This document shows, piece after piece, positions 1 to 52,639 of a stretch of 52,639 nucleotides of DNA. The position numbers and the translations under genes were made by a program. Below the pieces are notes generated by a model. That model did not search any database, was not told the origin of the DNA, and worked only from the letters and a program-made list of their open reading frames with translations. Positions within the stretch are counted from its first letter, which is position 1. Every line of letters starts with the position of its first letter. Source of the stretch: Clostridia bacterium (GTDB lineage: Bacteria > Bacillota > Clostridia > Christensenellales > Borkfalkiaceae); the NCBI GenBank assembly GCA_017463145.1, contig JAFTPR010000014.1:1-52639 (forward strand), written 5' to 3'.

Positions 1-1
1 G

Positions 2-86
2 TTTGCGGACGTTTTTCGCGTGAACCTGTGATAATCCAAAACTTCGGCGAACTATTTTCCACCACGCAAAAAGCACCCATCAAGGG
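2..86. repeat. 85-bp direct repeat, copy 1
   Basis: This 85-bp stretch is repeated without visible change at 193-277, 191 bp downstream. It ends exactly at the sequence that forms the left arm and loop of the tRNA terminator (…AGCACCCATCAAGGG). In this copy the right arm is missing and unrelated sequence (87-192) follows. It also carries TGAACCTGTGA (21-31), which matches the T-arm of the tRNA gene at 308-318. It begins at the window edge, so further copies may lie outside. No ORF is evident in it. Confidence 0.9.
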
Positions 87-192
87 AAGATTGTATAATT
101 TTTAGACAACAGGTATCTGCCGTTTCCCGCAAGCGGGTACCCTCGGCAGAGCTTCAAAACGCCGACTGCCTTACGAGTTTTCTCACGCCCCA

Positions 193-277
193 TTTGCGGA
201 CGTTTTTCGCGTGAACCTGTGATAATCCAAAACTTCGGCGAACTATTTTCCACCACGCAAAAAGCACCCATCAAGGG
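193..277. repeat. 85-bp direct repeat, copy 2
   Basis: Second copy of the repeat at 2-86, abutting the tRNA-Val terminator. Here the end of the repeat supplies the left arm and loop of a complete terminator hairpin whose right arm (275-285) continues beyond it. The 106-bp spacer between the copies (87-192) has no recognisable gene, but contains AGACAACAGG (104-113), identical to the tRNA 3' acceptor/T-stem region at 295-304. Confidence 0.9.
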
Positions 278-285
278 TGCTTTTT
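259..285 (-). terminator. Rho-independent terminator of the tRNA gene
   Basis: Perfect 11-bp inverted repeat AAAAAGCACCC / GGGTGCTTTTT with a 5-nt loop. Read on the minus strand it follows the tRNA CCA end by a few bases and ends in a T-run, so it should terminate the tRNA transcript. The A/T symmetry would also let it act on the plus strand. Confidence 0.85.
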
Positions 286-288
286 ACG

Positions 289-366
289 TGGTGGAGACAA
301 CAGGACTTGAACCTGTGACCTCTCGCATGTGAAGCGAGCGCTCTAACCAACTGAGACTATGCCTCC
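289..366 (-). tRNA. tRNA-Val (CAC), D-stem with one extra base
   Basis: The minus strand folds into a tRNA. The acceptor GGAGGCA/TGTCTCC pairs over 7 positions (one G-T), the anticodon stem is CTCGC/GCGAG with loop TTCACAT, so the anticodon is CAC (Val, GUG codons), the T-arm is ACAGG-TTCAAGT-CCTGT, the discriminator is A and CCA is encoded. The D-arm reads TA-GTCTC-AGTTGGTTA-GAGC, where the usual form is TA-GCTC-…-GAGC. A T (plus-strand position 356) is therefore inserted and must bulge. It could be functional with a bulge or a decaying supernumerary isoacceptor. It has its own promoter and terminator. Confidence 0.85.
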
Positions 367-400
367 GCTTGTTTAGCCGCCACAGCGGGCAACTATGCTT

Positions 401-429
401 ATTATAGCACCGTCGCCCATAAATGTCAA
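401..429 (-). promoter_or_regulatory. Consensus promoter of the tRNA-Val gene
   Basis: On the minus strand, TTGACA (424-429), a 17-bp spacer and TATAAT (401-406). A start site near 394 would give a short 5' leader before the tRNA 5' end at 366. Both boxes are perfect sigma-A consensus. Confidence 0.88.
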
Positions 430-438
430 TTACTTTTT

Positions 439-455
439 ATCGGTATTTTACCGAT
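439..455. other. Hairpin between glmS and the tRNA promoter
   Basis: Inverted repeat ATCGGTA-TTT-TACCGAT just past the glmS stop codon. The T-run follows it on the plus strand (TTTTTTATTTT), while the minus strand has an A-run. It is therefore not a textbook terminator for glmS, but is the only hairpin available before the tRNA promoter. Confidence 0.5.
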
Positions 456-480
456 TTTTTATTTTCTGCCCTTGCATACG

Positions 481-2292
481 CTACTCCACCGTAACACTTT
501 TGGCGAGATTTCGAGGCTTGTCAACGTCCTCTCCGCGCTCCACCCCGCAATAGTAGCCCAAAAACTGCAACGGCACAACCGCCACACTCGCAAACAAACG
601 ACTATTCGGCACAGACAAGGTCACCTCCGCCCCTTCAACGTTTTTCCCTTCGCCTGCAACGGCAATCGTAAATGCACCGCGCGCTTTGACTTCCGCCAAA
701 TTGGACACCGTTTTTTCAAACATACTGTCCACTACGCAAACGACGGGCGTACCCGTTTCAATCAGCGAAATCGCGCCATGTTTCAGCTCCCCTGCGGCAT
801 ATGCCTCGGCGTGGATATAGCTGATTTCTTTCAATTTCAAGCTTCCCTCCATTGCCGTAGCATAATCTACCCCGCGCCCGATAAAAAACACGTTTGGCTG
901 TTTTGCAATGCGCTTCGCCGCCTGTTCCGCTTCGCCTCGTATTTCCAACGTCTGCGAAAGCTTTGCCGGCAATGCAACAATCTCTTCTATCCATGCCCGA
1001 TATGCCCGTTCGTCCAATCCCCCCCTGCCTCTTGCCAACTCCACACCAAGCAAATATCCCGCTACGAGTTGCGTGGAATATGCTTTTGTGGTAGCAACGG
1101 CGACCTCTGTACCCGCCTGCGTATACAGCGTATATTTTGCCTCCCGCGCAATAGACGAGCCGTACACGTTGACAATGGCAAGCGTTTCCGCGCCCGCCCT
1201 TTTTGCCTCCCGCACCGCAAACAGTGTATCCGCCGTTTCCCCCGACTGACTGATTGCCACCACAAGCGCATCTTTTCCCAAAAGCGGGTTACGATAGCGA
1301 AATTCGGAGGCAAGCTCTACACGGGTCGGAATTTTCGCCACGGACTCGAAAAAATACTGCAATACCAACCCTGCGTGGTACGCCGAACCGCAAGCAACAA
1401 TCCATACCTGCCCCCTCTCTTTGAGCATTTTTTCGCTTATTCCCGCCGCCGAAAAGTCGATAAAACCGTCTTTGAGCAGGGCATTGATCGTCCTTTCGAC
1501 CGCCTTGGGTTGTTCAAAAATTTCTTTAAGGGTAAAATGCGCAAACGCGCCCTTTTCCGTTTCCTCCCCACTTGTTTTAGCCCTAACGGCAACTTTTTTT
1601 ATCTCTTGTGCCCGTTCGTCGTAAAAACGCGCCTCACCCGCCGTGATTTGCGCAATCTCTTTATTCTCCATATAATACAAATCGCCTGTATACTCGGCAA
1701 TTGCAGGCGCGTCGGAGGCAAGAAAACTTTCCCCGTTTGCAACACCGACAAGAAGTGGGCTATCTTTTCTAATGGCGTATATTTCCCCTTCATATTCTTT
1801 GAACAACACCGCTAGCGCATACGAGCCTTCCACCTGTTCCATAAACCGAGAAAGCGCTTGCAACGGCTCACCCTCTTGTTTCAAACAATAATCCAGCCAT
1901 TTTACAGCCACCTCTGTATCCGTTTGCGAATAAAAGGCGTATCCCTTTTCAACAAGCATTGTTTTTAAACGCGCGTAGTTTTCGATAATGCCGTTATGGA
2001 CAGCAACGACCGCCAAATCTTCGCTTGTATGCGGGTGCGCGTTTTCCTCCGTCGCCTTGCCGTGCGTAGCCCAACGAGTATGCCCAATACCACAAGTCCC
2101 TACAAGGTTTTCACTCTCCGTTTTATACTTCAACACGTACACCCTACCCGCATTTTTTGAGATACGGGTAGTTTTTCCGTCGCAAACAGCAACGCCCGCC
2201 GAATCGTAACCGCGATATTCCAGCCGTTCCAACCCCTTTAATAAAATGGGCAAAGCCTGCCTTTTTCCCGTAAAACCGACTATTCCACACAT
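481..2292 (-). CDS. glmS: Glutamine-fructose-6-phosphate aminotransferase (isomerizing)
   Basis: Converts fructose-6-phosphate and glutamine to glucosamine-6-phosphate, the entry step for peptidoglycan and other amino sugars, in the cytoplasm. The start is set at the ATG of MCGIVGF (2292) because the second residue must be the N-terminal nucleophile Cys after Met removal; an AAGAGG ribosome site lies about 9 nt upstream. The upstream extension adds 11 unrelated residues. At 603 aa it has the usual length: an N-terminal glutaminase (class II amidotransferase, residues 1-230) followed by two SIS sugar-isomerase domains, ending in the family tail PRNLAKSVTVE. The gap to the upstream gene (2293-2379) is too short for a glmS ribozyme. 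Very confident. Confidence 0.97.
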   Translation of the reverse strand: MCGIVGFTGKRQALPILLKGLERLEYRGYDSAGVAVCDGKTTRISKNAGRVYVLKYKTESENLVGTCGIGHTRWATHGKATEENAHPHTSEDLAVVAVHNGIIENYARLKTMLVEKGYAFYSQTDTEVAVKWLDYCLKQEGEPLQALSRFMEQVEGSYALAVLFKEYEGEIYAIRKDSPLLVGVANGESFLASDAPAIAEYTGDLYYMENKEIAQITAGEARFYDERAQEIKKVAVRAKTSGEETEKGAFAHFTLKEIFEQPKAVERTINALLKDGFIDFSAAGISEKMLKERGQVWIVACGSAYHAGLVLQYFFESVAKIPTRVELASEFRYRNPLLGKDALVVAISQSGETADTLFAVREAKRAGAETLAIVNVYGSSIAREAKYTLYTQAGTEVAVATTKAYSTQLVAGYLLGVELARGRGGLDERAYRAWIEEIVALPAKLSQTLEIRGEAEQAAKRIAKQPNVFFIGRGVDYATAMEGSLKLKEISYIHAEAYAAGELKHGAISLIETGTPVVCVVDSMFEKTVSNLAEVKARGAFTIAVAGEGKNVEGAEVTLSVPNSRLFASVAVVPLQFLGYYCGVERGEDVDKPRNLAKSVTVE

Positions 2293-2331
2293 ACACAAAT
2301 ACCTCTTATGCAGTATATGCAACAATATACT

Positions 2332-2357
2332 AAAAAAACCGCCCTCGGCGGTTTTTT
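2332..2357. terminator. Terminator between the SipW cassette and glmS
   Basis: Hairpin ACCGCC-CTC-GGCGGT flanked by seven A and six T, so it can act on both strands. On the minus strand it ends the transcript from 4793-2380 just before glmS. No clear glmS promoter was seen between it and the glmS start. Confidence 0.85.
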
Positions 2358-2379
2358 CTATTCGTATTATACCAATATA

Positions 2380-3081
2380 TTAAGTAGGTGAGCCTTGCAC
2401 CCAAGTTTCGGGATCAAACGAGGCAATTTTGCTTCGGGTGATATTCGTCACCTGACTTTCTTCATAGTACGCAGACTTGGCATAACCAACGCTACTCGTC
2501 GTTTCTGTCCATTCACTGTTTTGATACGTAACAATGGTACGGTAAACAGGAGAGATAATCACTTTTCCGCTCTCATACGCGCTGGCATCCGTATTTGCCA
2601 CTTCCGTTTTGAGCGCATCCATATCCACGGAAGTTGTGAAAATATGGTATTCCGTACTGCTCACAAACCAAATCAAGAAAGAAAGATCACGTTCGGAAAG
2701 CTTGAAATCCGCAGCAAGATCGTCGCCCTGCTTAATTGCCATACTGCCTATGGTATCACGATTCCAAGTATTTTTACGCTTATAAATTTCTTTGGAAAGA
2801 TACGACCCGTTGGTGGGTATACCCAAAAACGTTCTCGTCGTTTCGTTGTTCAAGCCAATCGAATCACTCAACAAGTCCTGTATCAACAACTTATGGCTAT
2901 CTGAAATATCCCCGCCAGGCAAAACCAAATCCGTTTCCCACTCGCCCATACCGGCATTTATGACCCCGCTTTCCTCTTTCACGCCATCCGCAAAAGACCA
3001 CGAAGCGTAAACACCCGTTGAAACAAGCATAGCGCAAAGCGCGCCGACAACGGTCAATTTTCCAAGAAAATGTTTCCGCAT
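2380..3081 (-). CDS. SipW-class signal peptide exported protein
   Basis: A 233-residue exported protein of unknown function. The N-terminus MRKHFLGKLTVVGALCAMLV…GVYASWSFADG has the basic start, hydrophobic core and the YA(S/T)W(S/A)FA(D/E) cleavage-site style of SipW-class signal peptides. That class is found on TasA-like matrix proteins and is normally encoded beside its peptidase. The start is the ATG at 3081, because the GAGGTG ribosome site sits 8 nt upstream; a GTG at 3093 would overlap the RBS and the end of the peptidase gene. The mature part shows no domain I recognise; it is polar and Ser/Thr-rich. It is translationally coupled to the peptidase gene (TGA at 3090-3092) and is the last gene of the cassette. 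Confidence 0.8.
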   Translation of the reverse strand: MRKHFLGKLTVVGALCAMLVSTGVYASWSFADGVKEESGVINAGMGEWETDLVLPGGDISDSHKLLIQDLLSDSIGLNNETTRTFLGIPTNGSYLSKEIYKRKNTWNRDTIGSMAIKQGDDLAADFKLSERDLSFLIWFVSSTEYHIFTTSVDMDALKTEVANTDASAYESGKVIISPVYRTIVTYQNSEWTETTSSVGYAKSAYYEESQVTNITRSKIASFDPETWVQGSPT

Positions 3082-3089
3082 TGCGCACC

Positions 3090-4037
3090 TCACTTATACC
3101 GTTTTTCCAACTCCGCCAAATCGATCGGCTTGGAAAAATCCGTAACGGGCAACAGCTTGATATATCCCGCAAGCGCTCCGTTGACGGGAATAGGCTTGCC
3201 CTCGACGGCGTTTTGCACCGTTTTTTGCGTAGCTTTTGCCACGGCCTGCTTCTTCCTGTTTGCAAGAATGAAAGCAAGACGAGCCTCCTCCTCTTTGACG
3301 ATTTTTTTCTCCATCAAAGGCGAGAGGAACATCTCCAACAAAATCAGTAAAATACATATATATCCCGCAGGCGACTGCAAAAACATAACGAAACTGCCGA
3401 CAAAGCGCAACTTTTCCCCACGGTAGATAGCTTTCATTTGCGAATAGCGCACGGGGAACTTATCCGCTTTTTCCACAAGGTCACCCTGTAAAAGGAAATA
3501 GCGTTCGCTCGGGTGTTTTTCGTTCGGTTCTTCAATCCCGACGATACGGTGAATAAGCAATACGTTATCCACTTCGTACACAACGATATCATACAGTTTC
3601 AAATCTTCTTCTTTGGGAAGCGCATGCGTAAGCACGATATCAAAACGGGAAAAATGGTTGTTCAGATTGTTTTCAAATAAATACGTATTCTTTTCATACT
3701 TTGCAGACATAGAATCGCTGTATACAACGCGCGGAACGGGAATTGCCGAATTGACCTTGTCCTCGACAATCTGCAAATACACCGTAGCCCCCAAAACCAA
3801 AACCACAACACAAGCAAAAAAGACGGAGAGGGCTTTGGAGAACCAACCCGCTTCGTTTTTCTTGCCTCGTTTTTTAGCTTTTAGATATTCTCCGTAAATG
3901 CGTTGATCCTCCGCCCCCGAACGGATTAGACGGACAAACAGCTTCGCCGTATGAATAATCAGCGCGGAAAATACCCCTGTCAGCAAAACAAAGACGATTA
4001 GGCATAATATAAGCACGTATTTTTCAAAAGATGTCAT
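3090..4037 (-). CDS. SipW-type (ER-type) signal peptidase I
   Basis: A membrane serine protease that should release the two neighbouring SipW-class preproteins. The 315-residue form begins at the ATG 4037 (MTSFEKYVL), with a weak GGTGA upstream. There is a transmembrane segment near residues 6-28, a second near 72-91, then the catalytic part: SDSM (Ser109), LYDIVVYEVDN…LLIHRIVG (His163 in place of the Lys of ordinary signal peptidases) and RYFLLQGD (Asp186). Together these are the Ser-His-Asp boxes of the archaeal/ER/SipW type. A third membrane span (about 215-235) and a basic cytoplasmic tail rich in Lys and Glu follow. The tail is longer than in Bacillus SipW as I know it. The gene sits between its two likely substrates. 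Confidence 0.88.
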   Translation of the reverse strand: MTSFEKYVLILCLIVFVLLTGVFSALIIHTAKLFVRLIRSGAEDQRIYGEYLKAKKRGKKNEAGWFSKALSVFFACVVVLVLGATVYLQIVEDKVNSAIPVPRVVYSDSMSAKYEKNTYLFENNLNNHFSRFDIVLTHALPKEEDLKLYDIVVYEVDNVLLIHRIVGIEEPNEKHPSERYFLLQGDLVEKADKFPVRYSQMKAIYRGEKLRFVGSFVMFLQSPAGYICILLILLEMFLSPLMEKKIVKEEEARLAFILANRKKQAVAKATQKTVQNAVEGKPIPVNGALAGYIKLLPVTDFSKPIDLAELEKRYK

Positions 4038-4067
4038 ATATTCACCCACATCGCAACAAACGACCTA

Positions 4068-4091
4068 TCCCACGATACGGATACCGTGGGA
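4068..4091 (-). other. Intercistronic hairpin
   Basis: TCCCACG / CGTGGGA, a 7-bp stem with a 10-nt loop in the 93-bp gap between the first secreted-protein gene and the peptidase gene. No T-run follows on the minus strand. It may reduce readthrough or protect the 3' end of the upstream message, keeping the secreted protein more abundant than its peptidase. That role is inferred. Confidence 0.5.
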
Positions 4092-4130
4092 CAAGCGTAA
4101 GTAATTTATGAAAACAAATCAAAAAGTTTA

Positions 4131-4793
4131 TTAAGCCTCGCTGACCGTAATAACGAAATGCCCTTTTGCAAGCGTCGCATTCATCTCGTCGTATTTGGCT
4201 TTCGTGTCAATATAAAAATCGTCGTCTTTCGTATCCGTCGTTGTAGTACCGGCAAGAACGATACCTACATTCTCAGGCTGAATCTTCCACGTAAACGTGT
4301 AAATTCCATCATTGTCTGAATCGTCTTTCACCGCCTGACCTTTCGAAAGTTGAATCGGATTAGCCGCATCATTCGTAATCTCAAAGATTATCTTCTCGCC
4401 GTTACCATCATTAAACTTCCATTGGTCAATTGATGCAGGGCCACCCGCATAAGCCGCATACGAAATAACTGCATTCAAATCAATACCGTGCTGTTTAACG
4501 TCTGCCGAAGCATTGGCAGAAGGCGTAAACGTTACCGTAATCACACCGTTCTTTTTCAAGTCCGCATAATGATTGTTGTCCGCGTCGTCTACCGCAAGCG
4601 TGAATCCACCCTCGCCCATAACCGCAACACTGAGCGTACCTTTCTCGCTCGTACCCGTCGTACCGGTCATTGCTACGTTTACCGTCGTGTTTGCAGAAGG
4701 CGCGTCCAATTCTGCGAACGACCAAGTTGCATACACGCCGCCAACCGTAACTACCGTTGCCAAAGCAGCCAAAACGCCTAATTTCTTTTTCAT
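4131..4793 (-). CDS. SipW-class secreted, TasA-like protein
   Basis: A 220-residue secreted protein and first gene of the cassette. MKKKLGVLAALATVVTVGGV then YATWSFAELDAPSANTTV is a clear SipW-class signal peptide with cleavage expected near the YATWSFA motif. The mature part is Thr/Ser/Ala-rich and has short alternating beta-type stretches ending in AKGHFVITVSEA. That composition resembles TasA/camelysin-like matrix proteins, but I cannot show homology from sequence alone. ATG 4793 is preceded by GGAGG at good spacing and by a perfect-consensus promoter, so expression is probably high. A biofilm-fibre or surface-layer role is an inference from the signal type and the adjacent SipW-like peptidase. 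Confidence 0.8.
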   Translation of the reverse strand: MKKKLGVLAALATVVTVGGVYATWSFAELDAPSANTTVNVAMTGTTGTSEKGTLSVAVMGEGGFTLAVDDADNNHYADLKKNGVITVTFTPSANASADVKQHGIDLNAVISYAAYAGGPASIDQWKFNDGNGEKIIFEITNDAANPIQLSKGQAVKDDSDNDGIYTFTWKIQPENVGIVLAGTTTTDTKDDDFYIDTKAKYDEMNATLAKGHFVITVSEA

Positions 4794-4814
4794 AATTTGT
4801 TACCTCCGTTTTAC

Positions 4815-4832
4815 CGAGAGTATACACTCTCG
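4815..4832 (-). promoter_or_regulatory. Palindrome at the 5' end of the SipW-cassette transcript
   Basis: CGAGAGT-ATAC-ACTCTCG: a 7-bp stem with a 4-nt loop. It begins a few bases after the predicted transcription start (near 4838) and upstream of the ribosome site. It could be an mRNA 5' stabilising stem or a repressor operator. It contains GTATAC, also present twice in the leader of the giant protease gene. Confidence 0.6.
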
Positions 4833-4844
4833 TATTCTATATAT

Positions 4845-4873
4845 AGTATAACACTTTCCCTAGCCCTTGTCAA
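4845..4873 (-). promoter_or_regulatory. Promoter of the SipW cassette
   Basis: Minus-strand TTGACA (4868-4873), 17-bp spacer, TATACT (4845-4850). It drives 4793 to 2380; no other good promoter was seen inside the cassette. Confidence 0.87.
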
Positions 4874-4924
4874 CAGAAAAACAACAACCCACTACGTCCC
4901 CAATAAACAAATTTTTCGATAACG

Positions 4925-4945
4925 GCAATTCATTTTTTGAATTGC
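4925..4945. other. Small AT-rich hairpin
   Basis: GCAATTCA-TTTTT-TGAATTGC in the 207-bp gap between the giant protease gene and the SipW-cassette promoter. It may help end the giant transcript; there is no T-run after it on the minus strand. Confidence 0.4.
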
Positions 4946-5027
4946 TATATGAAGTACACCTATTTGCGTCACATTGGCGGCGTAAGCGCTTCGTCAACTT
5001 TTAAAAAAGTACAGCGCCCGACGTTGC

Positions 5028-5073
5028 ACAATCAAATCGGCAATTTTTTCACGAAACCTGCCGATTTGATTGT
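5028..5073. terminator. Long inverted repeat after the giant protease gene
   Basis: A perfect 15-bp inverted repeat ACAATCAAATCGGCA / TGCCGATTTGATTGT with a 16-nt loop, starting 8 nt after the stop codon of the minus-strand gene. The T-run follows on the plus strand (TTTTTAAA), so on the minus strand it lacks the usual U-tract. It still marks the 3' end of this 15-kb gene and may block exonucleases. Confidence 0.6.
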
Positions 5074-5080
5074 TTTTAAA

Positions 5081-8000
5081 TTATTTAAATCTTCTCTTAC
5101 GCAAGATAAAGAACAGCACCGTACCCACACCCGATACACCGCCTACGGCAACGACTACCGTCGTGGCAACGTTATTACCTTTGCCGGGTAAAGCGGGAAT
5201 AATTTCCCCCTCAACCGCCTCACCGCAGACCTCGCAGTACTTTTGCCTGTATCCTTGGATAAACTCTTGCGGTTCTTGCACAACTACCCAATCGCCCGCC
5301 GTGTGCGGCACAATCGGAAAATCCTCGTACGTGTCGTAAGAACATTCCGTACAGTACACATACGCTTTGTGTCCCTTTTCCGTACATGTGGCGGGTTTTT
5401 CGTCCACGTGTACAAGACTATGCGGCGTCATTGCCACCGATCTTGTTTGTCGCGTATCACAATGCTCACAATGGCGCGCTTCCTCTCCGCCTCTTGTGCA
5501 AGTCGCAGGAAGCACTACCATCCAATCGGTAAAGCTATGCCCGATAGCCGCAATCTCCTTCGTTTCCAGCGCCGAGCAAATATCGCACTTTCTGAATTCT
5601 TCACCCGTCGTTTCACAAGTAGCTTTTGAACCCGTTTCCCATTCGGAGAACGTATGCCCCGTTGCTTCAACCTCACGCGTTTGCGTATCACCGCAAGAAC
5701 TACACTTTCTGCTTTCCTCGCCTGCCGTTTCACACTTCGGTTTCGTTGTTTCCGTCCAATCGGAATACGAATGCCCCGTAGGCGCAAGCGTTTCGGTTAC
5801 CGTATCACCGCATACCGTACACGTTTTAGTTGCCACCGTTCCCGTAGTGCAAGACGGCGTACCCGTCCAATCGGAATACGAATGCCCCGTTGCTTTAATC
5901 GCTTGATAGGTGGTATACGCACAGCGGGTACATGTTTCGTACGGTTCGTAACCGTCCTCAAAGCAAGTTGCCGCCAAGCCCTCGTGCGTACGGATATCGT
6001 GTCCGATCGCCGCTACGCGTTGCGCGCTGACGTATTCCCCGCAAGTTTCGCAAGGATATGCCACCACCGCGCCAACCAAACAGTTTCCTTCTTCTATCAC
6101 GAGCGGTTCGCCCAAGCTATGTTCGCACGAAGTACCTTGCACAGAAGAACCGTAACCTAAACTGCTGACAGCCGAATGGGTCATATACACGCCGCAACCC
6201 TTACATTGATACAAATGCAACTGCTCCGAGCCACCGAACACAAGATCAACAATCAATGCCAACAGGCGTTCTATCAGCGAACGAGCCTCCGTCACGCGCA
6301 CGTAGGCATGTTCCGTCTTTTGCGTAACCGAATCAAACACCTCGCCGCACTCCTTGCAAACGTAATGCGCGACTCCATTCTTTTGACAGGTTGCTTTCTG
6401 CAAGGAATCTATCGTAAATGCGTGTCCCTTTGCGCCCGTCACCCTGTTTTCCCAAGCAAAGCAAACGGAGCATTGTCTTTCATCCATACCCGCTTTCACG
6501 CAGGTTGCCGCCAAAACCTCCTGCCATTCGCCGTACGAATGTCCTGCGCAAGCGGTATAATTATCCGCATACGTACCACCGCAAGTCGAGCAGGTATGCA
6601 AATCGTACCCCTCTGCTTCGCAAGTTGGAGCAACCGTAATTACCGAATACGAATGTCCCTTTACCGCTGTGAAATCGGTAGCGTACCATTCCCCGCAAAC
6701 CGTACACACGTGTTTTTGATATCCCTGCGCTTCACAAGTAGATTGCACCAATATCGGATCAGCGTATTCGTGACCGTCGCCGTCGTGTACCCAAAGTGCG
6801 GTAAACGTAAGTGCTTGCGTGGTAGTCACGCCTTCTTCGTATCCGTCCCAGCCGAGGAACGTATACCCTTTCCTCGTCGGATTTTTCGGCAACGTCAAAA
6901 CTTCGCCATACGGCAACGCAAAGGTTGCGTATACACCGCCAAAGCCGTCAAAGAAGTTGACGGGATACTTGTTTACCACCCGTTCTATCAACGCATATGC
7001 CGAAAAATCATACGCCGCCGTTGCAGAAATCGTATCTGCCACTCCGTCACCGTTCAAGTCCCAGCCGACCAAGCGATAAGAATACTGCTCGTTGCCCTCC
7101 TTATAGTAATAGGGTTGGCGCACCACCTGCGAATTGAGATAGAACCCAACGTCTATCAGCTCGCTGTTCTCGTCATAGAACTTCGCCGTTATCCAATTTT
7201 CCCCGTAATAGACGGGATTCTCGCCGTTCCAACCCTCGTAATACGCCCAAGCCTTTTCAAACTCCTCTTCCGCATAGATAGTCACGTCGAAATATCTAAA
7301 CAACCAATTGGAACGCACGTCACACCCGTCAAGCAGGACGATATTTTTCAACGCCGCCGAGTTATAAGACATGTTGGCGTTTTGAATACTGCACCCGTCG
7401 TACACAACCGTTTCGAGGTTTTTATAATCATACAACCGCAACGCAGGATTGCCCACGACGATATATTTGAGCATAGGCAAAGCCACTCCGTATGCGATCG
7501 AATAGATCGTTTCGTCAATATACGTCACGTTTTCGTCCGCCTCGAACAACGCCCCGCCCACGATAAAGCAACCGTTCTTCGTCCAATTCGCTTTATCTTC
7601 AAAATACGGCGTACCTTCAAACGGATTATAATCCACCGTCGTCAGCTTCCCTTTTACCGTAACGGAAAGCAAGGAGGAGCAATCCTTGAACGCGCTGCTA
7701 AGCGACACCACGCTTTCGGGCAAATACACCTCCGTCAACGCCGTACACTTCCAAAACGCGCCCGAACCCAGCGTTTCCACCCCATTTTCAATGGTCAAGC
7801 TCGTCAACAAATCGCAATCTGCAAACGCGGAAGAACCGATACTCTTAACGGTGGACGGCACGGTGAGGGAAACGAGCGGTTTGCCGCGGAATGCGCTGTT
7901 CCCGACCACATACGCCTCGCCGAAAATATCCTTGGGCAACGTAAGTTCCGTTTCCGTTCCGACATAATCGACAAGGGTATACGCCCCGTTCGAATTCAAG

Positions 8001-11000
8001 AAGAAAAATCCGTCCGCCGTTTCCACGTATTCGTATTCCGTAATCCCATTGACGTAACAAACGCTGCCGTCGGGCATAATAATTTTTCTGTAACCGTAAA
8101 ACGCCGCCTTTACCTCCTCCAAGGTCAAGCCGCTGTTGTTATAAATGATGCTCGTTGCGTTCGGGAACGCATATGAGCCGATAGAGGAAACGTTTTCGCC
8201 CAACGTGACCGTACGCAGATTGGTACAACCGCTAAACGTATGCGTTTCTATCGTTTCCACGCTGTCGGGCAATATCAGTTCCGTCATAAAAATTGCATCT
8301 TGGAAACCACGCTCCCACATACAATTCACGGTTTTTACGCCGTCTGCAATGCGTACCGTACCCCTTATCCCTGCGGGAACAAAGTATACGGACATATCCT
8401 CTTTTTTATAAACCACGTTTTCGTACGAGATGAAATACTCATTCTCCGCAGACACCTCTATCGTTTGCAGTTTCAAATAACCGCCAAAACTCCAAATGTC
8501 AAAGCTTGAAAGAGATTTGCCTACATACACCTTGGTAAGCCCCGTACACTCTAAAAACGTACGTCCGCCCAAGCTCGTCAGACTATCGGGCAAAACAACT
8601 TCCGTCAAGCCCGAGCACCCGTAAAACGCCTCGTAGTCGATAGTAGCAAGGCTTTCGGGGAACGTCACCTCTTGCAAGTCCGAACACCCGTAAAACGCCG
8701 ACTGCCCGATAGAAATAAGGTTTGCGGGCAAAGTAATCCCCGTCAAGCCAGTACAATCGCTAAACACTCCATACGGGATAGCAGTTATATTTGCAGGCAA
8801 GGCAAGCTCCGTCAATCCCGTACACCCGTAAAACGCCCATTGGTCAATAGAAATAAGGCTTGTAGGCAAGGAAATCTCCGTCAAACTCGTACAGTTTCTA
8901 AATGCGCACGAACCGATAGCAGTAATCCCTTCGGGCAACGTCACCTTTTTCAAAGCCGTCAACCCGTCAAACAGATAGGGACGAATTTCTGTAAGCCCTT
9001 CCAACAAGACTATCTCTTGCAAAGCGGTACACGCACGAAGATCCTCAACCGAAATGCCGCTCAGAACGGTGAGTTTTTGTACGTCGCCGATTTTTCCCTC
9101 CTTCAACCAAACAGAATACGTTGCTCCGCGGTGATTTTCAGGCAACACAAGTTCTTTCAAATCCCCCTCGTAGCCTATCAAATTCCGCGCATAGTTGTAC
9201 CCGCTCCGCTTTTCAAACAGGAAGCCGTCTGCCGTTCTTTCAAAAGTCAAACCGTTCTCGTATCGCCAAACCTCGCCGACCTTATCCGAAAGATACATAG
9301 GCTTATTCGTATCGCCGCACAAGTCAATCGAAATCGAAATATCGCTGTAATTATATACCGAACGCAAATTGGAAAGCCCGTATAAAGAACCGATACTCGT
9401 TACGCTTTTCGGTATGGTAATACTTTCCAACGAAGTACAGTCATTCAACGCGCCGATACTCGTCACGCCTTCGGGTATCGTCAGCCCCTTCAACGAAGTA
9501 CAGCCACTCAACGAGCCGACTGTCTGCACCCCCTCGGGGAAAATGATTTCCGTAATCAATTTCCGACTTCCAAATCCAGTCACATTGGTCACGCCTACGG
9601 GAATATGCACCGTACCCGAAAGCAACCCGGGAACCGCACAAACCGTCATATCCGCCTTGTTATACAATACGCCGCTATACGTGTAATACGCCTCGTTGCT
9701 TTCAGCAATCTCAAATTTTTCAATTTTCGACGTGTCGAACGAAGCATTACCGCTAGCAAATCCCTGCATCTCCGACCAAAGCGTGACCGTACCCTGCATA
9801 AGGCTCGGCACAAGCCACACCATTTTGGTCGTTTTATCGTATACGATACCGTCTACGCCCACCAAAGAAGCGTTTTCCGAGGAAACCTCTACCCGCTCCA
9901 ATACAGGCGTACTCCAAAATGCGCCCCAGCCGATTTCCCCGCCCACGCTTGCACCAAGCGTAAGGGTTTTCAAGCTTAAACAGCCGTTGAATAAATAACT
10001 GCCTATTGTCGGTACGCCGTCGGGAATGGTAAGCTCCGTCAAAGCCGCGCAATCCTTGAACACGTCGCTGCCAAGGCTCGTCAGATTTTCAGGCAACGCA
10101 ATTTCCGCAAGCGACGAACAGTTTGTGAACGTGTAATTACCGATACTTGTCATACCGCTCGGCAATTCAATTTTCTGCAAGGCAGTACAATCCTTGAACA
10201 CACCCACGCTAAGTTCCGTCAGATTGTTCGGCAACGCAATTTCCGTCAGCGCGCCGCAACCGCCAAAGGCATAAACTCCAATTTTCGTCACACTTTCGGG
10301 TAAAACAAGCTCCGTAAGCGCGCTACAACCGAAAAACGCGTACGCTTGAATTTCCGTCAACGCGTCGGGCAGCGTGATTTTTGTCAATGCGCTACATTCT
10401 CTAAACGCGCCCTGTGCCACAAGGGTATGCGCCTTAGGAAGCGCAAGCTCCGTAAGCGACAAGCAACCACTAAACGCTTCCTCGCCAATGCTTTCCAAGC
10501 CCTCGGGGAATACCACCCCCGTCAGCGTACTACAACCGTAAAACGCGCCCTCGCCAATGCTTTCCAAACCCTCGGGGAATACCACCCCCGTCAGCGCGCT
10601 ACAACCGTAAAACGCTTGCGCGCCGATCGTTTTCAAGCCCTGCGGGAAAAGTACTTTTTCTATCGCCGTACATTCGTAAAACGCCCTCTGTCCTATGGCA
10701 ACCGCTTCCGCCCAAATGGTCAGCGTACCCGCAATACCCTTGGGCACGAACAAAATTTCTTTGCTTTCTCTTGTATACAATACGTTATCCAAAGCGAAAA
10801 ACGCTTCATTTTCAGGGGAAACGGTAAGCTCCCGCAAAGTGCTTACAATCAATGCGCTTGCATCCGTCAATCCTTTGCCGATATGTATTTTTGTCAAGAG
10901 CGAACACCCGCTAAACGCATTGTTTCCCACCCGCGTTACGCTGTCGGGAAGTACAATTTCCGTCAAACCCGCGCAACTGTTGAACGCTCCGCTACCTATG

Positions 11001-14000
11001 CTCGTCAAGCCGCTCGGCAAAATAATTTCCGTCAAGCCCGTGCAATCGCGGAATGCTTCACTACCTATGCTCGTCACACCGCTCGGCAAAATAATTTCCG
11101 TCAAACCCGTACAATGGCGGAACGCTTCATTTCCTATATCCGTCAAGCCGCTCGGCAAAACAATTTTCTTCAACCCCGTGCAACCGCTAAATGCAGCTAA
11201 ATTGAGACACGTCAAACTTTCCGGAAGCTCTATTTCCGTAAGGGCGGTACAGTCAAAAAACGCAGCTTCGTAGATATCCGTCAAGCCTTCGGGCAAAACA
11301 ACCTTGGTAAGCGAACGGCAATATTGAAATGCCGCTGCGTCAATAATCTTGATACCCGCCCCAAGCGTTACGGTTTGCAAAACACTGTTTTCATAAAACG
11401 CCTCATACGAAACCTCTGTAAACGAATCGGGGAAAACGTAATGCTTGCCGCCCCTCACGCGGTACAAACTATATGTGCTACCTTCGATTGTAGCGGGCAA
11501 GTTTACCGTGTCCGACGTACCCAGGTATGCGATCAAACGGTATTCGCCGTTTTCCTTTACAAAACGGAAACCGTCCGCCGTATCGATCGTTTGATACCCG
11601 TCCTCGGCAACGTACACGGTGTTGCCGTCTTTATCCAACACCAGCTTGGCATACTGCGCCACGCCGCCGTTGTCCATGCCGCCGATCGTCAACACAAGCG
11701 AACTTCGATTGAAAATATGTTCCAACTGCTTGCAATTAGCAAATGTATTATCGGCAATAAACGCCAAGTTTTCGCCCAACGTGATTTTTTGTAAGGCGGT
11801 ACACCCCTCAAACGCATACAGCATTTTCCCCGCAGTATTGCCTACAATCTCCTTTACGCTGTCAGAAAGAACAATCTCTTGGATATATTTTCGATTATAA
11901 AAACAAGCGTTTGTATTTTCCGCGCCCAACGTTTCCACGCCCTCGGGTATACGCACCACGCCCGAAAGCATTTGCGGTACAAGGACGACGGTATTCGTCG
12001 TCTTGCTGTACAGCACGCCGTCGTAAACGAAATAATCGGAATGTCCTTCCTCCACGACGACATTTTCCAAATTATTATCGAATTGGTAAAACGTAAACGA
12101 AGTGAAATCTTTGGGTATAAACAACTCCCGTATACCGCTAAGCGAATACTCGTAGGAAATCGCTTCGCCCAACAGCGTTGTGGGCAACGTTACGCGGTAC
12201 GCTTCTCCCATATAAGAGCTATAACGGTACGGATCGTCTGCGCCGCCCCAATACCCTGCATATCGCCTGTAAAAGACAAATCCGTCCGACGTACGGATAT
12301 AATACTCGTACCTATCGCCACAATAGAAACGGTTTCCGTCCTTATCGATAATTTCGGGAACGGCGAGATACGTACCCGCGTCGCCGTTACATACCCGAAG
12401 CGGCAAATCACTATAATTATATACAACGCCTTCCATATTCGACGAGAATGCACTGCTGTTTATTTCCTCCAACGTAGTGGGCAACGTCACCGTTTGCAAA
12501 GCGGCGCAAAGACCAAACGCACCGTTCCCTATTTTCGTTACACCCTCGGGAATAACGACCTCTGCAAGAGAACGGCATTGCGAGAATACAGAAGCCTCTA
12601 TTTCCGTCAATCCGCTCGAAAGCGTGAGCGTTTGCAACGCCGTACAAGCGTAAAAAGCATAACTTCCGATAGTTTGCACACTATCAGGCAACGCAAGCGT
12701 TTGCAACGACGAACACCCGGAAAAAGCACGATATCCAATGGTTTGCAAGTTATCAGGCAACGTGAGCGTTTGCAACGACGAACACCCTTCAAACGCATAT
12801 TCTCCAACCGATTGCACGCTATTTGCAAGCGTGACCGTTTGCAATGACGAACAGCCTAAAAACGCATATTCTCCAACCGATTGCACGCCGTTTGTAAGCG
12901 TGACCGTTTGCAACGTCGTACATCCTTTAAACGCATACGCTTTAATACTCGTCGCCTTGGTCACGGTAAGCTCCGTCAAAAGCTCGTCGTTGACGTACAG
13001 ATTTTGGAAGTCCCAAGAAGAAAATTCAATCTCGCAATATGCGTCTACGTCCGTAATATATACGTCTTGTATAGTGGAGTTTCTCTGCGTGATTTTCGTT
13101 ACGCCGCTATGCAATTTTAAGCCTTTAAGGCTGGAAATGTCGTAGAACATCTGCCCCAATTCGACCTCGGTCATTTCCTTAGGCACTTCTATTATACTAA
13201 GCGGCGCGCCTTGGCTGTACACCGTCGCATTCCGCAACCACGAAGTATCGACGCCGATCAATGCGGTAGGATTATAAATCTCCAACGAAGTCAATTCGCT
13301 CATGTAGGAAATTGCGTCATACGGCAACGCAGTAATCCCTTTACCGATCTTTAACGATTGCAACGTTGTGTAGTGATAACCGTTAAAGTACGTTACGCTG
13401 TCGGGAAGTACAAGTTCGGTAAGTCCCGTATCCGCAAACGCGCCCATAGCAACACTCTGCAAGCCCTCATGCAACGTTATCTTTGTAAGTTTTGCACAAT
13501 ACGCAAACGCATACTCCCCTATGCTTTCAAGAGATTTGGGCAACGTTACTTCCTGCAAAGAAGTACAACCGTAAAACGCCTCGTTTCCAATCGACGTAAC
13601 GCCCTCGGGAATGACGATTTTCGTAAGCGAAGCGCATTCATAGAACGCATATACGTCTATTGCTTTGAGCGTGCTTGGAAGCGTTACGGCCTGCAACGAG
13701 GTACAACCGCCAAACGTTCTATATGGAATAGAGGCAATCCCCTCGTTTATCACGATCTCGGTAATCCCCGTTTCATCTCGAAGCATAGTATCGCTGAGCG
13801 TTTCCAATCCCTCCCAAAGGACAACTTTCCCGACAAGTTCGCCAAACGTACGCAACATTCTCTTTTGCGTTTTGGAATATAATATATGATCGCGCGCAAG
13901 TATATACGGATTTTCCTCGGCAACGACAATCGTTTTTACTTTATCCGTACACCAACTTACAATACTTTCTACGCCCGAACCGACCTCTATCCTCGTCACG

Positions 14001-17000
14001 TTGCCACATTGCGTAAATGCGTATTCCGAAACGGAAGTTGCACTTTCGGGCAAACAGATTTCTTCAATCGCAGAACGGCTAAACGCATGGTCGCCAATGC
14101 CCGTCAAACCCTGCGGGAACGCAACCTGCGTAAGAGCGGCGCAACCGTAAAAGGCATAGTTGCCAATAATCGTCAACCCCTGCGAGAAAGTAACCTGCGT
14201 AAGAGCGGTACAACCGTAAAACGCCTCTTCCCTAATCGTTGTCACGCTATCGGGCATATTTACCATAGTAAGCAACGTGCAATCTTGAAACGCAGAGTTC
14301 TCGATTTCTTGCACACCATCCAAAATCCGAACGGACGTTACCTTTTTCGGAACAGCCAATATACGGGGTGTACTTAACTCGTACAACACGCCGTCCATAC
14401 TTGCGTAAAATCCGTTCCCCTCCGCCACAACAATCTTTTCCAAATTGTCGCAACCGTCAAACAGCTTATAAAATCCTCCGATGCTCCGCAACGATTGGGG
14501 CAGATATACCTCTTGCAAACTCGTAACGCCGTTAAACGCATACTCGGAAAGAAATTCCAACCCCTCACCAATCGTTACGCTCGTCAAACTTGCGGGGATA
14601 TAATACTCTTGCGTGGCATACCCTGCCGCGCCGAAAATGTAACCCAGCCAATCTCCTTCCCCTCTATACAGGCTTTTCCCCAAGAACGGTACGCTGAGCC
14701 GTTCGATTTCGTTACAGCCTGCAAGCGCGCCGAAACCGATCGTAATATCCGCCGCCCGCGCCGACGGCACGACGAACTCTTTTAAACCCGTCCCCTCAAA
14801 TGCATATTCGCCGATTTCCCGCACCTCGTCCGTGATCGTAAATTCCGTCAATCCCGTATGCGCAAACGCATAATCACCGATAGCGTAAACGCTTTCCGTG
14901 CTTTCAAGCGGCAACGTTTCCAAGGACGAACAGCCATAGAACGCGTAAGGCGAAATTTCCGCTACGGCATTGGGCAAACGGATTTCACGCAGTTTTTCAC
15001 AACCGTAGAATACGCCCTCGTAAATAGCATCCAAACGGCTACCAGCCTCAAAGTACACCCGCTCTAAACTTTCGTTCATTGCAAACGCGTAATATTCTAT
15101 GGCAACCACGCTCTTGGGCAACGTGATTTCTTTTATATTCTTAACGCCGTAGAACGTCCGCGCGCCGATAGAATACACACGGCTGCCGCTTTCAAAGGAT
15201 ATATCGCTCGCCATGGAATTTTCAAACGCGCCGTTGCCAAGGCTTTCTACCGTTCGGGCAATCACGATCGGCGCAGTTCTGCCCGCAGGGGCAAACAACA
15301 GCTTTTTCTTGCTCTTATCATATAAAATACCGTCTTTGGAAGCGTAGTATGCGTTATCGTCGTCCACTTCGATTGCCGTCAAGGACGTGATACCCGTAAA
15401 GACGTATTCGCCGATCAGCTCTACGCCCGAAGAAATCCGCAATGCGGTAAGTCCGCTGTTATAGAAAGCGTTTTCCCGAAGCTGTAAACTCGTACAATCG
15501 AGGGTAATACTTTGCAGAGCAAGATTATCACGGAATGCATTATACCCTACCTCCACAATCTCTTTCGGGAGTGTTACGCTATGCAACTTAGTTGCGGCAA
15601 ACGCACTCTCCGCGATATGCGTCAACGCGCCGTTTTCCGCAAACGTTACCGTTTGCAAACCACTCTTCCAGAATGCGAACGCACCAAGTTCTGCAAGCGT
15701 TTGTGGCAATGCCGCGTCTTGCAAATCGGTACAGTTGGCAAACGCATACCGTTCTATTCTCGTCAACTCGCTGTCCGCCGCAAACACAAGCTCTTTTAAT
15801 GCAGACCCGCTAAATGCGGCGTTGCCGATAAAGCGTACCGAAGCGGGAATTTCCACCGACTGCAACGCGGAGTATGCAAAGGCATACGCCTGTATGCTTG
15901 TCAGCGTTTGCGGCAGAATAATCCGTTCCACCGCAGAGCCGTAGAACGCATATGCGCCAATCGACGTTACCGTTCCCTCCAACGGTAACGCCGTCAAATC
16001 CAGCGCCGTTTCTGCGCCGTTGTAACGGACGATCGCTATCCCGCCGCCCTTGAGCTTGGCGTATTCGTAATCGCCCGCAGTAAGTACTTCTTCCACGCCC
16101 ACGTAGTAGCCTTTAAATCCCTCGTCCCAATACGCGCCAAGGGAATCGGGCAACGTATCGCCCTTGAAATATACCGTCAAGTTTCCACAACCGTAGAACG
16201 CAAACTCACCAACGTTTTCTATCCCTGCGGGAATATCCAGCCTTGTAAGAGAACGGGCAAATGCAAACGCAAACCGACCGATAGAACGCAACTCGTCGGA
16301 AAGCGTAAGGTTCGTAAGCGAATCGCAACCGCGGAATGCAAACGCGCCCACTTCTTCCACCGTTGCGCCGCCGAAATCAACCGTTGTCAACTTCGCCATA
16401 CCCGTAAATGCTTGCGCGCCCACCGTTTTCAGGGCGCTGTCCGACTCAAAAACAACGGAGGTTAATTGGTTGCAACCCGCAAAATTGCCCGCCGTTACGC
16501 TCTCCAAACGGCTGCCTGCCGCAAATGTAATCTCCGTAAGCTTGGTACAATTATAAAATGCATACGTGGCAATACTTGAAATATTTTTGGGTACACGTAT
16601 GGACAAAAGCCCCGTACCTTCAAATACGTACGAGCTGAAACGTTTGAGTTGCGAATTATCGCCAAACGCCACCGTTTCCATATTTCTACAATCGTAGAAC
16701 GCCCCTGTGCCTATCTCCGTCACGCTGTCGGGAATGGTTATTTTCTCCATTGCCCAATTGGAAGCAAAGGCATAATCCCCAATCGTTTTCGTGCCCTCCG
16801 CAAGGACAAATTCTCGCACGGCATATTCTTGAAAATATCCGTCTGGAATAACCGTCATACTTGCGGGCAAACCGAGTATTTGAAGCGCTACGCCGTCGAA
16901 TGCGCCCTTTTGTATATCCGTTACGCTGTCTATAATATAATATTCTGTTGCCTCTCTGCCCATAGGGTATTGCACAAGCAACGTCTTGTCTGCATTGAAC

Positions 17001-20000
17001 AGTACCCCCTCTTCCGAGGCGTACACGGTATTGCCGTATTCCACGTCGATCGCGCTCAACGTTTCAATATGCCCAAATGCCCCGTTTCCAAGGCTCGTTA
17101 AACTTGCAGGCAACGTGACGGAAGAAAGCGCCGTCCGCGAAAAGGCGTTTTCGCCGATTATTTGCAACAAATTGGGGAATTGCACATAATTTAAAGCACT
17201 ACCTTTGAAAGCCTCCGCGCCGATTTCTTGCAAATCGTTGGACAATTCCACGTAAATCAATCCACTACCCAAAAACGCTTTTGCACCGATCTTTTTCACG
17301 CTATGCGGTAAGTAAAGGGTCTGCAAATTCTTATTTCCCAAAAACGCGTTTGCGCCAATTTCTTGCAGGTGGGCATTCTCCGCGAATTGTACCCAATACA
17401 AATCGGTATTTTCCGTAAAGATCTTTTCGCCGTTAAACAGCACCTCTATTTCGCTGAAAGCCTTTCCGCCTATCGTGACCACGGAAGCAGGAATCTCTAT
17501 CGATTGCAACGCCGTATTCCCCGCAAAAGCGCCGCCCGTAATGGAAACAAGCTCCGAATCCGTTGCAAACGTAACCTCCGTAAGCCCCGTATTGGCAAAC
17601 GCCGCCCCGCCTATCAATACCACGTGAGCGGGAATTTCCAACGTTTTTAAATCTTCGCAACCGAAAAACTCCAACGAAGTAAGAGCGGTAACGCCTGTTC
17701 CAAGTTCTACCGATTGTATCGCGGAATACCCGAACGCACCCTCGCCGAGCGCGGTGACGGTGTCGGGGACGTCCGCTTTTTCCAATTTGGCATACGCAAA
17801 CGCATACGCGCCGATCCGTTCCACACCCGAAAGTACGACGTTTTTCACGTCCGCAAAAGCAAACGCGTACGCGCTGATTTGCGTTACCTCCGCGGAAACG
17901 GTATATGTATCTGCCGTTTTACCCGCAGGATATAAAAGCAACGTGCGCCCCGTATAATCGTAGAGTATCCCGTCTTTCGCGCGGAATACGGTGTTTCCCT
18001 CCGCAACGCGAATTTCGCGCAACGACCTTACTTTATAGAACGCATCTGCGCCCAACGCCTTTAAAGAAGCAGGTAACGTCACGGAAACAAGCTTCGTGTT
18101 TTGGAATACGCCGCCGCCAATCTCCGCAAGCAAGCCGTTTTCCGCAAAACGTACGGCAGAAAGCGACGTATTTTGAAACGCATTCTGCTCTATAACCCGC
18201 AAACTTTGCGGCAACGAAACCTCCTGCAAAGACGTTCCAAAGAAAGCAGAACTGCCAATCCGTTCCAATTCGCCCGTTTGCGGAATTTCTAATTTAGACA
18301 GCCGAGCGGCATTGAGAAAGGCGTTACCACCTACGGTACGCACGCTTGCAGGCAAAGTAAGCGAGCGCACGCCGCTGCCTTTAAATACCTCCGACGGAAT
18401 TTCCGTCAGCTTGCTCGCCTCCCCAAAGGTAAGCTCGCGCAAACTCGGCGTATCAGCAAATGCGCCTACGCCAAGCTCCGTTACGTTATTGGGAATACGT
18501 ATCGAATATAAATACCAACATTGCGCAAACGCTTCTTTGCCGATTCGTGTCAAGGTATCGGGCAACGTCACACGTCTGTACTTACTCTTTTTAAACGCTC
18601 CGTCGGCAATGGAAGTAACTTTTTTTCCGTCGATCAATTCGGGAATAACGATAGCCGTACGTTTTCCGTTATAGCCCGTAATTTCCACCGTTGCGTCGGC
18701 AAGCACTCTATAAGAGAAAAGATATTCGCCGTCCACCACGCTCTCGTTTTCCCACCCTGCGTACAAGGTTGCGTCGCCCGTAAATATTTCGCTTGCGTTC
18801 ACCCGTTGCGTACAATAAGCGTCGTAATACCAACCCGTAAATACGCTATACAGCTTCGTCGGTTCGGGATATTCCTGCAAAGAACGGTTTGCGGCAACCT
18901 TTCTCGTTTCGTTTTCAAGTTCTGCCGTCATCATATCGAACGTGACGGTGTAGCGAGGTTCACAAATAAGCGTATGTATATCCACTACCCCATAGCCGTA
19001 GTAAAGATCCTTGCCCGTTTCGCCCAAGTCGTATGCAGAGATCAGCAGTTCCTCTTGCACGAAATCACCGTTGACGAAGCGGTTGACAAACCGCAACGCC
19101 GCCGCGCCCGCAACAATCGGAGCGGCAAACGACGTACCCGTTTGCGAGGCGTACCCGCCGCCCATTTTCGTTGTGTATACCGTACCCGGCGCAACCAAGT
19201 CGGTATTTTCGCCGTATGCGGAATACTCGGCAAGCTCGAAGCTGTTTTCTTTCAGCGCGCCCACGCCAAGCACATTCTCGTCTGCCGCGGGATAGCTATG
19301 ATTTGCCGTCGGCGCGTTTCCTGCGGAAGCCACGCAAACCACGCCGCTGTTCTTTGCCAATAACGCTGCGTCGGCATACAAATTATCGCCATACCCACCG
19401 AAAGACATATTGACAACGGAAACACCCCGTTCCACGGCATAGTATAAACCGAACACCAAATCGGACGTTCTTGCAAAAGTGCCGTCTTCGTCACATTCCG
19501 CTTTGATAACGAGCAACTGCGCATTCGGGGCGATACCGACTGTACCTTCACCGTTCATAGCGGCAGAAATAACGCCCGCTACGGCAGTACCATGGCCGTG
19601 TTCATCTTCAATCAGCGACCAATCGTACCCGCCGTCCACCTTGTAATCCCTGACAATTTTATCTTCCGTTGCGTTGTAAGAATAGGAACTGATTCTCGAC
19701 GCAAACTCCGAGTGATCCGTGTCGATACCCGTATCGATAACGGCGACGGTGGCGTAGCTACCCTTGTTCGTACTCCAAGCGTCGCCGATATGTACGTAGT
19801 TCAAATATTCCTGCGAGACAAACGCCGTATCGGTAACGGTATAATTGGGCGCGCTCGGCTGCCACGACGGTTTCCCGTCTTGCAACTCGGCAACGGACGT
19901 TTTATAATCAGGAGAAAAATCCGCAAGCAGTTCCCGATACGCCCTCGTTTCATACACGTCCTCAATCGTGCGCCCGTCCGTCAACGTGAGCGTAGCAAAA

Positions 20001-20254
20001 CTGCCGTCCGCCGTAAGGCGCAGCTTTGCGTTGAGTTTTGTTGCAATCGCCTTCGCCTCTTGCGCCGTAGTACTTGCAAGGACGATACTCTTCTCGTCGT
20101 ATTTGCCCTCTAACTGCGCCAAAGCTTCCATTGCTTCGCGTTGCAAAGCATTCAGCTTACTCTCCCTTACAAGTAAGCCGCCGCCCACGCCCAACAACGC
20201 CGCGCATACAACGGAAATTACCGCCACTTTTTTGAAATTCCTTCTTTTATCCAT
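5081..20254 (-). CDS. Giant subtilisin-like protease with BspA-type LRR array and C3H repeats
   Basis: A 5,057-residue surface protein. The start is the ATG 20254 (MDKRRNFKK), preceded by GGAGA; an in-frame start ten codons earlier lacks an RBS. Order: hydrophobic export segment (residues 9-31), propeptide-like region to about 140, S8 catalytic domain with VIDTG (Asp near 173), HGHGT (His near 221) and GTSFAAP (Ser near 375). An InlB/Flg_new-type beta repeat (436-505) follows, then a very long run of about 23-residue BspA-type LRRs (512 to about 4310), another InlB-type repeat, 13 Cys/His units ATC-x-GY-C-x2-C-…-GH (4495-5020), LPGKG, one membrane span and a RKRRFK tail. All three catalytic motifs are intact. 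A cell-surface protease or adhesin acting on host or microbial proteins is inferred. Confidence 0.93.
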   Translation of the reverse strand: MDKRRNFKKVAVISVVCAALLGVGGGLLVRESKLNALQREAMEALAQLEGKYDEKSIVLASTTAQEAKAIATKLNAKLRLTADGSFATLTLTDGRTIEDVYETRAYRELLADFSPDYKTSVAELQDGKPSWQPSAPNYTVTDTAFVSQEYLNYVHIGDAWSTNKGSYATVAVIDTGIDTDHSEFASRISSYSYNATEDKIVRDYKVDGGYDWSLIEDEHGHGTAVAGVISAAMNGEGTVGIAPNAQLLVIKAECDEDGTFARTSDLVFGLYYAVERGVSVVNMSFGGYGDNLYADAALLAKNSGVVCVASAGNAPTANHSYPAADENVLGVGALKENSFELAEYSAYGENTDLVAPGTVYTTKMGGGYASQTGTSFAAPIVAGAAALRFVNRFVNGDFVQEELLISAYDLGETGKDLYYGYGVVDIHTLICEPRYTVTFDMMTAELENETRKVAANRSLQEYPEPTKLYSVFTGWYYDAYCTQRVNASEIFTGDATLYAGWENESVVDGEYLFSYRVLADATVEITGYNGKRTAIVIPELIDGKKVTSIADGAFKKSKYRRVTLPDTLTRIGKEAFAQCWYLYSIRIPNNVTELGVGAFADTPSLRELTFGEASKLTEIPSEVFKGSGVRSLTLPASVRTVGGNAFLNAARLSKLEIPQTGELERIGSSAFFGTSLQEVSLPQSLRVIEQNAFQNTSLSAVRFAENGLLAEIGGGVFQNTKLVSVTLPASLKALGADAFYKVRSLREIRVAEGNTVFRAKDGILYDYTGRTLLLYPAGKTADTYTVSAEVTQISAYAFAFADVKNVVLSGVERIGAYAFAYAKLEKADVPDTVTALGEGAFGYSAIQSVELGTGVTALTSLEFFGCEDLKTLEIPAHVVLIGGAAFANTGLTEVTFATDSELVSITGGAFAGNTALQSIEIPASVVTIGGKAFSEIEVLFNGEKIFTENTDLYWVQFAENAHLQEIGANAFLGNKNLQTLYLPHSVKKIGAKAFLGSGLIYVELSNDLQEIGAEAFKGSALNYVQFPNLLQIIGENAFSRTALSSVTLPASLTSLGNGAFGHIETLSAIDVEYGNTVYASEEGVLFNADKTLLVQYPMGREATEYYIIDSVTDIQKGAFDGVALQILGLPASMTVIPDGYFQEYAVREFVLAEGTKTIGDYAFASNWAMEKITIPDSVTEIGTGAFYDCRNMETVAFGDNSQLKRFSSYVFEGTGLLSIRVPKNISSIATYAFYNCTKLTEITFAAGSRLESVTAGNFAGCNQLTSVVFESDSALKTVGAQAFTGMAKLTTVDFGGATVEEVGAFAFRGCDSLTNLTLSDELRSIGRFAFAFARSLTRLDIPAGIENVGEFAFYGCGNLTVYFKGDTLPDSLGAYWDEGFKGYYVGVEEVLTAGDYEYAKLKGGGIAIVRYNGAETALDLTALPLEGTVTSIGAYAFYGSAVERIILPQTLTSIQAYAFAYSALQSVEIPASVRFIGNAAFSGSALKELVFAADSELTRIERYAFANCTDLQDAALPQTLAELGAFAFWKSGLQTVTFAENGALTHIAESAFAATKLHSVTLPKEIVEVGYNAFRDNLALQSITLDCTSLQLRENAFYNSGLTALRISSGVELIGEYVFTGITSLTAIEVDDDNAYYASKDGILYDKSKKKLLFAPAGRTAPIVIARTVESLGNGAFENSMASDISFESGSRVYSIGARTFYGVKNIKEITLPKSVVAIEYYAFAMNESLERVYFEAGSRLDAIYEGVFYGCEKLREIRLPNAVAEISPYAFYGCSSLETLPLESTESVYAIGDYAFAHTGLTEFTITDEVREIGEYAFEGTGLKEFVVPSARAADITIGFGALAGCNEIERLSVPFLGKSLYRGEGDWLGYIFGAAGYATQEYYIPASLTSVTIGEGLEFLSEYAFNGVTSLQEVYLPQSLRSIGGFYKLFDGCDNLEKIVVAEGNGFYASMDGVLYELSTPRILAVPKKVTSVRILDGVQEIENSAFQDCTLLTMVNMPDSVTTIREEAFYGCTALTQVTFSQGLTIIGNYAFYGCAALTQVAFPQGLTGIGDHAFSRSAIEEICLPESATSVSEYAFTQCGNVTRIEVGSGVESIVSWCTDKVKTIVVAEENPYILARDHILYSKTQKRMLRTFGELVGKVVLWEGLETLSDTMLRDETGITEIVINEGIASIPYRTFGGCTSLQAVTLPSTLKAIDVYAFYECASLTKIVIPEGVTSIGNEAFYGCTSLQEVTLPKSLESIGEYAFAYCAKLTKITLHEGLQSVAMGAFADTGLTELVLPDSVTYFNGYHYTTLQSLKIGKGITALPYDAISYMSELTSLEIYNPTALIGVDTSWLRNATVYSQGAPLSIIEVPKEMTEVELGQMFYDISSLKGLKLHSGVTKITQRNSTIQDVYITDVDAYCEIEFSSWDFQNLYVNDELLTELTVTKATSIKAYAFKGCTTLQTVTLTNGVQSVGEYAFLGCSSLQTVTLANSVQSVGEYAFEGCSSLQTLTLPDNLQTIGYRAFSGCSSLQTLALPDSVQTIGSYAFYACTALQTLTLSSGLTEIEASVFSQCRSLAEVVIPEGVTKIGNGAFGLCAALQTVTLPTTLEEINSSAFSSNMEGVVYNYSDLPLRVCNGDAGTYLAVPEIIDKDGNRFYCGDRYEYYIRTSDGFVFYRRYAGYWGGADDPYRYSSYMGEAYRVTLPTTLLGEAISYEYSLSGIRELFIPKDFTSFTFYQFDNNLENVVVEEGHSDYFVYDGVLYSKTTNTVVLVPQMLSGVVRIPEGVETLGAENTNACFYNRKYIQEIVLSDSVKEIVGNTAGKMLYAFEGCTALQKITLGENLAFIADNTFANCKQLEHIFNRSSLVLTIGGMDNGGVAQYAKLVLDKDGNTVYVAEDGYQTIDTADGFRFVKENGEYRLIAYLGTSDTVNLPATIEGSTYSLYRVRGGKHYVFPDSFTEVSYEAFYENSVLQTVTLGAGIKIIDAAAFQYCRSLTKVVLPEGLTDIYEAAFFDCTALTEIELPESLTCLNLAAFSGCTGLKKIVLPSGLTDIGNEAFRHCTGLTEIILPSGVTSIGSEAFRDCTGLTEIILPSGLTSIGSGAFNSCAGLTEIVLPDSVTRVGNNAFSGCSLLTKIHIGKGLTDASALIVSTLRELTVSPENEAFFALDNVLYTRESKEILFVPKGIAGTLTIWAEAVAIGQRAFYECTAIEKVLFPQGLKTIGAQAFYGCSALTGVVFPEGLESIGEGAFYGCSTLTGVVFPEGLESIGEEAFSGCLSLTELALPKAHTLVAQGAFRECSALTKITLPDALTEIQAYAFFGCSALTELVLPESVTKIGVYAFGGCGALTEIALPNNLTELSVGVFKDCTALQKIELPSGMTSIGNYTFTNCSSLAEIALPENLTSLGSDVFKDCAALTELTIPDGVPTIGSYLFNGCLSLKTLTLGASVGGEIGWGAFWSTPVLERVEVSSENASLVGVDGIVYDKTTKMVWLVPSLMQGTVTLWSEMQGFASGNASFDTSKIEKFEIAESNEAYYTYSGVLYNKADMTVCAVPGLLSGTVHIPVGVTNVTGFGSRKLITEIIFPEGVQTVGSLSGCTSLKGLTIPEGVTSIGALNDCTSLESITIPKSVTSIGSLYGLSNLRSVYNYSDISISIDLCGDTNKPMYLSDKVGEVWRYENGLTFERTADGFLFEKRSGYNYARNLIGYEGDLKELVLPENHRGATYSVWLKEGKIGDVQKLTVLSGISVEDLRACTALQEIVLLEGLTEIRPYLFDGLTALKKVTLPEGITAIGSCAFRNCTSLTEISLPTSLISIDQWAFYGCTGLTELALPANITAIPYGVFSDCTGLTGITLPANLISIGQSAFYGCSDLQEVTFPESLATIDYEAFYGCSGLTEVVLPDSLTSLGGRTFLECTGLTKVYVGKSLSSFDIWSFGGYLKLQTIEVSAENEYFISYENVVYKKEDMSVYFVPAGIRGTVRIADGVKTVNCMWERGFQDAIFMTELILPDSVETIETHTFSGCTNLRTVTLGENVSSIGSYAFPNATSIIYNNSGLTLEEVKAAFYGYRKIIMPDGSVCYVNGITEYEYVETADGFFFLNSNGAYTLVDYVGTETELTLPKDIFGEAYVVGNSAFRGKPLVSLTVPSTVKSIGSSAFADCDLLTSLTIENGVETLGSGAFWKCTALTEVYLPESVVSLSSAFKDCSSLLSVTVKGKLTTVDYNPFEGTPYFEDKANWTKNGCFIVGGALFEADENVTYIDETIYSIAYGVALPMLKYIVVGNPALRLYDYKNLETVVYDGCSIQNANMSYNSAALKNIVLLDGCDVRSNWLFRYFDVTIYAEEEFEKAWAYYEGWNGENPVYYGENWITAKFYDENSELIDVGFYLNSQVVRQPYYYKEGNEQYSYRLVGWDLNGDGVADTISATAAYDFSAYALIERVVNKYPVNFFDGFGGVYATFALPYGEVLTLPKNPTRKGYTFLGWDGYEEGVTTTQALTFTALWVHDGDGHEYADPILVQSTCEAQGYQKHVCTVCGEWYATDFTAVKGHSYSVITVAPTCEAEGYDLHTCSTCGGTYADNYTACAGHSYGEWQEVLAATCVKAGMDERQCSVCFAWENRVTGAKGHAFTIDSLQKATCQKNGVAHYVCKECGEVFDSVTQKTEHAYVRVTEARSLIERLLALIVDLVFGGSEQLHLYQCKGCGVYMTHSAVSSLGYGSSVQGTSCEHSLGEPLVIEEGNCLVGAVVAYPCETCGEYVSAQRVAAIGHDIRTHEGLAATCFEDGYEPYETCTRCAYTTYQAIKATGHSYSDWTGTPSCTTGTVATKTCTVCGDTVTETLAPTGHSYSDWTETTKPKCETAGEESRKCSSCGDTQTREVEATGHTFSEWETGSKATCETTGEEFRKCDICSALETKEIAAIGHSFTDWMVVLPATCTRGGEEARHCEHCDTRQTRSVAMTPHSLVHVDEKPATCTEKGHKAYVYCTECSYDTYEDFPIVPHTAGDWVVVQEPQEFIQGYRQKYCEVCGEAVEGEIIPALPGKGNNVATTVVVAVGGVSGVGTVLFFILRKRRFK
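10482..10619 (-). repeat. Near-identical 69-bp LRR repeats
   Basis: Two adjacent LRR units are almost identical at DNA level with a 69-bp (23-codon) period; CCTCGGGGAATACC occurs at 10501 and 10570. Similar runs occur near 10990-11160, 12600-12940 and 14080-14230. Such identity suggests recent duplication and makes the array prone to in-frame gain or loss of units. Confidence 0.8.
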
Positions 20255-20335
20255 ACCGTTCTCCAATGGTTTCTTTATACCCAAAAACGGTATACCCCCG
20301 TTTGGAAGTATACTTTTACCTATCTGTTCTTATTC

Positions 20336-20364
20336 ATTGTATCATAGCGTAATAAGAATTGCAA
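20336..20364 (-). promoter_or_regulatory. Promoter of the giant protease gene
   Basis: Minus-strand TTGCAA (359-364 of the 20,000 block), 17-bp spacer, TACAAT (20336-20341). It gives a leader of about 75 nt. The leader contains two GTATAC palindromes (20290-20295, 20308-20313). The -35 box lies inside the long inverted repeat at 20354-20394. Confidence 0.75.
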
Positions 20365-20394
20365 CTGTTTTTTATAAAAACAGTTGCAATTCTT
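20354..20394. repeat. 19-bp perfect inverted repeat with 3-nt loop
   Basis: AAGAATTGCAACTGTTTTT and its exact complement separated only by TAT. One arm covers the -35 box of the protease promoter. As DNA it could be an operator or cruciform; as RNA it would be a very stable hairpin. The upstream gene already has its own terminator at 20554-20576, so a second terminator seems unnecessary. The rest of the 20395-20553 gap holds nothing recognisable. Confidence 0.8.
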
Positions 20395-20553
20395 GGATAA
20401 AAATCATATACCGCTGCACAGATTTTTGTTTTATAATTTGTCTTTTAAAATATGAAAGTAATACACGGGCATAGCACTCCAACCGTGGCGCAAACTGCCA
20501 TGCCCAAACAAGGCACAATTCTCAAACCATGCTTTTGTATGGTAAAACAACAA

Positions 20554-20576
20554 CGGCTTGCCTATTCGGCAAGCCG
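20554..20576 (-). terminator. Terminator of the LRR lipoprotein gene
   Basis: CGGCTTGCC-GAATA-GGCAAGCCG on the minus strand, followed by TTGTTGTTTT, 24 bp past the stop codon. Confidence 0.85.
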
Positions 20577-20599
20577 CTTTGCGTTTGTTTTAGGCAGGG

Positions 20600-23500
20600 T
20601 TACATACCCGTCCATTGATCAACGGTGTAGTGGTTCGTAACCGTAATACCGCCGTTCGCCTGCGTGGTGATGCCCGTGTAAACCACCGCATTACTATACA
20701 GGTTCTCAATCGTCGTGATATTCGCGAAGCTACCCATCTTATTACAAGCAAATTCCTTCACGTCCGCTTTAACAACGAGCGTCTTTAAGTTCGTCAAATT
20801 GGTCAAACTGTACATACCAATTGATTTAATGCCCTCGTCCAAAATCAACGTTTCAAGCTTGGACAAGCTTTGCGCGCCGTAATACAGCGTGGGACAATCG
20901 CCCGTGAGTTTCAGCGTCTTAACATTTGCCAGCAAGCCCCAACCATGGCCCTCAAGACGAATTGCGTTGTCGTTCGTGTCTTTGGGTTGCACTTTTACGG
21001 TAATCGTTTCTACCTGCAAGCCCTCGTACCAATAATCGCCCGTGCCGTCGCCCGAATCAAGTTTGTTGGTGTTTATCACAACTTCCACCAAACCTGTATC
21101 TTTAAACGTTCTGTCGCCCAGATAAACCAGCGTTGAAGGGAACACGACTTTCGTAATACCCGTACAGCCGAAGAACGCATAACTGCCCAAGCTCGTCAAG
21201 CCCTCATTCAATTCCATAACACCCGTCATGCCCGTACATTCAGAGAACGCATACCGACCGATCGTCGTTACTTTCGTTGCCGCCGCAAGTACCGTCGCAG
21301 GGAGTTTGGCACATCCATAAAACGCATAATCTCCTATCGTTTCCAATGCGCTCGCGCCCGTCACTTCCTCCAAGTTCGCACAACTTCTGAATGCGCCCGA
21401 TCCAATTGCTTTCGCGCTCGTCAAATCAACGCTTTCCAACGCTTTGTTATATGCAAAGATATAATTGCCGACGTCGCCCGAGGGAGAATAATCGGTAACT
21501 TTCTCCCCGTTGCAATAGTAATCTACCGCATGCGTGATAAAGCCGTTATTCATGACTGCCTCCCATTGCGCAAGCGTACCTGCGTATTTGACCGCCGTAA
21601 TACCCGTACAGCCGTAGAACGCATCCGAGCCGATCTTCGTCAAGCTTGCGGGCAAGTTCAAATCGCCCGTAATTGCGCAATCTTTAAACGCATAGTAACC
21701 GATAGATTGCACGTTGTCGCCAAGCGTTACGTTCAAACTTGTACAGCCGTTGAACGCATTGTTGCCAATCGTTTTTACGTAGTTCAAATTGATTGTTTGA
21801 AGGGAGGACAAAAGATAGTTCGGATAAGACGAACCCCATTCGTAGCTGAACATATAATCGGGAATTGCCGTGAAGTTTTCGCCGAGCGTAACCGTTTTCA
21901 AGTTTTTACAACGCGTGAATACTTCTTTATCACCCGTCTTTAAAGCGGGCATACTCACGCTTTCGAGAGCGGAACAATTACTGAACGCTCCTTTACCGAT
22001 TATTTCCACACCGACGAGGTTCGCCGTTTTTAATGTATACCAATCGGAAAAAGAGTCCACCGATTTCGCCGTTACCGTCAACGTTTCCACGCCGCCCGCC
22101 AATTTGCTGCCGTAAAAGTCTAAGTCGCAAGCCACGTCAAGCGTTTTGACGGAATTGCTGAACGCCTTTGTGTTCAAACTCGTCAAGCTTGCGGGAAGGC
22201 TCAATTTGACAAGCGTAGTATTGCCGCTGAACGCGCCTTCGCCGATCTTCGTTACGCCTTCGGGAATAACAAGCTCGGTAATCGACTTCGCCGACGCGTA
22301 AGCCGCAATTTCCGTCACGCAGGCGGGAATGTTACCGCTGAAAAGATATACGAGCTTGTTGCCGCTTTCCACGAGCGCGTCGTCCACGATCGAGAACACC
22401 GTGTTTGCGCTATCCACCACAATCTCCTCCAAATTGGAAAGATTTGCAAGGAAAGAATAGCTACCCGCCGTAACGTCTGCGCCGAGCGTGATTTTTTCTA
22501 CGCTCGATTTTGCGTTACTGAACGCACCGCCGAGAATGGTCAGGTCTTTAAGGTTTGCCGTATGCGTCGAAGAATAAAATTTACTTAAAAACGAGGAATC
22601 GGGAATAGTCAACGTTTCAAACGCAAGCTCGCTCGACGCGCTGGACGTTGTCAAATATGCGTTGGTTGCGCTCATCACAACGTCTTTACCAATATAAATT
22701 TCTTTCACGCCGACAAGCTTATTGAACGCGCCGCCAGAAATCTTCTCAACCTTGTCGCCAAGCACGATTTTTTCAACCGTGCAGTTCGTTATATCCCAGC
22801 CGCTGAACGTTGCGTCCGTTACCGTCCAAGTTTTGAGCGTCTTATTCGGCAAGTGTTTTACGACTTTCGCAATCGCGTTCGTGGCTGCAACGACGTTTTG
22901 CAAATTCGTCAAGTCCGTAAAATGTTCGCTCGTGAGCGTTTCGATTACGTCCACGCTGCAATCGAACGTGATATCCGTTACGGCTGCGGCGTTGGCAAAC
23001 GTACTTGCCGCAATCGCATTCACCGTCTTGCCCTCTACCGTCGCGGGGATCACCGCGCTCGTTTTCGTCGGGTCGGCAAGCGCCACAACCGTTACCACGT
23101 CGTCCTTGATGCGGTAGGTTACGTCGCCCTCCGTGCGTTCGTAGATTTCTTCAAACAATGCGTACAGCGTCACTTCGCCGACAACGTTACCCGTATAGAA
23201 CGGGTGTTGACCCGGTTCAAGCCACGTGATTTTCGCAGTAAACTCGCTGTTTAAATACCAACCCTCAAAGTCGTACCCTGCTTTCGTCGGGTCTTTGAGT
23301 GTGAACCGCTCCGAAGCATAGTTGATCGTCGCAGGGTTCTCCGCATGGTTCGTGCCGCCGTTAAGCATATACGTAATCGTATAATCGGTCATTGTCCACT
23401 TGGCGTACAGCGTTACCTCGTCGCCGCCAAGCGCGCTCACGTTTTCAACCTTTTGCGTCAAGTCCTCGTCTTTATACCAACCGCCGAACGTGTAGTACAG

Positions 23501-24916
23501 ATAAGGCGTGCCCGCTTTCGCCGTCGGAGCTTTGAGAACAACGTCGTCCTCTATCGTATACGTTGCGGGATTGTCTGCGTGATTGTCTGCGGCAGGAGCG
23601 TTGTCCGTGCCGTAATACGCATTTAATTCATAAGTGATGTTATGGCTTTTAGGTCTCCATTTCGCGTAGAGTTTCATTGCCTCTGCGGGAACTCTGTCGA
23701 TAAATTCCGTTAAGTCTGCGTCCAAATACCAGCCCGCAAACTCGTAGCCATTTTTCGTCGTAGTGGGCAGAAAATCGCCTACCTTGTACGCCTTGCTTTC
23801 CATTGCATCACCGCCGTTCGTTTCAAACGTCAAGGTGGTCGAAGGTCTTAAATCGAGCTTGATCACGGGACGGAATCCCATAAGCTCGTCGCAATCCGCC
23901 TTGCCGTTCCATTTGCCGCCGTTCGATACTTTTAATTTGTCGCCCGAATCTAAGCTCTCGTTATACAGCCAATACACCGCATCATAAAAGCTGTTTCCTT
24001 CTATCTTATATTTCGCCACTTCCTGCGTTGCCGCGTAATCGGTGTAGCTTATGTAATCGGCACTATACGAGGGAGCGGTTACGTACACAACGGAATACTT
24101 GAAATCGTCCGTTTCCGTAGATACCATTAACTCGCGCTCCTCTAACGAGAAATAGTCCGTTTCGTATATGAAATCCATGTGCGCAAATTCGCAATATTCC
24201 GTTTCGTAGTAATGCGAGAACGATTCGCTACTGCCGTCGTAGTAGGTCGTCGCGTCGATTACCTGCCACGTCGTCCACGTCGAAACACCTTCGTTGGGTG
24301 TGCCGCTTACCCTCGTCCAAAGCAGGGGTTGCAGCTCGAAATAGTAGTGGCCCTCCATTTTCGTACCGTCCGCAAAAACGCCTCTATACGGCGAGCCTTT
24401 CCGTATGTATTCCTTGCCTTCATAGGTTACCTTTGCGGGGTTTTGATTGCGCTTTGCTTCCGCTTCTAACTTAGCAATTAATGCCTCGTCTTTTACGCGC
24501 TGTTGCGGGTACTTACCAAAATAAACGTTGTTGCCTGCGTTGATTACGTCGCCCGTGAATACCGCCGTCAGCTCCATATCACGTTCCAACGTGATTTCCG
24601 AAAGTAAATCACAGCCGCCGTATATCCAACCGACAAACTCTGCGCCTTCTTTCGTGGAAGTGTATTGCGAAAGCTCGATCGTTTCACCCTCCTCTACCGT
24701 TACGCTTTCCACCGCGCTACCGCTCGTTTCAAACGACAACGTGTGCGTTCTTTTGCCTGTGCTTGACGAGCTTTCGGTCGAGGACGTCGTTGACGAGGAC
24801 GTCTGTGATGACAAGCTGTCAGAAGACGGGCTTTTCTTGCCGCCGCACGCCGCCATTCCCAACGAAAAGCTTGCGCTCATTGCCAGCGTCAACAGAAAAA
24901 TCAGCCGTTTTTTCAT
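20600..24916 (-). CDS. LRR lipoprotein with DUF6273-like and InlB-type repeats
   Basis: A 1,438-residue surface lipoprotein of unknown ligand. ATG 24916 follows GGAGG at about 8 nt. The signal peptide ends in GMAAC with lipidated Cys24, then a Ser/Thr linker (to about residue 52). After an InlB/Flg_new-type repeat comes a DUF6273-like domain (about 128-353) recognised by YFGKYPQQ, the internal LLWTRVSG / WQVID stretch and the ending GFRPVIKLDL. Three more InlB-type repeats (…EFAGWYLD…LYAKW) lead into BspA-type LRRs (about 600-1438; for example IGDYAFYGCAKL). It resembles the LRR part of the giant protease and probably works at the same surface. It has its own consensus promoter and terminator, so it is monocistronic. 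Confidence 0.9.
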   Translation of the reverse strand: MKKRLIFLLTLAMSASFSLGMAACGGKKSPSSDSLSSQTSSSTTSSTESSSSTGKRTHTLSFETSGSAVESVTVEEGETIELSQYTSTKEGAEFVGWIYGGCDLLSEITLERDMELTAVFTGDVINAGNNVYFGKYPQQRVKDEALIAKLEAEAKRNQNPAKVTYEGKEYIRKGSPYRGVFADGTKMEGHYYFELQPLLWTRVSGTPNEGVSTWTTWQVIDATTYYDGSSESFSHYYETEYCEFAHMDFIYETDYFSLEERELMVSTETDDFKYSVVYVTAPSYSADYISYTDYAATQEVAKYKIEGNSFYDAVYWLYNESLDSGDKLKVSNGGKWNGKADCDELMGFRPVIKLDLRPSTTLTFETNGGDAMESKAYKVGDFLPTTTKNGYEFAGWYLDADLTEFIDRVPAEAMKLYAKWRPKSHNITYELNAYYGTDNAPAADNHADNPATYTIEDDVVLKAPTAKAGTPYLYYTFGGWYKDEDLTQKVENVSALGGDEVTLYAKWTMTDYTITYMLNGGTNHAENPATINYASERFTLKDPTKAGYDFEGWYLNSEFTAKITWLEPGQHPFYTGNVVGEVTLYALFEEIYERTEGDVTYRIKDDVVTVVALADPTKTSAVIPATVEGKTVNAIAASTFANAAAVTDITFDCSVDVIETLTSEHFTDLTNLQNVVAATNAIAKVVKHLPNKTLKTWTVTDATFSGWDITNCTVEKIVLGDKVEKISGGAFNKLVGVKEIYIGKDVVMSATNAYLTTSSASSELAFETLTIPDSSFLSKFYSSTHTANLKDLTILGGAFSNAKSSVEKITLGADVTAGSYSFLANLSNLEEIVVDSANTVFSIVDDALVESGNKLVYLFSGNIPACVTEIAAYASAKSITELVIPEGVTKIGEGAFSGNTTLVKLSLPASLTSLNTKAFSNSVKTLDVACDLDFYGSKLAGGVETLTVTAKSVDSFSDWYTLKTANLVGVEIIGKGAFSNCSALESVSMPALKTGDKEVFTRCKNLKTVTLGENFTAIPDYMFSYEWGSSYPNYLLSSLQTINLNYVKTIGNNAFNGCTSLNVTLGDNVQSIGYYAFKDCAITGDLNLPASLTKIGSDAFYGCTGITAVKYAGTLAQWEAVMNNGFITHAVDYYCNGEKVTDYSPSGDVGNYIFAYNKALESVDLTSAKAIGSGAFRSCANLEEVTGASALETIGDYAFYGCAKLPATVLAAATKVTTIGRYAFSECTGMTGVMELNEGLTSLGSYAFFGCTGITKVVFPSTLVYLGDRTFKDTGLVEVVINTNKLDSGDGTGDYWYEGLQVETITVKVQPKDTNDNAIRLEGHGWGLLANVKTLKLTGDCPTLYYGAQSLSKLETLILDEGIKSIGMYSLTNLTNLKTLVVKADVKEFACNKMGSFANITTIENLYSNAVVYTGITTQANGGITVTNHYTVDQWTGM

Positions 24917-24986
24917 GATTTTGCCTCCTTTTTGGCTTTAATTTATTATATAGTATTAAAATATCCCCATAGGGTTATTCATCATT

Positions 24987-25015
24987 ATTATACTCTCAAA
25001 GTACTAAAATGTCAA
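24987..25015 (-). promoter_or_regulatory. Promoter of the LRR lipoprotein gene
   Basis: Minus-strand TTGACA (25010-25015), 17-bp spacer, TATAAT (24987-24992); a perfect match to the sigma-A consensus. Confidence 0.9.
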
Positions 25016-25080
25016 TAGAATATTTTTATTTTACAGAAATATTTTTTCTATTGTAACCCTTCTACGGTCTTTTAACGAAT

Positions 25081-25116
25081 AAAAAAGCAGGTACGCTGTT
25101 GCGTTCCTACTTTTTT
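25081..25116 (-). terminator. Terminator of the glycerophosphodiesterase gene
   Basis: Imperfect hairpin AAAAAAGTAGGAACGC / GCGTACCTGCTTTTTT on the minus strand with a T-run, 50 bp after the stop codon. Confidence 0.8.
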
Positions 25117-25166
25117 CTTTCATTCATAGAATAACAGTCCTCGTACAGGCACTTCTTCATTGAAAT

Positions 25167-25895
25167 TCAAAGTGTTTTAGAGTTCATTTTACCAAGCAGT
25201 TCTTTTAATTTATCCGGGAAATTAACCGTCATACCTTCGGGGGCAAGCGGATATGCCTTACGCATAATCTCTTCGTTTTCTATTCCCCAAAGTCGAACTC
25301 CAAGCCCATTCTTCCTTGCCAGCTCAATGCCTTCATACGTTACATTTTTTGCGCTCGGCGCAATTTGATTTCCCTGAATAGACAATAGCTTGTTTATATT
25401 TTCCCTGTTTATCGGCTCGTCTATCAACCACGAGAGTTTTATTTCTTTATCTAACAACCGCACCTTTTCAAGAATTCCTATTTTAAATGAGGTTATATAA
25501 ATATTATCGTGTTTTTTATATTTATAAATAATATCTAACGCTTTTTTTTCAATATCCTCCGATTTAATTTCAATAGCAAAAGTCAAATCTTTTTCTAAAA
25601 ATTCTCTTGCAAAATCTTCAAAAAGACAAATTTTTGTCCCACGAAACTCTTCGCCTTTCCAAAAACCAAAATCCATATTATACAATTCTTCATACGTATA
25701 ATCAATAATCTTTCCCGTACCGTTGCATTTTTTATCAATAGTATCGTCATGAAAAATAACAATCTTTCCGTCTTTGGTTTGTTGCAAATCAAGCTCTATT
25801 CCGTTTGCCCCTAATTCTACACCGTATCGAAAAGAAATTAACGTATTCTCCGGTCGATAAGCTGACGCCCCTCTATGCGCGTAATTGACAAACAT
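25167..25895 (-). CDS. Glycerophosphodiester phosphodiesterase
   Basis: Hydrolyses glycerophosphodiesters (deacylated phospholipids) to glycerol-3-phosphate and an alcohol. The 242-residue protein has no signal peptide, so it is probably a cytoplasmic UgpQ/GlpQ-like form. The GDPD motifs are present: HRGA (His7, Arg8), PENT (Glu16), ELDLQ (Glu34, Asp36) and FHDD (His49), followed by later barrel strands (TFAIEIKSED, NIYITSFK, GVRLWGIEN). The length is typical. ATG 25895 is preceded by AGGAGGAG. Its composition is more AT-rich than the surface genes to the left. It is transcribed alone from a consensus promoter about 150 bp upstream. Confidence 0.95.
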   Translation of the reverse strand: MFVNYAHRGASAYRPENTLISFRYGVELGANGIELDLQQTKDGKIVIFHDDTIDKKCNGTGKIIDYTYEELYNMDFGFWKGEEFRGTKICLFEDFAREFLEKDLTFAIEIKSEDIEKKALDIIYKYKKHDNIYITSFKIGILEKVRLLDKEIKLSWLIDEPINRENINKLLSIQGNQIAPSAKNVTYEGIELARKNGLGVRLWGIENEEIMRKAYPLAPEGMTVNFPDKLKELLGKMNSKTL

Positions 25896-25939
25896 AAAAA
25901 ACTCCTCCTTTTTATAACCTCACGTTCTCTTTTTTCCCT

Positions 25940-26035
25940 TCAAAAACTTTCAAGGTCTTTCACGTCTACGGCTTCTAAACGCCTTGACAGGTTCAGGAAA
26001 TGTTCCAAAATAGACATTCTTTCAATGCAAGCCAT
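25940..26035 (-). CDS. Possible 31-codon leader ORF
   Basis: An ATG about 7 nt after the predicted start site of the phosphodiesterase transcript opens a 31-codon frame (MACIERMSILEHFL… to …DVKDLESF) and ends 44 nt before the gene. There is no ribosome site, so it would be near-leaderless. It might be a regulatory upstream ORF or chance. Low confidence. Confidence 0.2.
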   Translation of the reverse strand: MACIERMSILEHFLNLSRRLEAVDVKDLESF

Positions 26036-26048
26036 AATGACATCTATT

Positions 26049-26077
26049 ATTATAACGCAAAAATCAACTCTTGTCAA
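26049..26077 (-). promoter_or_regulatory. Promoter of the phosphodiesterase gene
   Basis: Minus-strand TTGACA (26072-26077), 17-bp spacer, TATAAT (26049-26054). The resulting leader is about 145 nt, long for a simple gene. Confidence 0.88.
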
Positions 26078-26175
26078 TAATAAATTGAAAACTTTTTTGA
26101 AAGCAATTCATAATTTTGTAATTAAATTTTTTATCTAACGAATTTATAAATATTCAAAAAAATATTTTTAAACGC

Positions 26176-26204
26176 TTGACAAACCATAAACATAGTAGTA
26201 CAAT
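26176..26204 (+). promoter_or_regulatory. Promoter of the T-box/trpB2 transcript
   Basis: TTGACA (26176-26181), 17-bp spacer, TACAAT (26199-26204), immediately upstream of the T-box leader. Confidence 0.88.
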
Positions 26205-26224
26205 AAACTAAACTGAATATCAAA

Positions 26225-26503
26225 CCGTTGACGGAGAGTAAGTAAGTTTTATAAACTTATCTTCAGAGAGTTGCAGATGGTGTGATTGCAACGTTAAGAA
26301 TAAGACTGAATGGACTCCTAAGGGCGAACGAAAGCGATTTTTCGCAAGTAGCAATCGACGGGAACTGCACCCGTAAAAAGGCAGAGCGTATGATGGTACG
26401 TGATATAAGCGGGCTTATTTTATTATAAGTCAATTTGGGTGGCACCACGGTAATATTGGTTATCGTCCCGAAGAATAGATTTTTCTGTTCTTCGGGATTT
26501 TTT
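26225..26503 (+). ncRNA. T-box riboswitch, tryptophan-specific
   Basis: A leader that senses uncharged tRNA and controls trpB2 by antitermination. Stem I starts near 26230, has an AGAGAG-type region, and its specifier region reads GAA-TGG-ACTCC, giving the Trp codon TGG at 26311-26313. The conserved T-box core GGGTGGCACCACGG lies at 26437-26450. Its TGGC (26440-26443) can pair with the 3' end G-CCA, and bacterial tRNA-Trp has discriminator G, so the two readouts agree. The terminator CCCGAAGAA…TTCTTCGGG with T-run spans 26467-26503. Confidence 0.95.
26467..26503 (+). terminator. T-box-controlled terminator
   Basis: CCCGAAGAATAG / CTGTTCTTCGGG followed by ATTTTTTG. It overlaps the 3' side of the T-box antiterminator, as expected for transcriptional control. 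Confidence 0.9.
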
Positions 26504-26523
26504 GTTTATAAGGAGATTGAACT

Positions 26524-26580
26524 ATGAATCCAAAAATCGTTTTCAGGTGGCGGGAGTTTCCCGCAAACAAAATTAAATAA
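26524..26580 (+). CDS. 18-codon ORF between T-box and trpB2
   Basis: ATG with AGGAG 8 nt upstream encodes MNPKIVFRWREFPANKIK and stops with TAA 56 nt before the trpB2 start. It contains one Trp (TGG). The ribosome site is as good as that of trpB2, and it lies after the T-box terminator, so it is only transcribed when tryptophan is scarce. It could be a second, translational layer of control (leader peptide) or a small functional protein. I do not recognise a family. Confidence 0.55.
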   Translation: MNPKIVFRWREFPANKIK

Positions 26581-26636
26581 CCGTTTCTTTTACCACTTTT
26601 CAATCAATACTATATATCAAAAGGAGAATTAAAATT

Positions 26637-28010
26637 ATGAAAAAAGAAATACCTTATAAAATTTATCTTTCTGAAAACGAACTTCCTAAACAATGGTTAA
26701 ATCTTCGGGCTTTTATGAATAAAAAACCTGCCCCTCTTCTCAATTCCGATACACTCAAACCAATGACAAAAGAAGAATTATCGGAAATTTTTTGTGGGGA
26801 ATTGGTACAACAAGAACTTGACGAAACTACGCCATATATCGATATTCCAGAAGAAATAAGACAGTTCTATAAAATGTATCGTCCCGCGCCCCTCGTTCGT
26901 GCGTATTGCTTAGAAAAAGCCCTTAAAACACCTGCAAAAATTTATTATAAGTTTGAAGGCAACAATACTTCGGGTTCACACAAATTAAACTCTGCAATCG
27001 CGCAAGCATATTACGCTAAAAAACAAGGCTTAAAAGGTGTTACTACCGAAACGGGGGCCGGTCAATGGGGTACGGCACTCTCTATGGCTTGTTCTTACTT
27101 TGGTCTTGACTGCAAAGTGTATATGGTAAAATGTTCTTACCAACAAAAACCTTTCCGCAGAGAAGTGATGAGAACTTACGGCGCTAACGTTACCCCCTCA
27201 CCTTCCACAACGACGAACATAGGAAAAAAGATTTTACAAGACTTTCCGGGTACAACCGGCTCGCTCGGTTGCGCAATCAGCGAAGCCGTGGAAGTTGCCT
27301 TATCTTCCGAGGGTTACCGTTACGTTTTAGGTAGCGTATTCAATCAAGTATTATTGCATCAATCCATAATAGGACTTGAAACGAAAACGGCTCTTGATAA
27401 ATACAGCGTAAAGCCTGATACGATTATCGCATGCGCGGGCGGCGGCTCTAACCTTGGCGGTTTAATCGCGCCGTTTATGGCGGAAAAACTACAAGGAAAA
27501 GAACATTATCAAATCATTGCAGTAGAACCGGCTTCTTGTCCCTCGTTGACACGCGGTAAATATGCGTACGATTTTTGTGATACGGGCAGGGTTTGTCCGC
27601 TTGCGAAAATGTATACTTTGGGCAATAGTTTTATTCCCTCCGCAAACCACGCCGGCGGGCTTAGATATCACGGTATGGCAACAACGCTTTCCGAACTGTA
27701 TTACCAAGGGCTTATGGAAGCAAGAACCGTTGAACAAACCGAAGTATTCAAAGCCGCAGAACAATTCGCAAGAGTCGAAGGCATACTCCCCGCCCCCGAA
27801 TCGTCACACGCTATCCGCGTCGCTATTGACGAAGCGCTGAAATGTAAAGAAACGGGCGAAGAAAAAACAATTCTTTTCGGCTTAACAGGAACGGGCTATT
27901 TCGATATGCTTGCCTATGAGAATTTCCACGACGGTAAAATGATAAACTATCTACCAACTGATGCGGATTTACAAAAAGGATTTGCTGGAATACCTAACAT
28001 TAACTTATAA
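26637..28010 (+). CDS. trpB: Tryptophan synthase beta chain-like protein, TrpB2 type
   Basis: A PLP enzyme that should condense indole and serine to tryptophan. The 457-residue length, the extended N-terminus and the motifs RPAPLVRAYCLEKAL, GSHKLN (PLP Lys116), TETGAGQWGTALS, CAGGGSNLGG and CPSLTRG…HAGGLRYHG are TrpB2-type rather than classical TrpB1. ATG 26637 follows AAGGAG. No trpA or other trp gene is nearby, so it may use free indole from the gut environment or an alternative partner. Expression is tied to tryptophan starvation by the T-box. Confidence 0.95.
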   Translation: MKKEIPYKIYLSENELPKQWLNLRAFMNKKPAPLLNSDTLKPMTKEELSEIFCGELVQQELDETTPYIDIPEEIRQFYKMYRPAPLVRAYCLEKALKTPAKIYYKFEGNNTSGSHKLNSAIAQAYYAKKQGLKGVTTETGAGQWGTALSMACSYFGLDCKVYMVKCSYQQKPFRREVMRTYGANVTPSPSTTTNIGKKILQDFPGTTGSLGCAISEAVEVALSSEGYRYVLGSVFNQVLLHQSIIGLETKTALDKYSVKPDTIIACAGGGSNLGGLIAPFMAEKLQGKEHYQIIAVEPASCPSLTRGKYAYDFCDTGRVCPLAKMYTLGNSFIPSANHAGGLRYHGMATTLSELYYQGLMEARTVEQTEVFKAAEQFARVEGILPAPESSHAIRVAIDEALKCKETGEEKTILFGLTGTGYFDMLAYENFHDGKMINYLPTDADLQKGFAGIPNINL

Positions 28011-28064
28011 AACTACTATAAAAAAATCAGCCCCCTTTTCTTTGTTTACTGCGCAACAAAATTT

Positions 28065-28094
28065 GAGGGGCGACGATTGATTTCGTCACCCCTC
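28065..28094. terminator. Convergent terminator between trpB2 and the MmcQ/YjbR gene
   Basis: GAGGGGCGACGA…TCGTCACCCCTC with one C/A mismatch, flanked by TTTC on the right and AAATTTTG on the left. It can serve both converging genes. Confidence 0.78.
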
Positions 28095-28112
28095 TTTCAT
28101 GTCATTTTGTAA

Positions 28113-28487
28113 TTAATTTTGTACTCGCTTTTTCTTTTTCTCGGTAAGTTCAAAACTAACGCTTACAAGAAATCGAACAACGTCGTCAGTCGCATCAGGC
28201 AACAACACCGAAACCCAATGCAGCTTGTTCATGTGGTATGCGGGATACACTCCGTCCTCTACGCCAAAAGAACAGGACAATTCCATCGGCACTTTCAAAT
28301 TGACCACGTATATCAATTCATCACTATCAAGCCCAAACTTTCTCCGCGATAATTTCATCAATAAAGCATACCACTTACGGTTATCCTTATGCCGAAACAC
28401 AGCCGTTTCCAAGCCATCGCCAAACGGATAGTCAGGCGTCGTGCCGTACGTCTTCAAACAATGTTCAAAAAATTCTTGTTTTGTCAT
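28113..28487 (-). CDS. MmcQ/YjbR family protein
   Basis: A 124-residue protein of the MmcQ/YjbR (DUF419) family, small proteins with a CyaY-like fold that are often annotated as DNA-binding; the true role is unsettled. Diagnostic features are the N-terminal FFEHCLKTYGT with DYPFGD, the central KWYALLM…KFGLDSDELIYVVNLKV and the C-terminal GVYPAYHMNKLHWVSVLL. Full length for the family. The start ATG has only a weak, close ribosome site (AGGGA). The gene stands alone, converging on trpB2 and divergent from the AraC gene at 28655. Confidence 0.9.
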   Translation of the reverse strand: MTKQEFFEHCLKTYGTTPDYPFGDGLETAVFRHKDNRKWYALLMKLSRRKFGLDSDELIYVVNLKVPMELSCSFGVEDGVYPAYHMNKLHWVSVLLPDATDDVVRFLVSVSFELTEKKKKRVQN

Positions 28488-28594
28488 TCCCTATTCTAGC
28501 ATACTTCTTAATGAATGTAAATGTTCAAGCTTTCGCAAAAAAATATCCCAATTTGAAATTTTGCTTTTTTATTTACCATTTTCTTGATTTTTTA

Positions 28595-28623
28595 TTGACA
28601 AATCAATATTTTTCCCATATAAT
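28595..28623 (+). promoter_or_regulatory. Promoter of the AraC-family gene
   Basis: TTGACA (28595-28600), 17-bp spacer, TATAAT (28618-28623). It lies inside the open frame upstream of 28655, which rules out the longer start. Confidence 0.9.
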
Positions 28624-28654
28624 AAAACCATACTATGAACAAGGGGGGGCGCAA

Positions 28655-29536
28655 ATGAATTACAGATATCTCTTTATTAAAAATTATCTTAACAAACCTG
28701 TAAAATACGGAAATGTATTTCTGTATCAAATCGGAACAGCTTACCTCGAAGCCAATACCGTAATCCCCTCGCATAACCATCTCAACTTTTTTGAGCTGAC
28801 CGTAGCCACCAAAGGCAAAGGTGTTATTACCACCAACGGCATTGACTCTCCCGTACAGGCAAATGATATTTATTTGTCTTTCCCTTCGGAAAATCATAAA
28901 ATCCGTTCAGACAAAGACGACCCTATCCAATACGACTTTTTTGCGTTTTCCACTGATGACGAAAGAATGAGCGCAGAATTAAACAAAATTGCCATCATAA
29001 ATCAGCACCCGGAAAAACGGATTATTCACAACGAGGTATTAAAGTTTTTAATGCCTGTAATAATTTCCGAGTGCAGTCAAATTAATCCCTATCAAACGGA
29101 ATATTTAAACGCACTTTTTGTTCAAGTCCTCGTACTTACCATTCGCATGTTCAACGAACAAAACACAAAATCCGTACGTCCTACACAAAACGAGGAGTTT
29201 TGCTATCAAATTATGGCATATATAAATGCGCACATTTATACATTAAATTCCTTACAAGAGCTTTCTGCTCATTTCAATTACGATTATTCGTACATTTCCA
29301 ATATCTTCACAAAGACAACCAAACAAACTCTTTCCGATTATTTTCGCTTCAAGCGGTTAGAACAGGGACGAATTCTTATCCATGAAAATACTTTACCTCT
29401 CACAAAAATTGCGGAGCTTTTGAATTATTCCTCTATCTATTCTTTTTCCAAATCATTCAAGCAGCAATATGGTATGTCCCCGAGAAACTATAAACAAAAA
29501 TTTATTAACAAAAACAACAATATTGAACCGTTTTAA
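28655..29536 (+). CDS. AraC-family transcriptional regulator
   Basis: A 293-residue DNA-binding regulator. The N-terminal half (about 20-150) is a cupin-like sensing domain (VIPSHNHLNFFELTVATKGKG…DIYLSFPSENHKI). The C-terminal 100 residues are a complete two-helix-turn-helix AraC domain (NSLQELSAHFNYDYSYISNIFTK, then IAELLNYSSIYSFSKSFKQQYGMSPRNYKQ). The start is placed at ATG 28655 because an AAGGGGGG ribosome site precedes it and the promoter lies within the 58-codon upstream extension. The effector and targets are not evident; no permease or enzyme is adjacent in the same direction. Confidence 0.93.
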   Translation: MNYRYLFIKNYLNKPVKYGNVFLYQIGTAYLEANTVIPSHNHLNFFELTVATKGKGVITTNGIDSPVQANDIYLSFPSENHKIRSDKDDPIQYDFFAFSTDDERMSAELNKIAIINQHPEKRIIHNEVLKFLMPVIISECSQINPYQTEYLNALFVQVLVLTIRMFNEQNTKSVRPTQNEEFCYQIMAYINAHIYTLNSLQELSAHFNYDYSYISNIFTKTTKQTLSDYFRFKRLEQGRILIHENTLPLTKIAELLNYSSIYSFSKSFKQQYGMSPRNYKQKFINKNNNIEPF

Positions 29537-29835
29537 CTGCAACAAACAATCTTCTTTTTAATAATTAAATACAAGATAAATAACCGTCTTTTTTAGATCT
29601 ACTCACAATGTTATATATACATTGTTTACCAAAGCGATTTTCTTTTATTTTTCGCTCAAAAGATGGCATAGATATATTATCATACTTTGGTGTTTGCGCA
29701 TTGTCGAATTTTAAGTTACCATTTCAGCGCATAACCCTCTACGTTTTGAAATAACCGCTCTAAATTACAACATTTTGCCTAACTTTTGATTGCATAATTA
29801 TTTATTTTTAATGGTTTATGCAGAATTTAATAAAT
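29537..29835. other. AT-rich gap without a gene
   Basis: About 300 bp downstream of the AraC gene. I see no ORF with a ribosome site, no convincing promoter and no strong hairpin until the bidirectional terminator at 29836. Confidence 0.6.
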
Positions 29836-29870
29836 AAAAAAGACGAGATTTATTCAATCTCGTCTTTTTT
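29836..29870. terminator. Bidirectional terminator
   Basis: AAAAAAGACGAGAT / ATCTCGTCTTTTTT with a 7-nt loop. It ends the plus-strand AraC transcript and the minus-strand transcript of the giant lipoprotein. Confidence 0.85.
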
Positions 29871-29972
29871 ATGCACGTGAGCTTTTTTTATGAGTGCAAG
29901 ATGTCTTTCACTCATAAAATAGTTGACATTTGGCAATTCTCTTGCACATTCTTTAAAAATTTTTCCACTTTT
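29850..29972 (-). pseudogene. Possible gene remnant or small ORF
   Basis: Behind the giant lipoprotein stop codon, the minus strand has a 40-codon open stretch with a natural-looking protein sequence: KSGKIFKECARELPNVNYF followed by MSERHLALIKKAHVHKKDEI. The last codons and the TAA lie inside the terminator hairpin. An ATG at 29915 would give 21 residues; removing one A from the A6 run near 29975 would join it to an upstream ATG (MYVKSGKIF…). No ribosome site is convincing. It could be a decayed 3' gene end or chance. Confidence 0.25.
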
Positions 29973-30003
29973 TTACATACATTCTCGACCGATACTTTAT
30001 GCG

Positions 30004-33000
30004 TCATGCGCCGAGATATTCAATCGTAACCGTACAATTACAACCTCTCTCAATCAACAGCGCGTACGTTTCTCCTGCCGTCAATTCCACTGCAAACCCG
30101 AAATTGAGATTGTCGTTAGAATCGTCATCTCGAGCAATATTGTTTCCGTTGCTATCATAGAGATAGCCGTAAGGATCTCCGCCGTTTTCCTCTGCTCTCG
30201 TCGAATAGAAGCGGTATTCCCCCGATTGAGTCGCCGTGAAGGTGAAATATTTTTGAGTCTCCCAACTGTTTTCCTTAACGGGAGTTATCGTTTCCGTCTG
30301 CGATTGTACAGCAACGCTACTAACAACGTTCTGTTTACATTGACAACCCGTGTAAATCGTTTCGGCTTCTACCCACGTATAATAATAGCTATGCGCAATA
30401 CTTTGCGTTTTGCACACGACTTCAAACGTACCGTCGCCGTTTTGATCCCAACAATCTATCTGGTATTGCACGCAATTTACAGACGCTACCTTTTGCACAA
30501 AAATCAAGCCACAATCCTCGCAGGTATACGTGGTTACGTCATACGAGATTCCGTCGATTTCTTCCGCCGACACGGAAGCACTCCAATTACAGGATACATA
30601 ACGCATGTCTTTCACTTTGCCGCAAAACGAACAGGTTTTCCACGTCGCATACGACCCGCAGGCGTTCGCCGCCTGCGTCGTCGTTTCAAAGTAATGAGAA
30701 TCAAGCGTGATCGCATAATCGAACGTGCTTGCGTCGGTGGGGATAAAGTTCACACGCACCATATATTCGCACGTATTCAAGCCGTTCGCCGCCGCAAGTT
30801 CTTGCACCGAAGCCATAGAGAATCTCACAAAGGATACGCCGTCGTTACTAATCGTAAGCGCGTTCAGATCGCCGAGCGCCGCGTTGTAAAGGGTGATTGG
30901 CTCTTCCAAACCGTCCGCAATCAATTCAATCACGAGCGTATAAACGAACGCTGCATCCTTGATCTGATAACCGACTACGTAATTTTCGCCGTCGCCGTAA
31001 TTTTCGTGCGAGGTGAGGTCTTCTAACTCCACAACGCCGTCCGCGCCCGTGAAGTTTTCAAGCCCGCAATATCTGCAAACGTATCTTCCGTCGTTATAGC
31101 TACTATACGAGTGCCCATACGGAGAATGCGTTTCCTCGTCCACGTCCAAGCACCATACGCAGGTATTCTTCGAAACGCCGTATTGCGTGCACGAGCGAGC
31201 CTTCGTCCAACCCGAATGTACGTAATACGTCCAATACCCATAATGACTATGCGCGTTGGTATATCGATTTTCTTCACAGTTGCTATTGGTAAACGTTAAC
31301 TCCTCCGTACAATATGTTTCAGGATACGCATACGCGTATTTTTCCCAAGAGGTTACGCTGCCGTTTTCGTCGAAATACGTATATTCCGTCGCCAAACGCA
31401 CGGACATAGAATACGTGTTGCCGTTAAAGATAGTCGATACGTTTTGTTGCGCGTAATAATTCCTTTGACGCACGTTCGATTGTCCATAATAATAGTCGTA
31501 TTGTTCAGAATACCAAGCAATCGAATCGTCCGCATTCAGATACGATTTATACGTATACGTGTAATCGTGATAATCGCAATATTGGCAAATGTAATCCCAC
31601 TTGGTTACGTTCACCGTGTAATCGCCGTCTTTTTCCGTCGTGCGCGTTTCGTTTTCCGCTAGCGTATAGTGATTGACGTTATGCGTATTATAACTCCAAG
31701 CCACCGTGTAGGTATTGCCGTCCACACCGAACACGTATTGTTCGTGATGAATTTGCTCGCAGGTCGTGCTACGCGTCCACCAAGTTCTGTACGTATACGT
31801 AAATTCGCACGTTACGGGATCGGTTACCGCGCAAACGTAGGTATATTCGTAAATATCGAACTCGCCCGTCGCCTCGTTGTGTCCTTTATAGCCACCGCTT
31901 TGTTCCAACATACCGTTTACATCAAGGTCCACTTTCTTTCCCGCGCCGCAGGGACAAACGTAGACCTTTGCCGTGCCGCCGCAAACTGCGCCGTAATTGC
32001 TCAGCTCAATCACCTCTACGGGCTCGTAGATATAATATTCGTGATAGCTCGTCGCGGCATAGTGATAATAGATGTACGTTGTTTCTCCGCACATCAGACA
32101 GAATTCAAGCCTGTTAATACCGTCCGAGCACGAATCGCTGCCGTTTGAAAGCGCATAGGTATACGCCGTATGGCTATGGTTTTGATATTCTCCTTCCGAA
32201 CGGTTGTTGTTTTGATCGGTGTAAATTACCGTAGCGTGGCAGTAATCTTCGCCCTCATACACGTAGTCGGATCTATTCCAGCTCGTGCACGTTTCCGTTT
32301 CGTCATAATAATACGTACTTTCCGAAAGCACATACGGATAGATCTTGCCCTTAAAGTCGTACGAGCCGTATGTTATCACGTTTTTAGAGCTCAAACGGTA
32401 GCCATAATCGTCTGCGTCGATTGCAAACGAAACGTACTGTCTATATTCATACGAAACGCGTGTGCCGTTTGCGTCGTAGGTGTTCACGCTCACGTTCTTT
32501 TGAAACGAAGCAAAGCACTTTTCGCAGTAATATTCCTGCGCGTACGTTTCCACAGCCCCAATCACGGTGCCGTTATCATCCGTCGTTTCTTCTCTGCCCG
32601 ATTCGTCGATCAACTCTTTCCAAGCAGACGAGTGTTGTTTTTCGCCCGTATACCATTCTGCGTGATAAGTCGTAGCATCGCCCTCACTCGGATAGACCGT
32701 TACCGTCGTGTAATAAATCTGTTGACAGGTATCGTCCGTCTTATACCCGTACTCCGCGCAGAAACCATAGCCGCAATCTACGCATATTTCTACGTTGTCT
32801 TCTTGCTTAAACGTCTCACACGCACGATTTACGTCGTACGCCGCGCGTTCACCGCAAGGACAGCTATAAGAGAGTAGTTCACTTCCGCACGAACCAATCT
32901 TTATCGATTCCACGTTGTATTCGTGCGAATAATAAGCTTTTGCACTTTCCTCGATTACCGCAGAGCATATCGCGCAGATAATCTTTTTATCCAAGCCGTC

Positions 33001-34833
33001 TTCACACGTTACGCTACCCTCCGAAAGACTGTAAACGGATTTCGTATGCCCGTGGTACTCAAATAATTCGGTATAACCTTCGTAGTCAGAACCCGTAATA
33101 TACACCGTACCTTCACAATAGCTTCCGTCTGCATAGGTATATTCCAATTTGCGCCAACTCGTCATGCCATTGCCGTTTAACTGCTCAGTATAGTAGCTCA
33201 ATCTATATTCAAACGCTTCGCCGTTCACTTCCGTAACACCGTAAACAGTTTGTTCCCAATCTCTGCAAACGAGTTCGGTGCTACCCGTCTCCGTTTCGAT
33301 ACTCCACCGCTCGAAAATTTCTTCGTGCGTGTGCTTGGTTTCGTTAATGATGTCCGTGTATACCCAACGAGCCGTAACCTTGCCGCAAAGTGCGCAATAA
33401 TTTTCTTCCGTCCGCACGAAAATCTGCGTTTCGTTGCCGTCCGCGTCCAGACCCGTTGTTTCTTCATTATTCACGCGGTAATACGTTTCGTTATGCGAAA
33501 CGAAAATATATTCGCGCGTCTGATAATTTGTGCCCGAATGGATGCGCACACCCTCGCAGAAATAAGCGTCCGTATATCTATACTCGTTGCGCTCGAACCA
33601 CGTTACGTTTCCGTTCTCGTCGTAGTTCTCGCTTAACGTATAGAGCGTATAATGACGGGTTATGTCATTGTCAAGCTTACACGTGCCGTAAGCATAAACA
33701 CGCTTTGCGTACAACGAATAGGTATACGTGCCGTCGTCCTGTTCGATCGGGGTATAATACGCGTATTCATTATACAATTCCATGCCGTCTGCCGTGCATT
33801 TGACAACGTTAACCGATCTTTCAAAAATCTTGCCGCAAACCTCGCAGAAACGTTCACGCACCTGCGTCCGTACGGTAATGACGTTTCCGTTATCATCCGT
33901 TTCTGTTGTTTCACCGCTCAAATCTTCGATAAGGCGAGTATTTTCGGTATGCGAAATATACCCCGTTTTCTTCTCGAACAGATAATTGGTGATCGTCCAT
34001 TCGTCCGCATTCGCATTTTCAAGGAAATAATATCCCCTATAATGAATTTCTTGGCAATTCTCGTCCGCACGGGCGAAATCAGCGTAGCACCAACCAAAGC
34101 CACATTCCGTACAGCAAGAGAACCAACCGTATTCTTCTACGTATTTTTCATACATAGACTGGCAGTTGGGCGCAAAGTTCGTGAATCTCTTTTCACCGCG
34201 CACCGTTTCCACCGTCATTGTACCGCCGCAACCCGAGCCGAATGCGCCGAACGCCACTTCCTGCGGCTTAGGCAATACGTTCAGATAAATATCGCAAGTC
34301 GTATAATTTCTGCCGATTGCAATATAATACGTTTCTCCTGCAATAAGCTCGCTAGTAAGGTAGAAGTTCAAATCGTTATAATCATCTTGATAGCACAATT
34401 GATTATAGTTCGCGTCGTAAACGTAGATATTAGGGTCTTCCGTGTAGTTTTCCGACCAGAATTCGTAAGTCGCCGTTTGACTGGGCACGAATTTAAGTTG
34501 GAGATACGATTCGTTCAAGTCTTTGATGGATGCGAATTCCACGTTCTCATTTTCGCCGAGCACGAGCGTAAACGCTTTCGCGTTTCCGTCGCCAATCAGG
34601 TTTTCACCGCAGACCTTACAAACGCTCTTTCGAGAAATATCGTTGCCGATTCTCGTGTATGTCGTTTCCATAACGTGGCCGTAATATCCGCCCCAACGAT
34701 TGATTTCCTTGCCGCAATCCAAGCAAACTTCTATATGGTCTAAACCTTCTTCGCAGCTGGTTGCATTTTCACTCAGTTGATACCTGGTTTCTGTTCTTCT
34801 GTGATAATTAAACGTTTCTCCGCCGTTTTCGCC
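30004..34833 (-). pseudogene. In-frame 3' part of the giant lipoprotein after an internal stop
   Basis: This 1,609-codon open frame directly continues the reading frame of the lipoprotein gene at 34834-43539; only one TAA separates them. The first residues (GENGGETFNYHRRTETRYQL) complete the repeat unit interrupted by the stop. There is no ribosome site near the first usable start (TTG 34722), so independent translation is unlikely. Content: Cys-containing repeats of the SLSEGSVTCEDGLDKKIICAICS type, two PPC-like beta sandwiches (near the start, and the last ~90 residues ending GETYALLIERGCNCTVTIEY), and no C-terminal anchor. It is either an untranslated remnant, expressed only by readthrough, or part of an intact gene if the stop is an assembly error. 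Confidence 0.75.
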
Positions 34834-37800
34834 TTATTGATTTTCGTAAGTAATGTTGCCTACGCAATAACTATCCTCATACGTATACGTTTTCCTCGTC
34901 CACGCTCTTTCACCGTTTTCTTGCAGCCACTCCTCGTATTGGTAAATCGGATAAAGCCTCTTTTCGCCGTCTGCGGCAATATACGCGCCATACAACTCTT
35001 CTCTGACATGCGTAGCGTCACCATAGCCGTTTTCCGTCCACAAGTATTGCTCGTCTTTTCTATACAATACGTCGCCGTCCACGTCCGTTTTGATCGTTGT
35101 AACGCGCTTGCCTAAAATTAAGCCGCATTTTTCGCAATAGAATTCCACCAGAACCGTTTCCACAGTCAAGCCGTTCTCTTGCGCTTGCGTTCTGTCAAGC
35201 TCGCGTTCAACTCTTTCGTGAATCTTTTCGTTACGGTTGAACTCCACCGTATATTCCACGTAATTCTCATACGCGTTATCGATATTGAGGTTGGTTACGT
35301 ACACGGTATAATAACCCGTCGCGTTACAATCCTCGTCCGTGGTAGAGCCTTCTTTTGTTCTCCAAGCAAAGCCGCAATCATAGCAAACGTACCATTCGTT
35401 ATCGTCTTCGTCCGCAATACAACCCGATTTTTCCCCTTCTTTCACTCTGTATTCCGCTTTGCTTCCGCAAGGGCAGACGTATAATCCAAGCGTATGATCG
35501 CCACAGGTCGCGAAAGCGGAAATATCAATCATTTCCTTCGCCGTTTGATTGAGAATATGCTCCTTTTCGTATTTTTGACAAGTGTTGATGACCTCTCCGC
35601 ACAACCCGCAGCTTTCAATACGATCCAAGCCGTCGGTACAAAGCGTGCTACCCGCAGAAAGCGCGTAGTTGACTACCGTACTTGCGTGCGAAACGTATTC
35701 TTCCGTGCGTTCTTTGCCGTTTATTGTCGTATATCTTCTCTGCGCATGGCAATAATCGCCGTCTTCGTAGAAATATTCGTATTGCGACCAATAGAAAAGC
35801 TCGCCGCTGCGGTCATACTGCTCGGTACGTTCAAGCGTCTTCAAAGAGAAAGTATCGCCGTTTACCGTAACGTAGACGTTTTCATAAATCTCCTTGTATT
35901 CGGGCAGGAGTACGCAAGTACCATCTTCTGCCCAAACACCGTAATATCTCCCTCTTTCTACACGAACAGTGTCGCCGTTTTCGTCTACAAATCGTTTAAT
36001 TTCGTCTTTGAAAAGGATTAGCCCACACTCGTAACAATAACGCATTTCGTATTCTGTATAGAGCGTGTAGACCTTACCCGTTTTTTCATCAACGTATTCC
36101 GATCTTTCGCCGTTGTGCTCCCAATCCGATTGATGCTTTTGATTGCCCGTTTCGTCGATATATTCGACCGTGTGCGTTACAAGCGTTTCCGCCGTTACGT
36201 CCTCAATGAATACGTAACGCAAAACGTGCATTTCCGCGCATTGCTCGTTGCTTTCGTAAATATCGTCGCATCTGTAACCGAAGTTACAGTTCACGCAATA
36301 ATAAGTGCCGTCTTCCAATTGTTTGAAGTGGCATTCCGTCGTTTCAAAATCAACCGTGTAATGGACGCCTTGCCGCACCTCGATAATCAACGTACCTTTA
36401 CCGCATTCCATGCCGTAATCGGTGAGATCAATCTCGATATTATCCGGTTTAAGACAAATCGTCAAATCACCGTAAGCGTCGTAACCGTAAGCATAGACGT
36501 AATACGTTTCACCCGCTTCCAAATTAAACGCTCGATAGAAATTGCCGCTAGTACCCGTGCCGCCATTAGGGTCTTCAAAATAGAAACGGAAATCGTTTGT
36601 CGTCTTTTTCGCGCAGAATTCGTATTCACCCGATTTCGTAGGTTGAAGCACGAGCGTAAGACATCCTTTGCCAAATCTGTCATTCGTCGCGCCGAGCGTT
36701 ACTTTCACTTCCTCGTCAACGGTAAGTGTACCTACCGTTTCCGCTGCACCCTGCGTTTCGCCGCACACGGTACAAGCCGAGCCACGTATTACGTTACCGT
36801 TCTCAATTTGATAAGCAATTTGATAAACGTGTCCTTCCGTCCAATTTTCAATCACGTCTACCGTTTGCTTACAAACCTTACAAATGCGGTGCAGATCAAC
36901 GCCATCCTCACAGCTTTCCGAGCCTTCGGAAAGCACGTATTTCTCTACGACGTTGTGAACCTTTCGCGAATACGAGCCCTTTTCAAAGCCACATTCGGTG
37001 CAATAATAATGCGAATAGCTTTCCGCCGAGCAATCGTTTTGGTACGATTTTTCTTCGTCTAACACGAACTTGTGCGCCGTACTATTGCTAAATTTGCCCG
37101 CCACGGGATTATAATAGAAGCTCGCGCCATTCGTTGTATGGCAACTCCACCAACTTTCAGGAATCGTACCATCCATCGAAGGATTTTGCATAGATTGATC
37201 CACGAGCGCGTACTGTAACAGCGTACCGTCTTTATCGTACATAAAGCATTCGTAGTAATATACGTAGCGATTTTCGATCGGTTGCGTAAGCACAAGTGAA
37301 TAATTATACCAATCGCCACAATCGCTCGAAACTGACCAAGCCATTACACTTTCCATGGGTATCACGTATTTTGTGAGATATACGCGATACATTTCCATAT
37401 ATTGCCCGCTTTCCGCGTCTTTTTGCTCCCGCTCGAGCGTGCGTTCTTCCATCTGTACGGTAAGCACACCCTCCACGACAGGCAATTCTTTTAAATTCGT
37501 CCATTTCGTGAGCAAATCGGTCCACGTGAGTACTACTTCGCCATTCGGAATAATGTCCAAATCAAGCGCAATACGAAGATCGTCGCCGTCCACTCCAATT
37601 TCCAAGCTGTCGATAGACAGGGCAAGCGAGGTCAATTTACCCGCCTTATCCGTACCCACGCGAATATCGAGAACTTTCTCCACTTCTGCAATCACGTTAT
37701 CAATCGAAGTTTTCAGTTCATCCACGCAATCCGCGTAAAGCAAATCCCCGTAAACTTTCATTTCGGAAATCCCCGAAATCGACGCAAGGATATTCGCCGC

Positions 37801-40800
37801 AAAATCAGGTTGCTGGGTCATTGCACCGAGATATTCTACAACCGGCATACCCGTTAAATCTTCGGAGGTGAACAGCTCTTCAACGTCAAATTCGCCGTCT
37901 GCGCCCGACATCTTCGCCAAATCGTTAATCGTCTTGACGAGCAAGCCCTTGTCAAATCCGAGCGAATCCGCATAATCAAGCAATCCGCCCATTTCCGTTG
38001 CCAAAAGCTCTTCCGCGAACGCGTAAACGCCGTCGTACATGCCCTCACCGAAATAGTGATCCACAAGTTCTTTCACCGACATCTCCGCAAGATTTTCATT
38101 TAACTCGTAAACCTTTGCGTAATCGAGCGCGAGCACGTAGCCGTCCGCAGTCTTTTCTCTCGTAAACAGAATGCTCATCGCATCGTTTACGAACTTATTC
38201 ATTTCACCCTCATTGCTGTCTATGTAACTCTTCAAAAGAGGCAGAACGTCCGTTTCCACAAGACCTACGACCGCTTCCAACATTTCCTTGGGCATGCCTA
38301 TTTGCCTAAGCAGATCGTCGATCGTCGCCGAAACGTAATATTCTTGCGTATACAACGTCGCCGCAAGGGAGATTTCGCCCTTTTCAATGATCGCGTTAAA
38401 CGTGCAATCTTGCTCGCCGAGCATACCGTTTTCCACGACGAATTTACCATACGCAGCACCTTCGAGTTCGCCCGTTTCCTTGTTCGTGCCGAGCATAATC
38501 TTGGCAATATCGATTTGTTTCAAGCTAAACTTGGAAAGCAAGCTCGAATTTCCTTCTTCGTCAAGCTGAACGCCACTAAGAGAAACGGAAATATTTTCAA
38601 GCTCGATTGCAACGCTTTCCACATCTTTCCAGCTTTCGATAAGTTCCAACCAGAATCTGTCGGCTATTTTACCGCAAGTTTCGCAAACGCCTTTTTCGTC
38701 GTATGCGTGCCCGAGTTTATTCGCGTTCACAACCTTTTTAATCTCGCCGCACTTGCATTGATAAATATTATAGCCGTTGTTTTCGCAATCCGCTTCCGTC
38801 GCACCAACAAGCTTATATTTATGCTCACCGAGCTTCTTATTGTCACGGCGCGTATGCTCGTCGCAATGCTTACAGCCGTAGAGAATGTATCCCGCTGTTT
38901 CACAATCGGAATTCACGTCCTCCACGATATATTCTTCGTGACGCATATCCGTTTCGTCGTCGTGCTTACTTGAACCGCAATCAGGGCAATGGTATTCCGT
39001 GTAACCCTTATGCTTACAGGTGGGCGCAATCACGTTACCCTTTTGGTATGCGTGTTCTTTCATAGGCTTTTCGTCGCGGTTTTCCGTATGCATACAAATC
39101 GCGCAACGGTATACCGTATGCCCTTTATGCGTACAGGTGGGATCGACCTTGCCGTGTTCCTTATAATCGTGTTTACACTTCTCGTCGCAGTTGCGGCAAC
39201 GTCCGTTCGATTGCATATCGTGTCCGTGCGCTCTGCCGTCTACTACGCCGCAGTCCTTACATTTTTTATCTTCTATACAGGTCGGTTCTTCTACCGTCCA
39301 ATCGTGTCCCGTCGCCGCGTCCCCCGCGATCACTTGGAATACTACATTGCAAAGCTCGCAGTAACGCTCAGTATAGCCCGCCGCCGTACAGGTCGCAGGG
39401 AACACGCGATCTTTCATTTCATGCGACAAGGGCGCAATGAACGCGGATGTTACCGTGTCGCCACATTCTGTACACGTCTTGGTCGTGAAGCCGTAAGAAG
39501 TACAGGTAGGATCGGTGGTTACGCTCTCATACGCGTGTTCAAGCACAGGCAGAATCACCGTGTAAGCACTATCGCAAGAGTCACATTCAAATGTGTGTTT
39601 GCCCATCGCTTCGCAGCTCGCCGCCACATTCTCCGTTTGTGTCCACGTATGCCCCGTAGCTTTTTCTACCGTTTCAAAGTAGATATCGCAACGCAAACAA
39701 TACGTCTTTTCATAACTATCTGCCGTACACGTTGCCGTGCGCTTGGTCGCTTCGTCCACCTTCCAATCGTGTCCGAGCGCATCATATTCTTGATCAACTA
39801 CGCGATACGCGCAACGCGAGCAAACGCGTGAATCGTAGCCCTCCTCCAAGCAAGTCGCGGGCTTGTTGACTTCCACAAAATTATGTCCGTACAATTCGCA
39901 ACGTTTCGCAGGAGGCGTCGCCGTTACGGTATAATAGGAGAAGTGGTTGGTGGTGAACACCGCATAGCCTTCCATTACGCCGTCGTCGTTCGTATCCAAT
40001 TCGATATACGTCGCTTTGATCCATTCCAAGCTCGTGCCGCTGATATAACAGATCGCAATCTCTTCAGGGTCTTCTCCCGTTTCAAGGGTATAGGGAATAC
40101 GCACGGTTACGCCCGCATTGTTACCAAAATTAGAAATATTTTCGTCGCCTACCGACAAGGTCAAATTGAAGATTGCCGTTACGTCCGTTGCGCTTTCGCC
40201 CAACCACCCCAAGGCTTCCTCAAGATCATCTCCCGAAAGCGTATCTGCCGAAAGTTTAACTTGTTCATCTCCTTGTGCTTTCTCATTGATCGTCTGTTTT
40301 GCCGTATCATCAAGCGTGATCGTTGCGTTTTTCAACTCAACTTCGCCCGTTTCTTGGAGCTTGGAATTATCCACCGACGCATTCGTTTCGTTCTTTGCCG
40401 CAAGCGTCGTTTTCGTGTGCGCGGAATTGTACGCACAGGTATATACCGTAGTAACCCCATCCGAATTCAACACGCCCTCGTTCCACTTATGTACGTCCGC
40501 TTTTTCGTCAGCGTCGAAATTCTCTGTCGCTACGTGCCCACAGTCTTCGTTTTGACAAGTGAACGTCTTTTCACCCTGCGCTACGCAAGTCGCGTGGCGA
40601 GTGATCGTCATTTTATAATTGTGTTCTACGTATTTATCTGAATATTTATAAACGGTGTTTTGACAGGTATCACAGGTCGCGCTTTGCACGTCAATATACG
40701 TACAAGCCTCGCCAATTACAGCCTGCTTCTCCTTTTCCGACCAATCACCTACAACCGTGTGTCCTTTCTTCGTATAACCGTCGGGAACTTCCGTTTGCGT

Positions 40801-43539
40801 ATTGCCACATCCGCGCGCGCACTCATAAATGATATAACCGTCCGTTTCACACGTAGCGGGAACGTTTTCTTTCACAGTCGTGAACAGGTGTCCTTTCGCC
40901 GCTTCACCGTCCGCTTCGCAAGCCTTACAAACTTGCGCAATAAGGCAGGTCGCTTCCTCAACGTTCCAATCGTGTCCGTGCGCAACGAGTACTTCTTTGC
41001 TCTCTTCTTCGCAAACGGAACACTTGTTCAAAACGTAGCCCGCTTCCGTACACGTCGCCGCCACGGTTGTTTCTTCCCAATGGTGACCTTCACTTTCAAT
41101 GATATTTTCTTTATACGAATATCCACAATCCGCATTTTGACAGGTGTGCTGTGTATAACCGTCCGTTTCACAATCGACTGCCACCGTCGTTGTTTGATAA
41201 TTATGCTCCGTCTTTTCGATTGTTTCCGTTTTAATAATCTTACCGCAAGTTTCTACCGAGCAATACGTTTCGCTTACGCCCGTTTCCACGCAGGTTGCAG
41301 CTTTCTTAACGCGCGTAGCCGTCGTATGTCCTGTCGCAGCTACAACGTTCGTTTTTTCCGTGCCGCCGCAAACACCACAGCTATTCAGCGTATAGCCGTC
41401 CGTCTCGCAGGTCGCCGCCGTAACCACGGGATCGCCCCACGTATGCCCTAATGCATCAATTGTTTCCACGTATACGTAATCGCAAGCTCCGCAGGTCGTC
41501 GTTTTTGCGCCCGCGTGCGTACAAGTAGCCGCCGTAACGCTCGTTGTAAGTGCCGTGTGAGCCGCTTCGATCACGATGTTTTCGAGTGCAATTTCCGTCG
41601 CAGCAGTTTCGTCGGAGAAGTATTTTTCGCAACACAAGCACTGATAATGCGCTTCGTAGCCGTTTTCCGTACACGTCGCGTTCTTTTGCGCATAACGGGT
41701 GAGCTTGTGCACCGCAGGCACGATTGTATCTTGAAGCGTCGTTTCTTCTACGCCGTTTTTATCCGAATACAGCTTGCCACAAACGCTACACGTCCAATAT
41801 TCTTTGTTGCCGTCTTCCGTGCAAGTAGCCGCGACGGCATCCGTCTTGTTAAGCGTATGCGACGCGGGCAAAACGGTGTCCGCTTTGTTAAGCTCTTCTC
41901 CGCACGTTTCGTCCGCGTAATATTTTTTACACGCGCTACACTGGTAATATTCGATATTTCCTTGCGTGGTACAACTCGCCGCAACCGCTTCCGTTTTCAC
42001 GGGCTTATGCGCTTTGGCAATCACCGTATCTGCCTTTACGATCCCCGTGGTAGCATTTTCATCCGCATAGTACTTATTGCATACGCCACACGTCCAATAT
42101 TCTTTGTTGCCGTCTTCCGTACACGTCGCCGCGACTGCATCCACCTTCGTCAGCTGGTGCGAAGCCTTAATCACGGTATCGGCAAGCGCAATCTCCGTTT
42201 CTGCGTTCTCGTCGCTAAAATACTTATCACAAGCCGAGCAAGCCCAATGCTCGATATTGCCGTTTACCGTGCACGTTTTATCTTTCGCAACAACGTGCGT
42301 CAGCTTATGCTCCGCTTGAATGACGGTTTGCGCTTGCGAAATCTCCGTTTCTGCGTTCTCGTCGCTAAAATACTTATCACAAGCCGAGCAATACCAATAT
42401 TCGATATTGCCGTTTGCCGTGCACGTTTTATCTTTCGCAACAACGTGCGTAAGCTTATGCGCCGCTTGAATGACGGTTTGCGCCTGCGAAATCTCCGTTT
42501 CTGCTTTTGCGTCGGAGAAATATTTTTCACAAGCAGAGCAATACCAATATTCAATATTGCCGTTTGCCGTGCACGTCGCCACTTTTGCCGCAGTATACGC
42601 CAACGTATGCGTAGCGGAAATTACCGTGTCTGCAACGTTGACCGCGTGTTTACATTCCGCGTCGGAGAAATACTTCTTGCAACCACCGCAATACCAATAT
42701 TCGACGTTACCGTCCTCCGTACACGTCGCTTCTTTTGCGGGCGTTTTCACGGGCACATGGGTGTGTCCGAGCGGAGAAATAGTTTCTTCTTTCGTTTCCG
42801 TACAAACCGTACAGGTATAGAGCATTACGCCTTCGGTATATTCCCCCGCAGGCGTTTTGACTGCACCGTCATTCCAATCGTGCTTTCCGCTCTCCGTTTT
42901 ATCACCGCAAACACATTCTTTCCAATGGTTTACCGTATCGTGCTTCCAAGCCTTAGAATAATCGTGCGGAAGTTTTTCAACGGATCTTTCTTCCACGTGG
43001 GTGGTATCGGTTGCGCAAACACGCTTTTCTAAACCGCCCTTCGTGCAGGTAGGTGTTTCGGTTACTTCCCACGCGCCGAAAGTATGATTTTTCGCCGCCA
43101 CCTCACGCTTTTCAGCTTCACCACATTCACAAACACGAGTTTCCTCGCCCTTTAAAGTACATGTAGGCGCAGTAGTAAGCTCCCAAGGACCGAACGTGTG
43201 TCCTGTTGCTACCACTTCACGCTTTTCAGCTTCACCACATTCACAAACGCGAGTTTCCTCGCCCTTTACCGTACATGTAGGCGCAGTAGTAAGTTCCCAA
43301 GCCCCGAACGTGTGTCCCGTCGCCGCTATCTTGCGCGTTTCGGACTCGTCGCAAACGGTACATATACGGGTCTGCGTGCCCGTTTCCAAGCAAGTCGCTT
43401 CCTCCGTTATTGTCCATTCGCCATAGGTATGCCCGTCAGCGCAGTTGTTTCCGTCGTCGCAAGCGGTCAATGAAACGCCGCAAAACGCCGTCGCCAGTAA
43501 GCAGAGCAACCCAACGATAAAGTTCCTTTTTCCTTTCAT
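34834..43539 (-). CDS. Giant Cys-rich repeat lipoprotein, ended by an internal in-frame stop
   Basis: A surface lipoprotein of 2,901 residues, or 4,510 codons with the downstream frame. ATG 43539 follows CGGAGGG. The signal peptide ends in LTAC (lipidated Cys27). Residues about 30-930 and 1250-1620 are tandem Cys/His units (ATC…C-x2-C…GH; variants with C-E-C and EYWYCSACDKYFSD). Between them (about 1010-1250) is a beta-rich domain ending in the hydrophobic stretch AVFTTNHFSYYTVTAT. Residues about 1625-2080 form a non-repetitive alpha/beta region that I do not recognise. A PPC-like sandwich (about 2270-2350) and further Cys repeats follow. The TAA at 34834-34836 lies in the middle of a repeat unit. 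Confidence 0.85.
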   Translation of the reverse strand: MKGKRNFIVGLLCLLATAFCGVSLTACDDGNNCADGHTYGEWTITEEATCLETGTQTRICTVCDESETRKIAATGHTFGAWELTTAPTCTVKGEETRVCECGEAEKREVVATGHTFGPWELTTAPTCTLKGEETRVCECGEAEKREVAAKNHTFGAWEVTETPTCTKGGLEKRVCATDTTHVEERSVEKLPHDYSKAWKHDTVNHWKECVCGDKTESGKHDWNDGAVKTPAGEYTEGVMLYTCTVCTETKEETISPLGHTHVPVKTPAKEATCTEDGNVEYWYCGGCKKYFSDAECKHAVNVADTVISATHTLAYTAAKVATCTANGNIEYWYCSACEKYFSDAKAETEISQAQTVIQAAHKLTHVVAKDKTCTANGNIEYWYCSACDKYFSDENAETEISQAQTVIQAEHKLTHVVAKDKTCTVNGNIEHWACSACDKYFSDENAETEIALADTVIKASHQLTKVDAVAATCTEDGNKEYWTCGVCNKYYADENATTGIVKADTVIAKAHKPVKTEAVAASCTTQGNIEYYQCSACKKYYADETCGEELNKADTVLPASHTLNKTDAVAATCTEDGNKEYWTCSVCGKLYSDKNGVEETTLQDTIVPAVHKLTRYAQKNATCTENGYEAHYQCLCCEKYFSDETAATEIALENIVIEAAHTALTTSVTAATCTHAGAKTTTCGACDYVYVETIDALGHTWGDPVVTAATCETDGYTLNSCGVCGGTEKTNVVAATGHTTATRVKKAATCVETGVSETYCSVETCGKIIKTETIEKTEHNYQTTTVAVDCETDGYTQHTCQNADCGYSYKENIIESEGHHWEETTVAATCTEAGYVLNKCSVCEEESKEVLVAHGHDWNVEEATCLIAQVCKACEADGEAAKGHLFTTVKENVPATCETDGYIIYECARGCGNTQTEVPDGYTKKGHTVVGDWSEKEKQAVIGEACTYIDVQSATCDTCQNTVYKYSDKYVEHNYKMTITRHATCVAQGEKTFTCQNEDCGHVATENFDADEKADVHKWNEGVLNSDGVTTVYTCAYNSAHTKTTLAAKNETNASVDNSKLQETGEVELKNATITLDDTAKQTINEKAQGDEQVKLSADTLSGDDLEEALGWLGESATDVTAIFNLTLSVGDENISNFGNNAGVTVRIPYTLETGEDPEEIAICYISGTSLEWIKATYIELDTNDDGVMEGYAVFTTNHFSYYTVTATPPAKRCELYGHNFVEVNKPATCLEEGYDSRVCSRCAYRVVDQEYDALGHDWKVDEATKRTATCTADSYEKTYCLRCDIYFETVEKATGHTWTQTENVAASCEAMGKHTFECDSCDSAYTVILPVLEHAYESVTTDPTCTSYGFTTKTCTECGDTVTSAFIAPLSHEMKDRVFPATCTAAGYTERYCELCNVVFQVIAGDAATGHDWTVEEPTCIEDKKCKDCGVVDGRAHGHDMQSNGRCRNCDEKCKHDYKEHGKVDPTCTHKGHTVYRCAICMHTENRDEKPMKEHAYQKGNVIAPTCKHKGYTEYHCPDCGSSKHDDETDMRHEEYIVEDVNSDCETAGYILYGCKHCDEHTRRDNKKLGEHKYKLVGATEADCENNGYNIYQCKCGEIKKVVNANKLGHAYDEKGVCETCGKIADRFWLELIESWKDVESVAIELENISVSLSGVQLDEEGNSSLLSKFSLKQIDIAKIMLGTNKETGELEGAAYGKFVVENGMLGEQDCTFNAIIEKGEISLAATLYTQEYYVSATIDDLLRQIGMPKEMLEAVVGLVETDVLPLLKSYIDSNEGEMNKFVNDAMSILFTREKTADGYVLALDYAKVYELNENLAEMSVKELVDHYFGEGMYDGVYAFAEELLATEMGGLLDYADSLGFDKGLLVKTINDLAKMSGADGEFDVEELFTSEDLTGMPVVEYLGAMTQQPDFAANILASISGISEMKVYGDLLYADCVDELKTSIDNVIAEVEKVLDIRVGTDKAGKLTSLALSIDSLEIGVDGDDLRIALDLDIIPNGEVVLTWTDLLTKWTNLKELPVVEGVLTVQMEERTLEREQKDAESGQYMEMYRVYLTKYVIPMESVMAWSVSSDCGDWYNYSLVLTQPIENRYVYYYECFMYDKDGTLLQYALVDQSMQNPSMDGTIPESWWSCHTTNGASFYYNPVAGKFSNSTAHKFVLDEEKSYQNDCSAESYSHYYCTECGFEKGSYSRKVHNVVEKYVLSEGSESCEDGVDLHRICKVCKQTVDVIENWTEGHVYQIAYQIENGNVIRGSACTVCGETQGAAETVGTLTVDEEVKVTLGATNDRFGKGCLTLVLQPTKSGEYEFCAKKTTNDFRFYFEDPNGGTGTSGNFYRAFNLEAGETYYVYAYGYDAYGDLTICLKPDNIEIDLTDYGMECGKGTLIIEVRQGVHYTVDFETTECHFKQLEDGTYYCVNCNFGYRCDDIYESNEQCAEMHVLRYVFIEDVTAETLVTHTVEYIDETGNQKHQSDWEHNGERSEYVDEKTGKVYTLYTEYEMRYCYECGLILFKDEIKRFVDENGDTVRVERGRYYGVWAEDGTCVLLPEYKEIYENVYVTVNGDTFSLKTLERTEQYDRSGELFYWSQYEYFYEDGDYCHAQRRYTTINGKERTEEYVSHASTVVNYALSAGSTLCTDGLDRIESCGLCGEVINTCQKYEKEHILNQTAKEMIDISAFATCGDHTLGLYVCPCGSKAEYRVKEGEKSGCIADEDDNEWYVCYDCGFAWRTKEGSTTDEDCNATGYYTVYVTNLNIDNAYENYVEYTVEFNRNEKIHERVERELDRTQAQENGLTVETVLVEFYCEKCGLILGKRVTTIKTDVDGDVLYRKDEQYLWTENGYGDATHVREELYGAYIAADGEKRLYPIYQYEEWLQENGERAWTRKTYTYEDSYCVGNITYENQ
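42190..42540 (-). repeat. 150-bp near-identical tandem repeats in the lipoprotein gene
   Basis: The 50-codon YWYCSACDKYFSD unit recurs with about 50 bp of identical DNA (42190-42240 and 42340-42390) and a more diverged third copy near 42490-42540. Recombination between copies would change length in frame. Confidence 0.8.
43103..43330 (-). repeat. 114-bp near-identical tandem repeats in the lipoprotein gene
   Basis: Two adjacent 38-codon units share almost all bases (TCACGCTTTTCAGCTTCACC at 43103 and 43217). They encode the GHTFG(A/P)WELTTAPTC repeat at the exposed N-terminus. Confidence 0.8.
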
Positions 43540-43575
43540 AACACCCTCCGTGTCATTTTATTCCCTTTATAAAAC

Positions 43576-43606
43576 AAAAAAACGGCGCATGCAAACGCAA
43601 GCGTCG
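43576..43606 (-). terminator. Terminator-like hairpin in the lipoprotein leader
   Basis: On the minus strand CGACGC…GCGCCG with an inner TGC/GCA stem, followed by seven T, lies between the promoter and the start codon, 37 bp before ATG 43539. As an intrinsic terminator inside a leader it suggests attenuation. The leader upstream (about 105 nt) also has the small stem CGAAG…CTTCG. I do not recognise a riboswitch class. Confidence 0.6.
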
Positions 43607-43717
43607 GGGGTCGAAGTTTTCCGCTTCGGCTCTTACAAGTTTACGTCTGATTTGATATTATAACGTCGTTTTGTTTATACAGCCAAAATCGCAAAACTGC
43701 GCGTTTTTACATTTTCT

Positions 43718-43746
43718 ATTTTAGCACATCTCTCCACTTATGTCAA
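43718..43746 (-). promoter_or_regulatory. Promoter of the giant lipoprotein gene
   Basis: Minus-strand TTGACA (43741-43746), 17-bp spacer, TAAAAT (43718-43723), giving a leader of about 170 nt. A weaker second candidate (TTGGCT, 18 bp, TATAAT at 43657-43662) lies downstream. Confidence 0.78.
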
Positions 43747-43827
43747 ATAGATTTCGATATTTTTTACATGATATATTATATGTAATAATTTCAAAATATA
43801 GCGAGTGCTTTGTTAAAATATACAAAA

Positions 43828-43867
43828 ATGCAGAAATTTAGCGCTTTTATACACAAAATTCCTGCAT
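43828..43867 (-). terminator. Terminator of the ADP-ribosylglycohydrolase gene
   Basis: Minus-strand ATGCAGGAATTT / AAATTTCTGCAT stem of 12 positions (one G-T) with a 16-nt loop, followed by TTTTTG. It lies about 120 bp after the stop codon. The remaining gap (43747-43984) holds nothing else that I can support. Confidence 0.65.
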
Positions 43868-43984
43868 ATCGTCTTTCACACACAAAATAGCTGTCGTCAC
43901 TTAATAATAATTTCTTGCAAAAACGCTGTTTGCTGTTCAATATTGTTGTTTAAGCAAAAAATAATATAATGTGAGCTTCGCCAA

Positions 43985-45439
43985 TCAGCCTATCATAACA
44001 ATCGGAATAAGCACGGGATAAGGCATTGTAGGACACGTAACCTCCACATAAACACGATTAACTATCTCCATTCTCTCACCTACCGTTACGGTAAAAGACG
44101 TGCTTGCCGTTCCGAATAAACCATGCGCCGGTTGCGCGTATAACAGCGACACCGTTTTATCGTATGGACCTACACTCCAACTTTCAGGTAAAATCAAACG
44201 CATTTGCAATTTACGGGATTCTGCCACTTTCGGATTACAGAAAAATGTCAAGGTTACGTGGCGCTCATCCCCACTACCCACGCGCGGGGTTTTATCTAAC
44301 TCCACTCTCGTATTAAATGCATGATAATTCGTAATATCGTAAGAATACGGTGAACGGTTAAACAACTCTGGCGCTTTTATCTTATCATATTCTGCTATCG
44401 TATCCTCGCAAACATTCCCCTCACCTTCAACAAGCGAAAACGGAATGGAGTTTTCCTTCATAACAGCGGGCACAAGCGCCGCTATACGCTCTGTAAGTTC
44501 GGTACAAGTCTTAGGAATACGACCCGAATACATACCATTGATGAAAAGTGTAACAATTCCATCACCAATAAAGTCTTTCCAATCCTGCGGAATTGCACCC
44601 GTTCCGCCTATAATTCCAAGCGTTGCGCCTACGGTAGCCGCAGTGCAGTCCGTATCGTCGCCACAATTAACGGCATACAGCACGGATTTACGGAAATCCC
44701 CTTCCCCATAAAGAAGACCTATCGTAACGAAACCAAGATTATTGGGGGCTTGAAACCAACCAAGCGCGGAGTTAAACTCCACAACTTTTTCCCGCGCTTC
44801 TTTGTAGCTCACTCCGTTGTCGTAACAGTCCATTACCATCCGAACGGTTTTTGCTATCATGGAATCCGTCGGGATTTTTGAAAGGGCAATTTCCAACAAT
44901 TTGCGGATATCTTTTTCCACGTAAGCGGCACTTTGCAAAGTGACGGTAAAAACTTCGGCGTATGTTCCCTCGCTTAAACCGTGATCCACCATTGCATCCG
45001 CCATGGCATATTTTATGGCAACATCTACTACACCCGGCGCAAGACCTGCCCAGATTTCACTGCGTATCCATGCTCCATTGGAAGTTTTCCATTTTTCATT
45101 GTCAATCTCTCCGCTCATTGGCGGCAAAAGTCCTAAACGCAAATTCGTTTTTGCTATCCCATACTCGTTGCAATGCGGCGGTATCCAATCGAGCCAATAC
45201 TCGCTAAGCGCGTTTGCATCCAAATATCCAGGTCCAAGCTCTTCCATAGCGGCAAGCCATATAAGCTGTAAGTCGAGATCGTCGTTGGGAATCGGTTCGC
45301 CTTTTTTTGAAGTAAATCCTTCCAAATTCAAACAAGAACGAGAACCTTCAAACGGTGCGCCCAATGTACCGCCTATATTCTTTCCGAGCCAGCAAGCGTG
45401 GAGTTTATCCAAATATAGCTTGCTATTCATTGTAATCAT
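43985..45439 (-). CDS. ADP-ribosylglycohydrolase family protein
   Basis: A 484-residue hydrolase of the DraG-like fold, which removes ADP-ribose or related N-glycosidic groups from proteins or small molecules. The metal-ligand motifs are present: LGAPFEG…PNDDLDLQL (Asp53, Asp54, Asp56) and VNCGDDTDCTAATVGATLG (near 260), followed by IPQDWK. The C-terminal ~110 residues (from about RVELDKTPRVG) form a separate beta-rich domain ending in VEVTCPTMPYPVLI, an addition seen in carbohydrate-linked members. ATG 45439 is chosen because GAGGG lies 8 nt upstream; the upstream GTG overlaps that site. It is divergent from the AraC gene at 45553, which may control it. The substrate is unknown. Confidence 0.88.
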   Translation of the reverse strand: MITMNSKLYLDKLHACWLGKNIGGTLGAPFEGSRSCLNLEGFTSKKGEPIPNDDLDLQLIWLAAMEELGPGYLDANALSEYWLDWIPPHCNEYGIAKTNLRLGLLPPMSGEIDNEKWKTSNGAWIRSEIWAGLAPGVVDVAIKYAMADAMVDHGLSEGTYAEVFTVTLQSAAYVEKDIRKLLEIALSKIPTDSMIAKTVRMVMDCYDNGVSYKEAREKVVEFNSALGWFQAPNNLGFVTIGLLYGEGDFRKSVLYAVNCGDDTDCTAATVGATLGIIGGTGAIPQDWKDFIGDGIVTLFINGMYSGRIPKTCTELTERIAALVPAVMKENSIPFSLVEGEGNVCEDTIAEYDKIKAPELFNRSPYSYDITNYHAFNTRVELDKTPRVGSGDERHVTLTFFCNPKVAESRKLQMRLILPESWSVGPYDKTVSLLYAQPAHGLFGTASTSFTVTVGERMEIVNRVYVEVTCPTMPYPVLIPIVMIG

Positions 45440-45470
45440 ATAAATTTCCCTCACTTTTTTATTTTTTCAC

Positions 45471-45499
45471 TTGTATTATAACAAATTATATGCTATAAT
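45471..45499 (+). promoter_or_regulatory. Promoter of the second AraC-family gene
   Basis: TTGTAT (45471-45476), 17-bp spacer, TATAAT (45494-45499) in the divergent intergenic region. A minus-strand TATAAT at 45475-45480 suggests overlapping divergent promoters. Confidence 0.7.
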
Positions 45500-45552
45500 G
45501 ATAGTAATATTAAATCAAAAATAAGTAAAATCAAATCAAGGAGATGTTTATT

Positions 45553-46398
45553 TTGTACCCTGAATTATTAGAAACACAAACCCCAAAGTGTTATTGGTAT
45601 GAAGAAGACTGTTTTAAGAATCTTCCTTTTCATTACGTTAACGCCTATATACATAACGACTATAACTTCAAAATGCATGCGCATGAGTTTTATGAAATAA
45701 ACGTTATTATCGGTGGAAGCGGGCGGCATTATATCGAAAAAAACAATCTCCCTGCCCATATCGGCGATATATTTGTTATCCCTCCCGACATCCATCACGG
45801 ATACTATTCGGAAAATAGCTTAGATATCTTCCACGTTTTATTAAAATCAGACTTCTTGGCGCAATACGGAGAAGCCCTTACGCAAAGTCCCGGCTTCGCG
45901 CTACTTTTTGACATAGAACCGCAATTGCGGCAAGCCTCAGGGAAAAAATATAACTTACACGTAGATCACAATCTTTTGTCCACTTTAAAAAATGAATTAA
46001 ATCGTATACAAAAAGCGGAAACGGAACAGCATTTCGTTTATCAAAACGCTTTAGCGCTGGGATTCGTTGCTGAACTTGGTATTTTATTCAGTAACACATT
46101 CCCGCAACCGAAAAAGTCTTTACCCAGCGAGACGGACATTTTGCACGTAATGGAATACATCAAAAGTAATTTAGACCGAAAAATCACCTTAGATGCCCTT
46201 GCCGCCATAGCGCATATGTCTAAAGCAACGCTTAACAGGTATTTTCAAGAAATTTTGCAAATTTCACCTATGCGTTACGTAACGGAATGTAGAACAGCCA
46301 AAGCCAAAGAACTGTTAAAACAAAAAAAATTTAATAAAACGGAAATTGCTCAAATCTGCGGTTTTTTTGATATCAATCATTTGAATAAATATCTATAA
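45553..46398 (+). CDS. Cupin-AraC family regulator, abnormal C-terminus
   Basis: A transcriptional regulator with an N-terminal cupin (HAHEFYEINVIIGGSGRHYIE…HIGDIFVIPPDIHHGY) and an AraC-type helix-turn-helix region (KITLDALAAIAHMSKATLNRYFQE; NKTEIAQICGFFDINHLNKYL). The start is taken as TTG 45553 (281 aa), because AGGAG directly touches the ATG at 45544 but is about 9 nt from the TTG. The protein stops right after NKYL, about 15 residues short of the usual GMSPxxYR ending of the second helix-turn-helix; another frame just downstream reads YNSPTKNRNR. A small deletion or frameshift is likely, so DNA binding may be impaired. It is divergent from the glycohydrolase gene. Confidence 0.82.
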   Translation: MYPELLETQTPKCYWYEEDCFKNLPFHYVNAYIHNDYNFKMHAHEFYEINVIIGGSGRHYIEKNNLPAHIGDIFVIPPDIHHGYYSENSLDIFHVLLKSDFLAQYGEALTQSPGFALLFDIEPQLRQASGKKYNLHVDHNLLSTLKNELNRIQKAETEQHFVYQNALALGFVAELGILFSNTFPQPKKSLPSETDILHVMEYIKSNLDRKITLDALAAIAHMSKATLNRYFQEILQISPMRYVTECRTAKAKELLKQKKFNKTEIAQICGFFDINHLNKYL

Positions 46399-46527
46399 TT
46401 CGCCGACTAAAAATAGAAATCGTATATAAATGCAATTTCACAAAAAAATAGAGATAGAAAAAAACGCCCTAAAATGATATAATAACACGTATAGAATGTT
46501 ATTTTTCTAAAAAATTAGGAGTTATGT

Positions 46528-47892
46528 ATGTCGGAAAAAGTAAATAAGACCCCAGATCTTAAAGTTGCAATCATCAGCGACCCGCATCTTGGCTTTATTG
46601 GACACATCAATCCAAATTATTACGGGTTAGGTCAGCAAGGTGATCAGGATAAATGGTGGGAATATGCCCTTCGTTGGTTTAAAAACCGCGGCGTAGACGT
46701 AGTTGTCGTTCCGGGGGATATGGCGAACGCTTGCGCTTATAGCCGCACGGATGTTACACACACCGACTGCGCCGTGGAAGAAATGGCAAGGCTCGGTAAA
46801 ATTTTCCGCGAGGTTTTTAAAGGAACGGATACGCAATTATTCTGTGTCTACGGCAATCATGACGCGCTTGCGCAACCGCTTGAAAAGCTGAACGGCGGAA
46901 ACCAAACGCCTTGGGAGGACGCATTCGGCGAACCGTATTCGCACGTTGCATATAAATCCGTCAAAGGCTATGCTTTCGTCGGAGCGCATTGGGGACATGA
47001 ACAGGATGCAAAAGAAATTCTCGCAAGGGAAGCTACTAAAACTCCCGACAAACCCGTTTTCTACGTCCAACACGGCGAACTGAAAGAAACGACCTGCGAC
47101 TCCTACAAATATTGTTTAAACGGCGGCGCGGGAATTGATAACGTGCGGGATTTTGACAACGTTATCGCGCTGTTTGGGCATACGCATTATTCTATTACAG
47201 ACGAACGCACGATTTGGCAATCGAGCGATCCAAACGCGCCTAAATGTACCGTTATCAGTTGCAGTACGTTTAACTATGCCCACTCGAAAGACGAGCTGAT
47301 ACGCGGAGAAAATTTAAAAACCAAACACGCGCTCTATCTTACCGTAACAGGAAAGGATATTTGCGTTGAGCGACTTAGTTTTTGGACAGACGAAATGCTT
47401 GCCCTTGCGAACGGCGAGAAAACGCAGCAAATCATGTCTAAATGTACACGCTCCGCAGGCGCGGATTGGCGTTTTACGCTTGGCGGAGAAAAGGTTATGG
47501 ATTTAAAGCGCCGAGAAGCGCTTGCTATTGCCCCTGAATTTCCCGAAGGCGCTATTGCAGGGCTTGCCCGCAGCGATACGTTCGTGGTTATCTCGTTCCC
47601 GGCGGCAATCCCTCTTCCTTTTGATAACGATATCCTGCACTCTTATTTCGTAGAAGCTTGGGAGGACGAAACAAATACGCTTGTAAGCACCAATCAAATC
47701 AATACGGAATTTCATATAGACCACTCGTCGAAACATTTTTCCGAATATTATCAAATAGTTGTTCCCAATCTCAAACCGAATACGGCGTATACGTTCAAGG
47801 TTTACGCGCGGGATTGTTTCCAAAAATTGAGTACGCGCCCCATTATCCATAAAGGAAAAACCTTGCCAAGCTTTGCAGGCAGACTTGAATAA
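46528..47892 (+). CDS. Calcineurin-like metallophosphoesterase
   Basis: A 454-residue phosphoesterase with a dimetal site. All motifs are visible: SDPHLG (Asp18, His20), PGDM (Asp64), YGNHD (Asn110, His111), VQHGE (His182) and FGHTH (His218, His220). The last ~120 residues form a beta-sandwich resembling a fibronectin-type domain (VVPNLKPNTAYTFKVYARD). No signal peptide is seen, so it probably acts in the cytoplasm. ATG 46528 follows AGGAG at 7 nt. The substrate is unknown; nucleotides or phosphosugars fit the neighbourhood, but this is inference. Confidence 0.9.
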   Translation: MSEKVNKTPDLKVAIISDPHLGFIGHINPNYYGLGQQGDQDKWWEYALRWFKNRGVDVVVVPGDMANACAYSRTDVTHTDCAVEEMARLGKIFREVFKGTDTQLFCVYGNHDALAQPLEKLNGGNQTPWEDAFGEPYSHVAYKSVKGYAFVGAHWGHEQDAKEILAREATKTPDKPVFYVQHGELKETTCDSYKYCLNGGAGIDNVRDFDNVIALFGHTHYSITDERTIWQSSDPNAPKCTVISCSTFNYAHSKDELIRGENLKTKHALYLTVTGKDICVERLSFWTDEMLALANGEKTQQIMSKCTRSAGADWRFTLGGEKVMDLKRREALAIAPEFPEGAIAGLARSDTFVVISFPAAIPLPFDNDILHSYFVEAWEDETNTLVSTNQINTEFHIDHSSKHFSEYYQIVVPNLKPNTAYTFKVYARDCFQKLSTRPIIHKGKTLPSFAGRLE

Positions 47893-47895
47893 CGT

Positions 47896-47923
47896 AAAAA
47901 AGGAAGATTCGTCTTCCTTTTTT
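47896..47923 (+). terminator. Terminator of the metallophosphoesterase gene
   Basis: AAAAAAGGAAGA-TTCG-TCTTCCTTTTTT: a perfect 12-bp stem with a UUCG loop and T-run, 4 bp after the stop codon. Confidence 0.9.
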
Positions 47924-47954
47924 CTTTTTATCCATGTTCATACACTTTACACAC

Positions 47955-47978
47955 AAAAAAAAATAGCGGACTATTTTT
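47955..47978 (-). terminator. Weak terminator of the glycosidase operon
   Basis: On the minus strand AAAAATAG-TCCG-CTATTTTT followed by more T (nine in all). The stem is AT-rich, so efficiency is uncertain. Confidence 0.55.
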
Positions 47979-48016
47979 ATGCGCCTGTGCCCTTGCGACT
48001 TTCTATAATTAAAATA

Positions 48017-50020
48017 CTATTCGTTTTTAGCAGTTTTTAAAATAGAATCGTTTGCACGTATCCAAACGTATCTTGAAAGCCCGCAATCCTTTTCCTTTGA
48101 AAATTTCGGTGCAATCTCAAAGCGAAGCTTTCCTTCCATAAATCCGCCACCGTTAATATCATCTACGTTATAAATAGCGTAACTGTCCCCGTTTTCGTGG
48201 ATTTTGGAAAAATTCGTATTGAATCCGTTTTCCGCTTTCACAAGATATTCGCAATCCCCCGTTAAAGCGTAATACAGCCAATCCGCTTCCGCGCGCCAGA
48301 TTGTCCACGCGTGCCCGCAACAAATCGCTGGTCCGTCCGCATCCCCCTCCCAGCGCGTTTCCCACCAACGCAGGGAAGAACCGTGCATTTGACAAATCGG
48401 CGTTTTGATTACCCAATTTTCGTGCATATCCAAAATTTCTTTTGCTTTGAGGATATATGCCTCCACCCGCTTTACGTTCTTACAATAGTACAACAGAGCT
48501 AACGCCGTACAGGAAATAGAGCCGTCCTCCATTTGCGCTTCCGCTTCGTCTGTTTCGCCTCCTTCCGTCGGGAAAGAAAGTCCGCGGACGTATAAATACC
48601 GCGCCATTTTCGCTGCTGCATCAAGGTACTTTTCCGCCCTCAACGCATCCCTGCCATGCACTTCTTTCGCCATATCGACAATGGGAATCATTGCGCAACA
48701 AACGGTTGTATAGTCCTCGTCCTCGCCACAATTCGACGTTTGCAACCGCCCGTCCGCAAGTTGATAAGTATCTAAAAAACTGTCCATTGTATTCACGGCA
48801 TATTCGTAATACTTTTCGTCCTTGAAATACTTATACGCATCAAGTAAAAGCGTTATCCCGAAAAACTCTGACTGAATACGCCTCGAACGGAAAATATTAT
48901 ACGCAGGTAAGCCCTCGTGCGGGCGGTTGAAAATCGTAATACAAGGCTCGGCTTTCAAAATATCCGTTTCCGTCACCCTATCAAGCAGGGAAATCACTCT
49001 TTTTTCGTACAGTTCCCGTTCGTTTTTCGTCAGTTTTTCACGATAATTTATTAAAAACCGCAAGGTCGCCGACGCCCAGCATTGATGTTCGCATAAATTC
49101 CCGTCGGTACGCGCTACAACTTCTAAATCGACACTATCCATTGATTTTTTGTATAAGCTCACCATATCGTTGTAGCCATATACGGTAATCCCTGCCCCGC
49201 GGACGTTTCCATAATAGGGAACAAGCTCCACTTCCCCCTCTGCAACAATCGTATAAGCATCTAAACAAGGCAACGCACGCTTTTCGCCTGTTTTTTTAAT
49301 TTCTAACACTCTATCGCAATTCCCAAACGCTTTCAAGGCAATTTGCGCGCCGAGTTTTCCGCCGTTTTTATCCGCATACAGAAAAGGCGCACCGTACAAA
49401 CCCGCAAGAGTTTTTAACGCGTCCGCGTAATCTCCCACGGGAAAAATCGCAAACTCCAAACGTGTCTTTCTCTCAAACGTGCCGTATGCGCGATCAAAAT
49501 TTGCAAGCAGTTTTAAATTGAGAAAATAATGCCCGCCGACGTACGGTGAATAATCCATTTTCCAACCGTCCGCCTCGCTTAAAATCGCAACGAGTAAATT
49601 CCCCCCGTTATGTTTGGTAAGATAAAAACTTTTAAATTTTCGGTCATTCGTTATATAGGGAGAATTGAACAGAAACTGATTTTCCCAGCCTCCGCCGTTC
49701 TTTTTGCCCATAAAATTGAAGGGCAAATCTATCCCCCATTGCGATACGTTCTCAGCCTCGCAGACAAGCGAAAAACGCAACCCTGCCCCCTCCGTTTTTA
49801 CGGAAAGTGTCGCCCCCGTCACCGTTTCTTTCCACCCGTTGCCCTCGGGCAAAAACTTGCCCGTACGGTCGGTGTAAGGCGTGGTGTAATCAGGAATTCT
49901 TTCGCTCTTTGTTATATCGTCCGTTTTCAACGTATAACAAATCCCGATCTCTCTGCCCCATATAATCTTATCTAACGGATGCCGTTCGTCAATTATCTGC
50001 AACTGCTTGTCGATTTTCAT
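48017..50020 (-). CDS. Putative six-hairpin glycosidase or lyase-like protein
   Basis: A 667-residue protein without a signal peptide. The first ~280 residues are beta-rich (ATLSVKTEGAGLRFSLVCEAENVSQWGIDLPFNFMG). Residues about 300-620 are helical with aromatic-rich turns (CEHQCWASATLRFLINY, EFFGITLLLDAYKYF, ISCTALALLYYCKNV, CCGHAWTIWRAEADWLYYALTG), the look of an (alpha/alpha)6 barrel as in several glycoside hydrolase and polysaccharide lyase families. A short beta tail closes it. I cannot assign a family or catalytic residues. It lies 25 bp downstream of the TIM-barrel gene, in one operon, so a shared glycan substrate is likely. ATG 50020 has a weak AGGGA site. Confidence 0.65.
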   Translation of the reverse strand: MKIDKQLQIIDERHPLDKIIWGREIGICYTLKTDDITKSERIPDYTTPYTDRTGKFLPEGNGWKETVTGATLSVKTEGAGLRFSLVCEAENVSQWGIDLPFNFMGKKNGGGWENQFLFNSPYITNDRKFKSFYLTKHNGGNLLVAILSEADGWKMDYSPYVGGHYFLNLKLLANFDRAYGTFERKTRLEFAIFPVGDYADALKTLAGLYGAPFLYADKNGGKLGAQIALKAFGNCDRVLEIKKTGEKRALPCLDAYTIVAEGEVELVPYYGNVRGAGITVYGYNDMVSLYKKSMDSVDLEVVARTDGNLCEHQCWASATLRFLINYREKLTKNERELYEKRVISLLDRVTETDILKAEPCITIFNRPHEGLPAYNIFRSRRIQSEFFGITLLLDAYKYFKDEKYYEYAVNTMDSFLDTYQLADGRLQTSNCGEDEDYTTVCCAMIPIVDMAKEVHGRDALRAEKYLDAAAKMARYLYVRGLSFPTEGGETDEAEAQMEDGSISCTALALLYYCKNVKRVEAYILKAKEILDMHENWVIKTPICQMHGSSLRWWETRWEGDADGPAICCGHAWTIWRAEADWLYYALTGDCEYLVKAENGFNTNFSKIHENGDSYAIYNVDDINGGGFMEGKLRFEIAPKFSKEKDCGLSRYVWIRANDSILKTAKNE

Positions 50021-50045
50021 AAAATTCCCTTTTTTGCCCGTAATT

Positions 50046-51371
50046 TTATTCCGCCTTCAAAATCCAAATCGCCTCACCCGGCATTAAACAAAGCTCTACG
50101 CGGTTATTCTCCACGGGAATCTCCATTTTATCCCCCGAGCACAATGCTGTGAGCCTCTTCGTTTCGTTTGCAAAAGCCAACGAAACCCGATTGACGACCT
50201 TTTCCGCTGAATCCCGTGCGTTCATAATCATATACGCAACGTTCCCGTCTTTATTTAATTTATTGACCAACACGGGCGCGTCTACGCGATAATTTGCAAA
50301 CAAGCCAAGGTCTTTTTCTATCAAACAAAGCGTTGCTTCGTTCCCCTTGCCGTCCTTCGTCAAAAGTTGCGAAGCCTCGTAATCGTATTCGTAAACGTGC
50401 TCTGCCAGCTTTTGCATATACGCGTTTGTACGCTGTACTTCGTCGTAGATCATTCGTGTTCCGTCGTCATCCATAACGGCGGTTGCTTCGCTTGCAAGAT
50501 TTTTACGAGTAGTGAACCGCCAATAGGTGTACCAATACACTTTTCTTACACCAAACCCAAGAAATAAATTCGCCTGCCAAAGCAAATCGTGCTCGTCAAC
50601 AGGTCTTGTTGCATCCTCATAGGCTTGACCGTACGTCTGCCCCGTAATCCAAAATGGCAAATGTATTCTTTGCGCCGTCCAAGCAGCTTCCTGCATAACG
50701 CGAAAATGCGCCTTGGTAAGGTCATATTTTCCATACCACTTATTAAATGGATATCGATCGTAATGCACGTACCCCACAGGTTTGCTCAACTTTTCCAAAT
50801 ACCCGGAAAAAGAAGCAAAGTCGTCCTCATATCCCTCGCCAAAACTTCTTACGCAATATTCGTGCTCGTGCATATACGGCAACAAACAGGTATGTATCGT
50901 CGCCGTCGGGCAGGCGGTTTTGATTGCAATCGCAATCTCCTCCAGCGCGCCTTGTTTGGAATAAATCGGCTCGTCGATAATCGAAACACCTTGAAAGGCT
51001 TGGTGTTCTTTATAATCTTTCATACAGTCGGCAACAAATGCATTCAAAGCCTCCTGCGTATCGAAAAGCTCTCCTACGATATTATATTTTGCGTTTACCG
51101 TGAGCGAAAGGATACGCTCGTCGTAAACGATTGCTTTCAAATCCGTTTTTAAGGCAAGATTCATCAATTGTTCTGTTTTACTTCCGATAAAGTCCTCGCC
51201 TGTATATCTATCTTCGCCCGCGATAAGCAATTCATCAAATCCACACTCACGGTATTCGCGGTAACGCTCTTCCGTTTGGAAGGATTGTCCCAACCACTCC
51301 GTTTCTTTCTTTCCCGTTTCAAAGAACGTTCTGTACCCGTTGGGAGGGGGCGTGTACGCGCTTACCGACAA
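50046..51371 (-). CDS. TIM-barrel glycosidase-like protein, start frame broken by A8 tract
   Basis: A 441-residue open frame resembling a cytoplasmic TIM-barrel glycoside hydrolase: early strand SVSAYTPPPNGYRTF, barrel strands ending GVSIIDEP (candidate acid/base Glu), HTCLLPYMHEHEYC, GYVHYDRYPF, PFWITGQTYGQ and VYWYTYWRF. A C-terminal beta-sandwich ends GEAIWILKAE. The only in-frame start is TTG 51371, without a ribosome site. A good AGGAG plus ATG sits at 51388, but its frame (MAKKIFCR, then stop) enters the gene only if the run of eight A (plus-strand T at 51376-51383) gains one or loses two bases, giving MAK(K)NILSVSAYTPPP. The family is not assigned beyond the fold. Confidence 0.7.
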   Translation of the reverse strand: MSVSAYTPPPNGYRTFFETGKKETEWLGQSFQTEERYREYRECGFDELLIAGEDRYTGEDFIGSKTEQLMNLALKTDLKAIVYDERILSLTVNAKYNIVGELFDTQEALNAFVADCMKDYKEHQAFQGVSIIDEPIYSKQGALEEIAIAIKTACPTATIHTCLLPYMHEHEYCVRSFGEGYEDDFASFSGYLEKLSKPVGYVHYDRYPFNKWYGKYDLTKAHFRVMQEAAWTAQRIHLPFWITGQTYGQAYEDATRPVDEHDLLWQANLFLGFGVRKVYWYTYWRFTTRKNLASEATAVMDDDGTRMIYDEVQRTNAYMQKLAEHVYEYDYEASQLLTKDGKGNEATLCLIEKDLGLFANYRVDAPVLVNKLNKDGNVAYMIMNARDSAEKVVNRVSLAFANETKRLTALCSGDKMEIPVENNRVELCLMPGEAIWILKAE

Positions 51372-51406
51372 AATATTTTTTTTGCCATAGTTTTTCTCCT
51401 GTTTTT

Positions 51407-51445
51407 AAGCATTTGGGGGCAGACATTCACCCGCCCCCAACGCTT
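51407..51445 (-). other. Intercistronic hairpin in the glycosidase operon
   Basis: Strong stem AAGCGTTGGGGGC / GCCCCCAAATGCTT (one bulge or mismatch) between the first two operon genes. On the minus strand A-residues follow, so it is more likely a processing or stability element than a terminator. The T-run is on the plus side. Confidence 0.6.
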
Positions 51446-51451
51446 ACTTTT

Positions 51452-52207
51452 TTAGTTCGCTTTTACTACCTTAAAGGAATCAAAGAAGTAATTTGCTTCG
51501 TAATGCCCAGAAGTTGCCTGATGTTGATTAATACCAACAATTAACGCTTTACTGGTTTTATAAGCCGTCAACAGTTCTTCTGTCATTTCAAACTCAAAAT
51601 CAAGCCATTTATCGGTTTCTTGATCAAGATAATCACCATTAAGATTCATTTTAAGCTTAGTTACGCCAAATCCAATCTTAAATGCCGTTGCGTCGCAGGT
51701 ACCCTTTTGGATATACATTCTGAAAGCAATCTTATCTCTAACGCTTATCGAATTGATGAAATCATCCCCAAGATGAATCGCAACATTGATAGTTTCTCCA
51801 CGCTCCGTAGTAACTCTTAACGCTTTATTCTCGCTTTTCGGCACGTTGTTATACTCGATAGCCCAATCCTTAAACGACGACCAACCATGAGTTCCATTCG
51901 TATCTTTATTTATGAGGGGGTTAGTATTTTTATACACCATATCAAGCGTACCGTCGAACCCACAATCTACAATTTCAATATCGTCAAGGTACCACTCACA
52001 ACCATGAGCGCTTGCTCCGTAGGGATTAATCCTTACGAAGAAATAGCCATACTCTTTGACTTTCGCAACGTCGGACAATTCAAGCTGGAATTCGTACCAC
52101 TTGCTATGAAGCGGCGAGCCAATGGCTAACGTATTAAAATTGATTAAAGCGCCGCTCACGCCCGTACAAGCCGCTTCGTTTGCAGCAAAAGCGTTGACTA
52201 TACAACA
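51452..52207 (-). pseudogene. 5'-truncated carbohydrate-binding-like protein
   Basis: The open frame runs from a TAG at 52208-52210 to TAA at 51452. It encodes beta-sandwich sequence: WYEFQLELSDVAKVKEYGYFFVRINPYG…CEWYLDDIEIVD, then a second similar domain ending HYEANYFFDSFKVVKAN. Such jelly-roll domains accompany secreted glycosidases. It has no usable start: the first candidate (GTG 52159) has no ribosome site and lies inside the domain. In-frame residues before it (VNAFAANEAACTG) look like the end of a signal peptide or a mid-protein segment. Upstream, an AGGAG and ATG near 52290 open only MRSKKK before TAG. A decayed or truncated gene is the simplest reading; it heads the glycosidase operon. 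Confidence 0.65.
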
Positions 52208-52333
52208 CTACATTTTTAATCCATTTGATTATATAACTATTATTTAAATATACCACTAACTATTTTTTCTTACTCCTCATAAAGATTGATTATCGTTTGC
52301 CATCGGCGTTCTTTTTGCCTACCGTATTAAATT

Positions 52334-52366
52334 AAAAAAAGATGCCGCCCCTTTCGAGACGACATC
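52334..52366 (-). terminator. Terminator with GAAA tetraloop
   Basis: Minus strand GATGTCGTCTC-GAAA-GGGGCGGCATC, 11 pairs (three G-U), followed by seven T. It is a strong intrinsic terminator 125 bp upstream of the truncated gene. Confidence 0.85.
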
Positions 52367-52453
52367 GCAGCATATATCCTCTCATAAGTTGCGACACTCT
52401 ATTTTTCGTTAAACTACTACCACTCGAAATGGAATTTTTGTAAAACGCGATCA

Positions 52454-52480
52454 GATATAATACTACCGAAGTATTATATC
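52454..52480. repeat. 11-bp perfect palindrome
   Basis: GATATAATACT-ACCGA-AGTATTATATC. AT-rich, inside the predicted untranslated transcript. It could be an operator site or the central hairpin of the RNA. Confidence 0.75.
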
Positions 52481-52553
52481 CATTCTAAGTATTATTCATT
52501 TGTAGCAGCAAAAATTTCTCCTTTTTAACAATATAATAAAGTGTAGCATACTT

Positions 52554-52582
52554 ATTATATGCCATTTTAAGAAGAAAGTCAA
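52554..52582 (-). promoter_or_regulatory. Promoter at the right end
   Basis: Minus-strand TTGACT (52577-52582), 17-bp spacer, TATAAT (52554-52559). It drives the candidate RNA and possibly the glycosidase operon. Confidence 0.82.
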
Positions 52583-52639
52583 TATAAAAATTGTATTTTC
52601 TTAACTTTTTCTTATTCGGCTATCCATAGCCGATAAAAC

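Follow-up and report, generated by a model that had tools for sequence, protein, structure and literature searches.

A single in-frame TAA splits a giant predicted surface-lipoprotein gene of a Clostridia bacterium, probably as a recent nonsense allele

One reading frame on the minus strand, extending from 43539 to 30007 and comprising 4,510 sense codons, is broken by a single TAA at 34834–34836. All coordinates refer to the window, the whole stretch of 52,639 bases that we analyzed, which is one complete contig of a draft genome (64 contigs totaling 1,435,840 bases; completeness 76%). We consider it probable, at roughly two chances in three, that, in the strain or population sampled, a giant surface-lipoprotein gene of ~4,510 codons very recently gained one nonsense codon. 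The two parts share a frame, start signals are lacking downstream of the stop, relatives carry the two parts unbroken, and the downstream codons are intact. The locus is most likely ordinary in biological terms, either a recent loss-of-function allele or a base error in the draft, with no new mode of decoding.

Results

One long frame interrupted by a single stop

The upstream part (P0001, 34837–43539, minus strand) has 2,901 codons, opens at the ATG at 43539, closes at the TAA at 34836–34834, and encodes a lipoprotein signal, Cys-rich CxxC repeats, and the start of larger repeat units. The downstream part (P0002, 30004–34833, minus strand) continues in the same frame with 1,609 codons and has no start near its 5′ end. 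Its codons are open from 34833 to 30007, and its terminal stop is a TGA at 30004–30006. The base directly after the TAA at 34834–34836 is a G. Codon-use scores in the downstream part are coding-like in frame (0.15–0.45 per 200 codons), whereas the other two frames score below zero; values on both sides of the TAA are similar. Translation of the locus confirms the preliminary description in its coordinates and arithmetic for a 4,510-codon frame split by one TAA, in the 1,609 open codons that follow in frame, and in the 37 codons that separate the TAA from the first later start, a TTG at 34720–34722 (minus strand) that forms codon 38. Mechanical calling of open reading frames at this locus yields two separate proteins, of 2,901 aa and 1,572 aa.

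The start of the gene is preceded by a Shine-Dalgarno sequence, GGAGG, at 43545–43549 (minus strand), 5 nt before the ATG. The TTG at codon 38 lacks such a sequence, and across the seven in-frame starts within the first 150 codons past the TAA Shine-Dalgarno matches do not exceed 3 nt, in agreement with the earlier statement that a ribosome site for re-initiation is missing. With the same scoring, eight of nine ordinary gene starts in the window have a match of 4–7 nt; the ninth scores 3 nt because its GGAG directly adjoins the start and so escapes the scored stretch. Reading the translation by eye, we saw no signal peptide where the downstream part begins. It is thus very improbable that the locus consists of two separate genes, the second translated from a start of its own. 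Start codons are present from codon 38 onward, but all seven candidates lack a Shine-Dalgarno sequence, the downstream product would have no visible signal peptide, and the start would fall within a repeat unit. We disfavor an internal start for these missing Shine-Dalgarno sequences and for the single-frame relatives described below.

The stop lies inside a diverged repeat unit

The N-terminal region of the split protein, read by eye from the translation, contains a signal sequence and the motif LTAC at residues 24–27 (43459–43470, minus strand), which we take to be a lipobox. The label "lipoprotein" is used because of these two features. Translation would begin at 43539, and the product would be exported and lipid-anchored via its N-terminus, which gives it a predicted location at the cell surface. 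The upstream part contains eight copies of a CxxC-type repeat spaced by 150 nt, or 50 residues (41609–42738, minus strand), in addition to further Cys-rich stretches. Larger and more diverged repeats begin at about residue 2,180, extend to the TAA, and then continue through much of the downstream part. No Pfam family reaches the cut-off for either part of the protein.

The split protein resembles two giant repeat-rich surface proteins encoded on the same strand in being long and repetitive and in having an export signal, as judged by eye. The larger neighbor (5081–20284, minus strand) occupies an unbroken frame of 5,067 codons and appears, from reading the translation, to place a subtilisin-type protease ahead of numerous leucine-rich and CxxC repeats, with a membrane segment at the C-terminus. 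Close to that terminus it carries CxxC repeats that match the split protein's own at 47% over 160 residues. The second neighbor, of 1,438 aa, is a BspA-type leucine-rich repeat protein, from which the split protein differs in having no Pfam family at the cut-off. Upstream of the lipoprotein gene, an ADP-ribosylglycohydrolase-family protein is encoded at 43985–45454 (minus strand). The region 29500–44500 also contains 37 sigma-70-like sites, both strands taken together, against a mean of 21.7 in shuffles (sd 5.1), and many of these matches lie on the strand opposite the lipoprotein gene.

The TAA sits inside a repeat unit. When both flanks of the TAA, joined by an X in place of the stop, were used as a BLAST query, five other places in the protein aligned through the stop column, and each of them has a sense codon there. 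One of these unbroken stretches lies upstream of the TAA (P0001 2370–2685, at 35485–36432) and four lie downstream, one at P0002 237–859 (32257–34125) and three at P0002 330–682, 620–1160, and 910–1278 (31000–33846), all on the minus strand. The count of five rests on BLAST; a MAFFT alignment of six units misplaced one of them, around P0002 437. These alignments within the protein bear out the earlier view that the stop interrupts a repeat whose flanks match intact units. Amino acid identity across the stop column is 22–26% in the five alignments, so the units are old and diverged. In a low-confidence structure model of an intact unit (mean pLDDT 49.4), which we do not rely on, the stop would correspond to about residue 94, in a turn between two strands. 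Switching by inversion or recombination was considered and set aside: the region 29500–44500 holds no inverted repeat pairs of at least 20 nt, and the most numerous direct-repeat families are found mainly at 39373–43398, away from the TAA.

Related loci join both parts in one frame

Within the genus, the downstream part finds matches in 9 of 57 genomes (E ≤ 1e-3) and the upstream part in 23 of 57 (E ≤ 1e-20), the genome itself counted in both. Fourteen stretches were fetched from 13 of these genomes, covering all eight other genomes that match the downstream part and 10 of the 22 others that match the upstream part. Both parts are matched in one unbroken frame (E < 1e-12) in five of the 14 stretches (L064, L065, L066, L067, and L073), and the remaining nine match one part only, or neither, at that threshold. 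A family-wide search matched 7 of 398 genomes (E ≤ 1e-15; own genome counted), and the five stretches taken from it (L118–L122) all have both parts in one unbroken frame. The total is thus 10 of 19 fetched relative loci. The frames of the five genus loci span 1,630 to 3,867 codons, which is also the range for the fetched relatives with both parts; those of L065 and L122 reach an end of the fetched stretch. None of the ten loci with both parts, all from other species, has a stop between the parts. Because 10 of 19 relative loci join the two parts in this way, the comparison supports the view that both belonged to one ancestral gene. The preliminary description had named relatives that all share the stop and a conserved downstream start as the sign of two genes, and no such relatives were seen among the fetched loci.

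The closest relatives, L118 and L119, come from another genus, have frames of 2,809 and 2,816 codons, and keep the order of the parts. In L118, upstream residues 575–2490 correspond to 166–2041 and downstream residues 704–1380 to 2135–2806. In L119, upstream residues 583–1525 and 1339–2618 correspond to 142–1063 and 756–2143, and downstream residues 694–1380 to 2113–2813; in both relatives other repeat matches overlap these placements. Compared with L118 and L119, the window gene has ~1,000 extra repeat residues between the two blocks, with the TAA within them, and ~230 extra C-terminal residues. The lipoprotein gene at 30007–43539 therefore appears, next to these two relatives, as a repeat expansion that contains the stop. 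The closest relatives lack the repeat stretch holding the TAA, and among the fetched loci none provides a counterpart of the stop position that is orthologous in the strict sense.

The downstream codons show no decay

The 1,609 downstream codons (4,827 bases) contain no second stop or frameshift. At assumed indel-to-substitution ratios of 0.03, 0.1, and 0.2, this limits neutral divergence since the stop arose to less than about 0.9%, 0.5%, and 0.3%, respectively. This intactness, with no second lesion, leaves three readings: a stop of very recent origin, a downstream part that still has a use, or a wrong base.

We measured constraint by the residues that five relatives share without variation; block limits in the relatives were set by hand, and each relative was compared with the other four as a control. 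The window protein keeps 56 of 73 such residues in a downstream block (P0002 881–1380), including 17 of 18 cysteines, and 79 of 97 in an upstream block (P0001 785–1376), including 20 of 21 cysteines. Relaxed constraint past the TAA is therefore not seen in this comparison of the two blocks. The control L120, with 74 of 98 residues kept in the downstream block and 99 of 131 in the upstream block, is close to the window protein. The other four controls keep more (downstream 74/86, 74/79, 74/76, and 74/75; upstream 99/104, 99/111, 99/103, and 99/102), which is expected given that these four make up two close pairs. A lesion that is very young, if real, is expected to leave constraint unchanged; the result fits such a lesion, but it would also fit a wrong base or continued use of the downstream part.

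In the nonsense allele that we favor, ribosomes would terminate at 34834, and the cell would display a 2,901-residue protein minus the distal 1,609 residues. The DNA downstream would no longer be translated, and too little time would have passed for it to decay.

Stop codons and decoding in the host

We sampled 452,639 bases of the genome, namely 20 stretches of 20 kb and the window. Among 199 closed long open reading frames in this sample, 141 end in TAA, 46 in TGA, and 12 in TAG. Two frames, of 359 and 387 codons, encode proteins with the release-factor domain. All 34 tRNA genes found (30 + 4) were examined with ARAGORN, which assigned a stop-codon anticodon to none of them; the genome is 76% complete, so a missing tRNA is possible. 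Reassignment of TAA to an amino acid in this host, which the preliminary description thought unlikely since other genes end in TAA, is the least probable of all the readings. We found no support for it, and within the sample it is rejected by the use of TAA as a terminator, by the absence of a TAA-reading tRNA among the 34, and by the two release-factor-domain proteins.

In the sample, 668 stops are flanked within their own frame by 60 or more open codons on each side, and we retained the 34 whose flanks both score as coding-like (>0.1), leaving out 634. For 33 of these 34, which we took as a group to be neighboring genes, the first later start falls between codons 2 and 24. Only at 34834 does it come later, at codon 38. 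The pattern at this TAA exceeds chance, being unique among the 34 coding-like sites in the sample.

Programmed or regulated readthrough of the TAA, with a major truncated form and a minor full-length form, appears improbable. Its appeal lies in the intact downstream frame with its conserved residues and in the G after the stop, which, in a study with E. coli reporters, lowers the accuracy of termination (PMC11126739). The same study reports TAA as the stop that is least read through (PMC11126739). A relative, L072 (G019:C84), has an in-frame TAA at 5154–5156 in a similar CxxC-repeat protein, though only ~45 bases from a contig end, and this stop is possibly a contig-edge error. Against readthrough, the 120 nt past the TAA show no RNA fold beyond that of shuffles (z 0.79; of 200 shuffles, 162 gave a fold as good or better), no suppressor tRNA is among the 34 found, the ten loci with both parts have no intervening stop, and the sample holds no second such site. 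Slightly less probable still is a kept switch, in which the TAA would yield mostly the 2,901-residue lipoprotein while a few readthroughs would add 1,609 residues, so that each cell would carry mixed short and long surface fibers. Three options had been put forward for this locus at the outset: a recent nonsense mutation and a base error both fit the evidence, and regulated readthrough finds no support, as the codon is TAA and neither a fold, nor a suppressor tRNA among the 34, nor a second site in the sample was found.

A real base or a draft error

The principal competitor of the nonsense allele is that the TAA is an error, made in the assembly or its consensus, or that the draft records a variant from a minority strain; the gene would then be intact in most cells. 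We regard this as unlikely but as a serious candidate; our figure for it, about one in five, is a judgment and was not computed. The genome is a draft in 64 contigs, and a single lesion followed by an otherwise perfect frame is the typical look of a wrong base. A second gene, at 50046–51371 (minus strand, 441-codon body), also appears to be lesioned, which somewhat raises the chance of an assembly error. Its ribosome site and ATG lie just upstream (51372–51400) and out of frame, with a run of eight A at this start, and in the relative L109 (G029) the ATG is in frame. This frame break may be a homopolymer error, a real frameshift, or slippage.

Other features of the assembly argue for a real base. 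The TAA at 34834–34836 is not within a homopolymer, and it is the sole such site in the 452,639-base sample. The sample contains 276 runs of exactly seven equal bases, 52 of exactly eight, and 9 longer ones; of these, 80, 10, and 0, respectively, are located deep within intact long open reading frames. Because seven- and eight-base runs sit inside intact frames, the assembly is not full of indels. A mix-up of repeat copies at the stop is unlikely because the units share only 22–26% amino acid identity across it. An assembly chimera at this position is likewise unlikely, since alignments to other units cross it and codon scores before and after it are similar. We take the base as probably real.

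Discussion

Belinky et al. 2021 (PMC7918605) describe in-frame stops in bacterial genes as widespread, with dN/dS below 1 around them. The gene described here resembles these in-frame stops and recent nonsense alleles in having a single in-frame stop within an otherwise constrained frame. It differs from them in being unusually long and in being known from one genome of its species. The likeness to low-level readthrough in E. coli (PMC11126739) consists of a sense frame that continues past the stop and a G that follows it. Unlike that system, nothing at the split gene indicates readthrough, and TAA is the most accurate stop there.

If the stop is real and kept in the population, the locus would be a case of length variation in a surface protein, which nothing here shows. 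The main relevance of the locus is for annotation: calling of open reading frames gives two proteins, whereas comparison points to one giant lipoprotein.
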